A stretch of DNA of 40,372 nucleotides, taken from a virus. The notes beneath the pieces are model-generated. The model worked only from the letters and a program-made list of their open reading frames with translations. It had not been told where the DNA came from and did not search any database. The stretch is from the IMG/VR virus record IMGVR_UViG_3300025011_000090, positions 1 through 40,372 of that record. One strand, written 5' to 3'. A program made the translations under genes and the position numbers. Shown here piece after piece: positions 1-40,372 of this stretch. The stretch's first letter is position 1, and the number at the start of each line of letters is the position of its first letter.

Positions 1-178
1 CACAAACCCTGAAAAGAGTTTTAGTTAAACCATCTTCATCACAGAAAGCAGTTACCGTACAATAAAGCTTAATTGCTTGCTCCACTAGGTTTTTCAAACT
101 TATTTCTAATTCTGCTGCTTGTTTTTTAGCATTTTTTTTCAACACAGGATTAAAACCTTTGATAAAAAGATCACACAT
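1..178 (-). CDS. Ribbon-helix-helix-like protein, 5' part (continues at the right end)
   Basis: The gene starts at an ATG at 178 and is open to the left edge (59 codons). The first 35 residues read like a ribbon-helix-helix DNA-binding fold: a short strand (LFIKGFNPVL), a lysine-rich helix (KKNAKKQAAELE), then ISLKNLVEQAIKLY as second helix. Family knowledge: such proteins bind short repeated operators as dimers. The last base of the left edge plus the first two bases of the leftward strand at 40372 make one codon and the frame stays open to 40164. The full protein would be 128 aa. It follows a TTGACA/TATAGT promoter (247-275), carries the TTTGTGAAAGAAAAA leader element (191-205), and has an AAGGAA ribosome site. 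It is the first gene of the leftward operon and faces the repeat array at 399-707, which it might bind. The fold call is by eye. Confidence 0.6.
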   Translation of the reverse strand, partial: MCDLFIKGFNPVLKKNAKKQAAELEISLKNLVEQAIKLYCTVTAFCDEDGLTKTLFRVC

Positions 179-246
179 CGTAAATATTCCTTTTTCTTTC
201 ACAAATTAATTATTGTTTAAAAACTCAAACAATATAAGATACTCTA

Positions 247-275
247 ACTATACATATTATGTTTAAAACTGTCAA
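247..275 (-). promoter_or_regulatory. Sigma70 promoter of the leftward operon
   Basis: On the minus strand TTGACA (270-275) and TATAGT (247-252) are separated by exactly 17 bases. It points at the gene starting at 178 and, through the contig join, at the whole 40372-35933 gene block. Unlike the accessory-gene promoters elsewhere, its spacer does not carry the AAATCTATATAGATTT palindrome, so it is probably controlled differently. Confidence 0.65.
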
Positions 276-328
276 TAAAAAAATAATATAATAAATAATT
301 GATACTGTTACAAAAATAAAACCAAATA

Positions 329-337
329 TGTTATAAT
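329..337 (+). promoter_or_regulatory. Extended -10 promoter reading into the repeat array
   Basis: TGTTATAAT matches the extended -10 form found before several rightward genes of this genome (10594, 20319, 24442). No convincing -35 is present. No start codon follows it; the transcript would run through the repeats at 399-707. A primer or regulatory RNA is possible. Confidence 0.35.
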
Positions 338-374
338 AATAAATAATAAACGGAGTAAAAACAAAAGCCCTTAA

Positions 375-389
375 ACTGTTATAAACAGT
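375..389. repeat. Short palindrome beside the repeat array
   Basis: ACTGTT-ATA-AACAGT is a perfect inverted repeat just before the first array unit. It may be an operator or part of the same origin-like or packaging-site-like structure. Confidence 0.4.
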
Positions 390-509
390 AACGATTCCCA
401 CAATTCGCCACGATTCGCATAGGGCTGGAAATGTGAAAAACCACACTATAATTAATTAACAACTTCACAATTCCACAATTCGCACCACTCCTATATGTAT
501 TTTTTTAAA

Positions 510-530
510 CACTATATATAGTATATAGTG
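510..530. repeat. Inverted repeat at the centre of the array
   Basis: CACTATAT and ATATAGTG form perfect eight-base arms around a five-base loop. It lies midway between the forward and reverse repeat clusters. The surrounding DNA is almost pure A/T and could melt easily. Confidence 0.5.
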
Positions 531-568
531 GGTATTGTGTTATTTATATATAAATATAAACTTCAGTA

Positions 569-595
569 ATATCAATGGTTTTAGACTATTGATAT
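569..595. repeat. Second inverted repeat in the array centre
   Basis: ATATCAAT and ATTGATAT form eight-base arms around an eleven-base loop. Together with 510-530 it fills the spacer of the symmetrical repeat array. No gene is present here. Confidence 0.4.
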
Positions 596-707
596 ATTTT
601 TATAATTAAAATAAAAAATAATATCTTATAGAGGGCGAATTGCCGAATTGTGAAATAAAAACCAATTATATCTTTAAAAAACACAATTCGATGGGGTGCG
701 AATTGTG

Positions 708-914
708 GGAAATGTCAATAATTTATACTATTTTAGAAAAAACATTACCCGTATAACACCATAAATATTGACTATGTATAACATAATATCAAAAGTAATA
801 TATTAAGAAATATTAAGAATATAGAAAAAGGCTAGGATATACCAAGGACATGCGTTAAGAGATATCGATGTATATATAAACAATTTATAAATAAAATAAA
901 AATATAAATCTATA
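708..914. other. AT-rich stretch without a gene
   Basis: No open frame with a ribosome site, no convincing hairpin and no copy of the array unit was found between the last repeat and the small-RNA promoter. It contains ordinary AT-rich spacer sequence only. Confidence 0.5.
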
Positions 915-943
915 TAGACTAATAAAATTTACTGATTTATAAT
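915..943 (+). promoter_or_regulatory. Promoter of the candidate small RNA, overlapping an operator half-site
   Basis: TAGACT (915-920) and TATAAT (938-943) are exactly 17 bases apart. The -35 box lies within AAATCTATATAGACT (906-920), a one-sided version of the palindrome that fills the accessory-gene promoters, so the same regulator could act here. Expected start of transcription is near 950. Confidence 0.5.
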
Positions 944-949
944 GTTTTC

Positions 950-1023
950 AGAAAGACACAGTTACGTAAGTGTTTTTCTTTCACAAATTTTTAACTTCCT
1001 TAGCAATAAGGAGGTTTTATTTT
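950..1023 (+). ncRNA. Candidate small regulatory RNA antisense to the shared leader element
   Basis: A promoter (915-943) and an intrinsic terminator (993-1023) bracket about 74 bases with no coding content. Bases 971-990 are the exact reverse complement of the leader element TTTGTGAAAGRAAAA that precedes ten genes of this genome, with up to 19 contiguous complementary bases (against 4417-4435). On the opposite strand this copy is followed by no start codon within 40 bases, so it is not simply the leader of a gene. The layout (5' segment, U/C-rich single-stranded seed, GC-containing hairpin, U-tract) is that of known trans-acting small RNAs. It could instead be a gene-start remnant or a leader attenuator. 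No expression evidence is available. Confidence 0.45.
993..1023 (+). terminator. Intrinsic terminator of the candidate small RNA
   Basis: AACTTCCTTA and TAAGGAGGTT form a ten-base stem (one G-U pair) around the loop GCAA, followed by TTATTTT. The 3' arm carries UAAGGAGGU, a complete Shine-Dalgarno sequence, and the 5' arm resembles its 16S complement. No gene lies upstream on this strand, so the terminator implies a non-coding transcript. Confidence 0.7.
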
Positions 1024-1088
1024 GTCTAAAAATCTTTAATTTAATATTTATAATCTGTTATTGAAATCTATAATCTATTATCCCGATA

Positions 1089-1097
1089 TGTTATATT
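1089..1097 (+). promoter_or_regulatory. Extended -10 promoter of the small terminase gene
   Basis: TGTTATATT lies about nine bases before the leader element TTGTGAAAGAAAAA (1106-1119). The leader element would therefore be near the very 5' end of the transcript. A separate AAAAGG ribosome site precedes the ATG at 1152. Confidence 0.5.
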
Positions 1098-1151
1098 AAT
1101 CTATATTGTGAAAGAAAAAATGCTTATATAACATAAAAAGGATATTTTATT

Positions 1152-1730
1152 ATGTCTGAAGAAAAGGATGAAAATAAAACTACTATTATCTCTGAAGTCG
1201 TTTCTGTTGTCTGTGAAGTGGTTGATGTTTCTATTGTCGGTAGACCTTCTAAATATAAACCTGAATACTGTGAAATGATGGAACAATACTTTGATATTGA
1301 ACCTTATAGAGAAGTTACACTTAATAGATTTAAAAAAAATGGTGATTGCGAAGAATTTATTGCAAAAGTGCCTAATGCCTTACCAACAGTAGAAGGTTTC
1401 TGTAAATTAATTAAAATTCATAAGGATACTTTTTATGAATGGTGCAAAGTTCACGATGAATTTTCCGACTCTCATAAAAAGGCTATGGTCTATCAATCAG
1501 AGATTTTAATTCAGAATGGGCTTGCTAGTAACTATCATCCAGTGTTTGCAATTTTCGCAGCCAAGAACCTAATAGGCTGGACTGATAAAAAAGAAATAAA
1601 TAATAATACAACCATAACCCATAAAAAACTTGAAGATTTTTTAGTGCCTACAAATAAACCAGCTTTACCTGACAATTCTGAAAATAAAAAACTGGTAGAT
1701 TTCCAAACGCATAAACAGAATAAAATATGA
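1152..1730 (+). CDS. Terminase small subunit (gp3-like DNA-packaging protein)
   Basis: 192 aa. After a 28-residue acidic leader, GRPSKYKPEY opens a region typical of small terminases. It is followed by a helix-turn-helix (LPTVEGFCKLIKIHKDTFYEW) and the family-like segment FAAKNLIGWTDKKE near residue 140. These proteins recognise the packaging site and load the large subunit. The start has an AAAAGG site seven bases upstream. Its 5' leader carries the shared element (1106-1119) far upstream of the ribosome site, which shows the two are separable. Unusually, the large subunit is more than 9 kb away at 10780. The repeat array at 399-707 lies just upstream and could be the packaging site. The last 50 residues are polar and probably contact the large subunit. 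Confidence 0.75.
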   Translation: MSEEKDENKTTIISEVVSVVCEVVDVSIVGRPSKYKPEYCEMMEQYFDIEPYREVTLNRFKKNGDCEEFIAKVPNALPTVEGFCKLIKIHKDTFYEWCKVHDEFSDSHKKAMVYQSEILIQNGLASNYHPVFAIFAAKNLIGWTDKKEINNNTTITHKKLEDFLVPTNKPALPDNSENKKLVDFQTHKQNKI

Positions 1731-2060
1731 TGCAATATTATTAATGGATTTGTACACAGAATCCCCTATATTAAATTTAAATTCATTTTAGGTATATTTG
1801 TATCAGAATTTAATTTAAATTGATTCTGAGGGCTGTAATCTTTTAAAGCTAAATTTTAATTTATCCTGCTGCCGCTTTTGTGTTTGTTTAGACCCTGCCC
1901 TAATAAAATAAATAAATTACTAATAAATTGCCCTTATTTTTGTTTATTTAAAATCATTTTATTAATTAATAAATAATTGTTTACATATATTGACTTTAAA
2001 TAAACAGTTTGATATTATATTAAGGTCGTTTTATTTAAATTTGTGAAAGGAAAATCATTT
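1731..2060. other. Intergenic region with inverted repeat, before the recombinase
   Basis: About 330 bases without a gene. It contains the inverted repeat TCAGAAT...ATTCTGA (1803-1829), very AT-rich spacer, the recombinase promoter (1990-2018) and a copy of the leader element (2040-2054). Resolution sites of serine resolvases commonly lie just upstream of their gene, so a recombination site could be here, but I see no canonical one. Confidence 0.4.
1990..2018 (+). promoter_or_regulatory. Sigma70 promoter of the recombinase gene
   Basis: TTGACT (1990-1995) and TATTAT (2013-2018) are separated by 17 bases. The transcript would begin near 2025 and carry the leader element TTTGTGAAAGGAAAA at 2040-2054. 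Confidence 0.55.
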
Positions 2061-2639
2061 ATGGCAAAAGGTAAAAACATTGCTTATGTGCGTGTAAGTA
2101 CAGTTGAACAGAATGAAGAAAGGCAAGAAATTGCCCTTAAAAAATATGAAATAGATAAATGGTTTACCGAAAAAGTAAGTGCAAAAGACACAAATAGACC
2201 TGAATTAATAGCTTTGTTTGATTATGCACGTGAAGGCGACACCGTTTATATTAAAGACTTTTCAAGACTTGCCAGAAGTACCAAAGATTTATTAGAAATG
2301 GTTGAAATTCTTGGCAAAAAAGGCATTAAATTAATATCATTAAAAGAAAACATAGATACAGGAACACCAACAGGTAAATTAATGCTTACAATGATCGCTG
2401 CAATTTATGAATTTGAAAGAACTAATATGTTAGAAAGACAAAAAGAAGGTATTGCTATTGCCAAGCATGCCGGAAAATATAAAGGCAGAAAGAAAATAAC
2501 TTTTCCTGATAACTGGAATGAAGTTTATCCGGCATGGAAAAAAAGAGAATTAACAGGTTCTAAAGCAATGGAAATATTGAATTTAAAACGCAATACTTTT
2601 TATTCTTTGATTGCTGAAGCCGAAAATAAAAATATTTAA
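2061..2639 (+). CDS. Serine recombinase (resolvase/invertase family)
   Basis: 193 aa from the ATG at 2061. The N-terminal catalytic domain begins IAYVRVSTVEQ, with the nucleophile at Ser13. It continues with RPELIALFDYAREGD, DFSRLARS and the E-helix region GKLMLTMIAAIYEFER. The C-terminus after GRKK is a short helix-turn-helix (GSKAMEILNLKRNTFYSLI). Length and order match Tn3/Hin-type resolvases and invertases, not large serine integrases. A GTG at 2043 is in frame but belongs to the leader element, which occurs out of frame before other genes, so I take the ATG. The 25 bases up to the ATG (2039-2063) are identical to those before the tail chaperone (23706-23730). Possible roles are resolution of genome multimers or inversion of a segment. 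Confidence 0.85.
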   Translation: MAKGKNIAYVRVSTVEQNEERQEIALKKYEIDKWFTEKVSAKDTNRPELIALFDYAREGDTVYIKDFSRLARSTKDLLEMVEILGKKGIKLISLKENIDTGTPTGKLMLTMIAAIYEFERTNMLERQKEGIAIAKHAGKYKGRKKITFPDNWNEVYPAWKKRELTGSKAMEILNLKRNTFYSLIAEAENKNI

Positions 2640-2657
2640 TTTCTTTTGATATATTGC

Positions 2658-2722
2658 TTGCATTATTTCTAATAGTGTAATATAATTTAATTATCGACCA
2701 AAGTTAATTAGTTATATTACAC
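2658..2722 (+). promoter_or_regulatory. Promoter with large inverted repeat
   Basis: TTGCAT (2658-2663) and TATAAT (2681-2686) are 17 bases apart. GTGTAATATAA (2675-2685) and TTATATTACAC (2712-2722) are perfect eleven-base arms flanking the start of transcription, so a bound protein would cover the -10 box. The right arm and following bases, GTTATATTACACAAGG (2711-2726), recur exactly at 9089-9104 before the replication leader peptide. This suggests one regulator for both genes. Confidence 0.55.
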
Positions 2723-2736
2723 AAGGAGATTAGAAA

Positions 2737-3090
2737 ATGATTGAAGCAACAACACTTGAACAAGAATTACAACAGTTCACAGGCACAGAGCAGTATTATT
2801 TTAATTCAATGTACAAATGGATGAATTATACAGACGGTGTTAAATTCTTAGCTGAAAGAGCTGGTGCCTATTGGTTACTTGATATTATCGGAACTGAATT
2901 AAAACAGTTTAATGATGACTTTCAAATTATCGAATTAGAAGTTGCTAATAACAAAGCAGTTATAACAAGCAAAAGAGATACTAATGAACCTAATTTATGG
3001 GATAGAAACATTGAATTTACTGATTTTCCTGAAGGAACATGGAAATTTTATTTAATTGATGGGGTTTTATTATTACCTAGCGAATATTAA
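2737..3090 (+). CDS. DUF6876-like protein
   Basis: 117 aa. The pattern QQFTGTEQYYFN...YTDGVKFLAERAGAYWLLDII near the N-terminus and the ending DGVLLLPSEY match the DUF6876 family as I know it from phages and plasmids; its function is unknown. No signal peptide or membrane segment is visible. An AAGGAG ribosome site lies ten bases before the ATG. It has its own promoter with an inverted repeat (2658-2722) and is followed by a GC-rich terminator, so it is a single-gene unit. Confidence 0.7.
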   Translation: MIEATTLEQELQQFTGTEQYYFNSMYKWMNYTDGVKFLAERAGAYWLLDIIGTELKQFNDDFQIIELEVANNKAVITSKRDTNEPNLWDRNIEFTDFPEGTWKFYLIDGVLLLPSEY

Positions 3091-3096
3091 TAGATC

Positions 3097-3114
3097 GGGG
3101 GCTTAATCGCCCCC
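3097..3114 (+). terminator. GC-rich hairpin terminator
   Basis: GGGGGC and GCCCCC form a perfect six-base stem around TTAATC directly after the DUF6876-like gene. The following U-tract is weak (TACCCTATTT), so termination may be partial. Confidence 0.55.
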
Positions 3115-3165
3115 TACCCTATTTAAACCGACCAAAGTTAAAACAAGGATAAAAGGAATTATAAT

Positions 3166-3369
3166 ATGAAAACAATATCTTTAAAAGAATATAATAAGCG
3201 TTACCCTGATGCAGAAGATAACAAATATATGGATTATCATGGCGATAGACCAGATTTAAAAGGCAAAAGAACTATGCTTGAATTTATCCCAAATATTGGA
3301 ACCTGTTTGTTGATAGAAGATTTACACTTTAAAATTATAGGAGATAAAGCCAATGACAAGAGGCGGTAA
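3166..3369 (+). CDS. Small hypothetical protein
   Basis: 67 aa, charged, with no membrane segment or known motif. The ribosome site AAAAGGA lies before the ATG. Its 3' end overlaps the next gene by 17 bases in another frame, so the two are probably translated together. I do not recognise a family. Confidence 0.6.
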   Translation: MKTISLKEYNKRYPDAEDNKYMDYHGDRPDLKGKRTMLEFIPNIGTCLLIEDLHFKIIGDKANDKRR

Positions 3370-3685
3370 GCGTGAAGGCGCAGGAAAGCCCAAAGGGGTT
3401 AAATACACTGAAAGAACTGAACAGTTCACTAAAAGGATAACACCAGAAGAAAAAGAATTTCTGGAAAAGCAGCTTGAAGTATTTCGGCATGGTAATACAG
3501 TTGATATTTTTGTTGTTAGTGAACCAGTTGATATTTATGGTGTTATACCAATAGGTGTTTTTTCATCTAAAGAAAAGGCTGAACAGTTTATTCAAAAATT
3601 TGATTCTGGGAAAACTGAAGATTGTTTTGATAGATGTGAAATAAAAGAATTTGAGTTAGATAAAGAAAATTTTGAAAAAGATTAA
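3353..3685 (+). CDS. GGKREGAG-type protein with a DUF7336-like C-terminus
   Basis: 110 aa. It starts RGGKREGAGKPKG, a basic glycine-rich motif seen at the N-terminus of many phage DNA-associated proteins, followed by a short helix ITPEEKEFLEKQLEVF. The C-terminal half (VDIFVVSEPVDIYG...IGVFSSKEKAEQFIQKF...EIKEFELDKE) resembles small domains of the DUF7336 type that sense or scaffold. The combination looks like a fusion of two short modules. The gene overlaps both neighbours and belongs to the small-gene operon. The family assignments are by eye. Confidence 0.55.
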   Translation: MTRGGKREGAGKPKGVKYTERTEQFTKRITPEEKEFLEKQLEVFRHGNTVDIFVVSEPVDIYGVIPIGVFSSKEKAEQFIQKFDSGKTEDCFDRCEIKEFELDKENFEKD

Positions 3686-3701
3686 GAAAGCAGGTTTAAT
3701 A

Positions 3702-3944
3702 ATGTATGAATCTTTGCATGAATATGTATATAACAAAAAAATAATCAGTGAAAAGCTTGATATTATACCTATTTTCGGATTAAGCAAACAGGGTAAAAGT
3801 ATAAATTATGAAATTGTCTTGTGTAGAAATATACCTTATAGCCACATTGAAGTAAGAAAAGGCAATAAGACCCTTTTAAAATCCAATTTAAAAGAATGTG
3901 TAAAATATATATCTGATAGAATAACTGATTTTGTGAAAACATAA
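3702..3944 (+). CDS. Small hypothetical protein
   Basis: 80 aa from the ATG at 3702, preceded by AGCAGG seven bases upstream. An upstream in-frame TTG at 3672 lacks a ribosome site. The product is mixed strand/helix and basic (NIPYSHIEVRKGNKTLL), with no cysteine pairs beyond single residues and no membrane segment. No family is recognised. It is the last gene before a strong hairpin. Confidence 0.55.
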   Translation: MYESLHEYVYNKKIISEKLDIIPIFGLSKQGKSINYEIVLCRNIPYSHIEVRKGNKTLLKSNLKECVKYISDRITDFVKT

Positions 3945-3975
3945 TTAAATCTATACAGATACAAATTTATAATTT

Positions 3976-4013
3976 ATAATGATACAGAATTAAAAACAAT
4001 TCTGTATCATTAT
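3976..4013 (+). terminator. Sixteen-base-pair hairpin between small genes
   Basis: ATAATGATACAGAATT and AATTCTGTATCATTAT are perfect 16-base arms around AAAAAC. It stands between the gene ending at 3944 and the leader element at 4016-4030. It is AT-rich and followed by TATTTG, so it could be a terminator, an operator or an RNA processing site. Related half-sites (CAGAATyAAwTT) occur at 1804, 6343 and 12855. Confidence 0.5.
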
Positions 4014-4033
4014 TATTTGTGAAAGGAAAAACA

Positions 4034-4399
4034 ATGGCAGCAGGAAGAAAAGTACAAGATGTTTTTCAGGAATTAGGGAATACTGAAATATATCACGAAA
4101 TAGATTTTAAATTTAATGCACCGCATCATTATATAGTTTTAAATAAGCATGAATGCAAAGAACCATTGGGTTTTATTAATTTTCAAGAAGGTGCAATAAG
4201 TGAAGTAGGCATAAATGGTGTTCAAAATATTGATTTACTAGCAATAGTAAAGAATAATCTTGAACATTTCCAAAAATCAGAATTTGCTTGTAGGGAAAAT
4301 GCTATTGCTATAACTCATATAGAAACAGCAATGGCATTTTTAGCAAAAAGAACTTTAGGCAGAATTCAAAGAAGTGTTGAGGGTACACATCAGGTTTAG
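4034..4399 (+). CDS. Tad1/Acb2-like signal-nucleotide sponge candidate
   Basis: 121 aa from the ATG at 4034; the in-frame GTG at 4019 is part of the leader element. An N-terminal strand-rich part (HHYIVLN, PLGFINFQEGAI, EVGINGVQNIDLLAIV) is followed by a helical hairpin with the sequence FACRENAIAITHIETAMAFL, AKRTLGRIQRSVEGTH. This C-terminal pattern is what I know from phage proteins annotated as Acb2/Tad1 hairpin-domain proteins. Characterised members bind the small signalling nucleotides made by Thoeris or CBASS immunity and so block the effector. Its place among small accessory genes fits an anti-defence role. Whether the ligand-binding residues are kept cannot be judged without a structure-based alignment. 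Confidence 0.6.
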   Translation: MAAGRKVQDVFQELGNTEIYHEIDFKFNAPHHYIVLNKHECKEPLGFINFQEGAISEVGINGVQNIDLLAIVKNNLEHFQKSEFACRENAIAITHIETAMAFLAKRTLGRIQRSVEGTHQV

Positions 4400-4437
4400 T
4401 TGTTAAATTATTTAGTAATTTGTGAAAGAAAAACATT

Positions 4438-4719
4438 ATGTATAAAGTTGTTCCTACTGATGAATTCCCTTATACCGGAATAGAAGAAGATATAAAACTT
4501 GATCCAAATGTAATGTATTTATATAAGCAGCAATTCGCTTATTTCCTTTGTCCTTGTGGCTGTGGTGATGTAATCAGATTGAATTTATCTGATAAAGAAA
4601 GACCTTGTTGGGCTTTGCAATTTATTGATGATATACCCACAATCAGACCTTCAATAAATAAGTTATCAGGTTGTAAATCACACTTTTTTATAAGAGATGG
4701 AAAGGTTGTTTGGTGCTGA
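4438..4719 (+). CDS. DUF6527-like zinc-binding protein
   Basis: 93 aa. FLCPCGCGDVIRLNL and the C-terminal SGCKSHFFIRDGKVVWC match the DUF6527 pattern; the clustered cysteines and the histidine likely bind zinc. The molecular role of the family is not established. Its leader has the longest match to the antisense RNA candidate (19 bases, 4417-4435). The element reaches almost to the ATG and no separate purine-rich ribosome site is visible here. Confidence 0.65.
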   Translation: MYKVVPTDEFPYTGIEEDIKLDPNVMYLYKQQFAYFLCPCGCGDVIRLNLSDKERPCWALQFIDDIPTIRPSINKLSGCKSHFFIRDGKVVWC

Positions 4720-4720
4720 T

Positions 4721-5047
4721 ATGTTGAATTTTATAGGTTGGCTTATGCCTTTATGGTTAGTGCATTTATTGACTAAAAATATTTGTACACAACAAATTAC
4801 AGTTATAACAAGGGGTTATGCTGAACCTGAAAAAAGAGAATATTGGCAAAATTATTATTTAGGTAATGGGTTATCAATTACTTATAGTCAAAAAAGGGCT
4901 GAAATAGATTCTAAAAGGCGCAAGCAGCAAAGAGAAGAAAAAGAAAACAAATTAAGGGGTAAGATTCACCAAATATATAATAAATTGTCTTATGAAGCGC
5001 AACAAGATGTTAAAAGCGTTATTAATAGGGAATTTTGTGATGATTAA
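4721..5047 (+). CDS. Small membrane-anchored hypothetical protein
   Basis: 108 aa if started at the ATG at 4721, right after the TGA of the previous gene; an ATG at 4697 would add eight residues. The N-terminus (MLNFIGWLMPLWLVHLL) is a membrane segment, and the rest is a highly charged helix (KRRKQQREEKENKL). This suggests an inner-membrane protein with a cytoplasmic coiled segment. It overlaps the next gene. No family is recognised. Confidence 0.5.
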   Translation: MLNFIGWLMPLWLVHLLTKNICTQQITVITRGYAEPEKREYWQNYYLGNGLSITYSQKRAEIDSKRRKQQREEKENKLRGKIHQIYNKLSYEAQQDVKSVINREFCDD

Positions 5048-5252
5048 TTTAAAAGACCTTAAAACACTTATTGCTACAGGTAAAATATCACAAATATTTT
5101 CCGGAAAAGTGCAACAACAAGATTCTTATTGCCAGCAATCTTTTGGTGATATTCCTGAATGTGAATGCCAAAAAATGCTTGAATGGGATGATATAGAATC
5201 CATGCCGGATAATACAGAAATAATTAGTTTATGTTGCTATGAACCGGCATGA
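5040..5252 (+). CDS. Small cysteine-rich hypothetical protein
   Basis: 70 aa from the ATG at 5040, with AGGGA ten bases upstream; an ATG at 4992 in the same frame lacks a site. The C-terminal half contains several cysteines (CQQ, CECQ, LCC), possibly metal-binding. It overlaps the previous gene by eight bases and the next by the four bases ATGA, so translation is coupled. Two CCGGCATG octamers (5201-5208, 5244-5251) fall in it. Confidence 0.5.
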   Translation: MINLKDLKTLIATGKISQIFSGKVQQQDSYCQQSFGDIPECECQKMLEWDDIESMPDNTEIISLCCYEPA

Positions 5253-5536
5253 ATGTATTAATTGTATTAGTGGGTTCTCTTATAATTGGTTTTTGGGCTG
5301 GACAAAAGCGCATTTACTATTTCAAAAACTATAAAAGAGAAGCAGAATATTATAAATCCCTGTATGAAAATTCTAAATGTATTGAAAGACATTGGTATGA
5401 TTCAATGAATAAGTATTTTCAAGCTGTTTGGATTTTAAAAGATCAGATTAAAAACCAGCCTTATAAATGCAACCCTAGTTGTTTTAATTATAAAGCCAGA
5501 CTGGAATTAGAAAAAAGAGAATTAATAAAAATTTAA
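5249..5536 (+). CDS. Small membrane protein with charged tail
   Basis: 95 aa. The N-terminus (MNVLIVLVGSLIIGFWAG) is one membrane segment, followed by an aromatic, charged helix. ATGA overlap with the upstream gene shows translational coupling. The 3' end overlaps the convergent leftward gene by 15 bases. This gene closes the rightward small-gene operon. No known family. Confidence 0.55.
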   Translation: MNVLIVLVGSLIIGFWAGQKRIYYFKNYKREAEYYKSLYENSKCIERHWYDSMNKYFQAVWILKDQIKNQPYKCNPSCFNYKARLELEKRELIKI

Positions 5537-5992
5537 CTTCTGAACCATGCCGGAATTATTACCAGTCATTTTTATAGTGCAATTGTAATTATTTCTTACT
5601 TTTGCGCCATAAACATTTTCATTATCAACATAAGAAGCAACAACAAAAGTATTATTGCCTATATCCTGATATTTAGATTCTGTAATTACAGGAAATTCAG
5701 CAGTTGCAGGAGTTTTTAAGCTATTTTTTACTGCATCTTCACATAACATTACAGCCTTTAAAAGATATGAATCTTTTTGTTCTTGTTCTTTTTTTAATTG
5801 CCCTTGTTTTTGCTGCTCTTTCTCAATAGCAATTACTTGTTTTTCGTATTCAATAGCTGCTTTTTTACCTTCAGGTGTATTATTGTACCAAACACTGTAA
5901 ATAGAAAAGCAAATCATAAATATAAAAAATATTCCAAGCGGAATAAGACAACCTAAGCGATTTTTGCACCATATCAATATTTTTTCTTTCAT
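5522..5992 (-). CDS. Membrane-anchored accessory protein
   Basis: 156 aa. A cytoplasmic start (MKEKILIWCKNRLG) is followed by one membrane helix at about residues 14-34, a Glu/Gln/Lys-rich coiled coil (about 45-70) and a C-terminal globular domain. That domain reads CEDAVKNSLKTPATAEFP...GNNTFVVASYVDNENVYGAKVRNNYNCTI. It is a small domain I associate with envelope-anchored phage and bacterial proteins of unknown role. With the membrane helix in this position, the domain is probably periplasmic. It is the second leftward gene behind the palindrome-containing promoter at 6268-6296, consistent with expression in the prophage state and a role in host surface change or exclusion (inference). Confidence 0.6.
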   Translation of the reverse strand: MKEKILIWCKNRLGCLIPLGIFFIFMICFSIYSVWYNNTPEGKKAAIEYEKQVIAIEKEQQKQGQLKKEQEQKDSYLLKAVMLCEDAVKNSLKTPATAEFPVITESKYQDIGNNTFVVASYVDNENVYGAKVRNNYNCTIKMTGNNSGMVQKLNFY

Positions 5993-5996
5993 AATA

Positions 5997-6026
5997 AAAA
6001 TTCCCCTGCTTTTACAAGGGAATTTT
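5997..6026 (-). terminator. Hairpin between two leftward genes
   Basis: AAAATTCCC and GGGAATTTT are perfect arms around twelve bases; on the leftward strand a run of T follows. The 3' arm and loop include the AGGGGA ribosome site of the gene starting at 5992. The structure could therefore act as a partial terminator or mask that site. Confidence 0.45.
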
Positions 6027-6054
6027 ACACTAAAAATATAAATCTATACATCAG

Positions 6055-6216
6055 TTATTTAATTATATTTTTTATTTCACCGTAAATAACAATATTTTTA
6101 ACATCAAGACATTTAACAAATCTGATAGAGAAAAATTTTGTCGAGGTCAAAGCAATTTTTATTTCTGCTTCAGGATTGAACATATTTAAACAAGTTCTTA
6201 AATCTCTTACATTCAT
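6055..6216 (-). CDS. Small hypothetical protein, first gene of a leftward accessory unit
   Basis: 53 aa (MNVRDLRTCLNMFNPEAEI...), with AGGAG eight bases before the ATG at 6216. The sequence is mixed charged and hydrophobic with no membrane helix, and ends in VKNIVIYGEIKNIIK. No family is recognised. It lies directly behind the TTGACA/TATACT promoter at 6268-6296 and is separated from the membrane protein at 5992 by 62 bases and a hairpin. Confidence 0.6.
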   Translation of the reverse strand: MNVRDLRTCLNMFNPEAEIKIALTSTKFFSIRFVKCLDVKNIVIYGEIKNIIK

Positions 6217-6267
6217 TTTTTGTTACTCCTGTTTTCAAATCTTGTTTCATAATTGATAACAAATTTT

Positions 6268-6296
6268 AGTATAAATCTATATAGATTTAATGTCAA
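6268..6296 (-). promoter_or_regulatory. Leftward accessory-gene promoter with palindromic operator
   Basis: TTGACA (6291-6296) and TATACT (6268-6273) are 17 bases apart on the minus strand. The spacer is occupied by the perfect palindrome TAAATCTATATAGATTTA (6272-6289). A repressor bound there would block polymerase. Close copies lie at 12821-12850 and 20243-20271, and a degenerate one at 10541-10569. Confidence 0.75.
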
Positions 6297-6358
6297 GATA
6301 CATATTTAATTTATGAAACTGTTTTTATATATAATATGTTACAGAATCAATTTAAATA

Positions 6359-6367
6359 TGTTATTAT
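6359..6367 (+). promoter_or_regulatory. Extended -10 promoter for the 6403 gene
   Basis: TGTTATTAT is of the extended -10 kind used for rightward genes. A second possible -10 (TATAAT, 6330-6335) lies upstream. AAAGGAG precedes the ATG at 6403. Confidence 0.4.
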
Positions 6368-6402
6368 TTAATAAAAGAGTGTTGCAATAAAGGAGTTTTA
6401 AA

Positions 6403-7029
6403 ATGGTTAATTTTAATGTCCCACAGGTTGTTTCTGATTTGTTAAAATCTTTAAATCCAACACAATCAGATTATATGGAAAAAGATTATTTTATAGAAAG
6501 GGAAGCTATTAAAGAAGCTATCGGCGCATCAACCGACACAGCCAACACAGACCCAGACGCAGATTCAACTCTTAGGTCTGATGTTAAAGGTTTGATTGAA
6601 AACACAACCAAAGAAAATCCTTTTAATACTGCTTACGGACAAATAGTTACCTCAATAGAGGAAAGCTTTTTAGCAAGAAAGCTTAGAGAAGGAAGATTCA
6701 GAAGAGTAGGTGTAACCTCGCAAGCAATAAATGGCACTCTTGTAGGAAAATCAATTAGAGGTGCGACAGCAGATACAGTATTTTATCCTAATAGATTATT
6801 TTTAAGTTCCAACGTAGCTTGTAGTGGTTATTTTGAAATAGTAACAGGTGTTGCAGATGCTGATACTATAAGAAGAAGTTATTCTTTACCAGCAGCAGGA
6901 GTTCAAGCGTTTGATTTGCCTGATGGTTATTATGTATTGCCAACAGGATCAGTAAACTCATACACAACAGCAACAAGTGGAACTTTAGATTTTGAAGTTC
7001 AAGGAGTTGAGGTGGCATATAATGGCTAA
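6403..7029 (+). CDS. Hypothetical protein, probably virion-associated
   Basis: 208 aa. The N-terminal 90 residues are helical and charged; the rest is strand-rich with small and aromatic residues (SRGATADTVFYPNRLFLSSN..., YYVLPTGSVNSYTTATSGTLDFEVQGVEV). This looks like a structural beta-sandwich of a virion or receptor-binding protein. It overlaps the SGNH hydrolase gene by eight bases, so they are translated together and may form one surface structure. No family is recognised. The nucleotide composition is less AT-biased around 6530-6560 than nearby genes. Confidence 0.45.
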   Translation: MVNFNVPQVVSDLLKSLNPTQSDYMEKDYFIEREAIKEAIGASTDTANTDPDADSTLRSDVKGLIENTTKENPFNTAYGQIVTSIEESFLARKLREGRFRRVGVTSQAINGTLVGKSIRGATADTVFYPNRLFLSSNVACSGYFEIVTGVADADTIRRSYSLPAAGVQAFDLPDGYYVLPTGSVNSYTTATSGTLDFEVQGVEVAYNG

Positions 7030-8317
7030 GATTCTTGAGTTACATCCTGCACAAGTCAGAAATACTTTAACAGGTTATCATCCACCAGAAAATAGAAAGT
7101 TTTATTCCAAATGGTTTGATTCATCTGGAAATAATAATCATGGTGTTTTAAATAGCGAACTATATTATTTTGATTCTCGTGGTGGATGGCTTGGTTCTTG
7201 GGATTTTAATAACTATTGGCACTTATATACAGGTCTTAATGGTTCTTATCTTGCAATACCAACATTAAATACAACTAATTTTCCACAAGCAGAAGGAACT
7301 ATTTTATTCAACATAAATGTAACAGAATGGACAAATATTAACCAAGCAATGATTTTTGGTTCTTTCGGTAATCAAAACATTTTTTGTCGTGTTAATCAGA
7401 CAGGAAGTGAATATGGATTACAAACTGGTTTTATAGGCTCTGATGGTGTTTATAAAGCTGTTATTGGTTTTGCAGATGCAGCAACAAATAGAATAACTAT
7501 TGGTGTTATTACCAAGATAGCTTTAAAATACAAAACAGGAGCAGGCGGTTATTTTGCACTATTTATTAATGGCGTTAAAGTTAAACAAGTAAGTATTTCT
7601 AATACAGAAACACCTATAAATCAACTATGTAATCTTGGAGGAAGTTCTTATACTGATAGAAAAAGGTATTATTATTTAATGATAGACAACACAGCATTGG
7701 CAGATCAAAGTATAATTGATATACAAAATGCAGATCAAAAAATACCAGAATATACTTTACCTTCATTAAATAAAACTTACGTTGCTATTGGTGATTCAAT
7801 CACATGGGCGTGTGCAAGTGGATTAAATTATCCAAATCTTTTACATGCTTATGTAAAAAATACTTACGGTAAAATGCAGTATTTAAATAAGGGTATTGGT
7901 GGAGAATGGGGTGGTGAGGCTGTAACTAATCTCCCTTGGACTGCTCTTTGTGCGGATATTGTTACAATTGCACTTGGTATGAATGATTGTGCAGGTGGTG
8001 GAAGTGGAACTGCTCTGTATAAAACAAACCTTGAAACTATTATTGATTATCTTAGGGTAAGAAATCCTGATGTAAAAATAATTCTCTGTACTCCATCTGG
8101 TACTTCTGATGCCAATAGAACTCCCTACATTGCTTCTTATAGAACCGCAATGCAGGAAGTGGCAACTGCAAAAAATACCTATATCTGTAATTTCCACGAA
8201 GCGGTTACGGATGCCAATATAGGTAGTTATTCTTCTGACAGCATCCATCCAAATACAGCAGGTCATGTTTTGTTAATGGCAAAATTACAGCCAATTATTG
8301 ATGAAATTTTAAGTTAA
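7022..8317 (+). CDS. SGNH/GDSL hydrolase with N-terminal lectin-like domain
   Basis: 431 aa from the ATG at 7022, which has GAGGTG upstream. Residues about 20-240 look like a laminin-G/concanavalin-type jelly roll (FDSSGNNNHGVL, TEWTNINQAMIFGSFG, YFALFINGVKV). Residues about 250-431 are an SGNH hydrolase: block I GDSIT with nucleophile Ser259, block II GIGGE, block III GMND, block V DSIHP with Asp406 and His409. The family removes acyl groups from lipids or polysaccharides. With a glycan-binding domain attached it probably deacylates a host surface polysaccharide during adsorption, or modifies the host surface. It is far from the tail genes, which is unusual for a tail-spike enzyme. Confidence 0.8.
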   Translation: MAKILELHPAQVRNTLTGYHPPENRKFYSKWFDSSGNNNHGVLNSELYYFDSRGGWLGSWDFNNYWHLYTGLNGSYLAIPTLNTTNFPQAEGTILFNINVTEWTNINQAMIFGSFGNQNIFCRVNQTGSEYGLQTGFIGSDGVYKAVIGFADAATNRITIGVITKIALKYKTGAGGYFALFINGVKVKQVSISNTETPINQLCNLGGSSYTDRKRYYYLMIDNTALADQSIIDIQNADQKIPEYTLPSLNKTYVAIGDSITWACASGLNYPNLLHAYVKNTYGKMQYLNKGIGGEWGGEAVTNLPWTALCADIVTIALGMNDCAGGGSGTALYKTNLETIIDYLRVRNPDVKIILCTPSGTSDANRTPYIASYRTAMQEVATAKNTYICNFHEAVTDANIGSYSSDSIHPNTAGHVLLMAKLQPIIDEILS

Positions 8318-8347
8318 GAGGATTTTAAAATTGAATAAAACACAAAC

Positions 8348-8367
8348 AGCCTCCGAATGGGGGCTTT
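8348..8367 (+). terminator. Terminator after the SGNH hydrolase gene
   Basis: AGCCTCC and GGGGGCT form a seven-base stem (one T-G) around GAAT, followed by TTTAATT. It separates the rightward unit from the convergent leftward gene ending at 8387. Confidence 0.6.
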
Positions 8368-8386
8368 AATTATGGAACATGCCGGT

Positions 8387-8983
8387 TTACTTTTGTTTAA
8401 TAAAGCTGAAAAAGGGTTTCTTTTCCTTTAACTGCTTATTTTCAGCTTCAAGATGCTTGTAATCTGTTTCAAGTTTAGCAAAGTTTATTTCAACTTCTTT
8501 AAGCTTTTCTAAAGTTTGTTTTTGTTCTGCTTGAAGTTCAATATAAGCTGTTTTTGTTCTATTTTCAGAATCTTCTAAAAGCATGGTTTTAGAAGAAACG
8601 CTTAATAATTCTTTATACACACTTTCATTTTGTTGATTAAGGTTTACTAATGTTGAATTAAAGCTTTCTGATAAAGCTATTACTTTAAATGCCAATTCTT
8701 CAGATGTAATATTGTTTTTTGGCTGCTTTCCACAACCTGATTCAACATTAATAAAATCTTCTTCAACTTGATTAAAGTTTTCTTCAACCTGATTAATGTT
8801 TCTTAAGCCATAAATTTTTATTAAATCGTTAAATTCATCTTCTGATAAACATATTACTTGTGTTGTTCGCCTGTTTATTATTTCATCAACTGTGTTCAAC
8901 TTGCCTTGTTTAATTTGATCTCTAATAGCTGTATGGCTAAGATTTATAATCTTTTCCAGCTCTTTAACTGTGTACTTTCTCAT
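8387..8983 (-). CDS. Replication- or maintenance-associated DNA-binding coiled-coil protein
   Basis: 198 aa. The N-terminus (MRKYTVKELEKIINLSHTAI...NTVDEIINRRTTQVICLSEDEF) looks like a MerR- or excisionase-type winged helix-turn-helix. From about residue 85 on it is a long coiled coil with heptads (LQAEQKQTLEKLKEVEINFAKLE). This arrangement resembles plasmid proteins of the DUF536/KfrA type that sit next to replication initiators. It is divergent from the initiator at 9238 and shares a 250-base control region with it. The sequence NQVEENFNQVEEDF is a small internal tandem repeat (about residues 64-77). A role in replication control or stable inheritance is inferred. Confidence 0.6.
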   Translation of the reverse strand: MRKYTVKELEKIINLSHTAIRDQIKQGKLNTVDEIINRRTTQVICLSEDEFNDLIKIYGLRNINQVEENFNQVEEDFINVESGCGKQPKNNITSEELAFKVIALSESFNSTLVNLNQQNESVYKELLSVSSKTMLLEDSENRTKTAYIELQAEQKQTLEKLKEVEINFAKLETDYKHLEAENKQLKEKKPFFSFIKQK

Positions 8984-9111
8984 ACTTTAATAAACCTCAT
9001 TAAACCCAAAACCACCTGAATAAACCACTTTAAGCTGCTTGACTAATATTGTAATCTGTATATCATGTTCATGTCGAATAAAAACCTTGTTATATTACAC
9101 AAGGTTTACAA
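8984..9111. promoter_or_regulatory. Divergent control region of the replication module
   Basis: Three imperfect copies of AATAAACC (near 8988, 8999 as ATTAAACC, and 9017) lie next to the leftward start. They could be short iterons. At 9083-9106 AACCTTGT and ACAAGGTT form a perfect inverted repeat around TATATTAC, which is also the -10 of a rightward TGTTATATT promoter, so a bound protein would shut it. TTATATTACAC here repeats the operator arms at 2675-2722. Confidence 0.45.
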
Positions 9112-9201
9112 ATGAATAAAACAAAAAAGCACTTCTTTCGGAAAAGAAGCACTTCTATAAACTCAATTAGATTGTACCACTTTCCGCAAGATTTGCAATA
9201 G
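9112..9201 (+). CDS. Leader peptide upstream of the replication initiator
   Basis: 29 codons (MNKTKKHFFRKRSTSINSIR...), with an ACAAGG site seven bases before the ATG, ending at the TAG 36 bases before the initiator start. Inside it, CTTCTTT-CGGA-AAAGAAG (9132-9149) forms a stable hairpin, and AAGCACTTCT occurs twice, 20 bases apart (9127, 9147). Plasmids such as those of the IncFII type control initiator synthesis by translation of a short leader and a hairpin. The layout here allows the same, by analogy only. Confidence 0.45.
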   Translation: MNKTKKHFFRKRSTSINSIRLYHFPQDLQ

Positions 9202-9237
9202 TTTCGTATGGGTAAAATTTTGGGAGGATTCGGAAGC

Positions 9238-10110
9238 ATGCAGAATGCGGTATTTGAGGCATTACAAGTTAATGTAAAATCTTTTAACATTGTTCGGGCA
9301 ATTACCGACAAAAACCTTTTTGGAAGAATTACACTTTCACCTACAGCAAGATTAGTTTTATTTAATTTAGCTAATATGTACAATCTTAAGAAGGGCTACA
9401 GCTTCCCTAAAATTAAAAAGTTAATACTTTGTACAGGAACAACAGAAAAAAGCGTTATTTCGGCTTTAAAGGAACTTAGAAATAAACATTTAATTGTTGT
9501 TTCAAAAGATAACGATAAAACGGAATATTATTTTACTAAAAATTTCTTCAATCTTTTGGAAATTTTTTCTGAAGAAACTGAAAATTTTTCTTCTCAACCT
9601 GAAAAAATTACAGGTACATGTATAGAACAGAAAAAAGAACAGATTAAAACAGATAATAATTTTTCTTTTAAAAATCTTTTAGATTTATTTAAAACTAATG
9701 CAATTGTTTATTTTGAAGAAATTTCAAATCTTTCAGAAGGTGATAAAGAACATTTATGCAAGATTAAGCTGAATAGAACCGCTTTAACTAACTTCCAGAA
9801 AGAAAACCTTGATAAATTTATAATGCTTTCTGAAAATGAAATAAATATAATTAATCAGAAAGAGCCTTATTTTAAGCAGGAAAACATTGATATTTATTAT
9901 AATTCCAGAATGAAGAAAATCAGAGAATATAAACAAGAGCCACAAAAAAATGAAGGGAAGCCACAAAAAAGTGAAAGGGAAGCAGTTTTATCAATGCTTA
10001 TATGCGGATATAAAGGATTTAAAAATAACAGAATGCAATTAACAACTTTCTTAAGCCGGAATAAAGCTAAAATGGAACAATTTAATATTACTGAATCAGA
10101 ATTACTATAA
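9238..10110 (+). CDS. Replication initiator-like winged-helix protein
   Basis: 290 aa from the ATG at 9238, chosen because GGGAGG lies ten bases upstream; an ATG at 9208 has no site. The N-terminal part (about residues 30-95) is a winged helix: LSPTARLVLFNLANMYN, FPKIKKLILCTGTTEKSVISALKELRNKHLIVV. This form is common in plasmid and phage replication proteins (HTH_36/DnaD-like). The middle is charged and helical; the C-terminal 50 residues (SMLICGYKGFKNNRMQLTTFLSRNK) may bind DNA or a helicase loader. Its divergent coiled-coil partner and leader peptide make a compact plasmid-type replicon. No polymerase or helicase gene was seen in the window, so host enzymes would do the synthesis. Confidence 0.6.
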   Translation: MQNAVFEALQVNVKSFNIVRAITDKNLFGRITLSPTARLVLFNLANMYNLKKGYSFPKIKKLILCTGTTEKSVISALKELRNKHLIVVSKDNDKTEYYFTKNFFNLLEIFSEETENFSSQPEKITGTCIEQKKEQIKTDNNFSFKNLLDLFKTNAIVYFEEISNLSEGDKEHLCKIKLNRTALTNFQKENLDKFIMLSENEINIINQKEPYFKQENIDIYYNSRMKKIREYKQEPQKNEGKPQKSEREAVLSMLICGYKGFKNNRMQLTTFLSRNKAKMEQFNITESELL

Positions 10111-10476
10111 GTCTTTTGGTGATATTGTCCAAATTTTAATTCCGTATTTATTGGCAACCGGAATAAGCCTGTTTAAATAAGTTTGATCTGAAGGTTGTTC
10201 TAAAATTAATAAAATACCTGCCTGTTTTCCTGTTTTTACGCTGTAATATAAGCTTTGTCCAATGCTTTCATATACTTTAGGGGCAAATTCAGCTTCTATT
10301 GCGTAATTATCAGTAAGACAATCAACACGAGTTTTATCAAGTAAATAAAATTCTGTGGTACCTTTTATTTCTGAACAAAATTTATTTTGATAAACCTTTT
10401 CTAAAAACAAGTGCTTTGCCTGTACTGGCATGCTGGCAATAATTAATATTGAAATAGTAATAAGTATTTTATTCAT
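10105..10476 (-). CDS. Exported nuclease-fold-like accessory protein
   Basis: 123 aa. MNKILITISILIIASMPVQA is a clear signal peptide with a likely cut before KHLF. The mature part reads KFCSEIKGTTEFYLLDKTRVDCLT, then AIEAEFAPKVYESIGQSLYY, KQAGILLIL and a C-terminal strand GIKIWTI. I associate the conserved Asp (RVDCLT), the acidic pair in AIEAEF, and the lysine and glutamine that follow with exported proteins that resemble PD-(D/E)XK nucleases. A periplasmic protein of this kind could attack or restrain incoming phage DNA, but function is not shown. It overlaps the 3' end of the initiator gene by six bases and faces a degenerate copy of the palindromic promoter. Confidence 0.55.
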   Translation of the reverse strand: MNKILITISILIIASMPVQAKHLFLEKVYQNKFCSEIKGTTEFYLLDKTRVDCLTDNYAIEAEFAPKVYESIGQSLYYSVKTGKQAGILLILEQPSDQTYLNRLIPVANKYGIKIWTISPKDL

Positions 10477-10540
10477 TATGCCCTACTTTCCTTTGCTAAT
10501 GTAGATAACAATAATTATACATTTATATAAATCTATGAAA

Positions 10541-10569
10541 AGTATAAATGTATATAGATGTATTGTATC
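10541..10569 (-). promoter_or_regulatory. Degenerate palindromic accessory-gene promoter
   Basis: A TATACT -10 (10541-10546) with spacer ATACATCTATATACATT matches the operator family with changed bases. The -35 (GATACA) is poor. It drives the exported protein gene at 10476. A half-site AAATCTAT lies next to it at 10529-10536. Confidence 0.5.
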
Positions 10570-10592
10570 ACATATTTTAAAAATAAGTGATA

Positions 10593-10601
10593 TGTTATAA
10601 T
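10593..10601 (+). promoter_or_regulatory. Extended -10 promoter for the Com-like and large terminase genes
   Basis: TGTTATAAT lies only seven bases before the ATG at 10609. The transcript would therefore start almost at that codon, giving a leaderless mRNA, unless the ATG at 10633 is used. Confidence 0.5.
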
Positions 10602-10608
10602 AAAATTT

Positions 10609-10764
10609 ATGATTCATTATAAAAGTAAAAATATGCATCACTTATTGTGTTGTAATTGTCGCAAAAGTTTTTATTTAAAGAAATTAAGTAAAAGAGTAAC
10701 AGGGTTATATTGTCCTAAATGCGGTAAATTAAGCGATATTACAACAATTCTTGTTCAGGTTTAA
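10609..10764 (+). CDS. Com-like zinc-finger protein
   Basis: 51 aa (43 if started at the ATG at 10633). Two cysteine clusters, CCNC and YCPKCGK, separated by about 20 residues, form a zinc ribbon like that of the Mu Com protein, which stimulates translation by binding RNA. Other small phage zinc ribbons are equally possible. It is co-directional with the large terminase gene 15 bases downstream. Confidence 0.55.
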   Translation: MIHYKSKNMHHLLCCNCRKSFYLKKLSKRVTGLYCPKCGKLSDITTILVQV

Positions 10765-10779
10765 TAAGGTTTATTAAAT

Positions 10780-12525
10780 ATGTTTAATGCTGCTGAAATA
10801 ATTCAAAGAAGAAAAGATTTATGGGTTGAAAATCAAAATATTCAGCTTGATAAAGAATATGTTAATTGTATTGCTGAATTTCTTTGTGATGCAACTAATC
10901 CAAATTCAGAGTTATTAAGGAAAGAAATTAAATTAAACCCTGAACTTTTAATTGAAATGGTTTTTGTTATTGTAGAAAAGGGTGATAATAGTCAAGAAGA
11001 TGCAAGAACTGTACCATTTTTTTTAAATAAAGTGCAAAAAAGTTTTGTTGATGATTTAAATATTGCAATAGAACAGTATAAAGCTGGATTAAGAAATTTT
11101 TTAAAATTTATAATATTAAAAGGTAGACAGCAAGGATTTACAAGTTTTATAACAGCTTATCAATTGGCTAGATGCATAACTAGCCAAAATTTTAGCGGAT
11201 ATACATTAGCTGATAATTCAGGGAATTCACAAGATATTTTTAATAAAAAGGCTAAATTCCCTTATGATAGTTTACCTGAATTATTAAAACCTACAGAGAA
11301 ATATAATACAAAAAATGACCTATTCTTTTCTGGTTTAAATAGTTCATGGAAGATTGGAACCGCTGAAGCAAAAGAAACAGGAAGATCGAAAACAATAAAC
11401 TTTTTTCATGGTTCAGAAAGTGCTTTTTGGATTTCAATTTCTAGTATTCTGGCTGGTTTAGGTGAAGCTATTACAAAATCCAGTATTCAAATACTTGAAA
11501 CTACAGGGAATGGTTATAATGAATTCAAAACTATTTGGGATGAGGCAGTTAAGGGTGAAAATAATTGGGAACCAAAGTTTTATGAATGGTGGCTAACTCC
11601 TGAATATAGACTTAATTTTGAAACTCATGAAATAGAGGAAAAATTTAAAGAACAAGTTGAAAATGAAGTAAATGATTTTTTCAAAACGCTTAACAGTTTG
11701 AGAATATATCAGGGCTTAGATTGGAATCAATTATATTGGTATGAAAACAAAAGAAAGGATAAAAAAGAATTACTACCGCAAGAATACCCTTGTACACCAC
11801 AAGAAGCTTTTGTTTCAACTGGTAGAAAATATTTTGATGCTTCAAAAATTAAAAATATGCTTATTATTGCAAGCAGTAAAAAGAAATTAGAATCAAAAGA
11901 TTTTGCCCATTTGGATCATCCATATTCAAAACTGTTTGATCCACCTTTAAGAGATGGAATGACTATTTATGATTATCCTAGAGTGGGGAAACACTATATT
12001 TTTGGTGCAGATGTTTCAGAAGGTCTTGATAATGATGCTTCGCATTGCAAACTTTTTGATTATGAAACAATGAGAGAAGTGGCACATATTCATGGGCAGT
12101 TTTCACCCGATTTATTTGGTGAATTAATAGTTAAATATGCAAAGCTTTACAACAATGCTTTTGGTGCAGTTGAAAGAAATAATCATGGTCATTTGACATT
12201 AGCTACAATTTATAAATATTTAGGTTATAAAAATATTTATAAAGAAATGGTATTAGATAAAACAAAAGAAAAAGAAACATTAAAACTCGGCTGGCTTACA
12301 ACTGAAAATTCAAAATATTTAATGTTAGATGAATTAGATACAGCAATTAGAGATGAATTAATTGAAATATATGATGAAGAATGTCTGAATGAATTATTTT
12401 CAGTTGTAACTGATAAAGATGGTAAGGTTAAAATTAATGGTAAGGATAGAACTGCTGCAAGTGCCATTGCTTATCAAATGAGAAAATTTTATAAAATTAA
12501 GAAAATTAATTTTGATGTTTTTTAA
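10780..12525 (+). CDS. Terminase large subunit
   Basis: 581 aa. The ATPase domain shows GRQQGFT (residues 115-121), the degenerate Walker A of the KARQxGF type common in large terminases, and a Walker B/catalytic region FFHGSESAFW with Glu213. The C-terminal RNase H-like nuclease has Asp411 (FGADVSEG), Glu465 (AVERNNHG) and Asp556 (KDRTAASA). It translocates DNA into the prohead and cuts it. An AAGG site precedes the ATG. The small subunit is not adjacent but at 1152. A hairpin (12533-12552) follows the gene and then a leftward accessory gene separates it from the portal. Confidence 0.9.
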   Translation: MFNAAEIIQRRKDLWVENQNIQLDKEYVNCIAEFLCDATNPNSELLRKEIKLNPELLIEMVFVIVEKGDNSQEDARTVPFFLNKVQKSFVDDLNIAIEQYKAGLRNFLKFIILKGRQQGFTSFITAYQLARCITSQNFSGYTLADNSGNSQDIFNKKAKFPYDSLPELLKPTEKYNTKNDLFFSGLNSSWKIGTAEAKETGRSKTINFFHGSESAFWISISSILAGLGEAITKSSIQILETTGNGYNEFKTIWDEAVKGENNWEPKFYEWWLTPEYRLNFETHEIEEKFKEQVENEVNDFFKTLNSLRIYQGLDWNQLYWYENKRKDKKELLPQEYPCTPQEAFVSTGRKYFDASKIKNMLIIASSKKKLESKDFAHLDHPYSKLFDPPLRDGMTIYDYPRVGKHYIFGADVSEGLDNDASHCKLFDYETMREVAHIHGQFSPDLFGELIVKYAKLYNNAFGAVERNNHGHLTLATIYKYLGYKNIYKEMVLDKTKEKETLKLGWLTTENSKYLMLDELDTAIRDELIEIYDEECLNELFSVVTDKDGKVKINGKDRTAASAIAYQMRKFYKIKKINFDVF

Positions 12526-12532
12526 AAGAAAA

Positions 12533-12552
12533 AGATGCAATTTCTTGCATCT
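12533..12552 (+). terminator. Hairpin after the large terminase gene
   Basis: AGATGCAA and TTGCATCT pair perfectly around TTTC just after the stop codon. No T-run follows, so it may protect the mRNA end or be a weak terminator. The next 50 bases hold purine-rich runs without an open frame. Confidence 0.35.
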
Positions 12553-12586
12553 AGTAGGAGATATTTCGGGGGGATTAAGGAGAGTT

Positions 12587-12769
12587 TTAAGCGTTTTTTT
12601 GTATTTTATTTTTTGAAAAGAACTGATTAATGCTTTTGTCCACTTCGGGCAAAAGACAAAAAGGTACCATTATTGCTAGGTATAAAGCTACAAATGGGGC
12701 TGCTACAAAACAGCATAAAATTAAACCAGTACAAGCTATAAAGCTTATTAAATCTTTCACTAAGTACAT
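12587..12769 (-). CDS. Small membrane accessory protein
   Basis: 60 aa from the ATG at 12769 with AAGGAA upstream. An in-frame GTG at 12790 belongs to the leader element (12779-12793). Residues about 6-48 are nearly all hydrophobic (FIACTGLILCCFVAAPFVALYLAIMVPFC in parts), giving one long or two short membrane helices, with a polar C-terminus. It is a single gene inserted between the large terminase and portal, behind the perfect TTGACA/TATAAT promoter with palindromic operator. Superinfection exclusion or membrane alteration is a reasonable guess. Confidence 0.6.
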   Translation of the reverse strand: MYLVKDLISFIACTGLILCCFVAAPFVALYLAIMVPFCLLPEVDKSINQFFSKNKIQKNA

Positions 12770-12820
12770 AAGTATTCCTTTTTCTTTCACAAATTTAAAT
12801 TATAAAATTTAACACACTTG

Positions 12821-12850
12821 ATTATAAATCTATATAGATTTTTTTGTCAA
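12821..12850 (-). promoter_or_regulatory. Leftward accessory-gene promoter with palindromic operator
   Basis: TTGACA (12845-12850) and consensus TATAAT (12821-12826) are separated by 18 bases, with AAATCTATATAGATTT (12826-12841) inside the spacer. Next to it on the portal side is TTTCAGAATTAAATT, related to half-sites elsewhere. Confidence 0.75.
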
Positions 12851-12943
12851 TATGTTTCAGAATTAAATTTTTATTTGTTACGGTTTTTTATAAAAATATG
12901 ATAATATTAATAAAAGAATACTGTATATAAGTGGTGTTTATAT

Positions 12944-14314
12944 ATGAATCTGTTTAAAGGCTTTAATATATTCAAAAAAAGCTGGGGTGGACAATCTTTT
13001 ATTGAAGAAGTCCTTTCGGGTTCTGCTTCCGAAAATGTAAATTTAACTACATATAAAGCTTTATTATATTATAAAATAATAGCCCCCATTGGTACATCAG
13101 TTGATATTATAACTGATGAATTCGCATCAATAAAGCCTGTTCTTTATAATAGAAAAACCAAAAAATTTGAATATTCTCATCCTGTATTAGATTTATTTGC
13201 AAATCCTAATGCTGATATTACATGGGGTGAATTTGCAAAAATGTATGCTGCCTATTATCTTCTTACCGGTAATGCTTATATTGCTACAACAGGAAATATA
13301 AATTCTATTCCTCTTGAACTCGAATTTATAGAAACTCAATTTGTGCAACCACGCAAAAGCAGCAAAGATAACTATATTGATTCTTATATGATTAATAATA
13401 GATGTTCTAATTTATTATTTCAGAGAGATGAAAACAAAGGAAGATTCAGATTTTATCAAAATGATGAACAAGAATTATTGCATGTAAAAACATTTAATCC
13501 TGATTCTGTTGATGGTTCTGGATTATCAATTTTAAATAAAGCATATTTAGATATAGAACAATGGTATGAAGGTTCAAAACATAATCGTTCTGTGTTGAAA
13601 AATGGAGTAAGAAGTTCAGGTGTTTTAAATTGTGAAGAATCACTTGAAAAAGAAGTGAGAAACAGAATAACAAATCAAATTAGAAACAATCATACAGGAT
13701 CTGATAATGCTGCAAAATTGTTTGTATTTGATGGCGCAAAATTTAGTTTTACACCTATGTCTGAATCAATGAAGGATATGGATTTCAAGGAACTTAAAAG
13801 AGAAGTAACCCTGTCAATATATACAGCAACAAAAATACCACTTCCTTTAATTAATTCCGAAAATATGACTTATTCAAATTATCAGGAAGCCAAATTAACG
13901 CTTTATGATAATACCGTACTACCTATAGCCAATAGATTATTTGAAGAATTGCAGAATTTCTTATTTCCTAGATATAAAGATTTAATGGGTGGTGATTGGA
14001 TTCTTACTTATAATGAAGATGATATTCCTGCTCTTGAACCACGCAGAAAACAAAAAATAGAATTCCTTACAAAATGTGATTTTCTTACTGATAATGAAAA
14101 AAGGTTACTTGTTGGATATGAGCGCATAACGGATGGGGATATAGTTTATAAACCTCAAAACTTAATACCTATTGGCATACCTATTAATCAGCCAACTAAA
14201 TCTGAATTTGTTGAAATTATGAAAAAACAAATAGATGCTTTTGGGAATAGAAAATTTTCTGATGAACAAATTAAAAATATTGCAGAAGAAAATTTTAAAG
14301 ATGAAGGTGTGTAA
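12944..14314 (+). CDS. Portal protein (HK97 family)
   Basis: 456 aa. SASENVNLTTYKALLYYKIIAPIGTSVDIITDEFASI, HPVLDLFANPNADITWGEF and LTGNAYIATTGN are characteristic of HK97-type portals, as is the middle section with FNPDSVDGSGLSILNKAY and VLKNGVRSSGVL. Twelve copies form the vertex ring through which DNA enters and the tail attaches. The C-terminus ends in a charged tail. GTGGTG is the only purine-rich stretch before the ATG. The gene abuts the next by one base (TAATG). Confidence 0.9.
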   Translation: MNLFKGFNIFKKSWGGQSFIEEVLSGSASENVNLTTYKALLYYKIIAPIGTSVDIITDEFASIKPVLYNRKTKKFEYSHPVLDLFANPNADITWGEFAKMYAAYYLLTGNAYIATTGNINSIPLELEFIETQFVQPRKSSKDNYIDSYMINNRCSNLLFQRDENKGRFRFYQNDEQELLHVKTFNPDSVDGSGLSILNKAYLDIEQWYEGSKHNRSVLKNGVRSSGVLNCEESLEKEVRNRITNQIRNNHTGSDNAAKLFVFDGAKFSFTPMSESMKDMDFKELKREVTLSIYTATKIPLPLINSENMTYSNYQEAKLTLYDNTVLPIANRLFEELQNFLFPRYKDLMGGDWILTYNEDDIPALEPRRKQKIEFLTKCDFLTDNEKRLLVGYERITDGDIVYKPQNLIPIGIPINQPTKSEFVEIMKKQIDAFGNRKFSDEQIKNIAEENFKDEGV

Positions 14315-15168
14315 TGGTTTTGAATAATTCAGAAAATGATATTAATAAATCTGCAACTAATGATTTAGCTAAAAAAATTAAGTTAGAAAATTCATTAAAA
14401 CCTTCTATTTTGAAAATGTTTAAATCTGTTGCTGATGATTTTGCAGTTTATTATAAAGTTACAGGTCAAATAATTGATTTAGAATATTGTAAAAGTGAAC
14501 TTATAGGTATTCTTAGAATTCATTACCGCAAATGTGTAAAGGATTTTAAAAAAACTATAAGAAATCAATTATTTAAAAGTTATGATCTTTCAGAATTTAA
14601 AGAATCTATAGAACAGGAAATTGATGTTGAAAAAGTAAGAGCAGAAGAAGAAAGAACCGATAATAAAATTGATGAAATCCTCATTGCCTTTCTTTTGCTG
14701 CTTTCTTTTAGACAAGCTGAATATATTTTAAAGACAACAAAAAATGATTTATATAATAATGTTCAAGATGTTATTGTTGAAGCTGTTAATCAGGGTGTGA
14801 ATCCGACAAATGTTGAAATAGCGGAAAAAGCAAAACAAAGATTTTTAAAATCATCAAAAGAAAGAATAGATACAATAGCCACTACTGAAACAAATCAAAT
14901 TTCAGAAAAAACTAAATTTACAGAAGCTGAAATATTGAATGCCAGTAATATTATTTTAAGTGATAGAAAGTTTAAAAAGAAATGGCATGCCGTATTAGAT
15001 GAAGTTACAAGAAAATGGCATGCTTCAGTAGATGGACAAGTGAGAAACTTAGAGGATCCGTTTATTGTAAACGGTGAAAGATTAATGCACCCATCAGATA
15101 CATCTTTAGGTGCATCATCTAGTAATATCATAAATTGCAGATGCGGTTCAGTTACTATTATTGAATAA
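14314..15168 (+). CDS. Head morphogenesis protein (SPP1 gp7/Mu gpF family)
   Basis: 284 aa. The N-terminal half is helical and charged. The C-terminal signature is ATTETNQISEKTKFTEAE, KKWHAVLDEVTRKWHASVDGQ, FIVNGERLMHPSDTS, NIINCRCGSVTI. Family members are minor capsid proteins bound to the portal that affect DNA ejection. A TAATG junction couples it to the portal. Confidence 0.85.
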   Translation: MVLNNSENDINKSATNDLAKKIKLENSLKPSILKMFKSVADDFAVYYKVTGQIIDLEYCKSELIGILRIHYRKCVKDFKKTIRNQLFKSYDLSEFKESIEQEIDVEKVRAEEERTDNKIDEILIAFLLLLSFRQAEYILKTTKNDLYNNVQDVIVEAVNQGVNPTNVEIAEKAKQRFLKSSKERIDTIATTETNQISEKTKFTEAEILNASNIILSDRKFKKKWHAVLDEVTRKWHASVDGQVRNLEDPFIVNGERLMHPSDTSLGASSSNIINCRCGSVTIIE

Positions 15169-15182
15169 AAGGAGTAAATATT

Positions 15183-15845
15183 ATGCCAAACTTACGGGAA
15201 AAAGGAAATTTTGAATTCAAACTAGAGATCAAAGCAGATGGTGTTTCTGAAGATGAAAATTTTCATTATATAAAAGGTTATGGTGCAACTTCTGATTTAG
15301 ATTTAGGTGGCGATATTATTCTGCCTGAAGCAATAGAAAAAGCATTAACGGTTAGAACACCTAAATTCTGTTATCAGCACAATATAAAACAAGTATTAGG
15401 TGTTTTTACTGTTTTAAGAAAAGATGTAAATGGCTTATATTTTGAAGCTAAAATGCCTAAAAGCGTACCACTTTGTAATGAAGTTGCCGAATTTATTAAA
15501 ATGGGTGCTTTGGATTCAATGTCTATCGGTTATTTTGTGATTGATAGAGAATGGAAAGATGGCGTTAGAGTAATAAAAGAACTTGAAATTTATGAAATTT
15601 CTGTTGTAACCATTCCTATGAATCCAAATGCTGTAATTACAGGCATTAAGGCATTAGAAGAAATTAAAACAATAGGTGATGTAGAAGAATTTTTAAAAGA
15701 AAAAGGTTTAACCTCTAACGATAGAAAAATTCTTATATCAAAAATAAAAGGATTGCAGGAAGTTAAAGAAGAAAATGAAACAGAAGAATTTGTTTTTTCT
15801 GATACAGATATTAAAAACATTTCATGTATATTAGAAAATATTTAG
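15183..15845 (+). CDS. Prohead protease (HK97 family)
   Basis: 220 aa. HYIKGYGATSDLDLGGDII opens the protease core. The catalytic His is His66 (YQHN) and the Ser is Ser114 in DSMSIGY, followed by ELEIYEISVVTIPMNPNA. It cleaves the capsid N-terminal scaffold domain during maturation. An AAAGGAG site lies nine bases upstream. The C-terminal 60 residues are acidic and helical and may bind the capsid delta domain. Confidence 0.9.
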   Translation: MPNLREKGNFEFKLEIKADGVSEDENFHYIKGYGATSDLDLGGDIILPEAIEKALTVRTPKFCYQHNIKQVLGVFTVLRKDVNGLYFEAKMPKSVPLCNEVAEFIKMGALDSMSIGYFVIDREWKDGVRVIKELEIYEISVVTIPMNPNAVITGIKALEEIKTIGDVEEFLKEKGLTSNDRKILISKIKGLQEVKEENETEEFVFSDTDIKNISCILENI

Positions 15846-15847
15846 TG

Positions 15848-15877
15848 TTGCAATTTTTATAAAAAGTCTGTTATATT
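15848..15877 (+). promoter_or_regulatory. Capsid gene promoter
   Basis: TTGCAA (15848-15853), 18 bases, TATATT (15872-15877) preceded by the extended TG. It starts within the stop region of the protease gene and gives the capsid gene its own transcript, as expected for a highly expressed protein. Confidence 0.5.
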
Positions 15878-15898
15878 AATATTATAATTTTTGCATAA

Positions 15899-15943
15899 CA
15901 ACGTGATGTTGAATTGCATAAAAAGATTGACAGCGTGATGTTG
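15899..15943 (+). repeat. Two copies of a small RNA hairpin upstream of the capsid gene
   Basis: CAAC-GTGAT-GTTG (15899-15911) and CAGC-GTGAT-GTTG (15931-15943) have the same five-base loop and the same 3' arm. The one difference in the stem changes an A-U pair to G-U, so pairing is kept. The direct repeat CGTGATGTTGAA is 32 bases apart, and TTGCATAA is also repeated in step. They lie in the capsid leader, upstream of the leader element (15964-15978) and TAGGAG. Paired hairpins like these are typical sites for an RNA-binding protein. Confidence 0.5.
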
Positions 15944-15995
15944 AAAATCTGGTAATTAAATTGTTTGTGAAAGAAAAATACTAGGAGTAAGTAAA

Positions 15996-17177
15996 ATGGC
16001 TGTAAATCCTAATGAAGTGGCAACACTTTTAGAAACACTTCGTAAAAAAACTGAAGAATTTAATAATGGTAATTCTTTAGTTCAAGAAGAAATTAAAAAA
16101 ATCAACTTAAAACTTGATGAATCTGAAAAAAAGAATCAGGAAGTAACTACAAAATTATTGGCAAAAGAACAATCTGAACTTGATTTAAAAGAAAAACTTC
16201 TTGTAGTAGAAAAGAAACTTTTCAGAATGCCATCCGGCATGAGTCCAGTTGAAAAAGCTGCTGAAATAAAAGCTTTTGAAAAATATGTTGTAGGTGGAAA
16301 AGCAGGGCTTGATGCTGAAGAACAAAAACTTTTAAGAACCGATTCAGATCCTAATGGCGGTTATTTAACCCCTGCTGAATATGTTCAGGAAATATTAAAA
16401 GGTTTATCTGATGTTTCCCCAATGCGTTCAATTTGCAGAGTAAGAAAAACTTCTAAAGGTTCAATAATGCAACCTTCAAGAAAAAACAGGGTTGGTTCTT
16501 ACTGGATAGGTCAAGCTAAACCGGCAACTGAAAGTGAATCTAATTATGGATTAGAAGAAATTAAATTAGGAAAACTTTCAGTATTCACAAAAATTTCAAG
16601 AGAACTTCTTGAAGATGCTTCATTTAATATGGAATCAGAAATTAATGCTGATTTCTTAGAAGAAATGGAAGTAAAAGAGGGTGCAGCGTTTGTAACAGGT
16701 GATGGAATTAATACACCTGAAGGATTGCTAACCTGTTCAAGTTTAACATCTATTAATTCAGGTTCTGCTAATGCAATTACAGCAGATTCTTTAATTAAAG
16801 TTGATGCTGAACTTAAAAAAGCCTACAAGCCTATTTTTGCATTAAACAGAAAAACTTTAGGAAGTATCAGAACCCTGAAAGATGCACAAGGTAGATGGTT
16901 GTTTACTCAAAGTCTTTCAGATGCAATGCCAAACACAATTAATGGCAGAAATTACATTGATATGCCGGATATGCCAGATGAAGGCGCAAATACATTCCCT
17001 ATTGTTTTTGGTGATTTCCTTCGTGGTTATACAATTGTAGATGCTACAAGATACAGCATGGTTAGAGATGCTTTATCATTGGCTGAATACGATTTAATTA
17101 AGTTTATCTTAATGTATCGTGTCGGTGGCAAGGTTGTTATGCCTGAAGCATTCAAAAAAATCAAATGTGCTACATAA
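15996..17177 (+). CDS. Major capsid protein (HK97 fold)
   Basis: 393 aa. Residues 1-90 are a coiled-coil scaffold (delta) domain (KKINLKLDESEKKNQEVTTKL). The mature fold begins about residue 105 (LLRTDSDPNGGYLTPAEYVQEIL), then SPMRSICRVRKTSKGS, TKISRELLEDASFNMESEI and FVTGDGINTPEGLL, ending in the A-domain region with VFGDFLRGYTIVD. These are classic HK97-type capsid motifs. The protease upstream would remove the delta domain. It has its own promoter, two leader hairpins, the shared leader element and a strong terminator after it (17205-17238). Confidence 0.92.
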   Translation: MAVNPNEVATLLETLRKKTEEFNNGNSLVQEEIKKINLKLDESEKKNQEVTTKLLAKEQSELDLKEKLLVVEKKLFRMPSGMSPVEKAAEIKAFEKYVVGGKAGLDAEEQKLLRTDSDPNGGYLTPAEYVQEILKGLSDVSPMRSICRVRKTSKGSIMQPSRKNRVGSYWIGQAKPATESESNYGLEEIKLGKLSVFTKISRELLEDASFNMESEINADFLEEMEVKEGAAFVTGDGINTPEGLLTCSSLTSINSGSANAITADSLIKVDAELKKAYKPIFALNRKTLGSIRTLKDAQGRWLFTQSLSDAMPNTINGRNYIDMPDMPDEGANTFPIVFGDFLRGYTIVDATRYSMVRDALSLAEYDLIKFILMYRVGGKVVMPEAFKKIKCAT

Positions 17178-17204
17178 TTAATAAACCTTAAATAGATAAT
17201 AGTG

Positions 17205-17238
17205 AATAAGGTGGTGCTAATCCCACCACCTTATTTTT
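17205..17238 (+). terminator. Strong terminator after the capsid gene
   Basis: AATAAGGTGGTG and CACCACCTTATT form a perfect twelve-base stem around seven bases, followed by TTTTAT. It likely lets only part of transcription pass on. Confidence 0.85.
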
Positions 17239-17301
17239 ATAAATTCAGAACAATACAGATAATTCAGTAATTTAGGTAAAAAGAAAGATAAGGATAAAAC
17301 T

Positions 17302-17697
17302 ATGACAACAAAAGATTTACACAATAACATTAAACCTGTAGTTGGTATTGTACCTACTCTTATGTCTACAAATTCAATAGCACTTGGTGATATTATTGAT
17401 CTACAAGGTTATGAATCAGTTGAATTTGTTAATCAAGTTAGTAGTTTTACTGATGGTGTTTATACACCAGTTATTAAAGAATCTGATGCTGCTAATATGG
17501 CAGGTGAAGCAGAAGTTGCAGATGCTGATCTTTTGGGAATAGAAGTTGCACATACCGCTGCTGGAATTAAAAAAATCGGTTATATCGGTAAAAAAAGATA
17601 TGTAACTTGTGATATAGCTTCAACAGAAGTAACCACAGGCGCAACAGTTACATCAACAGTAATTAAAGGGCATCCGGCAGTAGCACCAGTTGCATAA
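17302..17697 (+). CDS. Capsid decoration-like protein
   Basis: 131 aa, strand-rich: PVVGIVPTLMSTNSIALGDIIDLQGYESVEFVNQVSSFTDG in parts, then DADLLGIEVAHTAAGIKKIGYIGKKRYVTCDI. This matches small structural proteins found right after the capsid gene in many HK97-type prophages and thought to decorate or cement the head. It has an AAGGA site and lies between two terminators, so it is an almost independent unit. Confidence 0.6.
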   Translation: MTTKDLHNNIKPVVGIVPTLMSTNSIALGDIIDLQGYESVEFVNQVSSFTDGVYTPVIKESDAANMAGEAEVADADLLGIEVAHTAAGIKKIGYIGKKRYVTCDIASTEVTTGATVTSTVIKGHPAVAPVA

Positions 17698-17721
17698 ATT
17701 TATTATTCGTTAGTTAGATAT

Positions 17722-17754
17722 AAATAAGGGTGGGTTTATCGCCCACCTTTATTT
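17722..17754 (+). terminator. Terminator after the decoration gene
   Basis: AAATAAGGGTGGG and CCCACCTTTATTT pair over 13 bases (one G-U) around TTTATCG. The U-rich end is part of the stem. Confidence 0.75.
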
Positions 17755-17778
17755 ATAAATTAAGAGGAAAAAAATAAC

Positions 17779-18417
17779 ATGGTTTTGAAATTTAACAAAG
17801 ATCAAAAATGGAAAATAAAAGGTGATTTTTTTGATTTTGAAAATGAAGCCGAAGTTCCTAAAAATATTCCTGAAGAAATTCTTAATCAAATGATAGAACA
17901 TGATTATGTTTATGATCCTGATAAACCAGTTGAAGTTGATGAATCTTTAAGTTTAGAAGATTTGGAAAAATCACTTCAAGAAGCTTTAGATGCTGACAAA
18001 AAAAATGATAATTTATCAGAAAAAGAAATTGTTCTTGCTGAATTTGAAAAGCTTGGTATCAATGCTGATAAAAGATTAGGTATTGATAAATTAAAAGAAC
18101 AGCTTGAAGAAGCTAAAGAGAATATTGCTAAAAAGGCTTTAATTGTTGAAGAATTAAAAACTTTAGGTATTGAAGTTGATGAATCTTTAAGTTTAGAAGA
18201 TTTGGAAAAATCACTTCAAGAAGCTAAATTAGGAAAAGAAAGAAATCTTCTTATTGATGCACTTATTTCAAAAGGTAAAGACGCTTTAGGGCTTGAAGAT
18301 AAAACAACTGATGAGCTTAAAGCAGAGTTTGTAATAATTGCCGGCAAAGAATTTGACGATTTGACAGATGAAGAGCTTGCAGAAATTAAAACTGTTGCTG
18401 AAGAAGTTGAAGAATAA
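17779..18417 (+). CDS. Acidic repeat protein of the head module
   Basis: 212 aa. The N-terminus (VLKFNKDQKWKIKGDFFDF...NIPEEILNQMIEHDYVYDP) is a small domain often encoded between capsid and connector genes. The rest is very acidic with repeated HeH/LEM-like helical units (LSLEDLEKSLQEA, GIDKLKEQLEEA, TTDELKAEF). One unit is duplicated exactly at DNA level: 17930-17985 equals 18170-18225 (56 bases, 240 apart). The acidic helical character suggests a scaffold- or DNA-mimic-like role, unproven. AGAGGAA lies upstream of the ATG. Confidence 0.55.
   Translation: MVLKFNKDQKWKIKGDFFDFENEAEVPKNIPEEILNQMIEHDYVYDPDKPVEVDESLSLEDLEKSLQEALDADKKNDNLSEKEIVLAEFEKLGINADKRLGIDKLKEQLEEAKENIAKKALIVEELKTLGIEVDESLSLEDLEKSLQEAKLGKERNLLIDALISKGKDALGLEDKTTDELKAEFVIIAGKEFDDLTDEELAEIKTVAEEVEE
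17930..18225 (+). repeat. Exact 56-base direct repeat inside the acidic protein gene
   Basis: 17930-17985 and 18170-18225 are identical at all 56 bases while the DNA between has diverged copies only. Identity at synonymous sites points to a recent duplication or gene conversion. Recombination between the copies would remove 240 bases, 80 codons, in frame. Confidence 0.85.
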
Positions 18418-18439
18418 GGGTTAAACCCTTATTCTTTTT
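18411..18439 (+). terminator. Terminator overlapping a stop codon
   Basis: AGAATAAGGG and CCCTTATTCT pair perfectly around TTAAA, followed by TTTTG. The 5' arm includes the stop codon of the acidic protein gene (18415-18417). Confidence 0.8.
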
Positions 18440-18451
18440 GAGGAATAAAAA

Positions 18452-19045
18452 ATGTATTATGAAATAATAACACCACCTTCTAATTTGCCTGTTTCTTTAG
18501 ATACAGTAAAAATGCATTTAAAATTAGACAGTGGAACTTATGAAGATACTTATTTAACAAGTTTAATCAAAGCAGTTGCTTCTTTTGGTGAAAAATATAC
18601 CGGAAGGGAATTTTTAACAAAAACTTCTAAACTTTATCTTGATTCTTTACCTTCCGGCATGGAAATCGAAAAATCAAAATTACAAACAATTGATGAAATT
18701 AAATATTCTTTTGGTGGTGTATTCATATCATTAACTTCTTTAGATTATTCTATTATTAAAGATAATCTTTATTCAAAAATATACTTAAATAATTCTGTTG
18801 CAGTTATATCAAGTGATATTCCGCAAGGTGTACAGATAACTTTTAAAGCCGGATATGGTACAGCAGAAACTAATTTACCTGATGATATAAAACTTGCTAT
18901 GCTTCATCATATTAATAAAATATATGCATCAAGAGGTGATTCAGAAGAAAATTTAGGTGCTATGTCAAGTATTATATCAAGTAATTTACCACTAGAAGCA
19001 CTTCAGGTTTATAATCTTTATAAAATTGAGGATATTTCTATATAA
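18452..19045 (+). CDS. Head-tail connector (gp6-like)
   Basis: 197 aa. ITPPSNLPVSLDTVKMHLKLD, YLTSLIKAVASFGEKYTGREFL and the C-terminal VQITFKAGYGTA...LPDDIKLAMLHHINKIYASRGD are the pattern of HK97 gp6/Phage_connect_1 adaptor proteins that bind the portal ring. TGAGGA lies upstream. It shares a base with the next gene (TAATG). Confidence 0.85.
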   Translation: MYYEIITPPSNLPVSLDTVKMHLKLDSGTYEDTYLTSLIKAVASFGEKYTGREFLTKTSKLYLDSLPSGMEIEKSKLQTIDEIKYSFGGVFISLTSLDYSIIKDNLYSKIYLNNSVAVISSDIPQGVQITFKAGYGTAETNLPDDIKLAMLHHINKIYASRGDSEENLGAMSSIISSNLPLEALQVYNLYKIEDISI

Positions 19046-19431
19046 TGCGTGTTCAAAGAATATCAGGAAATCATAAAAAAATTGATACTGGTGAATTGAA
19101 TAAAAGAATCACAATGAATTTAAGATCAATTCAAGCACCAATATCAGGTGTTGATTTTGATGAAAAAATGATAAATGAAACTTCTCTTTGGGCAATGATG
19201 AAATCAATTTCGCCAGTTGAAATTGTAAATGGTACTAACATTGCAGGAATTGCAACGCATTTAATTGGTATTAGATATAGAACTGATGTTACTTCTGAAA
19301 ACTGGATAAAATACGATAATAAATTTTATAAAATATTAACTACAGATGATGGTATAACCAGTAATAAGACTTTTTTACTTATGTATTGCTGCTTGCGTGG
19401 CACAGCAGATAATGAAGTAAATTATGTTTAA
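19045..19431 (+). CDS. Head closure / head-tail joining protein
   Basis: 128 aa. ELNKRITMNLRSI, ETSLWAMMKSISPVE, THLIGIRYRTDVTSENWIKYDNKFYKIL match the SPP1 gp16-like head-tail joining family (stopper). It follows the connector directly by a TAATG junction and overlaps the next gene by eight bases. Confidence 0.8.
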   Translation: MRVQRISGNHKKIDTGELNKRITMNLRSIQAPISGVDFDEKMINETSLWAMMKSISPVEIVNGTNIAGIATHLIGIRYRTDVTSENWIKYDNKFYKILTTDDGITSNKTFLLMYCCLRGTADNEVNYV

Positions 19432-19855
19432 TTTCAAAATAGATACCAATGCAAGAAAGGTTGAGGTGCAAATTTTAGCGGCACCAAAAAACCTTCAAAA
19501 TGGAATCAGGCAGGGTTTTTATAAACTTGGTAAGTATCTTGTTAAAACTGCTTCTGATGGAATAATAAAATCACCTAAAATTGGTAATAGGTATTATTAT
19601 TCTGGTCATGAAAGAAGGGGTAAAAAAGGTTTTTGGACAAAATCAGGTGCAGTTGGTGCTTATCCTGCAAATCAAACAGGGTTTTTAAGAAGATCATTAG
19701 GATTCAATGTTATTGGCAATAGAAAAATGGAATTTGGTTTAAAAGCAAAATATGCGCAATATGTAGAAAAGGCAAGACCAGCTTTAAAACTTACTGTTTT
19801 AAATGATCTTGCCCATCAATATAAAATTATGCGTGATGCATCAAATATAATGTAA
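19424..19855 (+). CDS. Neck / minor tail protein (HK97 gp10 family)
   Basis: 143 aa. LGKYLVKTASDGIIKSPKIGNRYYYSGHERRG, AYPANQTGFLRRSLGFNVIG, GLKAKYAQYVEK are typical gp10-like features. It is thought to link head completion and tail. It ends immediately against the convergent leftward gene (stop codons at 19855 and 19856 touch). Confidence 0.75.
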   Translation: MFNFKIDTNARKVEVQILAAPKNLQNGIRQGFYKLGKYLVKTASDGIIKSPKIGNRYYYSGHERRGKKGFWTKSGAVGAYPANQTGFLRRSLGFNVIGNRKMEFGLKAKYAQYVEKARPALKLTVLNDLAHQYKIMRDASNIM

Positions 19856-20188
19856 TTATTCGCTTTTTAATTCAGTAGAATCAATAACATTACTATAATT
19901 TACGGTTCTTGGTGAAAGTAATTTACCATTAAAAGCATAAGCTTCTACTTTTCCATTTTTATCAATACTAAATATGATTTCAGCAGAAGTTAATGCTTTT
20001 TCTGCTTCAGTTCTTTTTTTATCAGATGAAAAATCTATTTTATTTAAATCTATTTTTTCATTCGTAAAAGTTTGTTTAACAAGTATTCTATTACGGCTAT
20101 AACTATATTTTTTTGATGCTTTTTTTCTTCTTAATAATTCTGTTCTTAGTTCTTCTTCAGATAATGTTGATAAATCAAGGTTTGACAT
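19856..20188 (-). CDS. Leftward accessory protein, unknown
   Basis: 110 aa, soluble, charged. The N-terminus LSTLSEEELRTELLRRKKASKKYSYSRNR is helical and basic; the C-terminal half (IIFSIDKNGKVEAYAFNGKLL) looks like a small strand domain. AAAGGG precedes the ATG. It stands alone between neck and tail genes, behind the clearest palindromic promoter of the genome (20243-20271), so it is an inserted accessory gene. No family is recognised. Confidence 0.6.
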   Translation of the reverse strand: MSNLDLSTLSEEELRTELLRRKKASKKYSYSRNRILVKQTFTNEKIDLNKIDFSSDKKRTEAEKALTSAEIIFSIDKNGKVEAYAFNGKLLSPRTVNYSNVIDSTELKSE

Positions 20189-20242
20189 GTTTTTGCCCTT
20201 TCATATAATACATTTAAATATTTATTAATGAATCTAATTAAA

Positions 20243-20271
20243 AGTATAAATCTATATAGATTTATTGTCAA
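20243..20271 (-). promoter_or_regulatory. Leftward accessory-gene promoter with 20-base palindromic operator
   Basis: TTGACA (20266-20271), 17 bases, TATACT (20243-20248). The perfect palindrome ATAAATCTATATAGATTTAT spans 20246-20265. This is the best-preserved copy of the family. Confidence 0.8.
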
Positions 20272-20318
20272 TATTGAATCAATTACTAATCTATAAACTA
20301 AACAAATAATTAAATATT

Positions 20319-20327
20319 TGTTATAAT
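20319..20327 (+). promoter_or_regulatory. Extended -10 promoter of the tail genes
   Basis: TGTTATAAT, 25 bases before the TTG start codon of the first tail gene. AAAGGAG lies at 20338-20344. Confidence 0.5.
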
Positions 20328-20351
20328 GTTTAAAACAAAAGGAGTTTCATT

Positions 20352-21416
20352 TTGGATACAGAAAGTGTAATAAGTCAGATACAAAATGTATTACCTAAAT
20401 ATACTGAAGCTTTTACTGATGTATTAAATGTACAGGAATTAACTTGCAATAATTTATTAGTAACTGTTAAAACTGCAACAAATCATAATTTGATAAATGG
20501 TGAGTATGTAAATATAAAAGGTGCTTATTGTTTAAATGAAATTTCAGAAATTTCCTTAAATGGCAATTGGGCAGAAATTACATGTGTTGATAGTCATGAT
20601 TTAACAGAAGGTTGGCAAGAATCTGTTTATATAACTGGATTTACTAATCAGGCATTAAATGGTAATTATAAACTTTTGAGTGTAGACAGTTCAAAAAAAT
20701 TCATAATTGAAATTATTGGAAAAACAGTAAATGATTTAGCCGGAAACTTGTTTCTGAATGAAGATAGAGTTGGTTATAATGGCAGATTTCCTGTTGCTAC
20801 AGTTGGTGATAAAACATTTACTTATCAACTTAGTTCTACCTTGCCACCGGCTTCAGGTCAAATCAAAGTTTTAACAAAAATAAGATTTTCAGGAACTATT
20901 GATATTGATGAAGCAGTTAAAGCATATACTTCACAATCATCTGATAAATTTTGGGGTTTTGTTGTCGGTGAAGATAGTGTTGGAAGTAAAAATAAACAAA
21001 ATTTTACTGATTCTGTCAGTAGATATGAAGCAGGACAGGAATTTAAACAAGATATAGTTGAACCATTCAATATTTATATCTTTATACCAACCATAACATC
21101 ACATGCTGCAAGAAAAGAATGTGATAATGCTAAAAAAATTATTAGAAAATGTTTATTTAAAACTTTGTTAGGTGTTAAATTTGATTCCGGTTTTTCGCAA
21201 AACAAAACAACAGGTGTTACTTATGTAAGTGATGGAGTTTTAGGGTATAAAGAAACTTTTTATATTCACAGGTTTTCATTTGAAACAATTTCTATTGTTA
21301 CCAGAAAAGATATTATTGAACCTGATGATACATTTGCATTCAGAAATTTTGAAATTAGTTATCAAAATAATAAAAGTAATGTTATACTAAATATAAATGG
21401 TGAACCAAATTATTAA
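20352..21416 (+). CDS. Tail terminator-like protein with inserted Ig-like modules
   Basis: 354 aa with a TTG start at 20352, supported by AGGAG seven bases upstream; no ATG lies nearby. The ends (VISQIQNVLPKYTEAFTDV; ARKECDNAKKIIRKCLFKTLLGVKFD...ETFYIHRFSFETISIVTRKDI) fit a Mu-type tail terminator by position and length of the core. Residues about 30-180 hold two or three copies of a small module with the pattern HNLINGEYVNIKG, HDLTEGWQESVYITGFTNQALNGNYKLL and NGRFPVATVGDKTFTYQ...PPASGQIKV. The same module type is in the baseplate J protein (29785). It is the first tail gene. Confidence 0.6.
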   Translation: MDTESVISQIQNVLPKYTEAFTDVLNVQELTCNNLLVTVKTATNHNLINGEYVNIKGAYCLNEISEISLNGNWAEITCVDSHDLTEGWQESVYITGFTNQALNGNYKLLSVDSSKKFIIEIIGKTVNDLAGNLFLNEDRVGYNGRFPVATVGDKTFTYQLSSTLPPASGQIKVLTKIRFSGTIDIDEAVKAYTSQSSDKFWGFVVGEDSVGSKNKQNFTDSVSRYEAGQEFKQDIVEPFNIYIFIPTITSHAARKECDNAKKIIRKCLFKTLLGVKFDSGFSQNKTTGVTYVSDGVLGYKETFYIHRFSFETISIVTRKDIIEPDDTFAFRNFEISYQNNKSNVILNINGEPNY

Positions 21417-21434
21417 GAGGTTTGTATAAGTATC

Positions 21435-21614
21435 ATGAAAATAAAATTAAATGTATCATTAAAAGGTTATGCAAAAGATTCAATAATTGATATTGATGCT
21501 GATACAAAAGGCAACCCAATTGATTTATATTGGGCAAGAAGGCTTGAAGATTCCCAAATTGATAATTGTATTGAAGTAATAACAGATAAAAAGACTAAAA
21601 ATAACAAGGAGTAA
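21435..21614 (+). CDS. DUF2635-like small tail protein
   Basis: 59 aa. KGYAKDSIIDIDADTKGNPIDLYWARRLEDSQIDNCIEV resembles the small Mu gp38-type proteins (pattern YWxRRLxDG) encoded just before the sheath. Its position here, directly upstream of the sheath, agrees. The ribosome site is weak. The stop codon lies six bases before the sheath start. Confidence 0.55.
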   Translation: MKIKLNVSLKGYAKDSIIDIDADTKGNPIDLYWARRLEDSQIDNCIEVITDKKTKNNKE

Positions 21615-21620
21615 TAACCA

Positions 21621-23171
21621 ATGACACTTATTTCACAACCAAGTGTAACAGTATCAAAAGTACCTGCTTCAAGTGCTGTTGGAAATGCAGCGCAAAAAGT
21701 TTTATTTGTAGGTCAAAAATTAACAGCCGGAACTGCAACAGCAGGGGCTTTATATTCAAGTATTGAAAATGATGGTTCCGAAGATACACTTTTTGGTGCC
21801 GGAAGCATGCTTTCTAATATGATAAAAGCAGCAAAAAAAATAAATAATATTTCACGTTTTGATGCTATTTCTTTAGCTGATGCTGAATCAGCAGTTGCTG
21901 CAACAGGCACTATTGCTTTTTCAGGAACTGCAACAGCAGCAGGTTCTTTAAATATTTATGTAGGCAGTAAAATAAATAATAAATACGTGTTACCAGTTGC
22001 CCTTAATGCAACTGCTGCATCTTTAGCAACAGCACTTGCTGCTTTGATTAATGCTGATACAAAAGCACCTGTTACAGCAGCAGCGGATACAGTAACTGTT
22101 ACTTTAACAGCAAGAAATAAAGGTTTAGAAGGTAATAAAATTGGAATAGCAATTGATAATTCTGTTGCCGGAATTACTACAACATTAACAGCTTTTGCAA
22201 ATGGTACGCTTTCACCAACTTTAACAAATATTTTCAGCGTTTTAGGTGATGAAAGGTATCAAACTGTTGTATTCCCTTCAAGTTATGAATACGATTTTGT
22301 AACTAAAGATTTTCTGGATGGTAGATTTAATGTTGATGATGCAATGATGCAAGGTGTTGCAATTTGCGGTTTAACAGATACTCTTTCAAATCTTAAAACT
22401 GCTGCAAATGCTTTAAATACTCAATCTTTAGTAATACTAGGTGATAAAACAGAAACTGGTGATACACATAAAGGTTCATCAATGCTTGAACTTGATTATG
22501 TTAAAGCTGCACAATTTGCTGCATTTAGGGCTTTGAAATTTACTGATGGCATTGATTTGTCAAGATATATTGTTACAACAGGCGGTGCCTTAGATTATTT
22601 TGGTGGAACACACATGGCGAGTTTCCCTTATTTTAATACACCAATGCCTTATTTGCCACTTGTACCACAAGGCAAGGGCTTTACAAAAACAGAAATAGAA
22701 GAGCTTTATACTGTCGGTATTTCAATATTAGGTAATAATTTATCTGGAACAAGCGTATTATGCGGTGAAATAGTAACCACTTATAAAACAGATGTTGCAA
22801 GTAATCCTGATGAAACATGGAAATATTTAGAATCAGTTGATACTGCTTCAGCAGGTGCTGAATATATGTTTAATAATCTTAAAAAAGATTATGCACAATC
22901 AAGACTTACTGAAGGTGATCTTATTGCTGGTTATTCAATGGCTAATGAGGGCAAAATAAGGGCAACTTTTTCAAATTATTATGGTGTTTTGTCAAGTAAA
23001 GGCTATGTTCTTTTTGAAGCCGGTGATGAAGCAATTAAGGCTTTTCAAGATAGTTTAATTATTTCTATCGACAAAATAAAAGGTAAAATAAGTGCTACTA
23101 TGAAACCTGTTATTGTAAGTCAATTAAGAGGAATTCAAGCATTACTTCAAATAGCCTTTTCTGTTAAATAA
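21621..23171 (+). CDS. Tail sheath protein
   Basis: 516 aa. The start (LISQPSVTVSKVPASSAVGNAAQKVLFVGQ), the alanine- and threonine-rich inserted domain (about 95-195), FPSSYEYDFVTKDFLDGRFN and the C-terminal AGYSMANEGKIRATFSNYYGV are typical of Mu gpL-like sheaths. It forms the contractile outer tube. AAGGAG lies in the 3' end of the previous gene. It marks the phage as a myovirus. Confidence 0.9.
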   Translation: MTLISQPSVTVSKVPASSAVGNAAQKVLFVGQKLTAGTATAGALYSSIENDGSEDTLFGAGSMLSNMIKAAKKINNISRFDAISLADAESAVAATGTIAFSGTATAAGSLNIYVGSKINNKYVLPVALNATAASLATALAALINADTKAPVTAAADTVTVTLTARNKGLEGNKIGIAIDNSVAGITTTLTAFANGTLSPTLTNIFSVLGDERYQTVVFPSSYEYDFVTKDFLDGRFNVDDAMMQGVAICGLTDTLSNLKTAANALNTQSLVILGDKTETGDTHKGSSMLELDYVKAAQFAAFRALKFTDGIDLSRYIVTTGGALDYFGGTHMASFPYFNTPMPYLPLVPQGKGFTKTEIEELYTVGISILGNNLSGTSVLCGEIVTTYKTDVASNPDETWKYLESVDTASAGAEYMFNNLKKDYAQSRLTEGDLIAGYSMANEGKIRATFSNYYGVLSSKGYVLFEAGDEAIKAFQDSLIISIDKIKGKISATMKPVIVSQLRGIQALLQIAFSVK

Positions 23172-23179
23172 TAGATGAT

Positions 23180-23250
23180 CTTCTCTTTAAGTTTACGAGA
23201 AGGGTAAAATAAAAAAACTTAATAGCCTGTTCCTCGTAGAGCGTGAGGAA
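23180..23250 (+). repeat. Two hairpins between sheath and tube genes
   Basis: CTTCTC/GAGAAG (23180-23202) and TTCCTC/GAGGAA (23230-23250) are six-base stems with 11- and 9-base loops. Neither has a proper T-run. They occupy the 144-base gap between sheath and tube; an RNA processing or stability role that lets tube be made in a different amount is possible. Confidence 0.4.
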
Positions 23251-23315
23251 ATTCAAATAAATAAAAAGCTCAATTGATGAAATAATGTGAAAGAAAAAAC
23301 TTAGGAGTGTCAAAA

Positions 23316-23690
23316 ATGGCAATAATCGGTTCACCCACAGTTTTAGTTGATAATGAAACAATAGGAATTGTACCTAATTCAGCAAGTTTTACACTTGGTA
23401 AAGGTACTAAAAATGTTAGAGTAGCATCAGCAGGTGGTGGTGCAACAGAAATTGTTGTAACTGAAAATGCTGAAGAAAAGAAAAGTAAAGGTAAATTTTC
23501 GGTTTATCCAACTAAAGAAAATATTGATAAAATTGTAAGCTGGTCTAAAGACAAGCATGTTGTGCAAATTATTGATAATGACGGTTTTCAAAAAACTATG
23601 CAAGATGCTGTTCTTGTAACAGATCCTGAAATTGCATTGGGTGCTGATACCGTTATTGAACTCGAATGGGAAGGTAAACCCGTAATTTAA
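23316..23690 (+). CDS. Tail tube protein
   Basis: 124 aa from the ATG at 23316 with TAGGAG nine bases upstream. IIGSPTVLVDNETIGIVPNSASFTLGKG, VYPTKENIDKIVSWSKDKHVVQI and ADTVIELEWEG are strand-rich, as in Mu gpM/contractile tail tubes, and the position between sheath and chaperone is standard. Its leader carries the shared element (23286-23298) 17 bases before the ATG, at the same spacing as in the capsid gene. Confidence 0.8.
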   Translation: MAIIGSPTVLVDNETIGIVPNSASFTLGKGTKNVRVASAGGGATEIVVTENAEEKKSKGKFSVYPTKENIDKIVSWSKDKHVVQIIDNDGFQKTMQDAVLVTDPEIALGADTVIELEWEGKPVI

Positions 23691-23727
23691 TTAACATAGC
23701 AGCGTATTTGTGAAAGGAAAATCATTT

Positions 23728-24213
23728 ATGTTAGCAACGGAATTCACTTATGAACTTGCACAGCCTTTTAGTTATGCAAATTCTGGACAACAGGTCGAAT
23801 CTACATCAATTACTGTTAAGGCACCAAATAATAAGGTGATTACAGAAATTGCAATGATTGAATCAGAGTTTAATAAAGCTCAATTTAGCGCAATGGGTGC
23901 TTTTAAAAATGTAGTTGGTGAAGCTGCATTTCAGGATATTATAGATAAAAAACCTGAATCAGAATCAAAAGAATCAGAAGTAAAACCTGTAGATGTAATT
24001 ACACAAATGCTTGCAGGTGGTGCTGATATGGCTAAATGCTACATTGCGTTAGGTGTAATTTTGGCAAGTGGCTCAAAAGGTCATGAAACAGCTTTGATTG
24101 ATAATATAATTCAAGTAACAAAACCTATTTTTGAATCAATGCATCCGCATGATACAAAAATGCTTTTAGGTAATTACATTGTAAATTTTATTCATACTTC
24201 CCCAAAAGCTTAA
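23728..24213 (+). CDS. Tail assembly chaperone, short form
   Basis: 161 aa from the ATG at 23728. TEFTYELAQPFSYANSGQQVESTSITVKAP and the long helical part resemble Mu gp41-type chaperones. It lies before the tape measure, where a chaperone coats the tape measure protein. The leader element and ATG region (23706-23730) is identical over 25 bases to that of the recombinase gene. Near its end CCCAAAA (24201-24207) is a correctly framed slippery heptamer. Confidence 0.75.
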   Translation: MLATEFTYELAQPFSYANSGQQVESTSITVKAPNNKVITEIAMIESEFNKAQFSAMGAFKNVVGEAAFQDIIDKKPESESKESEVKPVDVITQMLAGGADMAKCYIALGVILASGSKGHETALIDNIIQVTKPIFESMHPHDTKMLLGNYIVNFIHTSPKA

Positions 24214-24392
24214 AAAATCATTTTGTTGATATTGAATATACTAAAATGAATTTGGGGATTTTTTCAGAAGGTTATATTTCATATACAGACCTTGAATATA
24301 TGCCAATTCCTGAAATTATAAATAAACATGAAATTGCTTTAAGAATACATAATGAGCGAAAAGCGGAGATGCAGAAACAGAATAAGAAATAA
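23728..24392 (+). CDS. Tail assembly chaperone, -1 frameshift fusion
   Basis: At C CCA AAA (24201-24207) ribosomes slipping back one base enter a frame that is open to the TAA at 24390-24392. This adds about 61 residues (KNHFVDIEYTKMNLGIFSEG..., HNERKAEMQKQNKK) for a product near 221 aa. A -1 frameshift producing a minor long chaperone is conserved in many long-tailed phages (lambda G/GT, P2 E/E'). The extension has no ribosome site of its own. The terminator stem at 24373 lies inside its 3' end. Confidence 0.75.
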
Positions 24393-24413
24393 TTATTATT
24401 CTGTTTCTTTTTT
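24373..24413 (+). terminator. Strong terminator after the chaperone
   Basis: AGAAACAGAATAA and TTATTCTGTTTCT pair over 13 bases around a ten-base loop, followed by TTTTT. The tape measure gene downstream has its own promoter. Confidence 0.85.
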
Positions 24414-24441
24414 ATTTATGTTTCAAAACCTAATTCGATTT

Positions 24442-24449
24442 GTTATAAT
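24442..24449 (+). promoter_or_regulatory. Extended -10 promoter of the tape measure and baseplate genes
   Basis: TGTTATAAT lies at 24441-24449, right after the strong terminator, so transcription of the tape measure and baseplate operon restarts here. No clear -35 box. Confidence 0.55.
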
Positions 24450-24476
24450 GATTAAATAAGTTATAGGTTTTAAACA

Positions 24477-26384
24477 ATGAATAATTTTAATATCAAATAC
24501 ATATATGAAGCCATAGATAAATTTTCACCAGTTGCACAAAAAATTGGTGAAAATGTTAAAAAACAGGCTGATGCTTTTAAAAAATTAGCAAAAGATATAA
24601 AAAAAGCAAAAGATAGATATAAAGAATTAAATGAAACAGTAAAAAAAATTGGTACCGGCATGCTTGTTGCCGGTGCGGTCATGGCTGCTGCTCTTTTGGT
24701 GCCTATAAATAATGCTGCTGAACTTGAAGCAAAATTATCGAGTTTAAAAGCTGTTACCGCTTCAACTGTAATTGAAATGAAAGCTTATAAGAGCATGGCA
24801 AGGTCAGTTGCTGATCTTGGTTTTAATGCAACAGAAGCAACTGGTGCCATAGAAGAATTGGCAAAAGCTGGTGTGTCAGCAAAAGCCATTATGAACGGTG
24901 GTTTAAGGGGTGCTTTATATCTTGCTGTAGCAGGTGAAATAAATGTTGCTGATGCTGCTGAAATTGCTTCAACTGCATTAAATGCCTTTAAGCGTGATAA
25001 TTTAACAGTTGTACAAGCTGCCGATATTTTAGCAGGTGCAGCGAATGCATCAGCAACTGATATTTCAAGGTTAAAATTAGGTCTTTCGCAATGCGCTGCT
25101 GTTTCATCTGCTGCTGGATTAAGTTTTAAAGATACTGCAAATACCCTTGCTGTATTTTCACAAAATGGTTTACAAGGTTCAGATGCTGGTACCTCATTAA
25201 AAACAATGCTTATGAATCTTCAACCAAGAAGTGATGAACAAGTTGCAACCTTTATTCAATTAGGATTGGCAACCGGAAAGCTTGTAAAAGTTACTAAAGA
25301 TGGCACACCTAAATTTAAATTAATGAGTAATCTTTTTTATGATTCAAAAGGCAAAATGAAGAATATGGCGCAAATTGCCGAACTTTTGAAATCAAAAATG
25401 AAACATTTAACAGATCAACAAAGGGGTTTTGCTTTAGAAACAATGTTTGGTTCTGATGCAATCAGGGCTGGTAATATTCTTTATAAAGAAGGTGCAAAAG
25501 GAATAAATGATATGGCTGCTGCCATGTCAAAAACAAAAATAGCAGATGTAGCTATTCAAAAAATAGATAACTTTCAGGGCGGTATGAAAATATTCGGGGC
25601 TTTAATGTACAATATTGGGGCTTCATTAGGCGAAGCATTTTTACCTGCCTTAAAATTGATTCTAAAGGGGCTGAATTTTCTTGCTAAAAAATTCGATTCA
25701 CTACCACAGGGCGTAAAATCATTTATTGCAATTTCTGCTGCATTAACAGCCGGATTATTAATATTAGGTGGTGTTATAGGTACTGTTCTTATACCTGCTT
25801 TTACTAATATGCTGGCTTTATTTGGTGCAGGTGGTGTCTTAACAACTGCTTTTGCTTCTGGTGGCGCATTGGCTGGATTAATACCAATATTTACTGCAAT
25901 AGGTGCTGCTTTTGCTGCTGTGTTTACCCCAATGGGTATTTTAATTACTGCTGTATTAATACCTGTTATTGCAGCACTTTCCGGCATGTTCGTTGGTCTT
26001 TGGTCTGGATTTATGGCAGGAATTGCACCAGCCATGCCAGCTATAAGTTCTTTAGCTGGATTTCTTAAGAACGTATTAGGTGGTGTTTTAACTTGGTTAT
26101 TAGGATTATTAAAACCGATTTTTGATTATTCAGCTAAAATAGGTACTTCTATGGGTAAAACTCTTGGTTGGCTTGCTGGTGGCTGGGCTACTGGTGGGCT
26201 TAATTGGCTTAATAATCTTTCAAATATGAATGGTGGTAATAATGGGCTAGCAACAATGAATTATAAAAATAATTATAATCATAATTTTTATCATGAAATA
26301 ACTGTCAAGGATGAGAAAACTGGAAAAACTGTAAAAAGATTACAACTGAATCAACCAAATGTTGGTTCAAATATGAAAAATTAA
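24477..26384 (+). CDS. Tail tape measure protein (TP901 family)
   Basis: 635 aa. The N-terminal coiled coil (about 20-60) is followed by the TP901 core: ELEAKLSSLKAVTAST, ARSVADLGFNATEATGAIEELAKAG, DAAEIASTALNAF, GSDAGTSLKTMLMNLQ. Hydrophobic segments at about 400-540 (FIAISAALTAGLLILGGVIG and others) are the membrane-active region used in DNA delivery. It sets tail length. At 635 residues the tail should be fairly short. Confidence 0.9.
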   Translation: MNNFNIKYIYEAIDKFSPVAQKIGENVKKQADAFKKLAKDIKKAKDRYKELNETVKKIGTGMLVAGAVMAAALLVPINNAAELEAKLSSLKAVTASTVIEMKAYKSMARSVADLGFNATEATGAIEELAKAGVSAKAIMNGGLRGALYLAVAGEINVADAAEIASTALNAFKRDNLTVVQAADILAGAANASATDISRLKLGLSQCAAVSSAAGLSFKDTANTLAVFSQNGLQGSDAGTSLKTMLMNLQPRSDEQVATFIQLGLATGKLVKVTKDGTPKFKLMSNLFYDSKGKMKNMAQIAELLKSKMKHLTDQQRGFALETMFGSDAIRAGNILYKEGAKGINDMAAAMSKTKIADVAIQKIDNFQGGMKIFGALMYNIGASLGEAFLPALKLILKGLNFLAKKFDSLPQGVKSFIAISAALTAGLLILGGVIGTVLIPAFTNMLALFGAGGVLTTAFASGGALAGLIPIFTAIGAAFAAVFTPMGILITAVLIPVIAALSGMFVGLWSGFMAGIAPAMPAISSLAGFLKNVLGGVLTWLLGLLKPIFDYSAKIGTSMGKTLGWLAGGWATGGLNWLNNLSNMNGGNNGLATMNYKNNYNHNFYHEITVKDEKTGKTVKRLQLNQPNVGSNMKN

Positions 26385-26396
26385 AAGGTAAATAAT

Positions 26397-27596
26397 ATGA
26401 CTATATTAAATGAATTAAATAAAGCCAGTTTTAAAGGGGTTATTTTCTATATAAATGATGCATCAACATCAGGCGGTAGGAAAACAACAGCCCATGAATA
26501 CCCTAATACTAATAGAAGATATGTAGAAGATTTGGGTAAAAAAGGAAAAACCTTTAGTATTAAAGGATATACTAAAGGTGATGGTTCTGAATATTTTGCA
26601 AATAGAGATGCTTTAATTAATGTACTTGATGAAGATGGCAACGGTACATTAATACACCCTTTCTATGGCACTTTAAATGTAAAATCAACAACCTATTTAG
26701 TAGATGAAAGTGTTGCAGAGCTAGGTAGGGCTGATTTTTCTATTGAATTTGAACATACTGATGATAAAATATTTCCTTTTGAAGCTTTGGGTTCATCTAA
26801 AGAAAAAGTTCAAGAAAATATTCAGGCAATACAGGAACTTGTAGAAGATGATATTACCCAAAATATAAAAATTAATAGTTCAAACGCTGTACAGGATTTA
26901 CTTAATCAAAAATTGAAGGTTCAGAATAAGTTTGATTCAATGGTTAAAGGTGCTATTAATAAAACACAAAATATTAATCTTCTTTCTATTGCTGTTAAGG
27001 ATTATGCAAGTAAAGTAAGTGTTGGCGATATTGTAAAAATGGCAAAAGCAACAAATGGTTTGTTTACAGAATATAAAGGTGCAATTGCTGTTTCAAAATC
27101 AAGGTTTTCTGCTTTATCTAAATTCTTTAATTTTGGTGAAGATGAACCTGTTTTAGCTCTTGTAACAAAAGAAAGAATAATAAAACAGCAAAATAGAGAT
27201 GTTTTAAATTCCGCAATACAGGTAAATGCAACAGTTGCAGCCTATGATTCTATCTATGATATTAATTATAAAACTGTTGATGAAGTTCAGAATGTTAAAG
27301 AAATTATTTCAAATCAATATCAAAAAATAGCAGATTCAGAAATTGTTTTACCGGAAATAAAAGATATTTTGCAGGATATTCACAATGAAACTAATACTTT
27401 TTTTGAAGAAACAATGCTTAATACTTCAAGGATAACTGAAATTGAAACAAATCAAATGCCTTTAACTGTTCTTGCATATAACTATTATGACAATTTAGAT
27501 AAGGTTGATGATCTTCTTAATATTAATAAAATTAAAAATCCGTCTTTCGTAGAAGGATCAGTAAAGGTTTTGACAAATGAACAATATAATTCTTGA
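26397..27596 (+). CDS. DNA circularisation N-terminal domain tail protein (Mu gpN-like)
   Basis: 399 aa. The N-terminus (LNKASFKGVIFYINDASTSGGRKTTAHEYPN, VEDLGKKGKTFSIKGYTKGDGSEY, FYGTLNVKSTTYLVDE) matches the DNA_circ_N/Mu gpN family, a baseplate hub component despite its old name. The remainder is helical. It overlaps the next gene by 20 bases. Confidence 0.85.
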   Translation: MTILNELNKASFKGVIFYINDASTSGGRKTTAHEYPNTNRRYVEDLGKKGKTFSIKGYTKGDGSEYFANRDALINVLDEDGNGTLIHPFYGTLNVKSTTYLVDESVAELGRADFSIEFEHTDDKIFPFEALGSSKEKVQENIQAIQELVEDDITQNIKINSSNAVQDLLNQKLKVQNKFDSMVKGAINKTQNINLLSIAVKDYASKVSVGDIVKMAKATNGLFTEYKGAIAVSKSRFSALSKFFNFGEDEPVLALVTKERIIKQQNRDVLNSAIQVNATVAAYDSIYDINYKTVDEVQNVKEIISNQYQKIADSEIVLPEIKDILQDIHNETNTFFEETMLNTSRITEIETNQMPLTVLAYNYYDNLDKVDDLLNINKIKNPSFVEGSVKVLTNEQYNS

Positions 27597-28749
27597 AGTT
27601 GATAATAAAAAATATTTAGGTTTTACAAATATTTCTGTTGCCAAAAGCATGGAAAATGCTAGTGGAACTTTTAGTTTCAATGCAACTTCTGAAAAAGCAA
27701 TTGATTTTCCGATTAAAGGCGGTTCTTTTTGTAGAGTTTTAGTAAATAAAAAACCTGTTATAACTGGATTTATTGAAAAAATAAGCGGTAATTATTCTGA
27801 ATCAAATCATCAATTAGTAATTAATGGAAGGGATAAAACAGCAGATTTAATTGATTCAACATTACAAAGTAATATCGAATTTCCTGCTGCAATTTCATTA
27901 GAAGGAATCATTCAGGCTGTATTTAATGATATAGGAATAACAGAAATAAAAATAATTAACAAAGTTGGTGATATTCCTGTTTTTGCAAAAAATGAACTTG
28001 TTTCTGGTTCTGTTGATGATAATGCTTTTGAATTCATTGAAAAATACTGTAGAAAAAGGCAAGTATTAATAACAACAGATGGAAATGGTGATATTGTCCT
28101 TACAAGAGCATCAAAAGAAGCTGTTAAAGTGCTGTTGATAAATAAAAAAAATGGCAAAAATAATAATATTAAAAGTGCTTCATGGGAATATGACGATTCA
28201 GAAAGATTTTCTAAAATTACAGTAAGATCACAAGCTAACCCTTCAATTGACGATTCTACAACCAAGAAAAAGATTGTAAATAGATTAGGTACAGCTTCTG
28301 ATAAGAACATAAGGCAATCAAGAAAACTTGTATTAGTTGCTGAAAATTCACAAGATGATACTACTGCTGAACAACGTGCCAAATGGGAAATAAATATAAG
28401 AAGGGCAAGGGGTTTAAGATATTCTTGCACTGTTCAGGGCTTTAATATTGACGGTACTAACAATGAAATTTGGCAACCAAACTTGCTTGTTAAAGTTATA
28501 GATGATTTTGCTGGTATTGATAATTATATGTTGATTAAAGAAGTTAATTATCAAAATGATGAAGAAGAAGGTGAAATAACAGCACTTTCATTAGTAAACA
28601 GGGAAGCATACACCCTAGAAAACGATCTTGAAAATCTTAATGAACTTGAATCAGAAGATAAAGCAGCCCAAAAAGCTGAAAAAAGAAAGCAACGTAAACT
28701 TAAAAGAAAAAATAAAATTCAAGGTACTTATACTAATCCTTATGCATAG
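27577..28749 (+). CDS. Baseplate hub protein (Mu gpP/P2 gpD-like)
   Basis: 390 aa. FTNISVAKSMENASGTFSFNAT, ITGFIEKISGNYSESNHQLVINGRDKTADLID, IEKYCRKRQVLITTDGNGDIVLTRAS and the region WEINIRRARGLRYSCTVQGF are typical of phage late control/Mu gp44 hub proteins. The C-terminus is a lysine-rich tail (KAEKRKQRKLKRKNK). It links tube, spike and baseplate wedges. Confidence 0.85.
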   Translation: MNNIILEVDNKKYLGFTNISVAKSMENASGTFSFNATSEKAIDFPIKGGSFCRVLVNKKPVITGFIEKISGNYSESNHQLVINGRDKTADLIDSTLQSNIEFPAAISLEGIIQAVFNDIGITEIKIINKVGDIPVFAKNELVSGSVDDNAFEFIEKYCRKRQVLITTDGNGDIVLTRASKEAVKVLLINKKNGKNNNIKSASWEYDDSERFSKITVRSQANPSIDDSTTKKKIVNRLGTASDKNIRQSRKLVLVAENSQDDTTAEQRAKWEINIRRARGLRYSCTVQGFNIDGTNNEIWQPNLLVKVIDDFAGIDNYMLIKEVNYQNDEEEGEITALSLVNREAYTLENDLENLNELESEDKAAQKAEKRKQRKLKRKNKIQGTYTNPYA

Positions 28750-28757
28750 GTGAAAAT

Positions 28758-29318
28758 ATGAAAGAAACAATAAAAAAAGTTAATAATTTAATTAAATGGG
28801 GCATGGTTACCCTTTGTGGCAAGGATACAGGTAATTATCCAAAATCACAAATTTCTTATATGGAAAAAGTTAAAGACATTGTTCTTGCTTTGCCTTTAGG
28901 GTTTGCGGTTAATCCTCCTGAAGAAACCCTTGTTCTTTTAATGAATGCACAAGGGCAGGAAGAAAACATGACCGGCATGCCTTTAGGTACTGATGAAAGA
29001 ATTAAACCTTTAAAAAAAGGTGAAGTTGCAATATATAACCCTATTACGCAATCTTATGTTGTTTTTCGTGAAGATAAATCTATATTGATTGATAGTAAAG
29101 AAAATTTAGATGTAATTGTTGCAGGTGCTGTAAATATTACAGTAACAGGAAATGCAAATATAAAAGCTGCAAATGTAAATATAGATGCTTCTGTAACAAA
29201 TCTTGGTGTCGGTGGTAATGCTATTGCAAGGGTAGGGGATTCTGTTAAGGTTCCTGTGCCTACTCATGGTGATTGTATCGGTGAAATTACAAGCGGTGGA
29301 ATGAATACAAGTATATAG
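28758..29318 (+). CDS. Baseplate spike protein (Mu gp45-like)
   Basis: 186 aa. The N-terminal OB-like part (KWGMVTLCGKD) leads to a beta-helix stalk with regular short strands (ILIDSKENLDVIVAGAVNITVTGNANIKAANVNIDAS) and the C-terminal tip THGDCIGEITSGG. It punctures the outer membrane during contraction. A single histidine near the tip leaves the iron-binding HxH motif of other spikes doubtful. Confidence 0.85.
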   Translation: MKETIKKVNNLIKWGMVTLCGKDTGNYPKSQISYMEKVKDIVLALPLGFAVNPPEETLVLLMNAQGQEENMTGMPLGTDERIKPLKKGEVAIYNPITQSYVVFREDKSILIDSKENLDVIVAGAVNITVTGNANIKAANVNIDASVTNLGVGGNAIARVGDSVKVPVPTHGDCIGEITSGGMNTSI

Positions 29319-29329
29319 AGGTTTTTAAA

Positions 29330-29788
29330 ATGGATAATTATATTGATATTAAGCTGTCAGAAAACAATGAAGGTATCTATGATATAAATATTGCGGAAAA
29401 TGGGGATTTTGAACTTGAAGATAGTTTTGATACTTCAATTATTTTAAGTCTTGGTACGGATGCAAGGGCAAGTGAATCAGAAATGCCAATACCTGAATTA
29501 AGAAGAGGTTGGTGGGGTAATTTATATAATTCCACAAAAGAACATGAAACAGGTTCTAAGCTTTGGTTGTTGTCACAATCAAGAATGATTCAAGATACAT
29601 TAATAAGTGCAAATGATTATGCAAAAAAATGTTTAGATTGGTTACAAAATGATAACCATTTAAAAAACATAAATGTAAGTGGTAATTTAACAGAAAATGG
29701 TATAAAATTGAATATAAAGCAGATTAGAAAAGATGACAGAATCAAAAACTTATTTTATGACTTATGGGAAAGGTCGCAATTTAAATGA
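29330..29788 (+). CDS. Baseplate wedge protein (Mu gp46-like)
   Basis: 152 aa. DINIAENGDFELEDSFDTSIILSLGTDARAS, PIPELRRGWWGNLYN and GSKLWLLSQSRMIQDT are hallmarks of Mu gp46 family wedge proteins. An AGAGG site lies upstream, and the stop overlaps the next ATG (ATGA). Confidence 0.88.
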   Translation: MDNYIDIKLSENNEGIYDINIAENGDFELEDSFDTSIILSLGTDARASESEMPIPELRRGWWGNLYNSTKEHETGSKLWLLSQSRMIQDTLISANDYAKKCLDWLQNDNHLKNINVSGNLTENGIKLNIKQIRKDDRIKNLFYDLWERSQFK

Positions 29789-31092
29789 TTAAATTTCCGA
29801 CAAGACAAGATTTAATAAATAGGATAAAAGCAGATTTTCAAGGTAATTTACTTGCTTCTAATCCTTTTTTAAGAAATAGTTGGATAGGTGCCTTAATAAC
29901 TGCTGTAGCTGGTAGATTTTTTGATATTAATTATCAATTAAATATTTTGGTGAATAATTTATTTCCTTTTGATGCTGATGAAGAATATTTAAATTGGTGG
30001 GCTGTATTAAGAAAAAAAACAAAAAACCTTTCAACTCAATCTACAGGATATATAACAGTTTCAGGAAATGCATTAAATCTTGTTCCAATAGGTACTGAAT
30101 ATACAACAAGTGATGGCATTTCAGTTATTACACAAGCAAATGCAACTATTTCTGATCAAACTATTCAAGTAGAAAGCATAACAAGAAATGGCACTACTGC
30201 AACTATTACAACCGTTTCAAATCATAATCTAGGTAATGATGTAAGTGTTGTTATTGCAGGGGCTGGGCAATCTGAATACAATGGAACATTTACTATTGTT
30301 GTAACTGGATTAAAAACTTTTCAGTATACTATTGTTGGCGAACCAGTTAGCCCTGCAACTGGTAGTATCACCGCAAGTTTCACAACAACAAGTGTTTTAG
30401 TACAAAGTGTTAATTATGGAAAAAATAATAATATTGCAGCAGGTTCAAAATTAATAATAAAAACACCTATTGAAGGTGTTAATAACGAAGCCGTTGTTCA
30501 ATTTGGTGAAATAGCGGGTGGCATGGATGACGAATCTATTGATAGTTATCGTGAAAGAGTGGTTGAGGCATGGCAAAATCCTGCAACACCTTTTAATGTA
30601 TTTGGAATAACTGAACAGGCTGAGAAAATAAACGGTGTAACAAAAGTTTGGGTGCAGGAATGCATTCCATCTGTGGGCTGTGTAACCATATATTTTATTA
30701 GAGGAAATGATGAAAATATAATTCCTTCAGCTTCAGAAGTTGAATCTGTTAAAAATAAAATACTTGAAATAAAACCAGCAAATACAGAACTAGTTGATGT
30801 AATAGTTAATGCTCCAACTCCAAACCCTATTGATTTTGTATTTAGTTCTTTAACTCCAAATAATACTGCAATGCAGGAAGCAGTAAGAAACAGTTTAAAA
30901 GCATTATTTCAAGAAAGTGTTGAGATTGAACAAAATCTTACTACTTATGCGTACGAAAATGCAATTTGGAATGCTTATGATGCCTTATCAGGACAAAAAG
31001 TGGAAGATTTTACATTATCAAGCCCAACAGGAAATGTATCTAATGGTACGGGCGAATTACCAATTTTAGGAGATATAACATTTAATGGATAA
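29785..31092 (+). CDS. Baseplate J-like protein (Mu gp47) with inserted Ig-like module
   Basis: 435 aa. FPTRQDLINRIKADFQGNL, LNWWAVLRKKTKNLSTQSTGYITVSG, AGGMDDESIDSYRERVVEAWQNPATPFN and the C-terminal region are characteristic of baseplate J proteins. Residues about 128-195 are an inserted module (SNHNLGNDVSVVIAGAGQSEYNG, TFQYTIVGEPVSPATGSI) like those in the 20352 protein. It forms the wedge that couples fibre binding to contraction. Confidence 0.88.
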   Translation: MIKFPTRQDLINRIKADFQGNLLASNPFLRNSWIGALITAVAGRFFDINYQLNILVNNLFPFDADEEYLNWWAVLRKKTKNLSTQSTGYITVSGNALNLVPIGTEYTTSDGISVITQANATISDQTIQVESITRNGTTATITTVSNHNLGNDVSVVIAGAGQSEYNGTFTIVVTGLKTFQYTIVGEPVSPATGSITASFTTTSVLVQSVNYGKNNNIAAGSKLIIKTPIEGVNNEAVVQFGEIAGGMDDESIDSYRERVVEAWQNPATPFNVFGITEQAEKINGVTKVWVQECIPSVGCVTIYFIRGNDENIIPSASEVESVKNKILEIKPANTELVDVIVNAPTPNPIDFVFSSLTPNNTAMQEAVRNSLKALFQESVEIEQNLTTYAYENAIWNAYDALSGQKVEDFTLSSPTGNVSNGTGELPILGDITFNG

Positions 31093-31678
31093 ATTATTTA
31101 TAGAAAATGATATAAATAAACAAGCTCAATCACTTGCTGATTATCTTCCTAATGGAAAAGTATGGCAGGCAAAAAACATTGCCGGTTCTAATTTTAGAAA
31201 ACTTTTATTAGGCTTAGGTGCTGAATTATTAAGAACTGAACAAAAAATGAATGAAGTTATTTCTGAATTTTATTTTACTTCAACTACTCAATTAATTAAG
31301 GAATGGGAAAAAACGCTTGGCATCCCCGATGATTGCATTTCTATAGCAGATACTTTACAAGGAAGAATAAATAATATTTTATTAAAACTTTCTATGTGGG
31401 AAGTGGTTACTGCTCAGGATTTTGTCAATATAGCTCAGGTTGTAGGATTAACAACAACTGTTTCAGGTGGCAAAAGATGGCAAACTGAAACACCCACAAT
31501 TGATTTTTCTTCTGACAAAGAAGCAAGATTTACAATTGTTGTTGATTTTTATATTCCAAAAACAACTTTTCCTTATGAATTTCCAATAACTTTTGGCAGT
31601 CCTTTAGTAAAAATAGTAATTGCTATTTTTGAAAAGCTAAAGCCTGCAAACACTCAATTAATATACAGATACAGATAG
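31085..31678 (+). CDS. Baseplate protein (Mu gp48-like)
   Basis: 197 aa. QSLADYLPNGKVWQAKNIAGSNFRKLLLGLGAEL, FTSTTQLIKEWEKTLGIPDDC and the C-terminal KIVIAIFEKLKPANTQLIYRY match the Mu gp48/DUF2313 family, which attaches tail fibres to the baseplate. It overlaps the J gene by eight bases. Confidence 0.85.
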   Translation: MDKLFIENDINKQAQSLADYLPNGKVWQAKNIAGSNFRKLLLGLGAELLRTEQKMNEVISEFYFTSTTQLIKEWEKTLGIPDDCISIADTLQGRINNILLKLSMWEVVTAQDFVNIAQVVGLTTTVSGGKRWQTETPTIDFSSDKEARFTIVVDFYIPKTTFPYEFPITFGSPLVKIVIAIFEKLKPANTQLIYRYR

Positions 31679-31691
31679 AGGTAAAATATTC

Positions 31692-33437
31692 ATGAATAAT
31701 TTTCCAATAAAAGTTGATGCACCAAACACAGGTGATATTAATTTACCGGCTGCCGAATATAATGCTTTGACAGCGGAATTGAAAAATATTGTAACAAGTG
31801 TCGGAATTACATTATCAGATTTAGATGCTTATCAATTAAGTAAAGCAGTTGCAATATACTGTAGCGGTGGTGATTTTTATACTGACTCAGGAAGTGCCAA
31901 TTCTTATGTTTTAGGTGCTATTGGAAATAAAAAAACGCCCCCTGCTTATTTTAATGGCATGAGAGTTAGATTTCAAGCAGGTATTAATAATACAGGTGCA
32001 TCAACTGTAAACGTAGCTACACTTGGAGTTAAAAGTATAAAAAGGAAAGACGGAAGTGATCTTGCAGCTTTTGATTTAGTATCAGGTCAAATAATTGAAC
32101 TTTGTTATTTTAGTCAAGGCGATTATTTTATCTTTATGGGTAATTATGATGAAAGATATTATACAAAACCTGAAGTTGACGATAGAATTGAGCGTCTTTT
32201 TCCTACAAATCGTGTTACTTATTGTGCTAATTCAGGAAATGTTAATGTTAATGGATATGCAGATATAATTTCAAATATTGAGGGGTCTGAGACTTCTGTT
32301 AGTTTCAAAGTTGGTTCTCCTTATGACAATCTAGTAATAACTTTCCCTAATGGTAAACATTATGAGATTAGTTCTATTGCAGATGTTACAGGATTAAATG
32401 ATGACGGCACTTATAACTTTGTTGTTTATGAAGAAAATCTAACTGCATTAGGCGGTGGATTGTATAGTGCTGTTGTAACTGCTATAAAATTAGGATATAT
32501 CTCAAATGAGGTGATTTCATCTCAAGACAATGCAATAGATGGTGGTAATTATTCTACTTTTTATTCCTCTAACGCTTTTGATAGTAATTTATCTACGCAA
32601 TGGTGGTCTTCTCAGTCTGGGTCTGGCATAAGCGGCAATGCTTACATAGGTCAAAGTAGCTTAACCAGTAAAGTAACAAGCTTTGACATTATACAAGGAC
32701 AAGGAAGTGATGTAGGTGTTACAAGTGTTAAGGTGCAATTTAGCAATGACGGTTCTTCATGGACAGACATACAGACATCATCTATAACAGCAACTGTTGG
32801 AGTCAAAAGTACTATTTCTGTTGTGGACTATACTCCATCAGTAACTCATTATGTTAGATTGCTTGCCAACTCTAATTTGATTTCAGGCTACTGGGTTGTG
32901 CAAGATATAAATTTCTATAATGAAGTTTCTTACACAGGTGGAAATATAACAGAAGGCTATACATATCCCGAAGGTGCAGACGGAGACCTCACCCTTTTAA
33001 TAAACCAAAATCCAATGAAACCTCAATTAAGAACAGGTGGAGTATGGACAGATAAACAGTTTGTGAAAATAGGTGAAGCAACAAAAGCAACGACTCTTGG
33101 AACACCTATTAGTTATGCTTATAATGGGGAGTATGCGAGCGCCATTACTTCTTTTGTTGCTACTCAACCTTATTTAAATAGTGTAAATATAGGTTCTGAA
33201 TGGCTTCCTGTTGTAAAGGTAAGAGAAAGCAGTTCTTGTATTTGGGGATTGTCTTTATCAGATGAACTTCCTGCCGATGTTACTATAGGACAAACACCAA
33301 GTATTGTTTCTAATAATGTTGGCAAACTGCAAATTCAAACAAATTGTTTTACAAGAACTCATGTTTTTTCAGGAGTGGCTTCTGCTTATACTGCTGCTTC
33401 AGGTGAATTTAAGTTTATTGCCAAAAGGAGCTTCTAA
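31692..33437 (+). CDS. Tail fibre protein with F5/8 type C-like domain
   Basis: 581 aa. The N-terminus (INLPAAEYNALTAELKNIVTS...YQLSKAVAIYCSGGDFY) is typical of baseplate-attached fibres. A phage-fibre repeat follows (VRFQAGINNTGASTVNVATLGVKSIK). Residues about 270-420 look like a discoidin/F5-8C sugar-binding domain (FDSNLSTQWWSSQSG, VTSVKVQFSNDGSSWTDIQ, HYVRLLAN). The C-terminal 150 residues would hold the receptor tip. It follows the gp48 gene and probably sets host range. Confidence 0.75.
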   Translation: MNNFPIKVDAPNTGDINLPAAEYNALTAELKNIVTSVGITLSDLDAYQLSKAVAIYCSGGDFYTDSGSANSYVLGAIGNKKTPPAYFNGMRVRFQAGINNTGASTVNVATLGVKSIKRKDGSDLAAFDLVSGQIIELCYFSQGDYFIFMGNYDERYYTKPEVDDRIERLFPTNRVTYCANSGNVNVNGYADIISNIEGSETSVSFKVGSPYDNLVITFPNGKHYEISSIADVTGLNDDGTYNFVVYEENLTALGGGLYSAVVTAIKLGYISNEVISSQDNAIDGGNYSTFYSSNAFDSNLSTQWWSSQSGSGISGNAYIGQSSLTSKVTSFDIIQGQGSDVGVTSVKVQFSNDGSSWTDIQTSSITATVGVKSTISVVDYTPSVTHYVRLLANSNLISGYWVVQDINFYNEVSYTGGNITEGYTYPEGADGDLTLLINQNPMKPQLRTGGVWTDKQFVKIGEATKATTLGTPISYAYNGEYASAITSFVATQPYLNSVNIGSEWLPVVKVRESSSCIWGLSLSDELPADVTIGQTPSIVSNNVGKLQIQTNCFTRTHVFSGVASAYTAASGEFKFIAKRSF

Positions 33438-33439
33438 TA

Positions 33440-34066
33440 ATGCATTACCAAATAGTAAATAAAAATACATTTCAAAAGACAAATATTGACTTCCAACCAA
33501 CAAAAAGAATGTTAATGGCTTATGGTTATACAGACTACTTAGAAGTCCCTATTGAATTATATGGCAAAGAAGTTGAAGTTGTTGATGGGATTGTTGTTGA
33601 AAAACCTTTAGATTTTAATGTTGAACTTCAAAAAATAAAAGATATTCTGGAAGAAAATAATAAAAATGCTTTGATTTCTGAAAGACAAATAGGAAATTAT
33701 TATTTTACTCTTGAAGATTCTTTTAGAGTAATGATTAAATCAGATATTGATTCTGCTAGGGAATTTGGAATAACTCAAACAAGCGGAATTAAGGATTTAA
33801 AGGGAACAACGGTTAAATGTTCTTTAGATGATGCTCAATTGCTCTATAAACAGCTTTGGATAGAAAACAAACTTATTTATATAACCTATATGACAATTTT
33901 AGGGCAATTAATAGCTTTAGAACAAAATAAAGAATTACCTAATGAAGAAAAACTTATAATACTTCAACAAATACCTTTAACTGTTGATATAAACCCTGAA
34001 CAGGTAGCACAAATAATTGCTATGACGGCAGAAGAATTAAACCAATTTGTTCAAAGTTTAGGATAA
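33440..34066 (+). CDS. Probable fibre-associated protein (DUF4376-like)
   Basis: 208 aa, starting two bases after the fibre gene. It opens with MHYQIVNKNTFQKTNIDFQP and has a middle part (NYYFTLEDSFRVMIKSDIDSAREFG...KCSLDDAQLLYKQLWIENKLIYI) resembling DUF4376-type segments found at fibre ends or in fibre chaperones. Its place suggests a fibre assembly factor or distal fibre part. Confidence 0.45.
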   Translation: MHYQIVNKNTFQKTNIDFQPTKRMLMAYGYTDYLEVPIELYGKEVEVVDGIVVEKPLDFNVELQKIKDILEENNKNALISERQIGNYYFTLEDSFRVMIKSDIDSAREFGITQTSGIKDLKGTTVKCSLDDAQLLYKQLWIENKLIYITYMTILGQLIALEQNKELPNEEKLIILQQIPLTVDINPEQVAQIIAMTAEELNQFVQSLG

Positions 34067-34071
34067 AAACT

Positions 34072-35022
34072 ATGATAAAAATTTTATCAATAGATGGCGG
34101 TGGTATCAGGGGATTAGTCCCCTTAACCGTTCTTTATGTTCTTACCAAAAGGACTGGGATACCTGTATACAAGATGTTTGATATTATTACAGGTACTTCT
34201 ACAGGCGCAATAATTGCCGGCATGTTGGCTATCGGTATTCCTATTGAAGAAATAATAAATTTCTATATGGGAACTGAATCCAAAAAAATATTTTCAAAAG
34301 GAATTTTTAATAAAATAGGTGTTTATTGTCCTAAATATGATAACAGAAATATTGAAGAAGTTCTACAAAATGCCTTAAAAGGTAAAACATTTAAAGATTG
34401 TTTAACAAATTTAGTTATTCCTGCTGATGATTGGGCTAATAGACAAGGCAGAATATTTTCTTCTTTTGAAGCCAGAACACAAGATATTGAATTATGGCAA
34501 GCAATAAGATCATCGAGCGCAGCTGAAACCTATTTTAAAGCATATAACTACAATAACGAATCGGCTTTTTTTGATGGCGGTTTATATGGTAACAATCCCA
34601 CTGATATTGCAATTGTCGAAGCCGTAAAATGTTTAAATATAAAAATAGATGATTTGTTTATTGTTTCTCTTGGAACTGGAACATTGGTTGAAAAAATGGC
34701 ACCAAAAGAAATAGAAAAATTCTGGTGGAATGATTTTGCAAAACATTTAATTCCTGAAATTATGGATAGAATAACTTCAAAAACTCATGATTTATTATCT
34801 AAAATATTGAAAAAAGATAAATATTTTAGATTGCAGTTTGATTGTCCTGAAGAATTTGAAAAAATGGATAATGTAGATGACAAAAATTTACAGGGCTTAA
34901 AAAACCTTGCAGATGATTATATATCAAGCATTTGGAAAAATGACATAAATAATATTATTAATTCATTAAAATTTATTGAAAAATCTGATATAATAACAAA
35001 GTATGTAACAGAAACAAAATAA
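34072..35022 (+). CDS. Patatin-like phospholipase
   Basis: 316 aa. The oxyanion loop DGGGIRGL (residues 8-15), nucleophile elbow GTSTG with Ser43, and catalytic Asp168 in FDGGLYGNNP give the full Ser-Asp dyad of patatins. Such enzymes release fatty acids from phospholipids. No signal peptide or transmembrane helix is visible. The gene lies between the fibre genes and the holin candidate/lysozyme pair, five bases after the preceding gene, in the lysis position. Possible roles are helping to break host membranes at lysis or carriage in the virion. Cellular CapV-type effectors share the fold, but no cyclase gene is near. Confidence 0.88.
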   Translation: MIKILSIDGGGIRGLVPLTVLYVLTKRTGIPVYKMFDIITGTSTGAIIAGMLAIGIPIEEIINFYMGTESKKIFSKGIFNKIGVYCPKYDNRNIEEVLQNALKGKTFKDCLTNLVIPADDWANRQGRIFSSFEARTQDIELWQAIRSSSAAETYFKAYNYNNESAFFDGGLYGNNPTDIAIVEAVKCLNIKIDDLFIVSLGTGTLVEKMAPKEIEKFWWNDFAKHLIPEIMDRITSKTHDLLSKILKKDKYFRLQFDCPEEFEKMDNVDDKNLQGLKNLADDYISSIWKNDINNIINSLKFIEKSDIITKYVTETK

Positions 35023-35047
35023 TATTTGATTCGGAGTAATAATTTAA

Positions 35048-35407
35048 ATGAATTCACAAACAATTATAATCATTGTTGCTACTGTATTTGGAATATTGGG
35101 ATTAGCTTTATTGCTAAATGCAGGGGATTCAATTATTAAATTCTTAAGTAAGTTTTTTGTAACTTTAGAACAATACAATAAAGACAAACAAGCAGAATCT
35201 GATGCAAGAACTACATGCCGGAATGGTATTTATTCAGAAATAAAGAAAAAAGCCGATAGTGATGATGTAAAAAGGCTTGATAAAAAAATAGATGAAAAGT
35301 TTGAAAATTTAAGTTCTCAAAATTTAAAAATAATAGAAGGTCAAGCAGAAATAAAAGCATATATGAATGTTTTGCTGGGAAAACAGGGAATAGAGTTAAA
35401 TAAATAA
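35048..35407 (+). CDS. Holin-like membrane protein
   Basis: 119 aa. One N-terminal membrane helix (IIIIVATVFGILGLALLLNAG) is followed by a charged coiled coil (ARTTCRNGIYSEIKKKADSDDVKRLDKKIDEKFENL). Right before the lysozyme gene with a one-base junction (TAATG), it is the best holin or spanin candidate, though it lacks the two or three helices of classic holins. CGGAG precedes the ATG. Confidence 0.55.
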   Translation: MNSQTIIIIVATVFGILGLALLLNAGDSIIKFLSKFFVTLEQYNKDKQAESDARTTCRNGIYSEIKKKADSDDVKRLDKKIDEKFENLSSQNLKIIEGQAEIKAYMNVLLGKQGIELNK

Positions 35408-35895
35408 TGAATAATAATTTAAAGACAGGAAAGTTAGGAATTGAATTAATTAAGCATTATGAAAGCTGTGATCTTAATGCTTATTATTGCCCTTCACGTA
35501 TTCCCACTATTGGTTGGGGGCATACCGGCATGGTTGGTGGTAAACCAATTATTGTTGGAACAACTAAAATAACACAACAAAAAGCAGATGAACTTTTTGT
35601 AAATGATATTACTTCTTTTGAAGCTAAAATAAAAAGACTTGTAAAAGTTCCTTTAAATCAAAATCAATTTGATGCATTGGTTTCTTTTATTTATAACGCT
35701 GGTGAAGGTAATCTTGCATCATCAACAGCATTAAAATTATTGAATCAAGGCAAATATTCAGAAGTTTCTGCTAAATTAGCTTTATTTAATAAAGGAAATG
35801 TTAAAGGAAAATTAACTGTATTACAGGGTTTAGTTTTCAGAAGAAAAACAGAAGGTTTAGTATTTTCAACCGGTCAACTTAAATTCTTTAATTAA
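35407..35895 (+). CDS. Endolysin, GH24 lysozyme
   Basis: 162 aa. The triad pattern E-8-C-5-T is present as Glu19, Cys28 and Thr34 (HYESCDLNAYYC, PTIGWGH). Further marks are NQFDALVSFIYNAGEG and the C-terminal GLVFRRKTEG. It cleaves the glycan strands of peptidoglycan. There is no signal peptide or anchor, so it needs the holin. It ends the rightward late operon, before a terminator. Confidence 0.92.
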   Translation: MNNNLKTGKLGIELIKHYESCDLNAYYCPSRIPTIGWGHTGMVGGKPIIVGTTKITQQKADELFVNDITSFEAKIKRLVKVPLNQNQFDALVSFIYNAGEGNLASSTALKLLNQGKYSEVSAKLALFNKGNVKGKLTVLQGLVFRRKTEGLVFSTGQLKFFN

Positions 35896-35924
35896 TGAAC
35901 TTCCTCGATCACTTTGGAGCTGCT

Positions 35925-35950
35925 ACCCTTGTTTATTGCAAGGGTTTTTT
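35925..35950 (+). terminator. Terminator of the rightward late operon
   Basis: ACCCTTG and CAAGGGT pair around TTTATTG, followed by TTTTT. It lies at the convergent junction with the leftward operon and overlaps the end of the VRR-NUC gene. Confidence 0.8.
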
Positions 35951-36343
35951 ATTTACTAATTCATATTTTCTTCTAACAGATTCTGCAATTTCTTTTGCGC
36001 CATGCGCTATATCGACTGTATAACCAGCCTTTCTTAATATTTCATGAACTCTTAATTGTACTTCTGAAGCTTTACCGGAAAATCTTTTTTTTGTTTCTAT
36101 AAAATGAAATAATTCAGGTAAAAACAAATCAGGCATGCCTTCTTCTTGACCTGCTGCTTTTCTTTGTTGTACTAATCTAAATACAAGCTTTTTAGCAGCT
36201 TCAAAAACAATGGCACCGAATCTTTTAAATTCATCAAAAGGAAAATGTAAGCTGTTTTCAATGGAACAAATAAAAATATTTCTGTTTCTTGCCCATGTAA
36301 CACCAGCAATTTGTTCTTGAAGTTCTGAAGGTTCTTTTTTCAT
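35933..36343 (-). CDS. VRR-NUC nuclease
   Basis: 136 aa. EGMPDLFLPELFHFIETKKRFSGKASEVQLRVHEILRKAGYTVDIAHGAKE contains the PD-(D/E)XK core of the VRR-NUC family: Asp in GMPDLF, Glu and Lys in IETKK, Gln in EVQLRV. Such stand-alone domains in phages are probably structure-specific nucleases used in recombination or packaging. It is the last gene of the leftward operon and its start overlaps the previous stop (ATGA). Confidence 0.85.
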   Translation of the reverse strand: MKKEPSELQEQIAGVTWARNRNIFICSIENSLHFPFDEFKRFGAIVFEAAKKLVFRLVQQRKAAGQEEGMPDLFLPELFHFIETKKRFSGKASEVQLRVHEILRKAGYTVDIAHGAKEIAESVRRKYELVNKKPLQ

Positions 36344-36489
36344 GATTCTTTATCTTCCTTCGTTAAAAGTGCTACTTCAGAGCTACCGCATTTTTCACAT
36401 GCCGGTTTTTTAGGAAAATAACCAACAAGAATTAATTTTTTATTGCCACATTTTTTACATTTATAATCTGAAAGTTTTTTTTGATTCAT
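36340..36489 (-). CDS. Small zinc-ribbon protein
   Basis: 49 aa. CKKCGNKK and CEKCGSSEV form one zinc ribbon. AAGGCGG precedes the ATG at 36489, and the stop overlaps the start of the nuclease gene by four bases, so they are co-translated. It also contains one CCGGCATG octamer. It may be a DNA-binding partner of the nuclease. Confidence 0.6.
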   Translation of the reverse strand: MNQKKLSDYKCKKCGNKKLILVGYFPKKPACEKCGSSEVALLTKEDKES

Positions 36490-36501
36490 TAATACCGCCT
36501 T

Positions 36502-36657
36502 TTATTTAATAATTTGATTTAAAATAGTAAAATTTACTGTGTTCTCTGTTGGAATATAGTCACTTCCGCAATGAATACACTTAACAAATGTACAAACAGG
36601 TCTTTCAACTTCATAAGTATCACCGCATTTAGGACATATAACTTTTGTTTTATTCAT
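36502..36657 (-). CDS. Small zinc-ribbon protein with shared leader element
   Basis: 51 aa. CPKCGDTYEV and CIHCGSDY with a further Cys between (RPVCTF) form a zinc ribbon. The leader element TTGTGAAAGGAAAA lies at 36663-36676, immediately before the ATG. The function is unknown. Confidence 0.6.
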   Translation of the reverse strand: MNKTKVICPKCGDTYEVERPVCTFVKCIHCGSDYIPTENTVNFTILNQIIK

Positions 36658-36732
36658 AATTATTTTCCTTTCACAATTTTATAGAGGGTACTTTTATAAG
36701 AGGATTATTTTTTAAAGCCCTTAAAATCGCTT

Positions 36733-37023
36733 CTACAGATTACTAATTCTTGTTTGAAGATCAGCAAGATTATTAATTATGGTTTGTTTAAAATTATTGA
36801 TCTGTTCTTTTGAAGCATTTTCTAAAATCATATTAAATATTATTTCAATCAAATTAACAAAACACATTATTAAAAATAATAAATAAGGAATATTTATAGA
36901 ACTTTTTTCTGGGAAAAGTAAATACATAAAAGAATCAAGTTTTTTTTCTGCCAAATTTCTAATATAAAAATTTGCTTTATTGATGTAATCACAAATACAT
37001 TCTTTGCTATCGTGATTGCACAT
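36733..37023 (-). CDS. Small membrane protein with cysteine-rich N-terminus
   Basis: 96 aa. It starts MCNHDSKECICDYI and has a membrane segment at about residues 45-68 (INIPYLLFLIMCFVNLIEIIF), then an amphipathic helical tail (NFKQTIINNLADLQTRIS). AAAGGAA precedes the ATG in a leader that resembles the shared element but lacks its TG. No family is recognised. Confidence 0.5.
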   Translation of the reverse strand: MCNHDSKECICDYINKANFYIRNLAEKKLDSFMYLLFPEKSSINIPYLLFLIMCFVNLIEIIFNMILENASKEQINNFKQTIINNLADLQTRISNL

Positions 37024-37025
37024 TA

Positions 37026-37217
37026 TTATTTCCTTTCAAATTTGAAATTTTCAATTTTTGTCATCGGTTTTAATTTCCCATCAGCATCAAATAAAGATTT
37101 GTCTTCATAGGAATTTTCACCCATATCTTTAGGGTTCTTAGCTGGTATAAAATTAGCAAATGTACTTTTAGGTCTGTTTTTACCATTTTGATTTTTTGTT
37201 CCCTTTTTAGCTTTCAT
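37026..37217 (-). CDS. Small basic hypothetical protein
   Basis: 63 aa, lysine- and asparagine-rich at the N-terminus (MKAKKGTKNQNGKNRPKS), with no clear fold. AGAGAGAGG precedes the ATG. It lies between CobO-like and membrane protein genes in the operon. Confidence 0.5.
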   Translation of the reverse strand: MKAKKGTKNQNGKNRPKSTFANFIPAKNPKDMGENSYEDKSLFDADGKLKPMTKIENFKFERK

Positions 37218-37237
37218 ATTTGTAAAACCTCTCTCTT

Positions 37238-37789
37238 TTAATACTCAATTCCGCACCTTGCCTTTACTTTAGGGTAATAATGTTTTGTTGGCTGCATTGT
37301 AGTAATCAAATCAGCAATTTCAATTAATTTTGGGTGTGCATGCCTTCCTGTTATTACAATTTCCATATTTTCAGTCTTGTTTTTCAACACTTTAATAACT
37401 TCATCAACACTGATAATATTTTGATGAATAAGATGATTTAACTCGTCAAGAATAATCATTTTGTAGCCCGATTCTTGATTTATACAGGTTTTGGCATAAT
37501 TCCAACCGTTTAATAAATGTATTTCATCTTCTTTAGTAAATTTACCAATTTTATTGAACCCGAATTGTTTAATTTCAATATTTTCAGGATATTTAACAAC
37601 GCTTAATGCTTCGCCATATTGCCATGCATCAGAGGCTTTCATAAATTGCAAAATCAAAACCTTCCAACCATGTCCGATTGCTCTCAATGTCAAGCCGAAA
37701 GCAGCAGTTGTTTTACCTTTTCCATTTCCTGTATAGATTTGTATAAATCCATGTTCATCAAAATTAGGATTAATAAGATTATTAGGCAT
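37238..37789 (-). CDS. Cob(I)alamin adenosyltransferase (CobO/BtuR family)
   Basis: 183 aa. The P-loop GNGKGKTT (residues 21-28), VLILQFMKASDAWQYGE, the Walker B-like MIILDELNHL, VITGRHAHPKLIEIADLIT and the C-terminus KARCGIEY are all those of ATP:corrinoid adenosyltransferases of the CobO/BtuR type, which transfer the adenosyl group of ATP to cob(I)alamin. Length is close to the family norm. It is unusual in a phage. Coenzyme B12 serves class II ribonucleotide reductases, and a dCTP deaminase-like gene is in the same operon, so a link to nucleotide supply is possible; no reductase is present in the window. AAGAAGG precedes the ATG. Confidence 0.85.
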   Translation of the reverse strand: MPNNLINPNFDEHGFIQIYTGNGKGKTTAAFGLTLRAIGHGWKVLILQFMKASDAWQYGEALSVVKYPENIEIKQFGFNKIGKFTKEDEIHLLNGWNYAKTCINQESGYKMIILDELNHLIHQNIISVDEVIKVLKNKTENMEIVITGRHAHPKLIEIADLITTMQPTKHYYPKVKARCGIEY

Positions 37790-37790
37790 T

Positions 37791-38072
37791 TTATTTACCT
37801 TCTTTGTAGTATTTACCAGCCTGAAAGTCTTTTAATAATGTGCGAAATTGGTTTAAGCTTTCTTTAGGTAATACTTTGCGCTTTGGTCTATATAAATGTC
37901 GCTGTGTGCCTCTATATCTACTATCTGATACAGGTTTTAATTTTAATAAAGATTCAAAGCGTTCAAAGCTGAAAATTAATCTTATTTTGTCTTTACTAAG
38001 ATTAAACATTTTCGATAATTGTATTTGTGTGTAATAATCCACTTTTCTAAACCTTTTTTCTGTTTTTACCAT
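37791..38072 (-). CDS. Basic putative DNA-binding protein
   Basis: 93 aa from the ATG at 38072. Two upstream in-frame starts, including a TTG at 38084, are possible. Residues 12-35 (VDYYTQIQLSKMFNLSKDKIRLIFSF) look like a helix-turn-helix. The rest is rich in Arg and Lys (SRYRGTQRHLYRPKRKVLP). It is a candidate transcription regulator of the operon. The CobO gene starts one base after its stop codon. Confidence 0.5.
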   Translation of the reverse strand: MVKTEKRFRKVDYYTQIQLSKMFNLSKDKIRLIFSFERFESLLKLKPVSDSRYRGTQRHLYRPKRKVLPKESLNQFRTLLKDFQAGKYYKEGK

Positions 38073-38102
38073 TTCATCACCCAAATAATCTTTTTATCTT
38101 CA

Positions 38103-38128
38103 GCCCAAAGGGCAGCGGTTAAGCTGCC
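38103..38128 (-). terminator. Intercistronic hairpin after the multi-zinc-ribbon gene
   Basis: GGCAGC and GCTGCC pair around six bases, and an overlapping alternative GCCC-AAA-GGGC uses part of the same arm. The stop codon at 38119 lies in the loop region. No T-run follows, so it is more likely an mRNA stability or regulatory structure. Confidence 0.35.
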
Positions 38129-39303
38129 GATTTAAGCCTTTCATTGAATTTATCTACAAAGAATTTAATAGTTTCAGCATCATTGATGTAATCAATAAGC
38201 CTTGTGGTGTCTGTTATCAATTCTTCTTTATGATTTAACCTCATAAAATTAATCCATAAAGCCATGTGTTCTTCAGATATACCTGATTCTATTGATAAAG
38301 CTTTAAATCTGTCTGATATTTGTTCAATAACAGTTGGCATGGTGATGTAAAATTTATCTTTTACTTTATCTTCTTCAGCAGTTTCAGGAATATCACTATT
38401 ATCAATTTGTTTAGGCTGTGGCTCTTTTGATGCTTCATATTGATCAATAGCTTCATCAAGGCTTGTTGCTTCCTGTGCAATAGAGGTTAAGGCTTCTTTT
38501 TCTGCTGTTTCATCAATTTTTTTGCTACAAGCTGAACAGATCATTGCTTTTGGATATTTATCATTAAAAATAAGCGGAACTTCTGAAACTTCTTTGCATT
38601 TTGGACAAATTATTTTCTTTTCTTCTTTAGTTTTTATTTCAGATTCTGCTTCTTTTGATTCAATTTCTGCTCTGCAATCAGAACAAACAAGACCTTCAGA
38701 AGAAGGTGTTAAAGCCTTACCTTTGTTTGTTTTACATCTTGGACAATCATAAAAAGATTTTATTGGATCTTCTCTATCAGGTCTATTATTGCAATCATCA
38801 GGACATTTAGGGGAATTCTTACATTCTGTAGCATGTACACATATTTCAGAACGCTGTTCAGGTGTAAGTTTTACAGGTGCATCTTCAGAAAGTAATGATT
38901 CAGTTTTCACTTCTGTAACCCCTGAACAGCTAACAGTTACATCTTCAGGTTTTGCATTTTTTATAGAAGTAATTTCTTCAGGTGTTAATTCGTTTTTAGG
39001 CTGTTTAAGTTCATCAAGAACAACTTCACCTTCTTTAGGTTCCTGTTCTAATGGGTTTATGGCTTCAGGAACTGCAACAGCAGCAGAATATTTTTCAGCA
39101 GCAATTTCTTTTTTGGTTTTTCTTGTTCTTTTTTCCGGTTCAGGTTCTTCTTTAACAGGAATAGAAACAGGTGCTAATTTTGTTTTTAATTCTACACCTT
39201 TGAAAAATAGTTCAATTTGTGGTATTCCGTTCCCTGTCAGAATATCTTGATATAAACCATTTAAAACTGTATCCACTGCTTCATTTAAATCTAATGTATT
39301 CAT
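38119..39303 (-). CDS. Large acidic protein with multiple zinc ribbons
   Basis: 394 aa. The N-terminal 60 residues are a folded-looking segment, followed by a Lys/Glu/Pro-rich linker (EEPEPEKRTRKTKKEIAAEK). The middle (about 165-285) has three cysteine groups: a CVHATECKNSPKCPDDC cluster, YDCPRCKTN with LVCSDCRA, and IICPKCKEV with MICSACSK. The last 80 residues are helical. Zinc ribbons and acidic linkers suggest a nucleic-acid or protein scaffold; no known family. It is the largest protein of the leftward operon. Confidence 0.55.
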   Translation of the reverse strand: MNTLDLNEAVDTVLNGLYQDILTGNGIPQIELFFKGVELKTKLAPVSIPVKEEPEPEKRTRKTKKEIAAEKYSAAVAVPEAINPLEQEPKEGEVVLDELKQPKNELTPEEITSIKNAKPEDVTVSCSGVTEVKTESLLSEDAPVKLTPEQRSEICVHATECKNSPKCPDDCNNRPDREDPIKSFYDCPRCKTNKGKALTPSSEGLVCSDCRAEIESKEAESEIKTKEEKKIICPKCKEVSEVPLIFNDKYPKAMICSACSKKIDETAEKEALTSIAQEATSLDEAIDQYEASKEPQPKQIDNSDIPETAEEDKVKDKFYITMPTVIEQISDRFKALSIESGISEEHMALWINFMRLNHKEELITDTTRLIDYINDAETIKFFVDKFNERLKSAA

Positions 39304-39333
39304 AATTTTTATTTCCTTTTCTACTTTTTACTT

Positions 39334-40116
39334 CTAAACAATTTTGATTTTTTTAGGTGTCATCATTCCGAAGCGGTCATAATCAGAATATGCCTTATCA
39401 ACACCTTCATTGTTGTATTTTGATTTATATTCTTTGGTGCAGCCTTCAACTTTTTCAAAAGCAATTTGTGCAATAACCATGCCTTTTTGCAGCACAACAG
39501 GATATTCATTTTTGTTGAATATTTCTAATGTCCAATGGTTGCAATAATGAGGATCACCATATCCGGCACAACTGGCAACTTCTAAGCCATGTCTTGCCCA
39601 TGAAGATTTGCTGAATATTTTTGTTGTTATATCAAGAGAAGTTGAACCAGCTTTTTCAATGGTGCTTGCCAATACACGCTGTTTTGGCAGCAAAATAAAG
39701 TGATCTGAAATAAAACAGGAATTATACCGCCAGCCAGTATTAGGATTTTTAGAAAGTATATTGAAAGAAATAAAATCATTAATAAATTTTTCTAAATCAA
39801 TATCTTCTTTTTGTTCTACAGCCTGCACTGTTTCATTGGAATCAAGTGCAGGGTTTACACATTGAATACCAAATTTTCTTATATTATCTTCTTCCGTTTC
39901 GTGTCTACCAAAATCAAAATAACAATTGCTTATAGTTTTTTTCCAATATTCAATATATTTATTTTTTACATCATAATGATTCTGAAAAGGGAATACGAAA
40001 TATTCATCAAGTCTTAAATCATAAGAAACACCCTGAAGAAGTTCTTCTTTAAAAGGCTTTATTGAAATTCTTTTTGTTTCGATTAATTTTAAGATATTAT
40101 CATTGCCTTGTATCAT
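39334..40116 (-). CDS. dCTP deaminase/dUTPase family protein
   Basis: 260 aa from the ATG at 40116 with TGAGGAA upstream. SYDLRLDEYF (31-40), FILLPKQRVLASTIE (140-154), SSWARHGLEV (171-180) and WTLEIFN with catalytic Glu198 match dCTP deaminases (dCTP to dUTP or dUMP). Conserved YKSKYNN near the C-terminus fits the nucleotide-covering tail. Residues about 45-130 are an insertion compared with the usual 190-residue enzyme. It would shift deoxypyrimidine pools toward dTTP, sensible for an AT-rich phage. Confidence 0.8.
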   Translation of the reverse strand: MIQGNDNILKLIETKRISIKPFKEELLQGVSYDLRLDEYFVFPFQNHYDVKNKYIEYWKKTISNCYFDFGRHETEEDNIRKFGIQCVNPALDSNETVQAVEQKEDIDLEKFINDFISFNILSKNPNTGWRYNSCFISDHFILLPKQRVLASTIEKAGSTSLDITTKIFSKSSWARHGLEVASCAGYGDPHYCNHWTLEIFNKNEYPVVLQKGMVIAQIAFEKVEGCTKEYKSKYNNEGVDKAYSDYDRFGMMTPKKIKIV

Positions 40117-40163
40117 CTTGTTTTTCCTCAAAAATTGTACTAAAATAAACTGTAATAAAGCTT

Positions 40164-40372
40164 TTAAAACTTTATTGCAAATTTATCTTCTTGCGTTTCA
40201 AGGGTAATACCTTCAACCTTTGTTTCAGTGCCTTTAACAAAAAGCACGCCATCTTTTTCTTCAGTTATTTTTTTGAATTCACTCCACAAAGTTTTTGTTT
40301 CATAACAAGAAGGAATAAATGTTTTTTCAACGTATGCCGGATAATTAGCTGCAAGAAAAGCCTGAAGGGTTG
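40164..40372 (-). CDS. 3' part of the ribbon-helix-helix-like protein gene (joins position 1)
   Basis: An open frame enters from the right edge and ends at the TAA at 40164-40166, giving 68 residues (TLQAFLAANYPAYVEKTFIP..., ending EDKFAIKF). It has no start in the window. Joined across the ends it continues the gene starting at 178 in the same frame. This C-terminal part is mixed strand/helix and unlike a known domain. It lies 47 bases before the dCTP deaminase-like gene, so both are in one operon. Confidence 0.65.
   Translation of the reverse strand, partial: TLQAFLAANYPAYVEKTFIPSCYETKTLWSEFKKITEEKDGVLFVKGTETKVEGITLETQEDKFAIKF

Follow-up and report, generated by a model that had tools for sequence, protein, structure and literature searches.

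The window analyzed here is the whole 40,372-nt stretch of viral DNA. Its scanned proteins include a portal, prohead protease, HK97-type capsid protein, tail sheath, tape measure, baseplate J, and DNA-circularisation-like and GpP-like proteins. This set identifies a contractile-tailed phage. As the first-pass annotation had it, a leftward gene begins at position 178. The gene occupies 1-178 on the minus strand and continues through 40372-40164 as an intact 128-aa frame, and since this frame runs unbroken across the contig ends, the molecule is probably circular. A promoter-like site on the same strand at 247-275 (TTGACA-17-TATAGT, an 11/12 match to consensus and a consensus match only) points toward this gene. 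On the plus strand lie the genes for the small terminase, TerS (1152-1730, GP3_package), and for a DnaD/O-like winged-helix replication initiator, Rep (9208-10110). The window further encodes a serine resolvase (2043-2639) and the large terminase, TerL (10780-12525). Rep is the only recognized initiator gene in the window. The two terminase genes are 9 kb apart, with Rep and a GDSL-lipase-domain protein (6992-8317) encoded between them.

Between the leftward gene and terS sits a repeat array at 395-711, the densest cluster of short repeats in the 40-kb window. When 8-mers with at least 30% G+C are counted, the top score for a 320-bp stretch is six copies, reached by CACAATTC from 399 onward, versus 2-3 in 40 Markov-2 simulations, so the array is not a product of chance. 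The repeat unit CACAATTCGC occurs exactly at 399 (+), 474 (+), and 698 (-), with one mismatch at 409 (CACGATTCGC), 682, and 643 (-), and with two mismatches at 466 and 635 (-), each of which is 8 bp from a neighboring unit. A weight matrix built from these eight units adds weaker ones, overlooked on first pass, at 426 (-), 530 (-), 707 (-), and 390 (+). The left arm (395-483, +) comprises the units at 399, 409, 426 (inverted and weak), 466, and 474, with the weak unit at 390 (+) just outside it. The right arm (635-711, -) comprises those at 635, 643, 682 (inverted), and 698, and its end is overlapped by the weak unit at 707-716 (-). The units at 682 and 698 pair without mismatch over 9 bp around a loop of 8 nt, giving a hairpin that spans 682-707. 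The first-pass annotation had listed the four forward units from 399 to 474, the three reverse units at 635, 643, and 698, this hairpin, and two inverted repeats in the AT-rich center, and all of these stand. Its further statement that the array is more than 900 bases from any coding start other than the leftward gene's is wrong, as terS starts 445 bp from the array's end.

What had also been missed is that the layout as a whole is a mirror image, with the two arms flanking a 151-bp core. Measured from the innermost unit, the left-arm units lie at offsets of -8, -48 (inverted), -65, and -75 bp, and the right-arm units at -8, -47 (inverted), and -63 bp. When weak units are included, giving 11 in total, five pairs (10 units) share one mirror axis to within 2 bp, an arrangement reached in 0 of 3000 random placements. 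Restricting the test to the eight strong units leaves three mirror pairs (p = 0.01), the safer figure, since the matrix that picked out the weak units had been trained on the strong ones. An alignment of the complete intergenic halves to each other is less informative. Under strict scoring 5 of 500 shuffles score better and the alignment misses the array, and under relaxed scoring 84 of 500 score better. The weakness of the relaxed alignment reflects the tendency of AT-rich DNA to align with itself, and the unit-position test was therefore used instead. Folded as single-stranded DNA, 390-716 is far more stable than its shuffles (z = -6.8), as expected for mirrored arms.

The core (484-634) is 18.5% G+C (81% A+T) and is presumed to be a melting region, although other segments of the genome are richer in A+T. 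It contains a perfect 9+9 inverted repeat at 510-530 (CACTATATA-TAG-TATATAGTG) and a second with one mismatch at 569-595 (ATATCAATGG-7 nt-CTATTGATAT). Matches to the DnaA-box and IHF-site consensus show no concentration at the array, and an Rfam search gave no match. The repeat at 569-595 is shaped like two core sites around 7 bp, and the resolvase gene begins 1.3 kb rightward. The array could on these grounds be a recombination site, either one at which the serine resolvase acts (res) or one of attP/Xer type, with the core's inverted repeats serving as crossover. We consider this very improbable. No tyrosine integrase was found in Pfam scans of the window's proteins, which left out several small ORFs. 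Promoter-like motifs just 5' of the resolvase gene are also common, by eye, to the window and to Cetobacterium/Fusobacterium plasmids, and since res usually lies directly 5' of its resolvase gene, the resolvase's own upstream region is a likelier res than the array.

The gene nearest to the array is the leftward 128-aa gene, which points away from it, and its product is a candidate binder by context. The N-terminus of this protein has sub-threshold matches to HicB (E = 0.063) and to an Arc-like domain (E = 0.06), which weakly support a ribbon-helix-helix (RHH) fold. If it is an RHH protein, the array might be a centromere or operator bound by an RHH protein, most simply this one, whose dimers would coat the arms and either bring sister copies together in pairs or act as repressors of the leftward promoter. 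Type Ib/II centromeres such as TP228 parH and R1 parC (PMC5016525) offer a likeness, with short repeats upstream of what is here a possible RHH gene; they differ in that no motor ATPase was found here, and the RHH identity of the 128-aa protein is itself putative. Among the scanned proteins no ParA/ParM/TubZ-type motor NTPase was found. An alignment-free structure model of the 128-aa protein shows one helix and no ribbon, though with an N-terminal pLDDT of 64 it is uninformative, and the best leftward promoter match (275-247) falls about 115 bp outside the array. We regard the RHH-bound site as unlikely on balance, yet as the strongest of the rivals, a standing that it keeps because of the possible RHH gene next door.

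To place the array in a broader context, we carried out a gene-blind scan of TerL relatives, which share about 32-51% identity, and of all other loci collected. The filter called for a 7-mer in at least five copies within 300 bp, at least two per orientation, and little coding overlap. Apart from the window itself, the filter let through eight distinct loci. Half of them show the same grammar as the window's array, with non-palindromic units, 8-11 bp tandem spacing, and both orientations: L066 (= L015; 4990-5148), L117 (6314-6459), L115 (6084-6348), and L010 (4267-4530). All four are TerL-related prophages, the first three of Paenibacillus type. Their opposed-repeat arrays, of 6-8 units, are intergenic like the window's, and each beats all 100 shuffles of its own flank. 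They differ from the window's array in unit sequence and in adjoining a primase- or initiator-like gene. In L066, L117, and L115 the array is directly 3' of a VapE-like gene and is followed by a small gene, which is VRR-NUC by Pfam in L066 and similar-looking in the other two. In L010 it directly follows a gene of 836 aa that matches DUF3854. Only the L010 array is significantly mirror-symmetric (three pairs among seven units, p = 0.007). L027, one further homolog of those primases and VapE-type, has no array, and the resulting four-versus-one count is biased, because the primases were found via the arrays, and is not a frequency. All four arrays resemble origins of the PICI type, here carried by complete phages. 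The other loci to pass are of different kinds. The repeats of L035 and L030 are parS-like, consisting of the palindrome TTTCACGTGAAA next to ParB-like genes, while L037 and L040 carry palindromic hairpin repeats with 15-30 bp spacing among cellular or capsid genes.

For the window's own array, two unit patterns searched against the viral collection gave 2 + 12 contigs, none of which has a comparable array or a match to any window protein. Searching by TerS and by the 128-aa protein returned no relatives, and searching by Rep returned only L002 (59 kb). This contig, with a Rep of the same family, has no such array, which speaks against Rep as the binder.

The comparative data also bear on packaging. 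The array could be a pac or cosB-like site recognized by TerS, whose gene is the next one rightward, and the pac of SPP1 likewise has repeat sets near terS (PMC4737164). However, the SPP1/SF6 pac is built of direct repeats that extend across the start of terS, where here a mirrored array ends 445 bp upstream, and the SF6 TerS domain showed little specificity for the SPP1 repeats (PMC4737164). No array passed the filter beside the small terminase in the neighborhoods of TerS homologs (L042, L043, L140, and L142), two of which, L042 and L043, have only ~0.5-0.7 kb of sequence upstream. In the TerL relatives, moreover, the arrays follow primase- or initiator-like genes several kb upstream of TerL. 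A packaging site thus appears improbable, more so than an RHH-bound one. An alignment-free structure model of the window's TerS (pLDDT 37) is uninformative.

Our preferred reading makes the array the site where a circular phage starts its replication, a tentative view to which we give slightly less than an even chance. It is the best reading because TerL-related phages keep arrays of the same grammar beside replication genes. An origin, an RHH-bound centromere, and a packaging site had all been put forward on first pass; the comparative evidence favors the origin, and none of the three is proven. The array itself offers mirrored iteron sets, an AT-rich core, and an intergenic position, and the window encodes a DnaD/O-like initiator. 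The first-pass annotation recommended a GC-skew check. In it, the cumulative minimum falls at 512, inside the core, which fits an origin, but this is also where the genes change direction and where the array contributes a strand bias of its own, and at third codon positions the skew shows no clear flip. Also counting against an origin are the lack of any self-loading helicase among the scanned proteins, the 8.5 kb that separate the initiator gene from the array, and the missing arrays of L002, despite its Rep, and of L027, despite its VapE-type primase. Under the origin reading, the iterons of 8-10 bp in both arms would be bound by an initiator that the phage encodes, the winged-helix Rep being the most plausible candidate, and their opposed orientation would set two initiator assemblies head to head. 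The AT-rich core between the assemblies would then melt, and helicase would load on each strand. The start of replication at this site, the identity of the binding protein, and the melting step are each inferred. Within the Rep gene, two tandem copies of a 20-mer (9938-9978; 90% alike, 21 bp apart) form a weak alternative iteron site.

A known parallel in layout is with the origins of PICIs and SaPIs, in which two opposed sets of short iterons flank an AT-rich region (PMC6092414, PMC9894130, PMC7581432). In SaPI origins, oppositely oriented repeats direct two head-to-head helicases (PMC9894130), and the iterons to which the SaPI Rep helicases bind come directly after the helicase gene (PMC7581432). 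The window's array has the opposed iteron sets. It differs in two respects: in PICIs and SaPIs the origin directly follows the initiator gene, whereas here the initiator is far away, and those elements rely on a self-loading Rep helicase, whereas Pfam scans and tblastn of four primases found no VapE/D5-type self-loading helicase in the window. No replicative helicase was found among the scanned proteins either. Because these two features are absent, we do not file the array as a PICI-type origin. The origin of lambda-type phages, with an O protein and iterons, offers a second likeness, in that iterons adjoin AT-rich DNA and the window's initiator is a weak O-like match. In lambda, though, the iterons repeat in a single orientation within the O gene, and AT-rich DNA adjoins them on just one side.

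It is conceivable that the PICI layout of opposed iterons around an AT-rich core is at work in a complete tailed phage, which would fire it with a distant DnaD/O-like initiator and the host helicase in place of a self-loading one. We consider this more specific proposal doubtful, and a good deal less probable than the origin reading as such. Were it true, more than one class of initiator could work with the layout. Arrays that follow VapE-like genes in several prophages, together with an array in a phage without a recognized helicase of that kind, suggest a wider distribution, and if replication does start at such sites, phages and their satellites would have either shared the layout or arrived at it separately.

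Several other features of the window merit mention. The serine resolvase is 65% identical to a Cetobacterium somerae plasmid protein and 63% identical to a Fusobacterium varium plasmid protein, a hint of plasmid-like maintenance or of a fusobacterial host. Unexpectedly for a phage, the gene at 37238-37789 encodes a member of the CobO/BtuR cobalamin adenosyltransferase family, with a strong Pfam match (E = 1.8e-55). At 4019-4399 lies the gene for a small protein whose match to the Acb2/Tad1 hairpin domain is sub-threshold (E = 0.0015). Related proteins occur in L062 and L075, and it is a possible anti-defense protein. Finally, the motif TTGTGAAAG(G/A) recurs across the window, with 11 matches at up to one mismatch versus 4.4 expected. 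Sites include 195-204, 977-986, 1106-1115, 2041-2050, 4017-4026, 4420-4429, 15965-15974, 23708-23717, and 36667-36676, and several are just 5' of start codons, so that the motif looks like a shared translation leader.

Follow-up and report, generated by a model that had tools for sequence, protein, structure and literature searches.

In the window analysed here, the whole virus record IMGVR_UViG_3300025011_000090 (positions 1 to 40,372), we have identified a perfect 16-bp palindrome, AAATCTATATAGATTT, that fills the spacer of three near-consensus promoters serving short leftward genes. We propose that this palindrome is the operator of a homodimeric, probably phage-encoded repressor, and that the promoters are of the moron type, being on by default and repressed either in lytic growth or in a Cro-like manner. 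We assign this reading a probability of about 0.55. One dimeric protein would in this way probably switch a set of accessory genes together, and perhaps a small RNA as well.

The earlier note had described the palindrome within TTGACA-N17/18-TATACT or TATAAT promoters at three places, and this was confirmed by exact coordinates, by the spacers and by 300 Markov shuffles (Table 1). Each of the three exact copies in the window retains the full 16-bp symmetry, including at positions that no promoter needs. The palindrome takes up the spacer of 17 or 18 bp and extends into the first bases of the -10 element; outside the 16-bp core the hexamers of the leftward promoter are followed and the symmetry stops. 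The promoter at 12850-12821 matches the consensus at 12 of 12 positions, and the distance from the last -10 base to the ATG is 52, 52 and 55 in the three exact-palindrome promoters (65 in the copy at 10541-10569). In 300 order-3 Markov shuffles of the window, the highest copy number of any 16-bp palindrome was two, seen once, and three was never reached. The pattern TTGACA-N16-18-TATA[AC]T was absent from 271 of the 300 Markov versions and present once in 29, compared with four occurrences in the window, three of which are the palindrome promoters. As neither the palindrome nor the promoter count is matched in the shuffles, the observation holds and is not explained by chance. The record is 70% AT and intergenic DNA makes up 9.5% of it.

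Table 1. Positions of the promoters, operator-like sites, open reading frames and small-RNA locus in the window.
Feature	Position	Strand	Remarks
Promoter TTGACA-N17-TATAGT, strong, without palindrome	247..275	-	precedes the leftward genes of the left end (178 to 35933)
Operator-like site TATAAATCTATATAGACTAATA, 22 bp, 21.4 bits	903..924	.	overlaps the -35 of the rightward promoter-like site 915-943
Candidate small RNA, 76 nt	949..1024	+	promoter-like site 915-943; terminator hairpin 993-1016; contains TTTTTCTTTCACAAATT
Weaker operator-like site, 13.2 bits	3944..3965	.	overlaps the -35 of the rightward promoter-like site 3952-3980, which precedes gene 4034
Acb2/Tad1-family nucleotide-sponge protein	4034..4399	+	matches PDB 8kbb, E = 1.3e-26; downstream of the 3944 site
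Leftward ORF, 156 aa	5522..5992	-	N-terminal membrane segment (one, by eye); C-terminal match to phrog_13160 (unknown function)
Leftward ORF, 53 aa	6055..6216	-	no family match
Promoter TTGACA-N17-TATACT	6268..6296	-	AAATCTATATAGATTT in spacer (6273-6288); serves 6216, possibly 5992
Isolated leftward HTH + coiled-coil protein	8387..8983	-	palindrome absent at own promoter
Leftward ORF, 123 aa	10105..10476	-	signal-peptide-like N-terminus (by eye)
Degenerate operator TATAAATGTATATAGATGTATT, 20.2 bits, with TATACT and weak -35	10541..10569	-	serves 10476; half-site 10526 adjoins
Leftward ORF, 60 aa	12587..12769	-	very hydrophobic, membrane-like (by eye)
Promoter TTGACA-N18-TATAAT	12821..12850	-	AAATCTATATAGATTT in spacer (12826-12841); serves 12769
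Leftward ORF, 110 aa	19856..20188	-	no convincing relative
Promoter TTGACA-N17-TATACT	20243..20271	-	AAATCTATATAGATTT in spacer (20248-20263); serves 20188

The exact copies belong to a wider family of sites. A symmetric weight matrix derived from them was scanned over the window with a cut-off of 12 bits and gave six intergenic matches (20245, 12823, 6270, 903, 10543 and 3944) against 0.18 expected for sequence of intergenic composition; since the three best sites are the source of the matrix, the scores of 20245, 12823 and 6270 are not independent, and the independent additions are 903, 10543 and 3944. One further match, at 29073, lies in coding sequence, and the -10-proximal half occurs alone at 6037 and 10526. 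The copy at 10541-10569 had already been recognised as degenerate, and it does combine TATAAATGTATATAGATGTATT with TATACT, but TTGACA is absent and its -35 element is weak. What had been taken for a half-site at 906-920 over the small-RNA promoter indeed overlaps the -35 element, yet it turned out to be a full 22-bp match at 903-924; the promoter-like site that it overlaps (915-943) reads TAGACT-17-TATAAT.

Of the five isolated leftward units, four are preceded by a site at 54-67 bp from the start. When six sites were placed at random in intergenic DNA, four units were reached (site at most 120 bp from the start) in only 26 of 20,000 trials. The idea that the sites drive leftward genes therefore stands for these four units, but it is too narrow, as the sites at 903 and 3944 lie at the rightward promoter-like sequences of the small-RNA-like locus and the Acb2/Tad1-like gene. 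The rule is not universal for leftward units either: the isolated gene 8983 and the strong promoter at 275-247 are without palindrome, and the latter counts against our preferred reading. This promoter is useful as a negative control. When the four leftward promoters are compared in pairs, the 24 bp that end with the -10 element are 83-96% identical, whereas the 54 bp upstream and the 70 bp downstream are only 26-56% identical. A core that is alike between flanks that are not favours selection on the site over a copied cassette.

The genes served are laid out as morons, with four leftward units among rightward genes, each having its own promoter-like sequence. Both Dulem virus 31 and Nitratiruptor phages encode homologues of 10476 (44-50% identity). 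The Dulem virus 31 copy follows the CI repressor at a distance of one small gene and is read in the same direction; that of Nitratiruptor phage NrS-2 is found close to an annotated phage repressor. This neighbourhood of the homologues suggests that 10476 may be expressed in the lysogen.

A two-fold symmetric site overlapping the promoter, as expected of a regulon under a dimeric repressor, is present, and a site of this kind that fills a spacer of optimal length is best read as an operator at which a dimeric repressor acts by occlusion. With spacers of 17 and 18 bp that are already optimal, the palindrome is not needed for activation. A repressor dimer bound to the spacer would cover the DNA contacted by RNA polymerase between the -35 and -10 elements, and the near-consensus sigma-70 promoters would be shut by occlusion. 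Left to themselves, the promoters would be on, so that a lysogen or carrier cell would express the short accessory (moron-type) genes. Repression would most likely set in during lytic growth, or once the repressor itself exceeds a certain level, as with Cro-like proteins, and would spare the rightward late genes opposing transcription from the leftward promoters. Through the weaker sites, the small-RNA-like promoter 915-943 and the Acb2/Tad1-like gene would come under looser control by the same protein.

The polarity of this switch is open to an opposite reading, in which the palindromes are operators of an immunity repressor that closes the promoters in the lysogen and releases them on infection; as with P1 C1, the genes served would then be those for early takeover, anti-defence and superinfection. 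The lysogeny-type products, the antisense position and the 10476 homologues favour a system that is on in the lysogen and off in lytic growth, by roughly two to one in our estimate. The immunity-repressor polarity is possible but doubtful. It has a precedent in the 22 dispersed C1 operators of P1 (PMC8546580), the near-consensus promoters fit early genes, and the Acb2/Tad1-like gene, which is expected to be early lytic and has a weak site, suits an immunity repressor better. However, the strong promoter of the left-end run (178 to 35933) carries no site, and the homologues of 10476 accompany repressor genes in other phages. That the regulator is instead a host protein, the phage having taken host operators that couple its accessory genes to a signal of the host, seems unlikely to us. 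Phage capture of host repressors of the SOS type is well known and no phage regulator was recognised in our analysis, but the promoter-operator combination gave no match elsewhere in 2.9 million viral contigs. Sought by itself in other viral contigs, the palindrome did occur exactly in 67 stretches, none of which places it in such a promoter context.

It is very improbable that no regulator is involved at all and that a strong constitutive promoter core merely spread by recombination or arose by convergence in AT-rich DNA. The high AT content of the record and the -10-proximal half standing alone at 6037 and 10526 would fit such an origin, but they are opposed by the perfect symmetry of all three copies at promoter-dispensable positions, by the unrelated flanks and by comparably strong promoter matches without palindrome at 275-247 and 20182-20209. 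Two further mechanisms were rejected. The spacers of 17, 18 and 17 bp are not lengthened as would suit a MerR-type activator binding in the spacer, such promoters having spacers of 19-20 bp; and a bidirectional promoter with symmetric -10s would call for a -10 element on the right-hand side of the palindrome, where none is conserved.

The proposed regulon under one dimeric regulator is partly supported, by the common symmetric operator in otherwise unrelated promoters and its presence in four of the five units, but no regulator was recognised. The protein 178/40164, which spans the record ends and had been suggested as a ribbon-helix-helix regulator, shows a weak match with Pfam HicB (E = 0.12, window part only), and a single-sequence AlphaFold model of its N-terminal part consists of one helix with a pLDDT of 64. 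No family match was found for the 38072 protein (37791-38072), another candidate, nor did any of the proteins scanned, a subset of the ORFs, match a C1/CI-type repressor. The isolated 8983 protein is a candidate for either a regulator or a plasmid-type DNA-binding protein, with a structure prediction of low confidence. None of the strong-operator promoters drives a recognisable DNA-binding protein, so that autoregulation is not visible.

A second layer of control may be encoded at 949-1024. The candidate small RNA folds with -22.4 kcal/mol compared to -8.6 for shuffles (z = -6.0), and its TTTTTCTTTCACAAATT is complementary to a start-leader motif, TTTGTGAAAGRAAAA. This motif has 17 matches with at most two mismatches in the window against 2.3 expected. 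Its close copies number 11, of which ten sit 4-33 nt before a start codon (1152, 2061, 4034, 4438, 15996, 23316, 23728, 178, 12769 and 36657) and one is the antisense copy in the 949-1024 locus. The genes led by the motif include those for the small terminase subunit, recombinase and capsid, the gene following the tail sheath gene and the first left-end gene. The leaders of 15996 and 23316 have an AGGAG of their own downstream of the motif, which is thus more than a ribosome site. Because folding of whole-length duplexes allows large loops and gives a noisy energy ranking of targets, we judged the targets by exact complementarity. In the whole window, at least 13 bases perfectly complementary to the RNA occur, outside its own locus, in start leaders only, which makes the RNA a candidate trans-acting regulator of phage genes. 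By its position, the operator-like site at 903 may place this RNA in the same regulon. We tentatively outline a two-layer circuit in which a palindrome-binding regulator would control the accessory promoters and the small RNA, while the RNA would pair with the TTTGTGAAAGRAAAA leaders of about ten genes and time lysis and lysogeny. Alternatively, the locus may act as an attenuator in the leader of gene 1152, or it may have arisen by inverted duplication of a leader and have no function.

No close relatives were found in the viral contigs, genomes, phages and plasmids searched, collections that may omit the records nearest to the window. A phage DNA search with positions 1-20000 as query gave no match, and scans for relatives of the capsid and CobA were empty. 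For the large terminase, the relatives found in viral contigs and in prophages of Firmicutes reach only 47-49%, and those fetched contain no copy of the palindrome or of the leader motif. In other viral contigs, TTTGTGAAAGRAAAA was found before a start codon in 22 matches; these are essentially single copies in the DNA examined and so do not form a repeated signal there. The pointers to the host differ, with relatives of the endolysin, capsid and sheath leading to Gram-negative phages and those of the terminase to Firmicutes.

Several elements of the system have counterparts in phages that are already known. The C1 operators of P1, 22 in number and dispersed, are 17 bp long and asymmetric (ATTGCTCTAATAAATTT) (PMC8546580). 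The present site is similarly repeated at several promoters across the genome, here with predicted repressor binding, but its best copies are perfect 16-bp palindromes inside the spacer. The sites are six in all, at three consensus and three weaker promoter-like sequences, and lie mostly before accessory genes. P1 has a second, RNA-based control layer in the form of the c4 antisense RNA, and the window has a candidate RNA layer. The operators and stoperators of mycobacteriophage L5 and other cluster A phages, more than 20 asymmetric sites in L5-type phages, are 13 bp long, monomer-bound and oriented with transcription, many of them outside promoters (PMC9283540). Our sites are scattered through intergenic spaces as well, yet they are symmetric, and their intergenic copies stand at promoter-like sequences and not as stoperators. 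The prophage accessory gene STMMW_20121 of ST64B is antisense to lytic genes and has a promoter of its own (PMC7067206), and the same arrangement against the surrounding gene order is seen here, though in several units with one common operator instead of a single unit. Symmetry and location inside the spacer set the present sites apart from those of P1 and L5. The start-leader motif, in turn, resembles in its position the start-associated sequences of cluster K mycobacteriophages. These are copies of a short repeat placed immediately before many start codons, and their partner was left open at their description (PMC3203893). The motif differs in sequence, and here a phage locus is complementary to the repeat.

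If our reading is true, the accessory genes of this virus would be wired into one regulon by a common operator, as opposed to being served by independent promoters. The operator, the complementary small RNA and the leaders together would provide a sequence handle on the separation of accessory, early and late expression. The phage-encoded RNA would also represent a concrete candidate for the type of partner of start-associated repeats such as those of cluster K.

An open reading frame spans the ends of the record (positions 1 and 40372), and the phage genome is therefore probably circular or circularly permuted, despite the fact that no terminal repeat was found in the record (1-40372). Near the left end, the words CACAATTCG and CGAATTGTG recur in both orientations within a non-coding stretch (399-710), which could represent an origin, a partition site or a further operator array.

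About ten phage genes in the window have a start-associated leader motif in common, to which a candidate small RNA (949-1024) is complementary. At the leftward gene 20188, a rightward promoter-like match (12/12; 20182-20209) overlaps the start codon and may be due to chance. The phage lysozyme gene lies two genes after that for a patatin-like phospholipase.

Coordinates of leader motif copies and of cobalamin- and defence-related genes
Feature	Position	Strand	Remark
Leader motif copies	1105, 2040, 4016, 4419, 15964, 23284, 23707	+	upstream of starts
Leader motif copies	205, 12793, 36677	-	upstream of starts
Acb2/Tad1-family nucleotide-sponge protein (anti-CBASS/anti-Thoeris)	4034-4399		
Patatin-like phospholipase	34072-35022		fits PADLOC models of CBASS-type effectors
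Cob(I)alamin adenosyltransferase (CobA/BtuR)	37238-37789		within left-end leftward gene run

Dulem virus 31, which carries a homologue of the leftward gene 10476, is placed by its taxonomy among the microviruses; this label looks wrong, since its 35.8-kb record encodes a terminase, a tail sheath and a tape measure.

In the locus 8387-9207, the gene for an HTH plus coiled-coil protein is oriented divergently from a replication-initiator-like gene, and GGTTTATT words are repeated directly upstream of it. The weak similarity of its product to SopA hints at a plasmid-like maintenance role for this locus.
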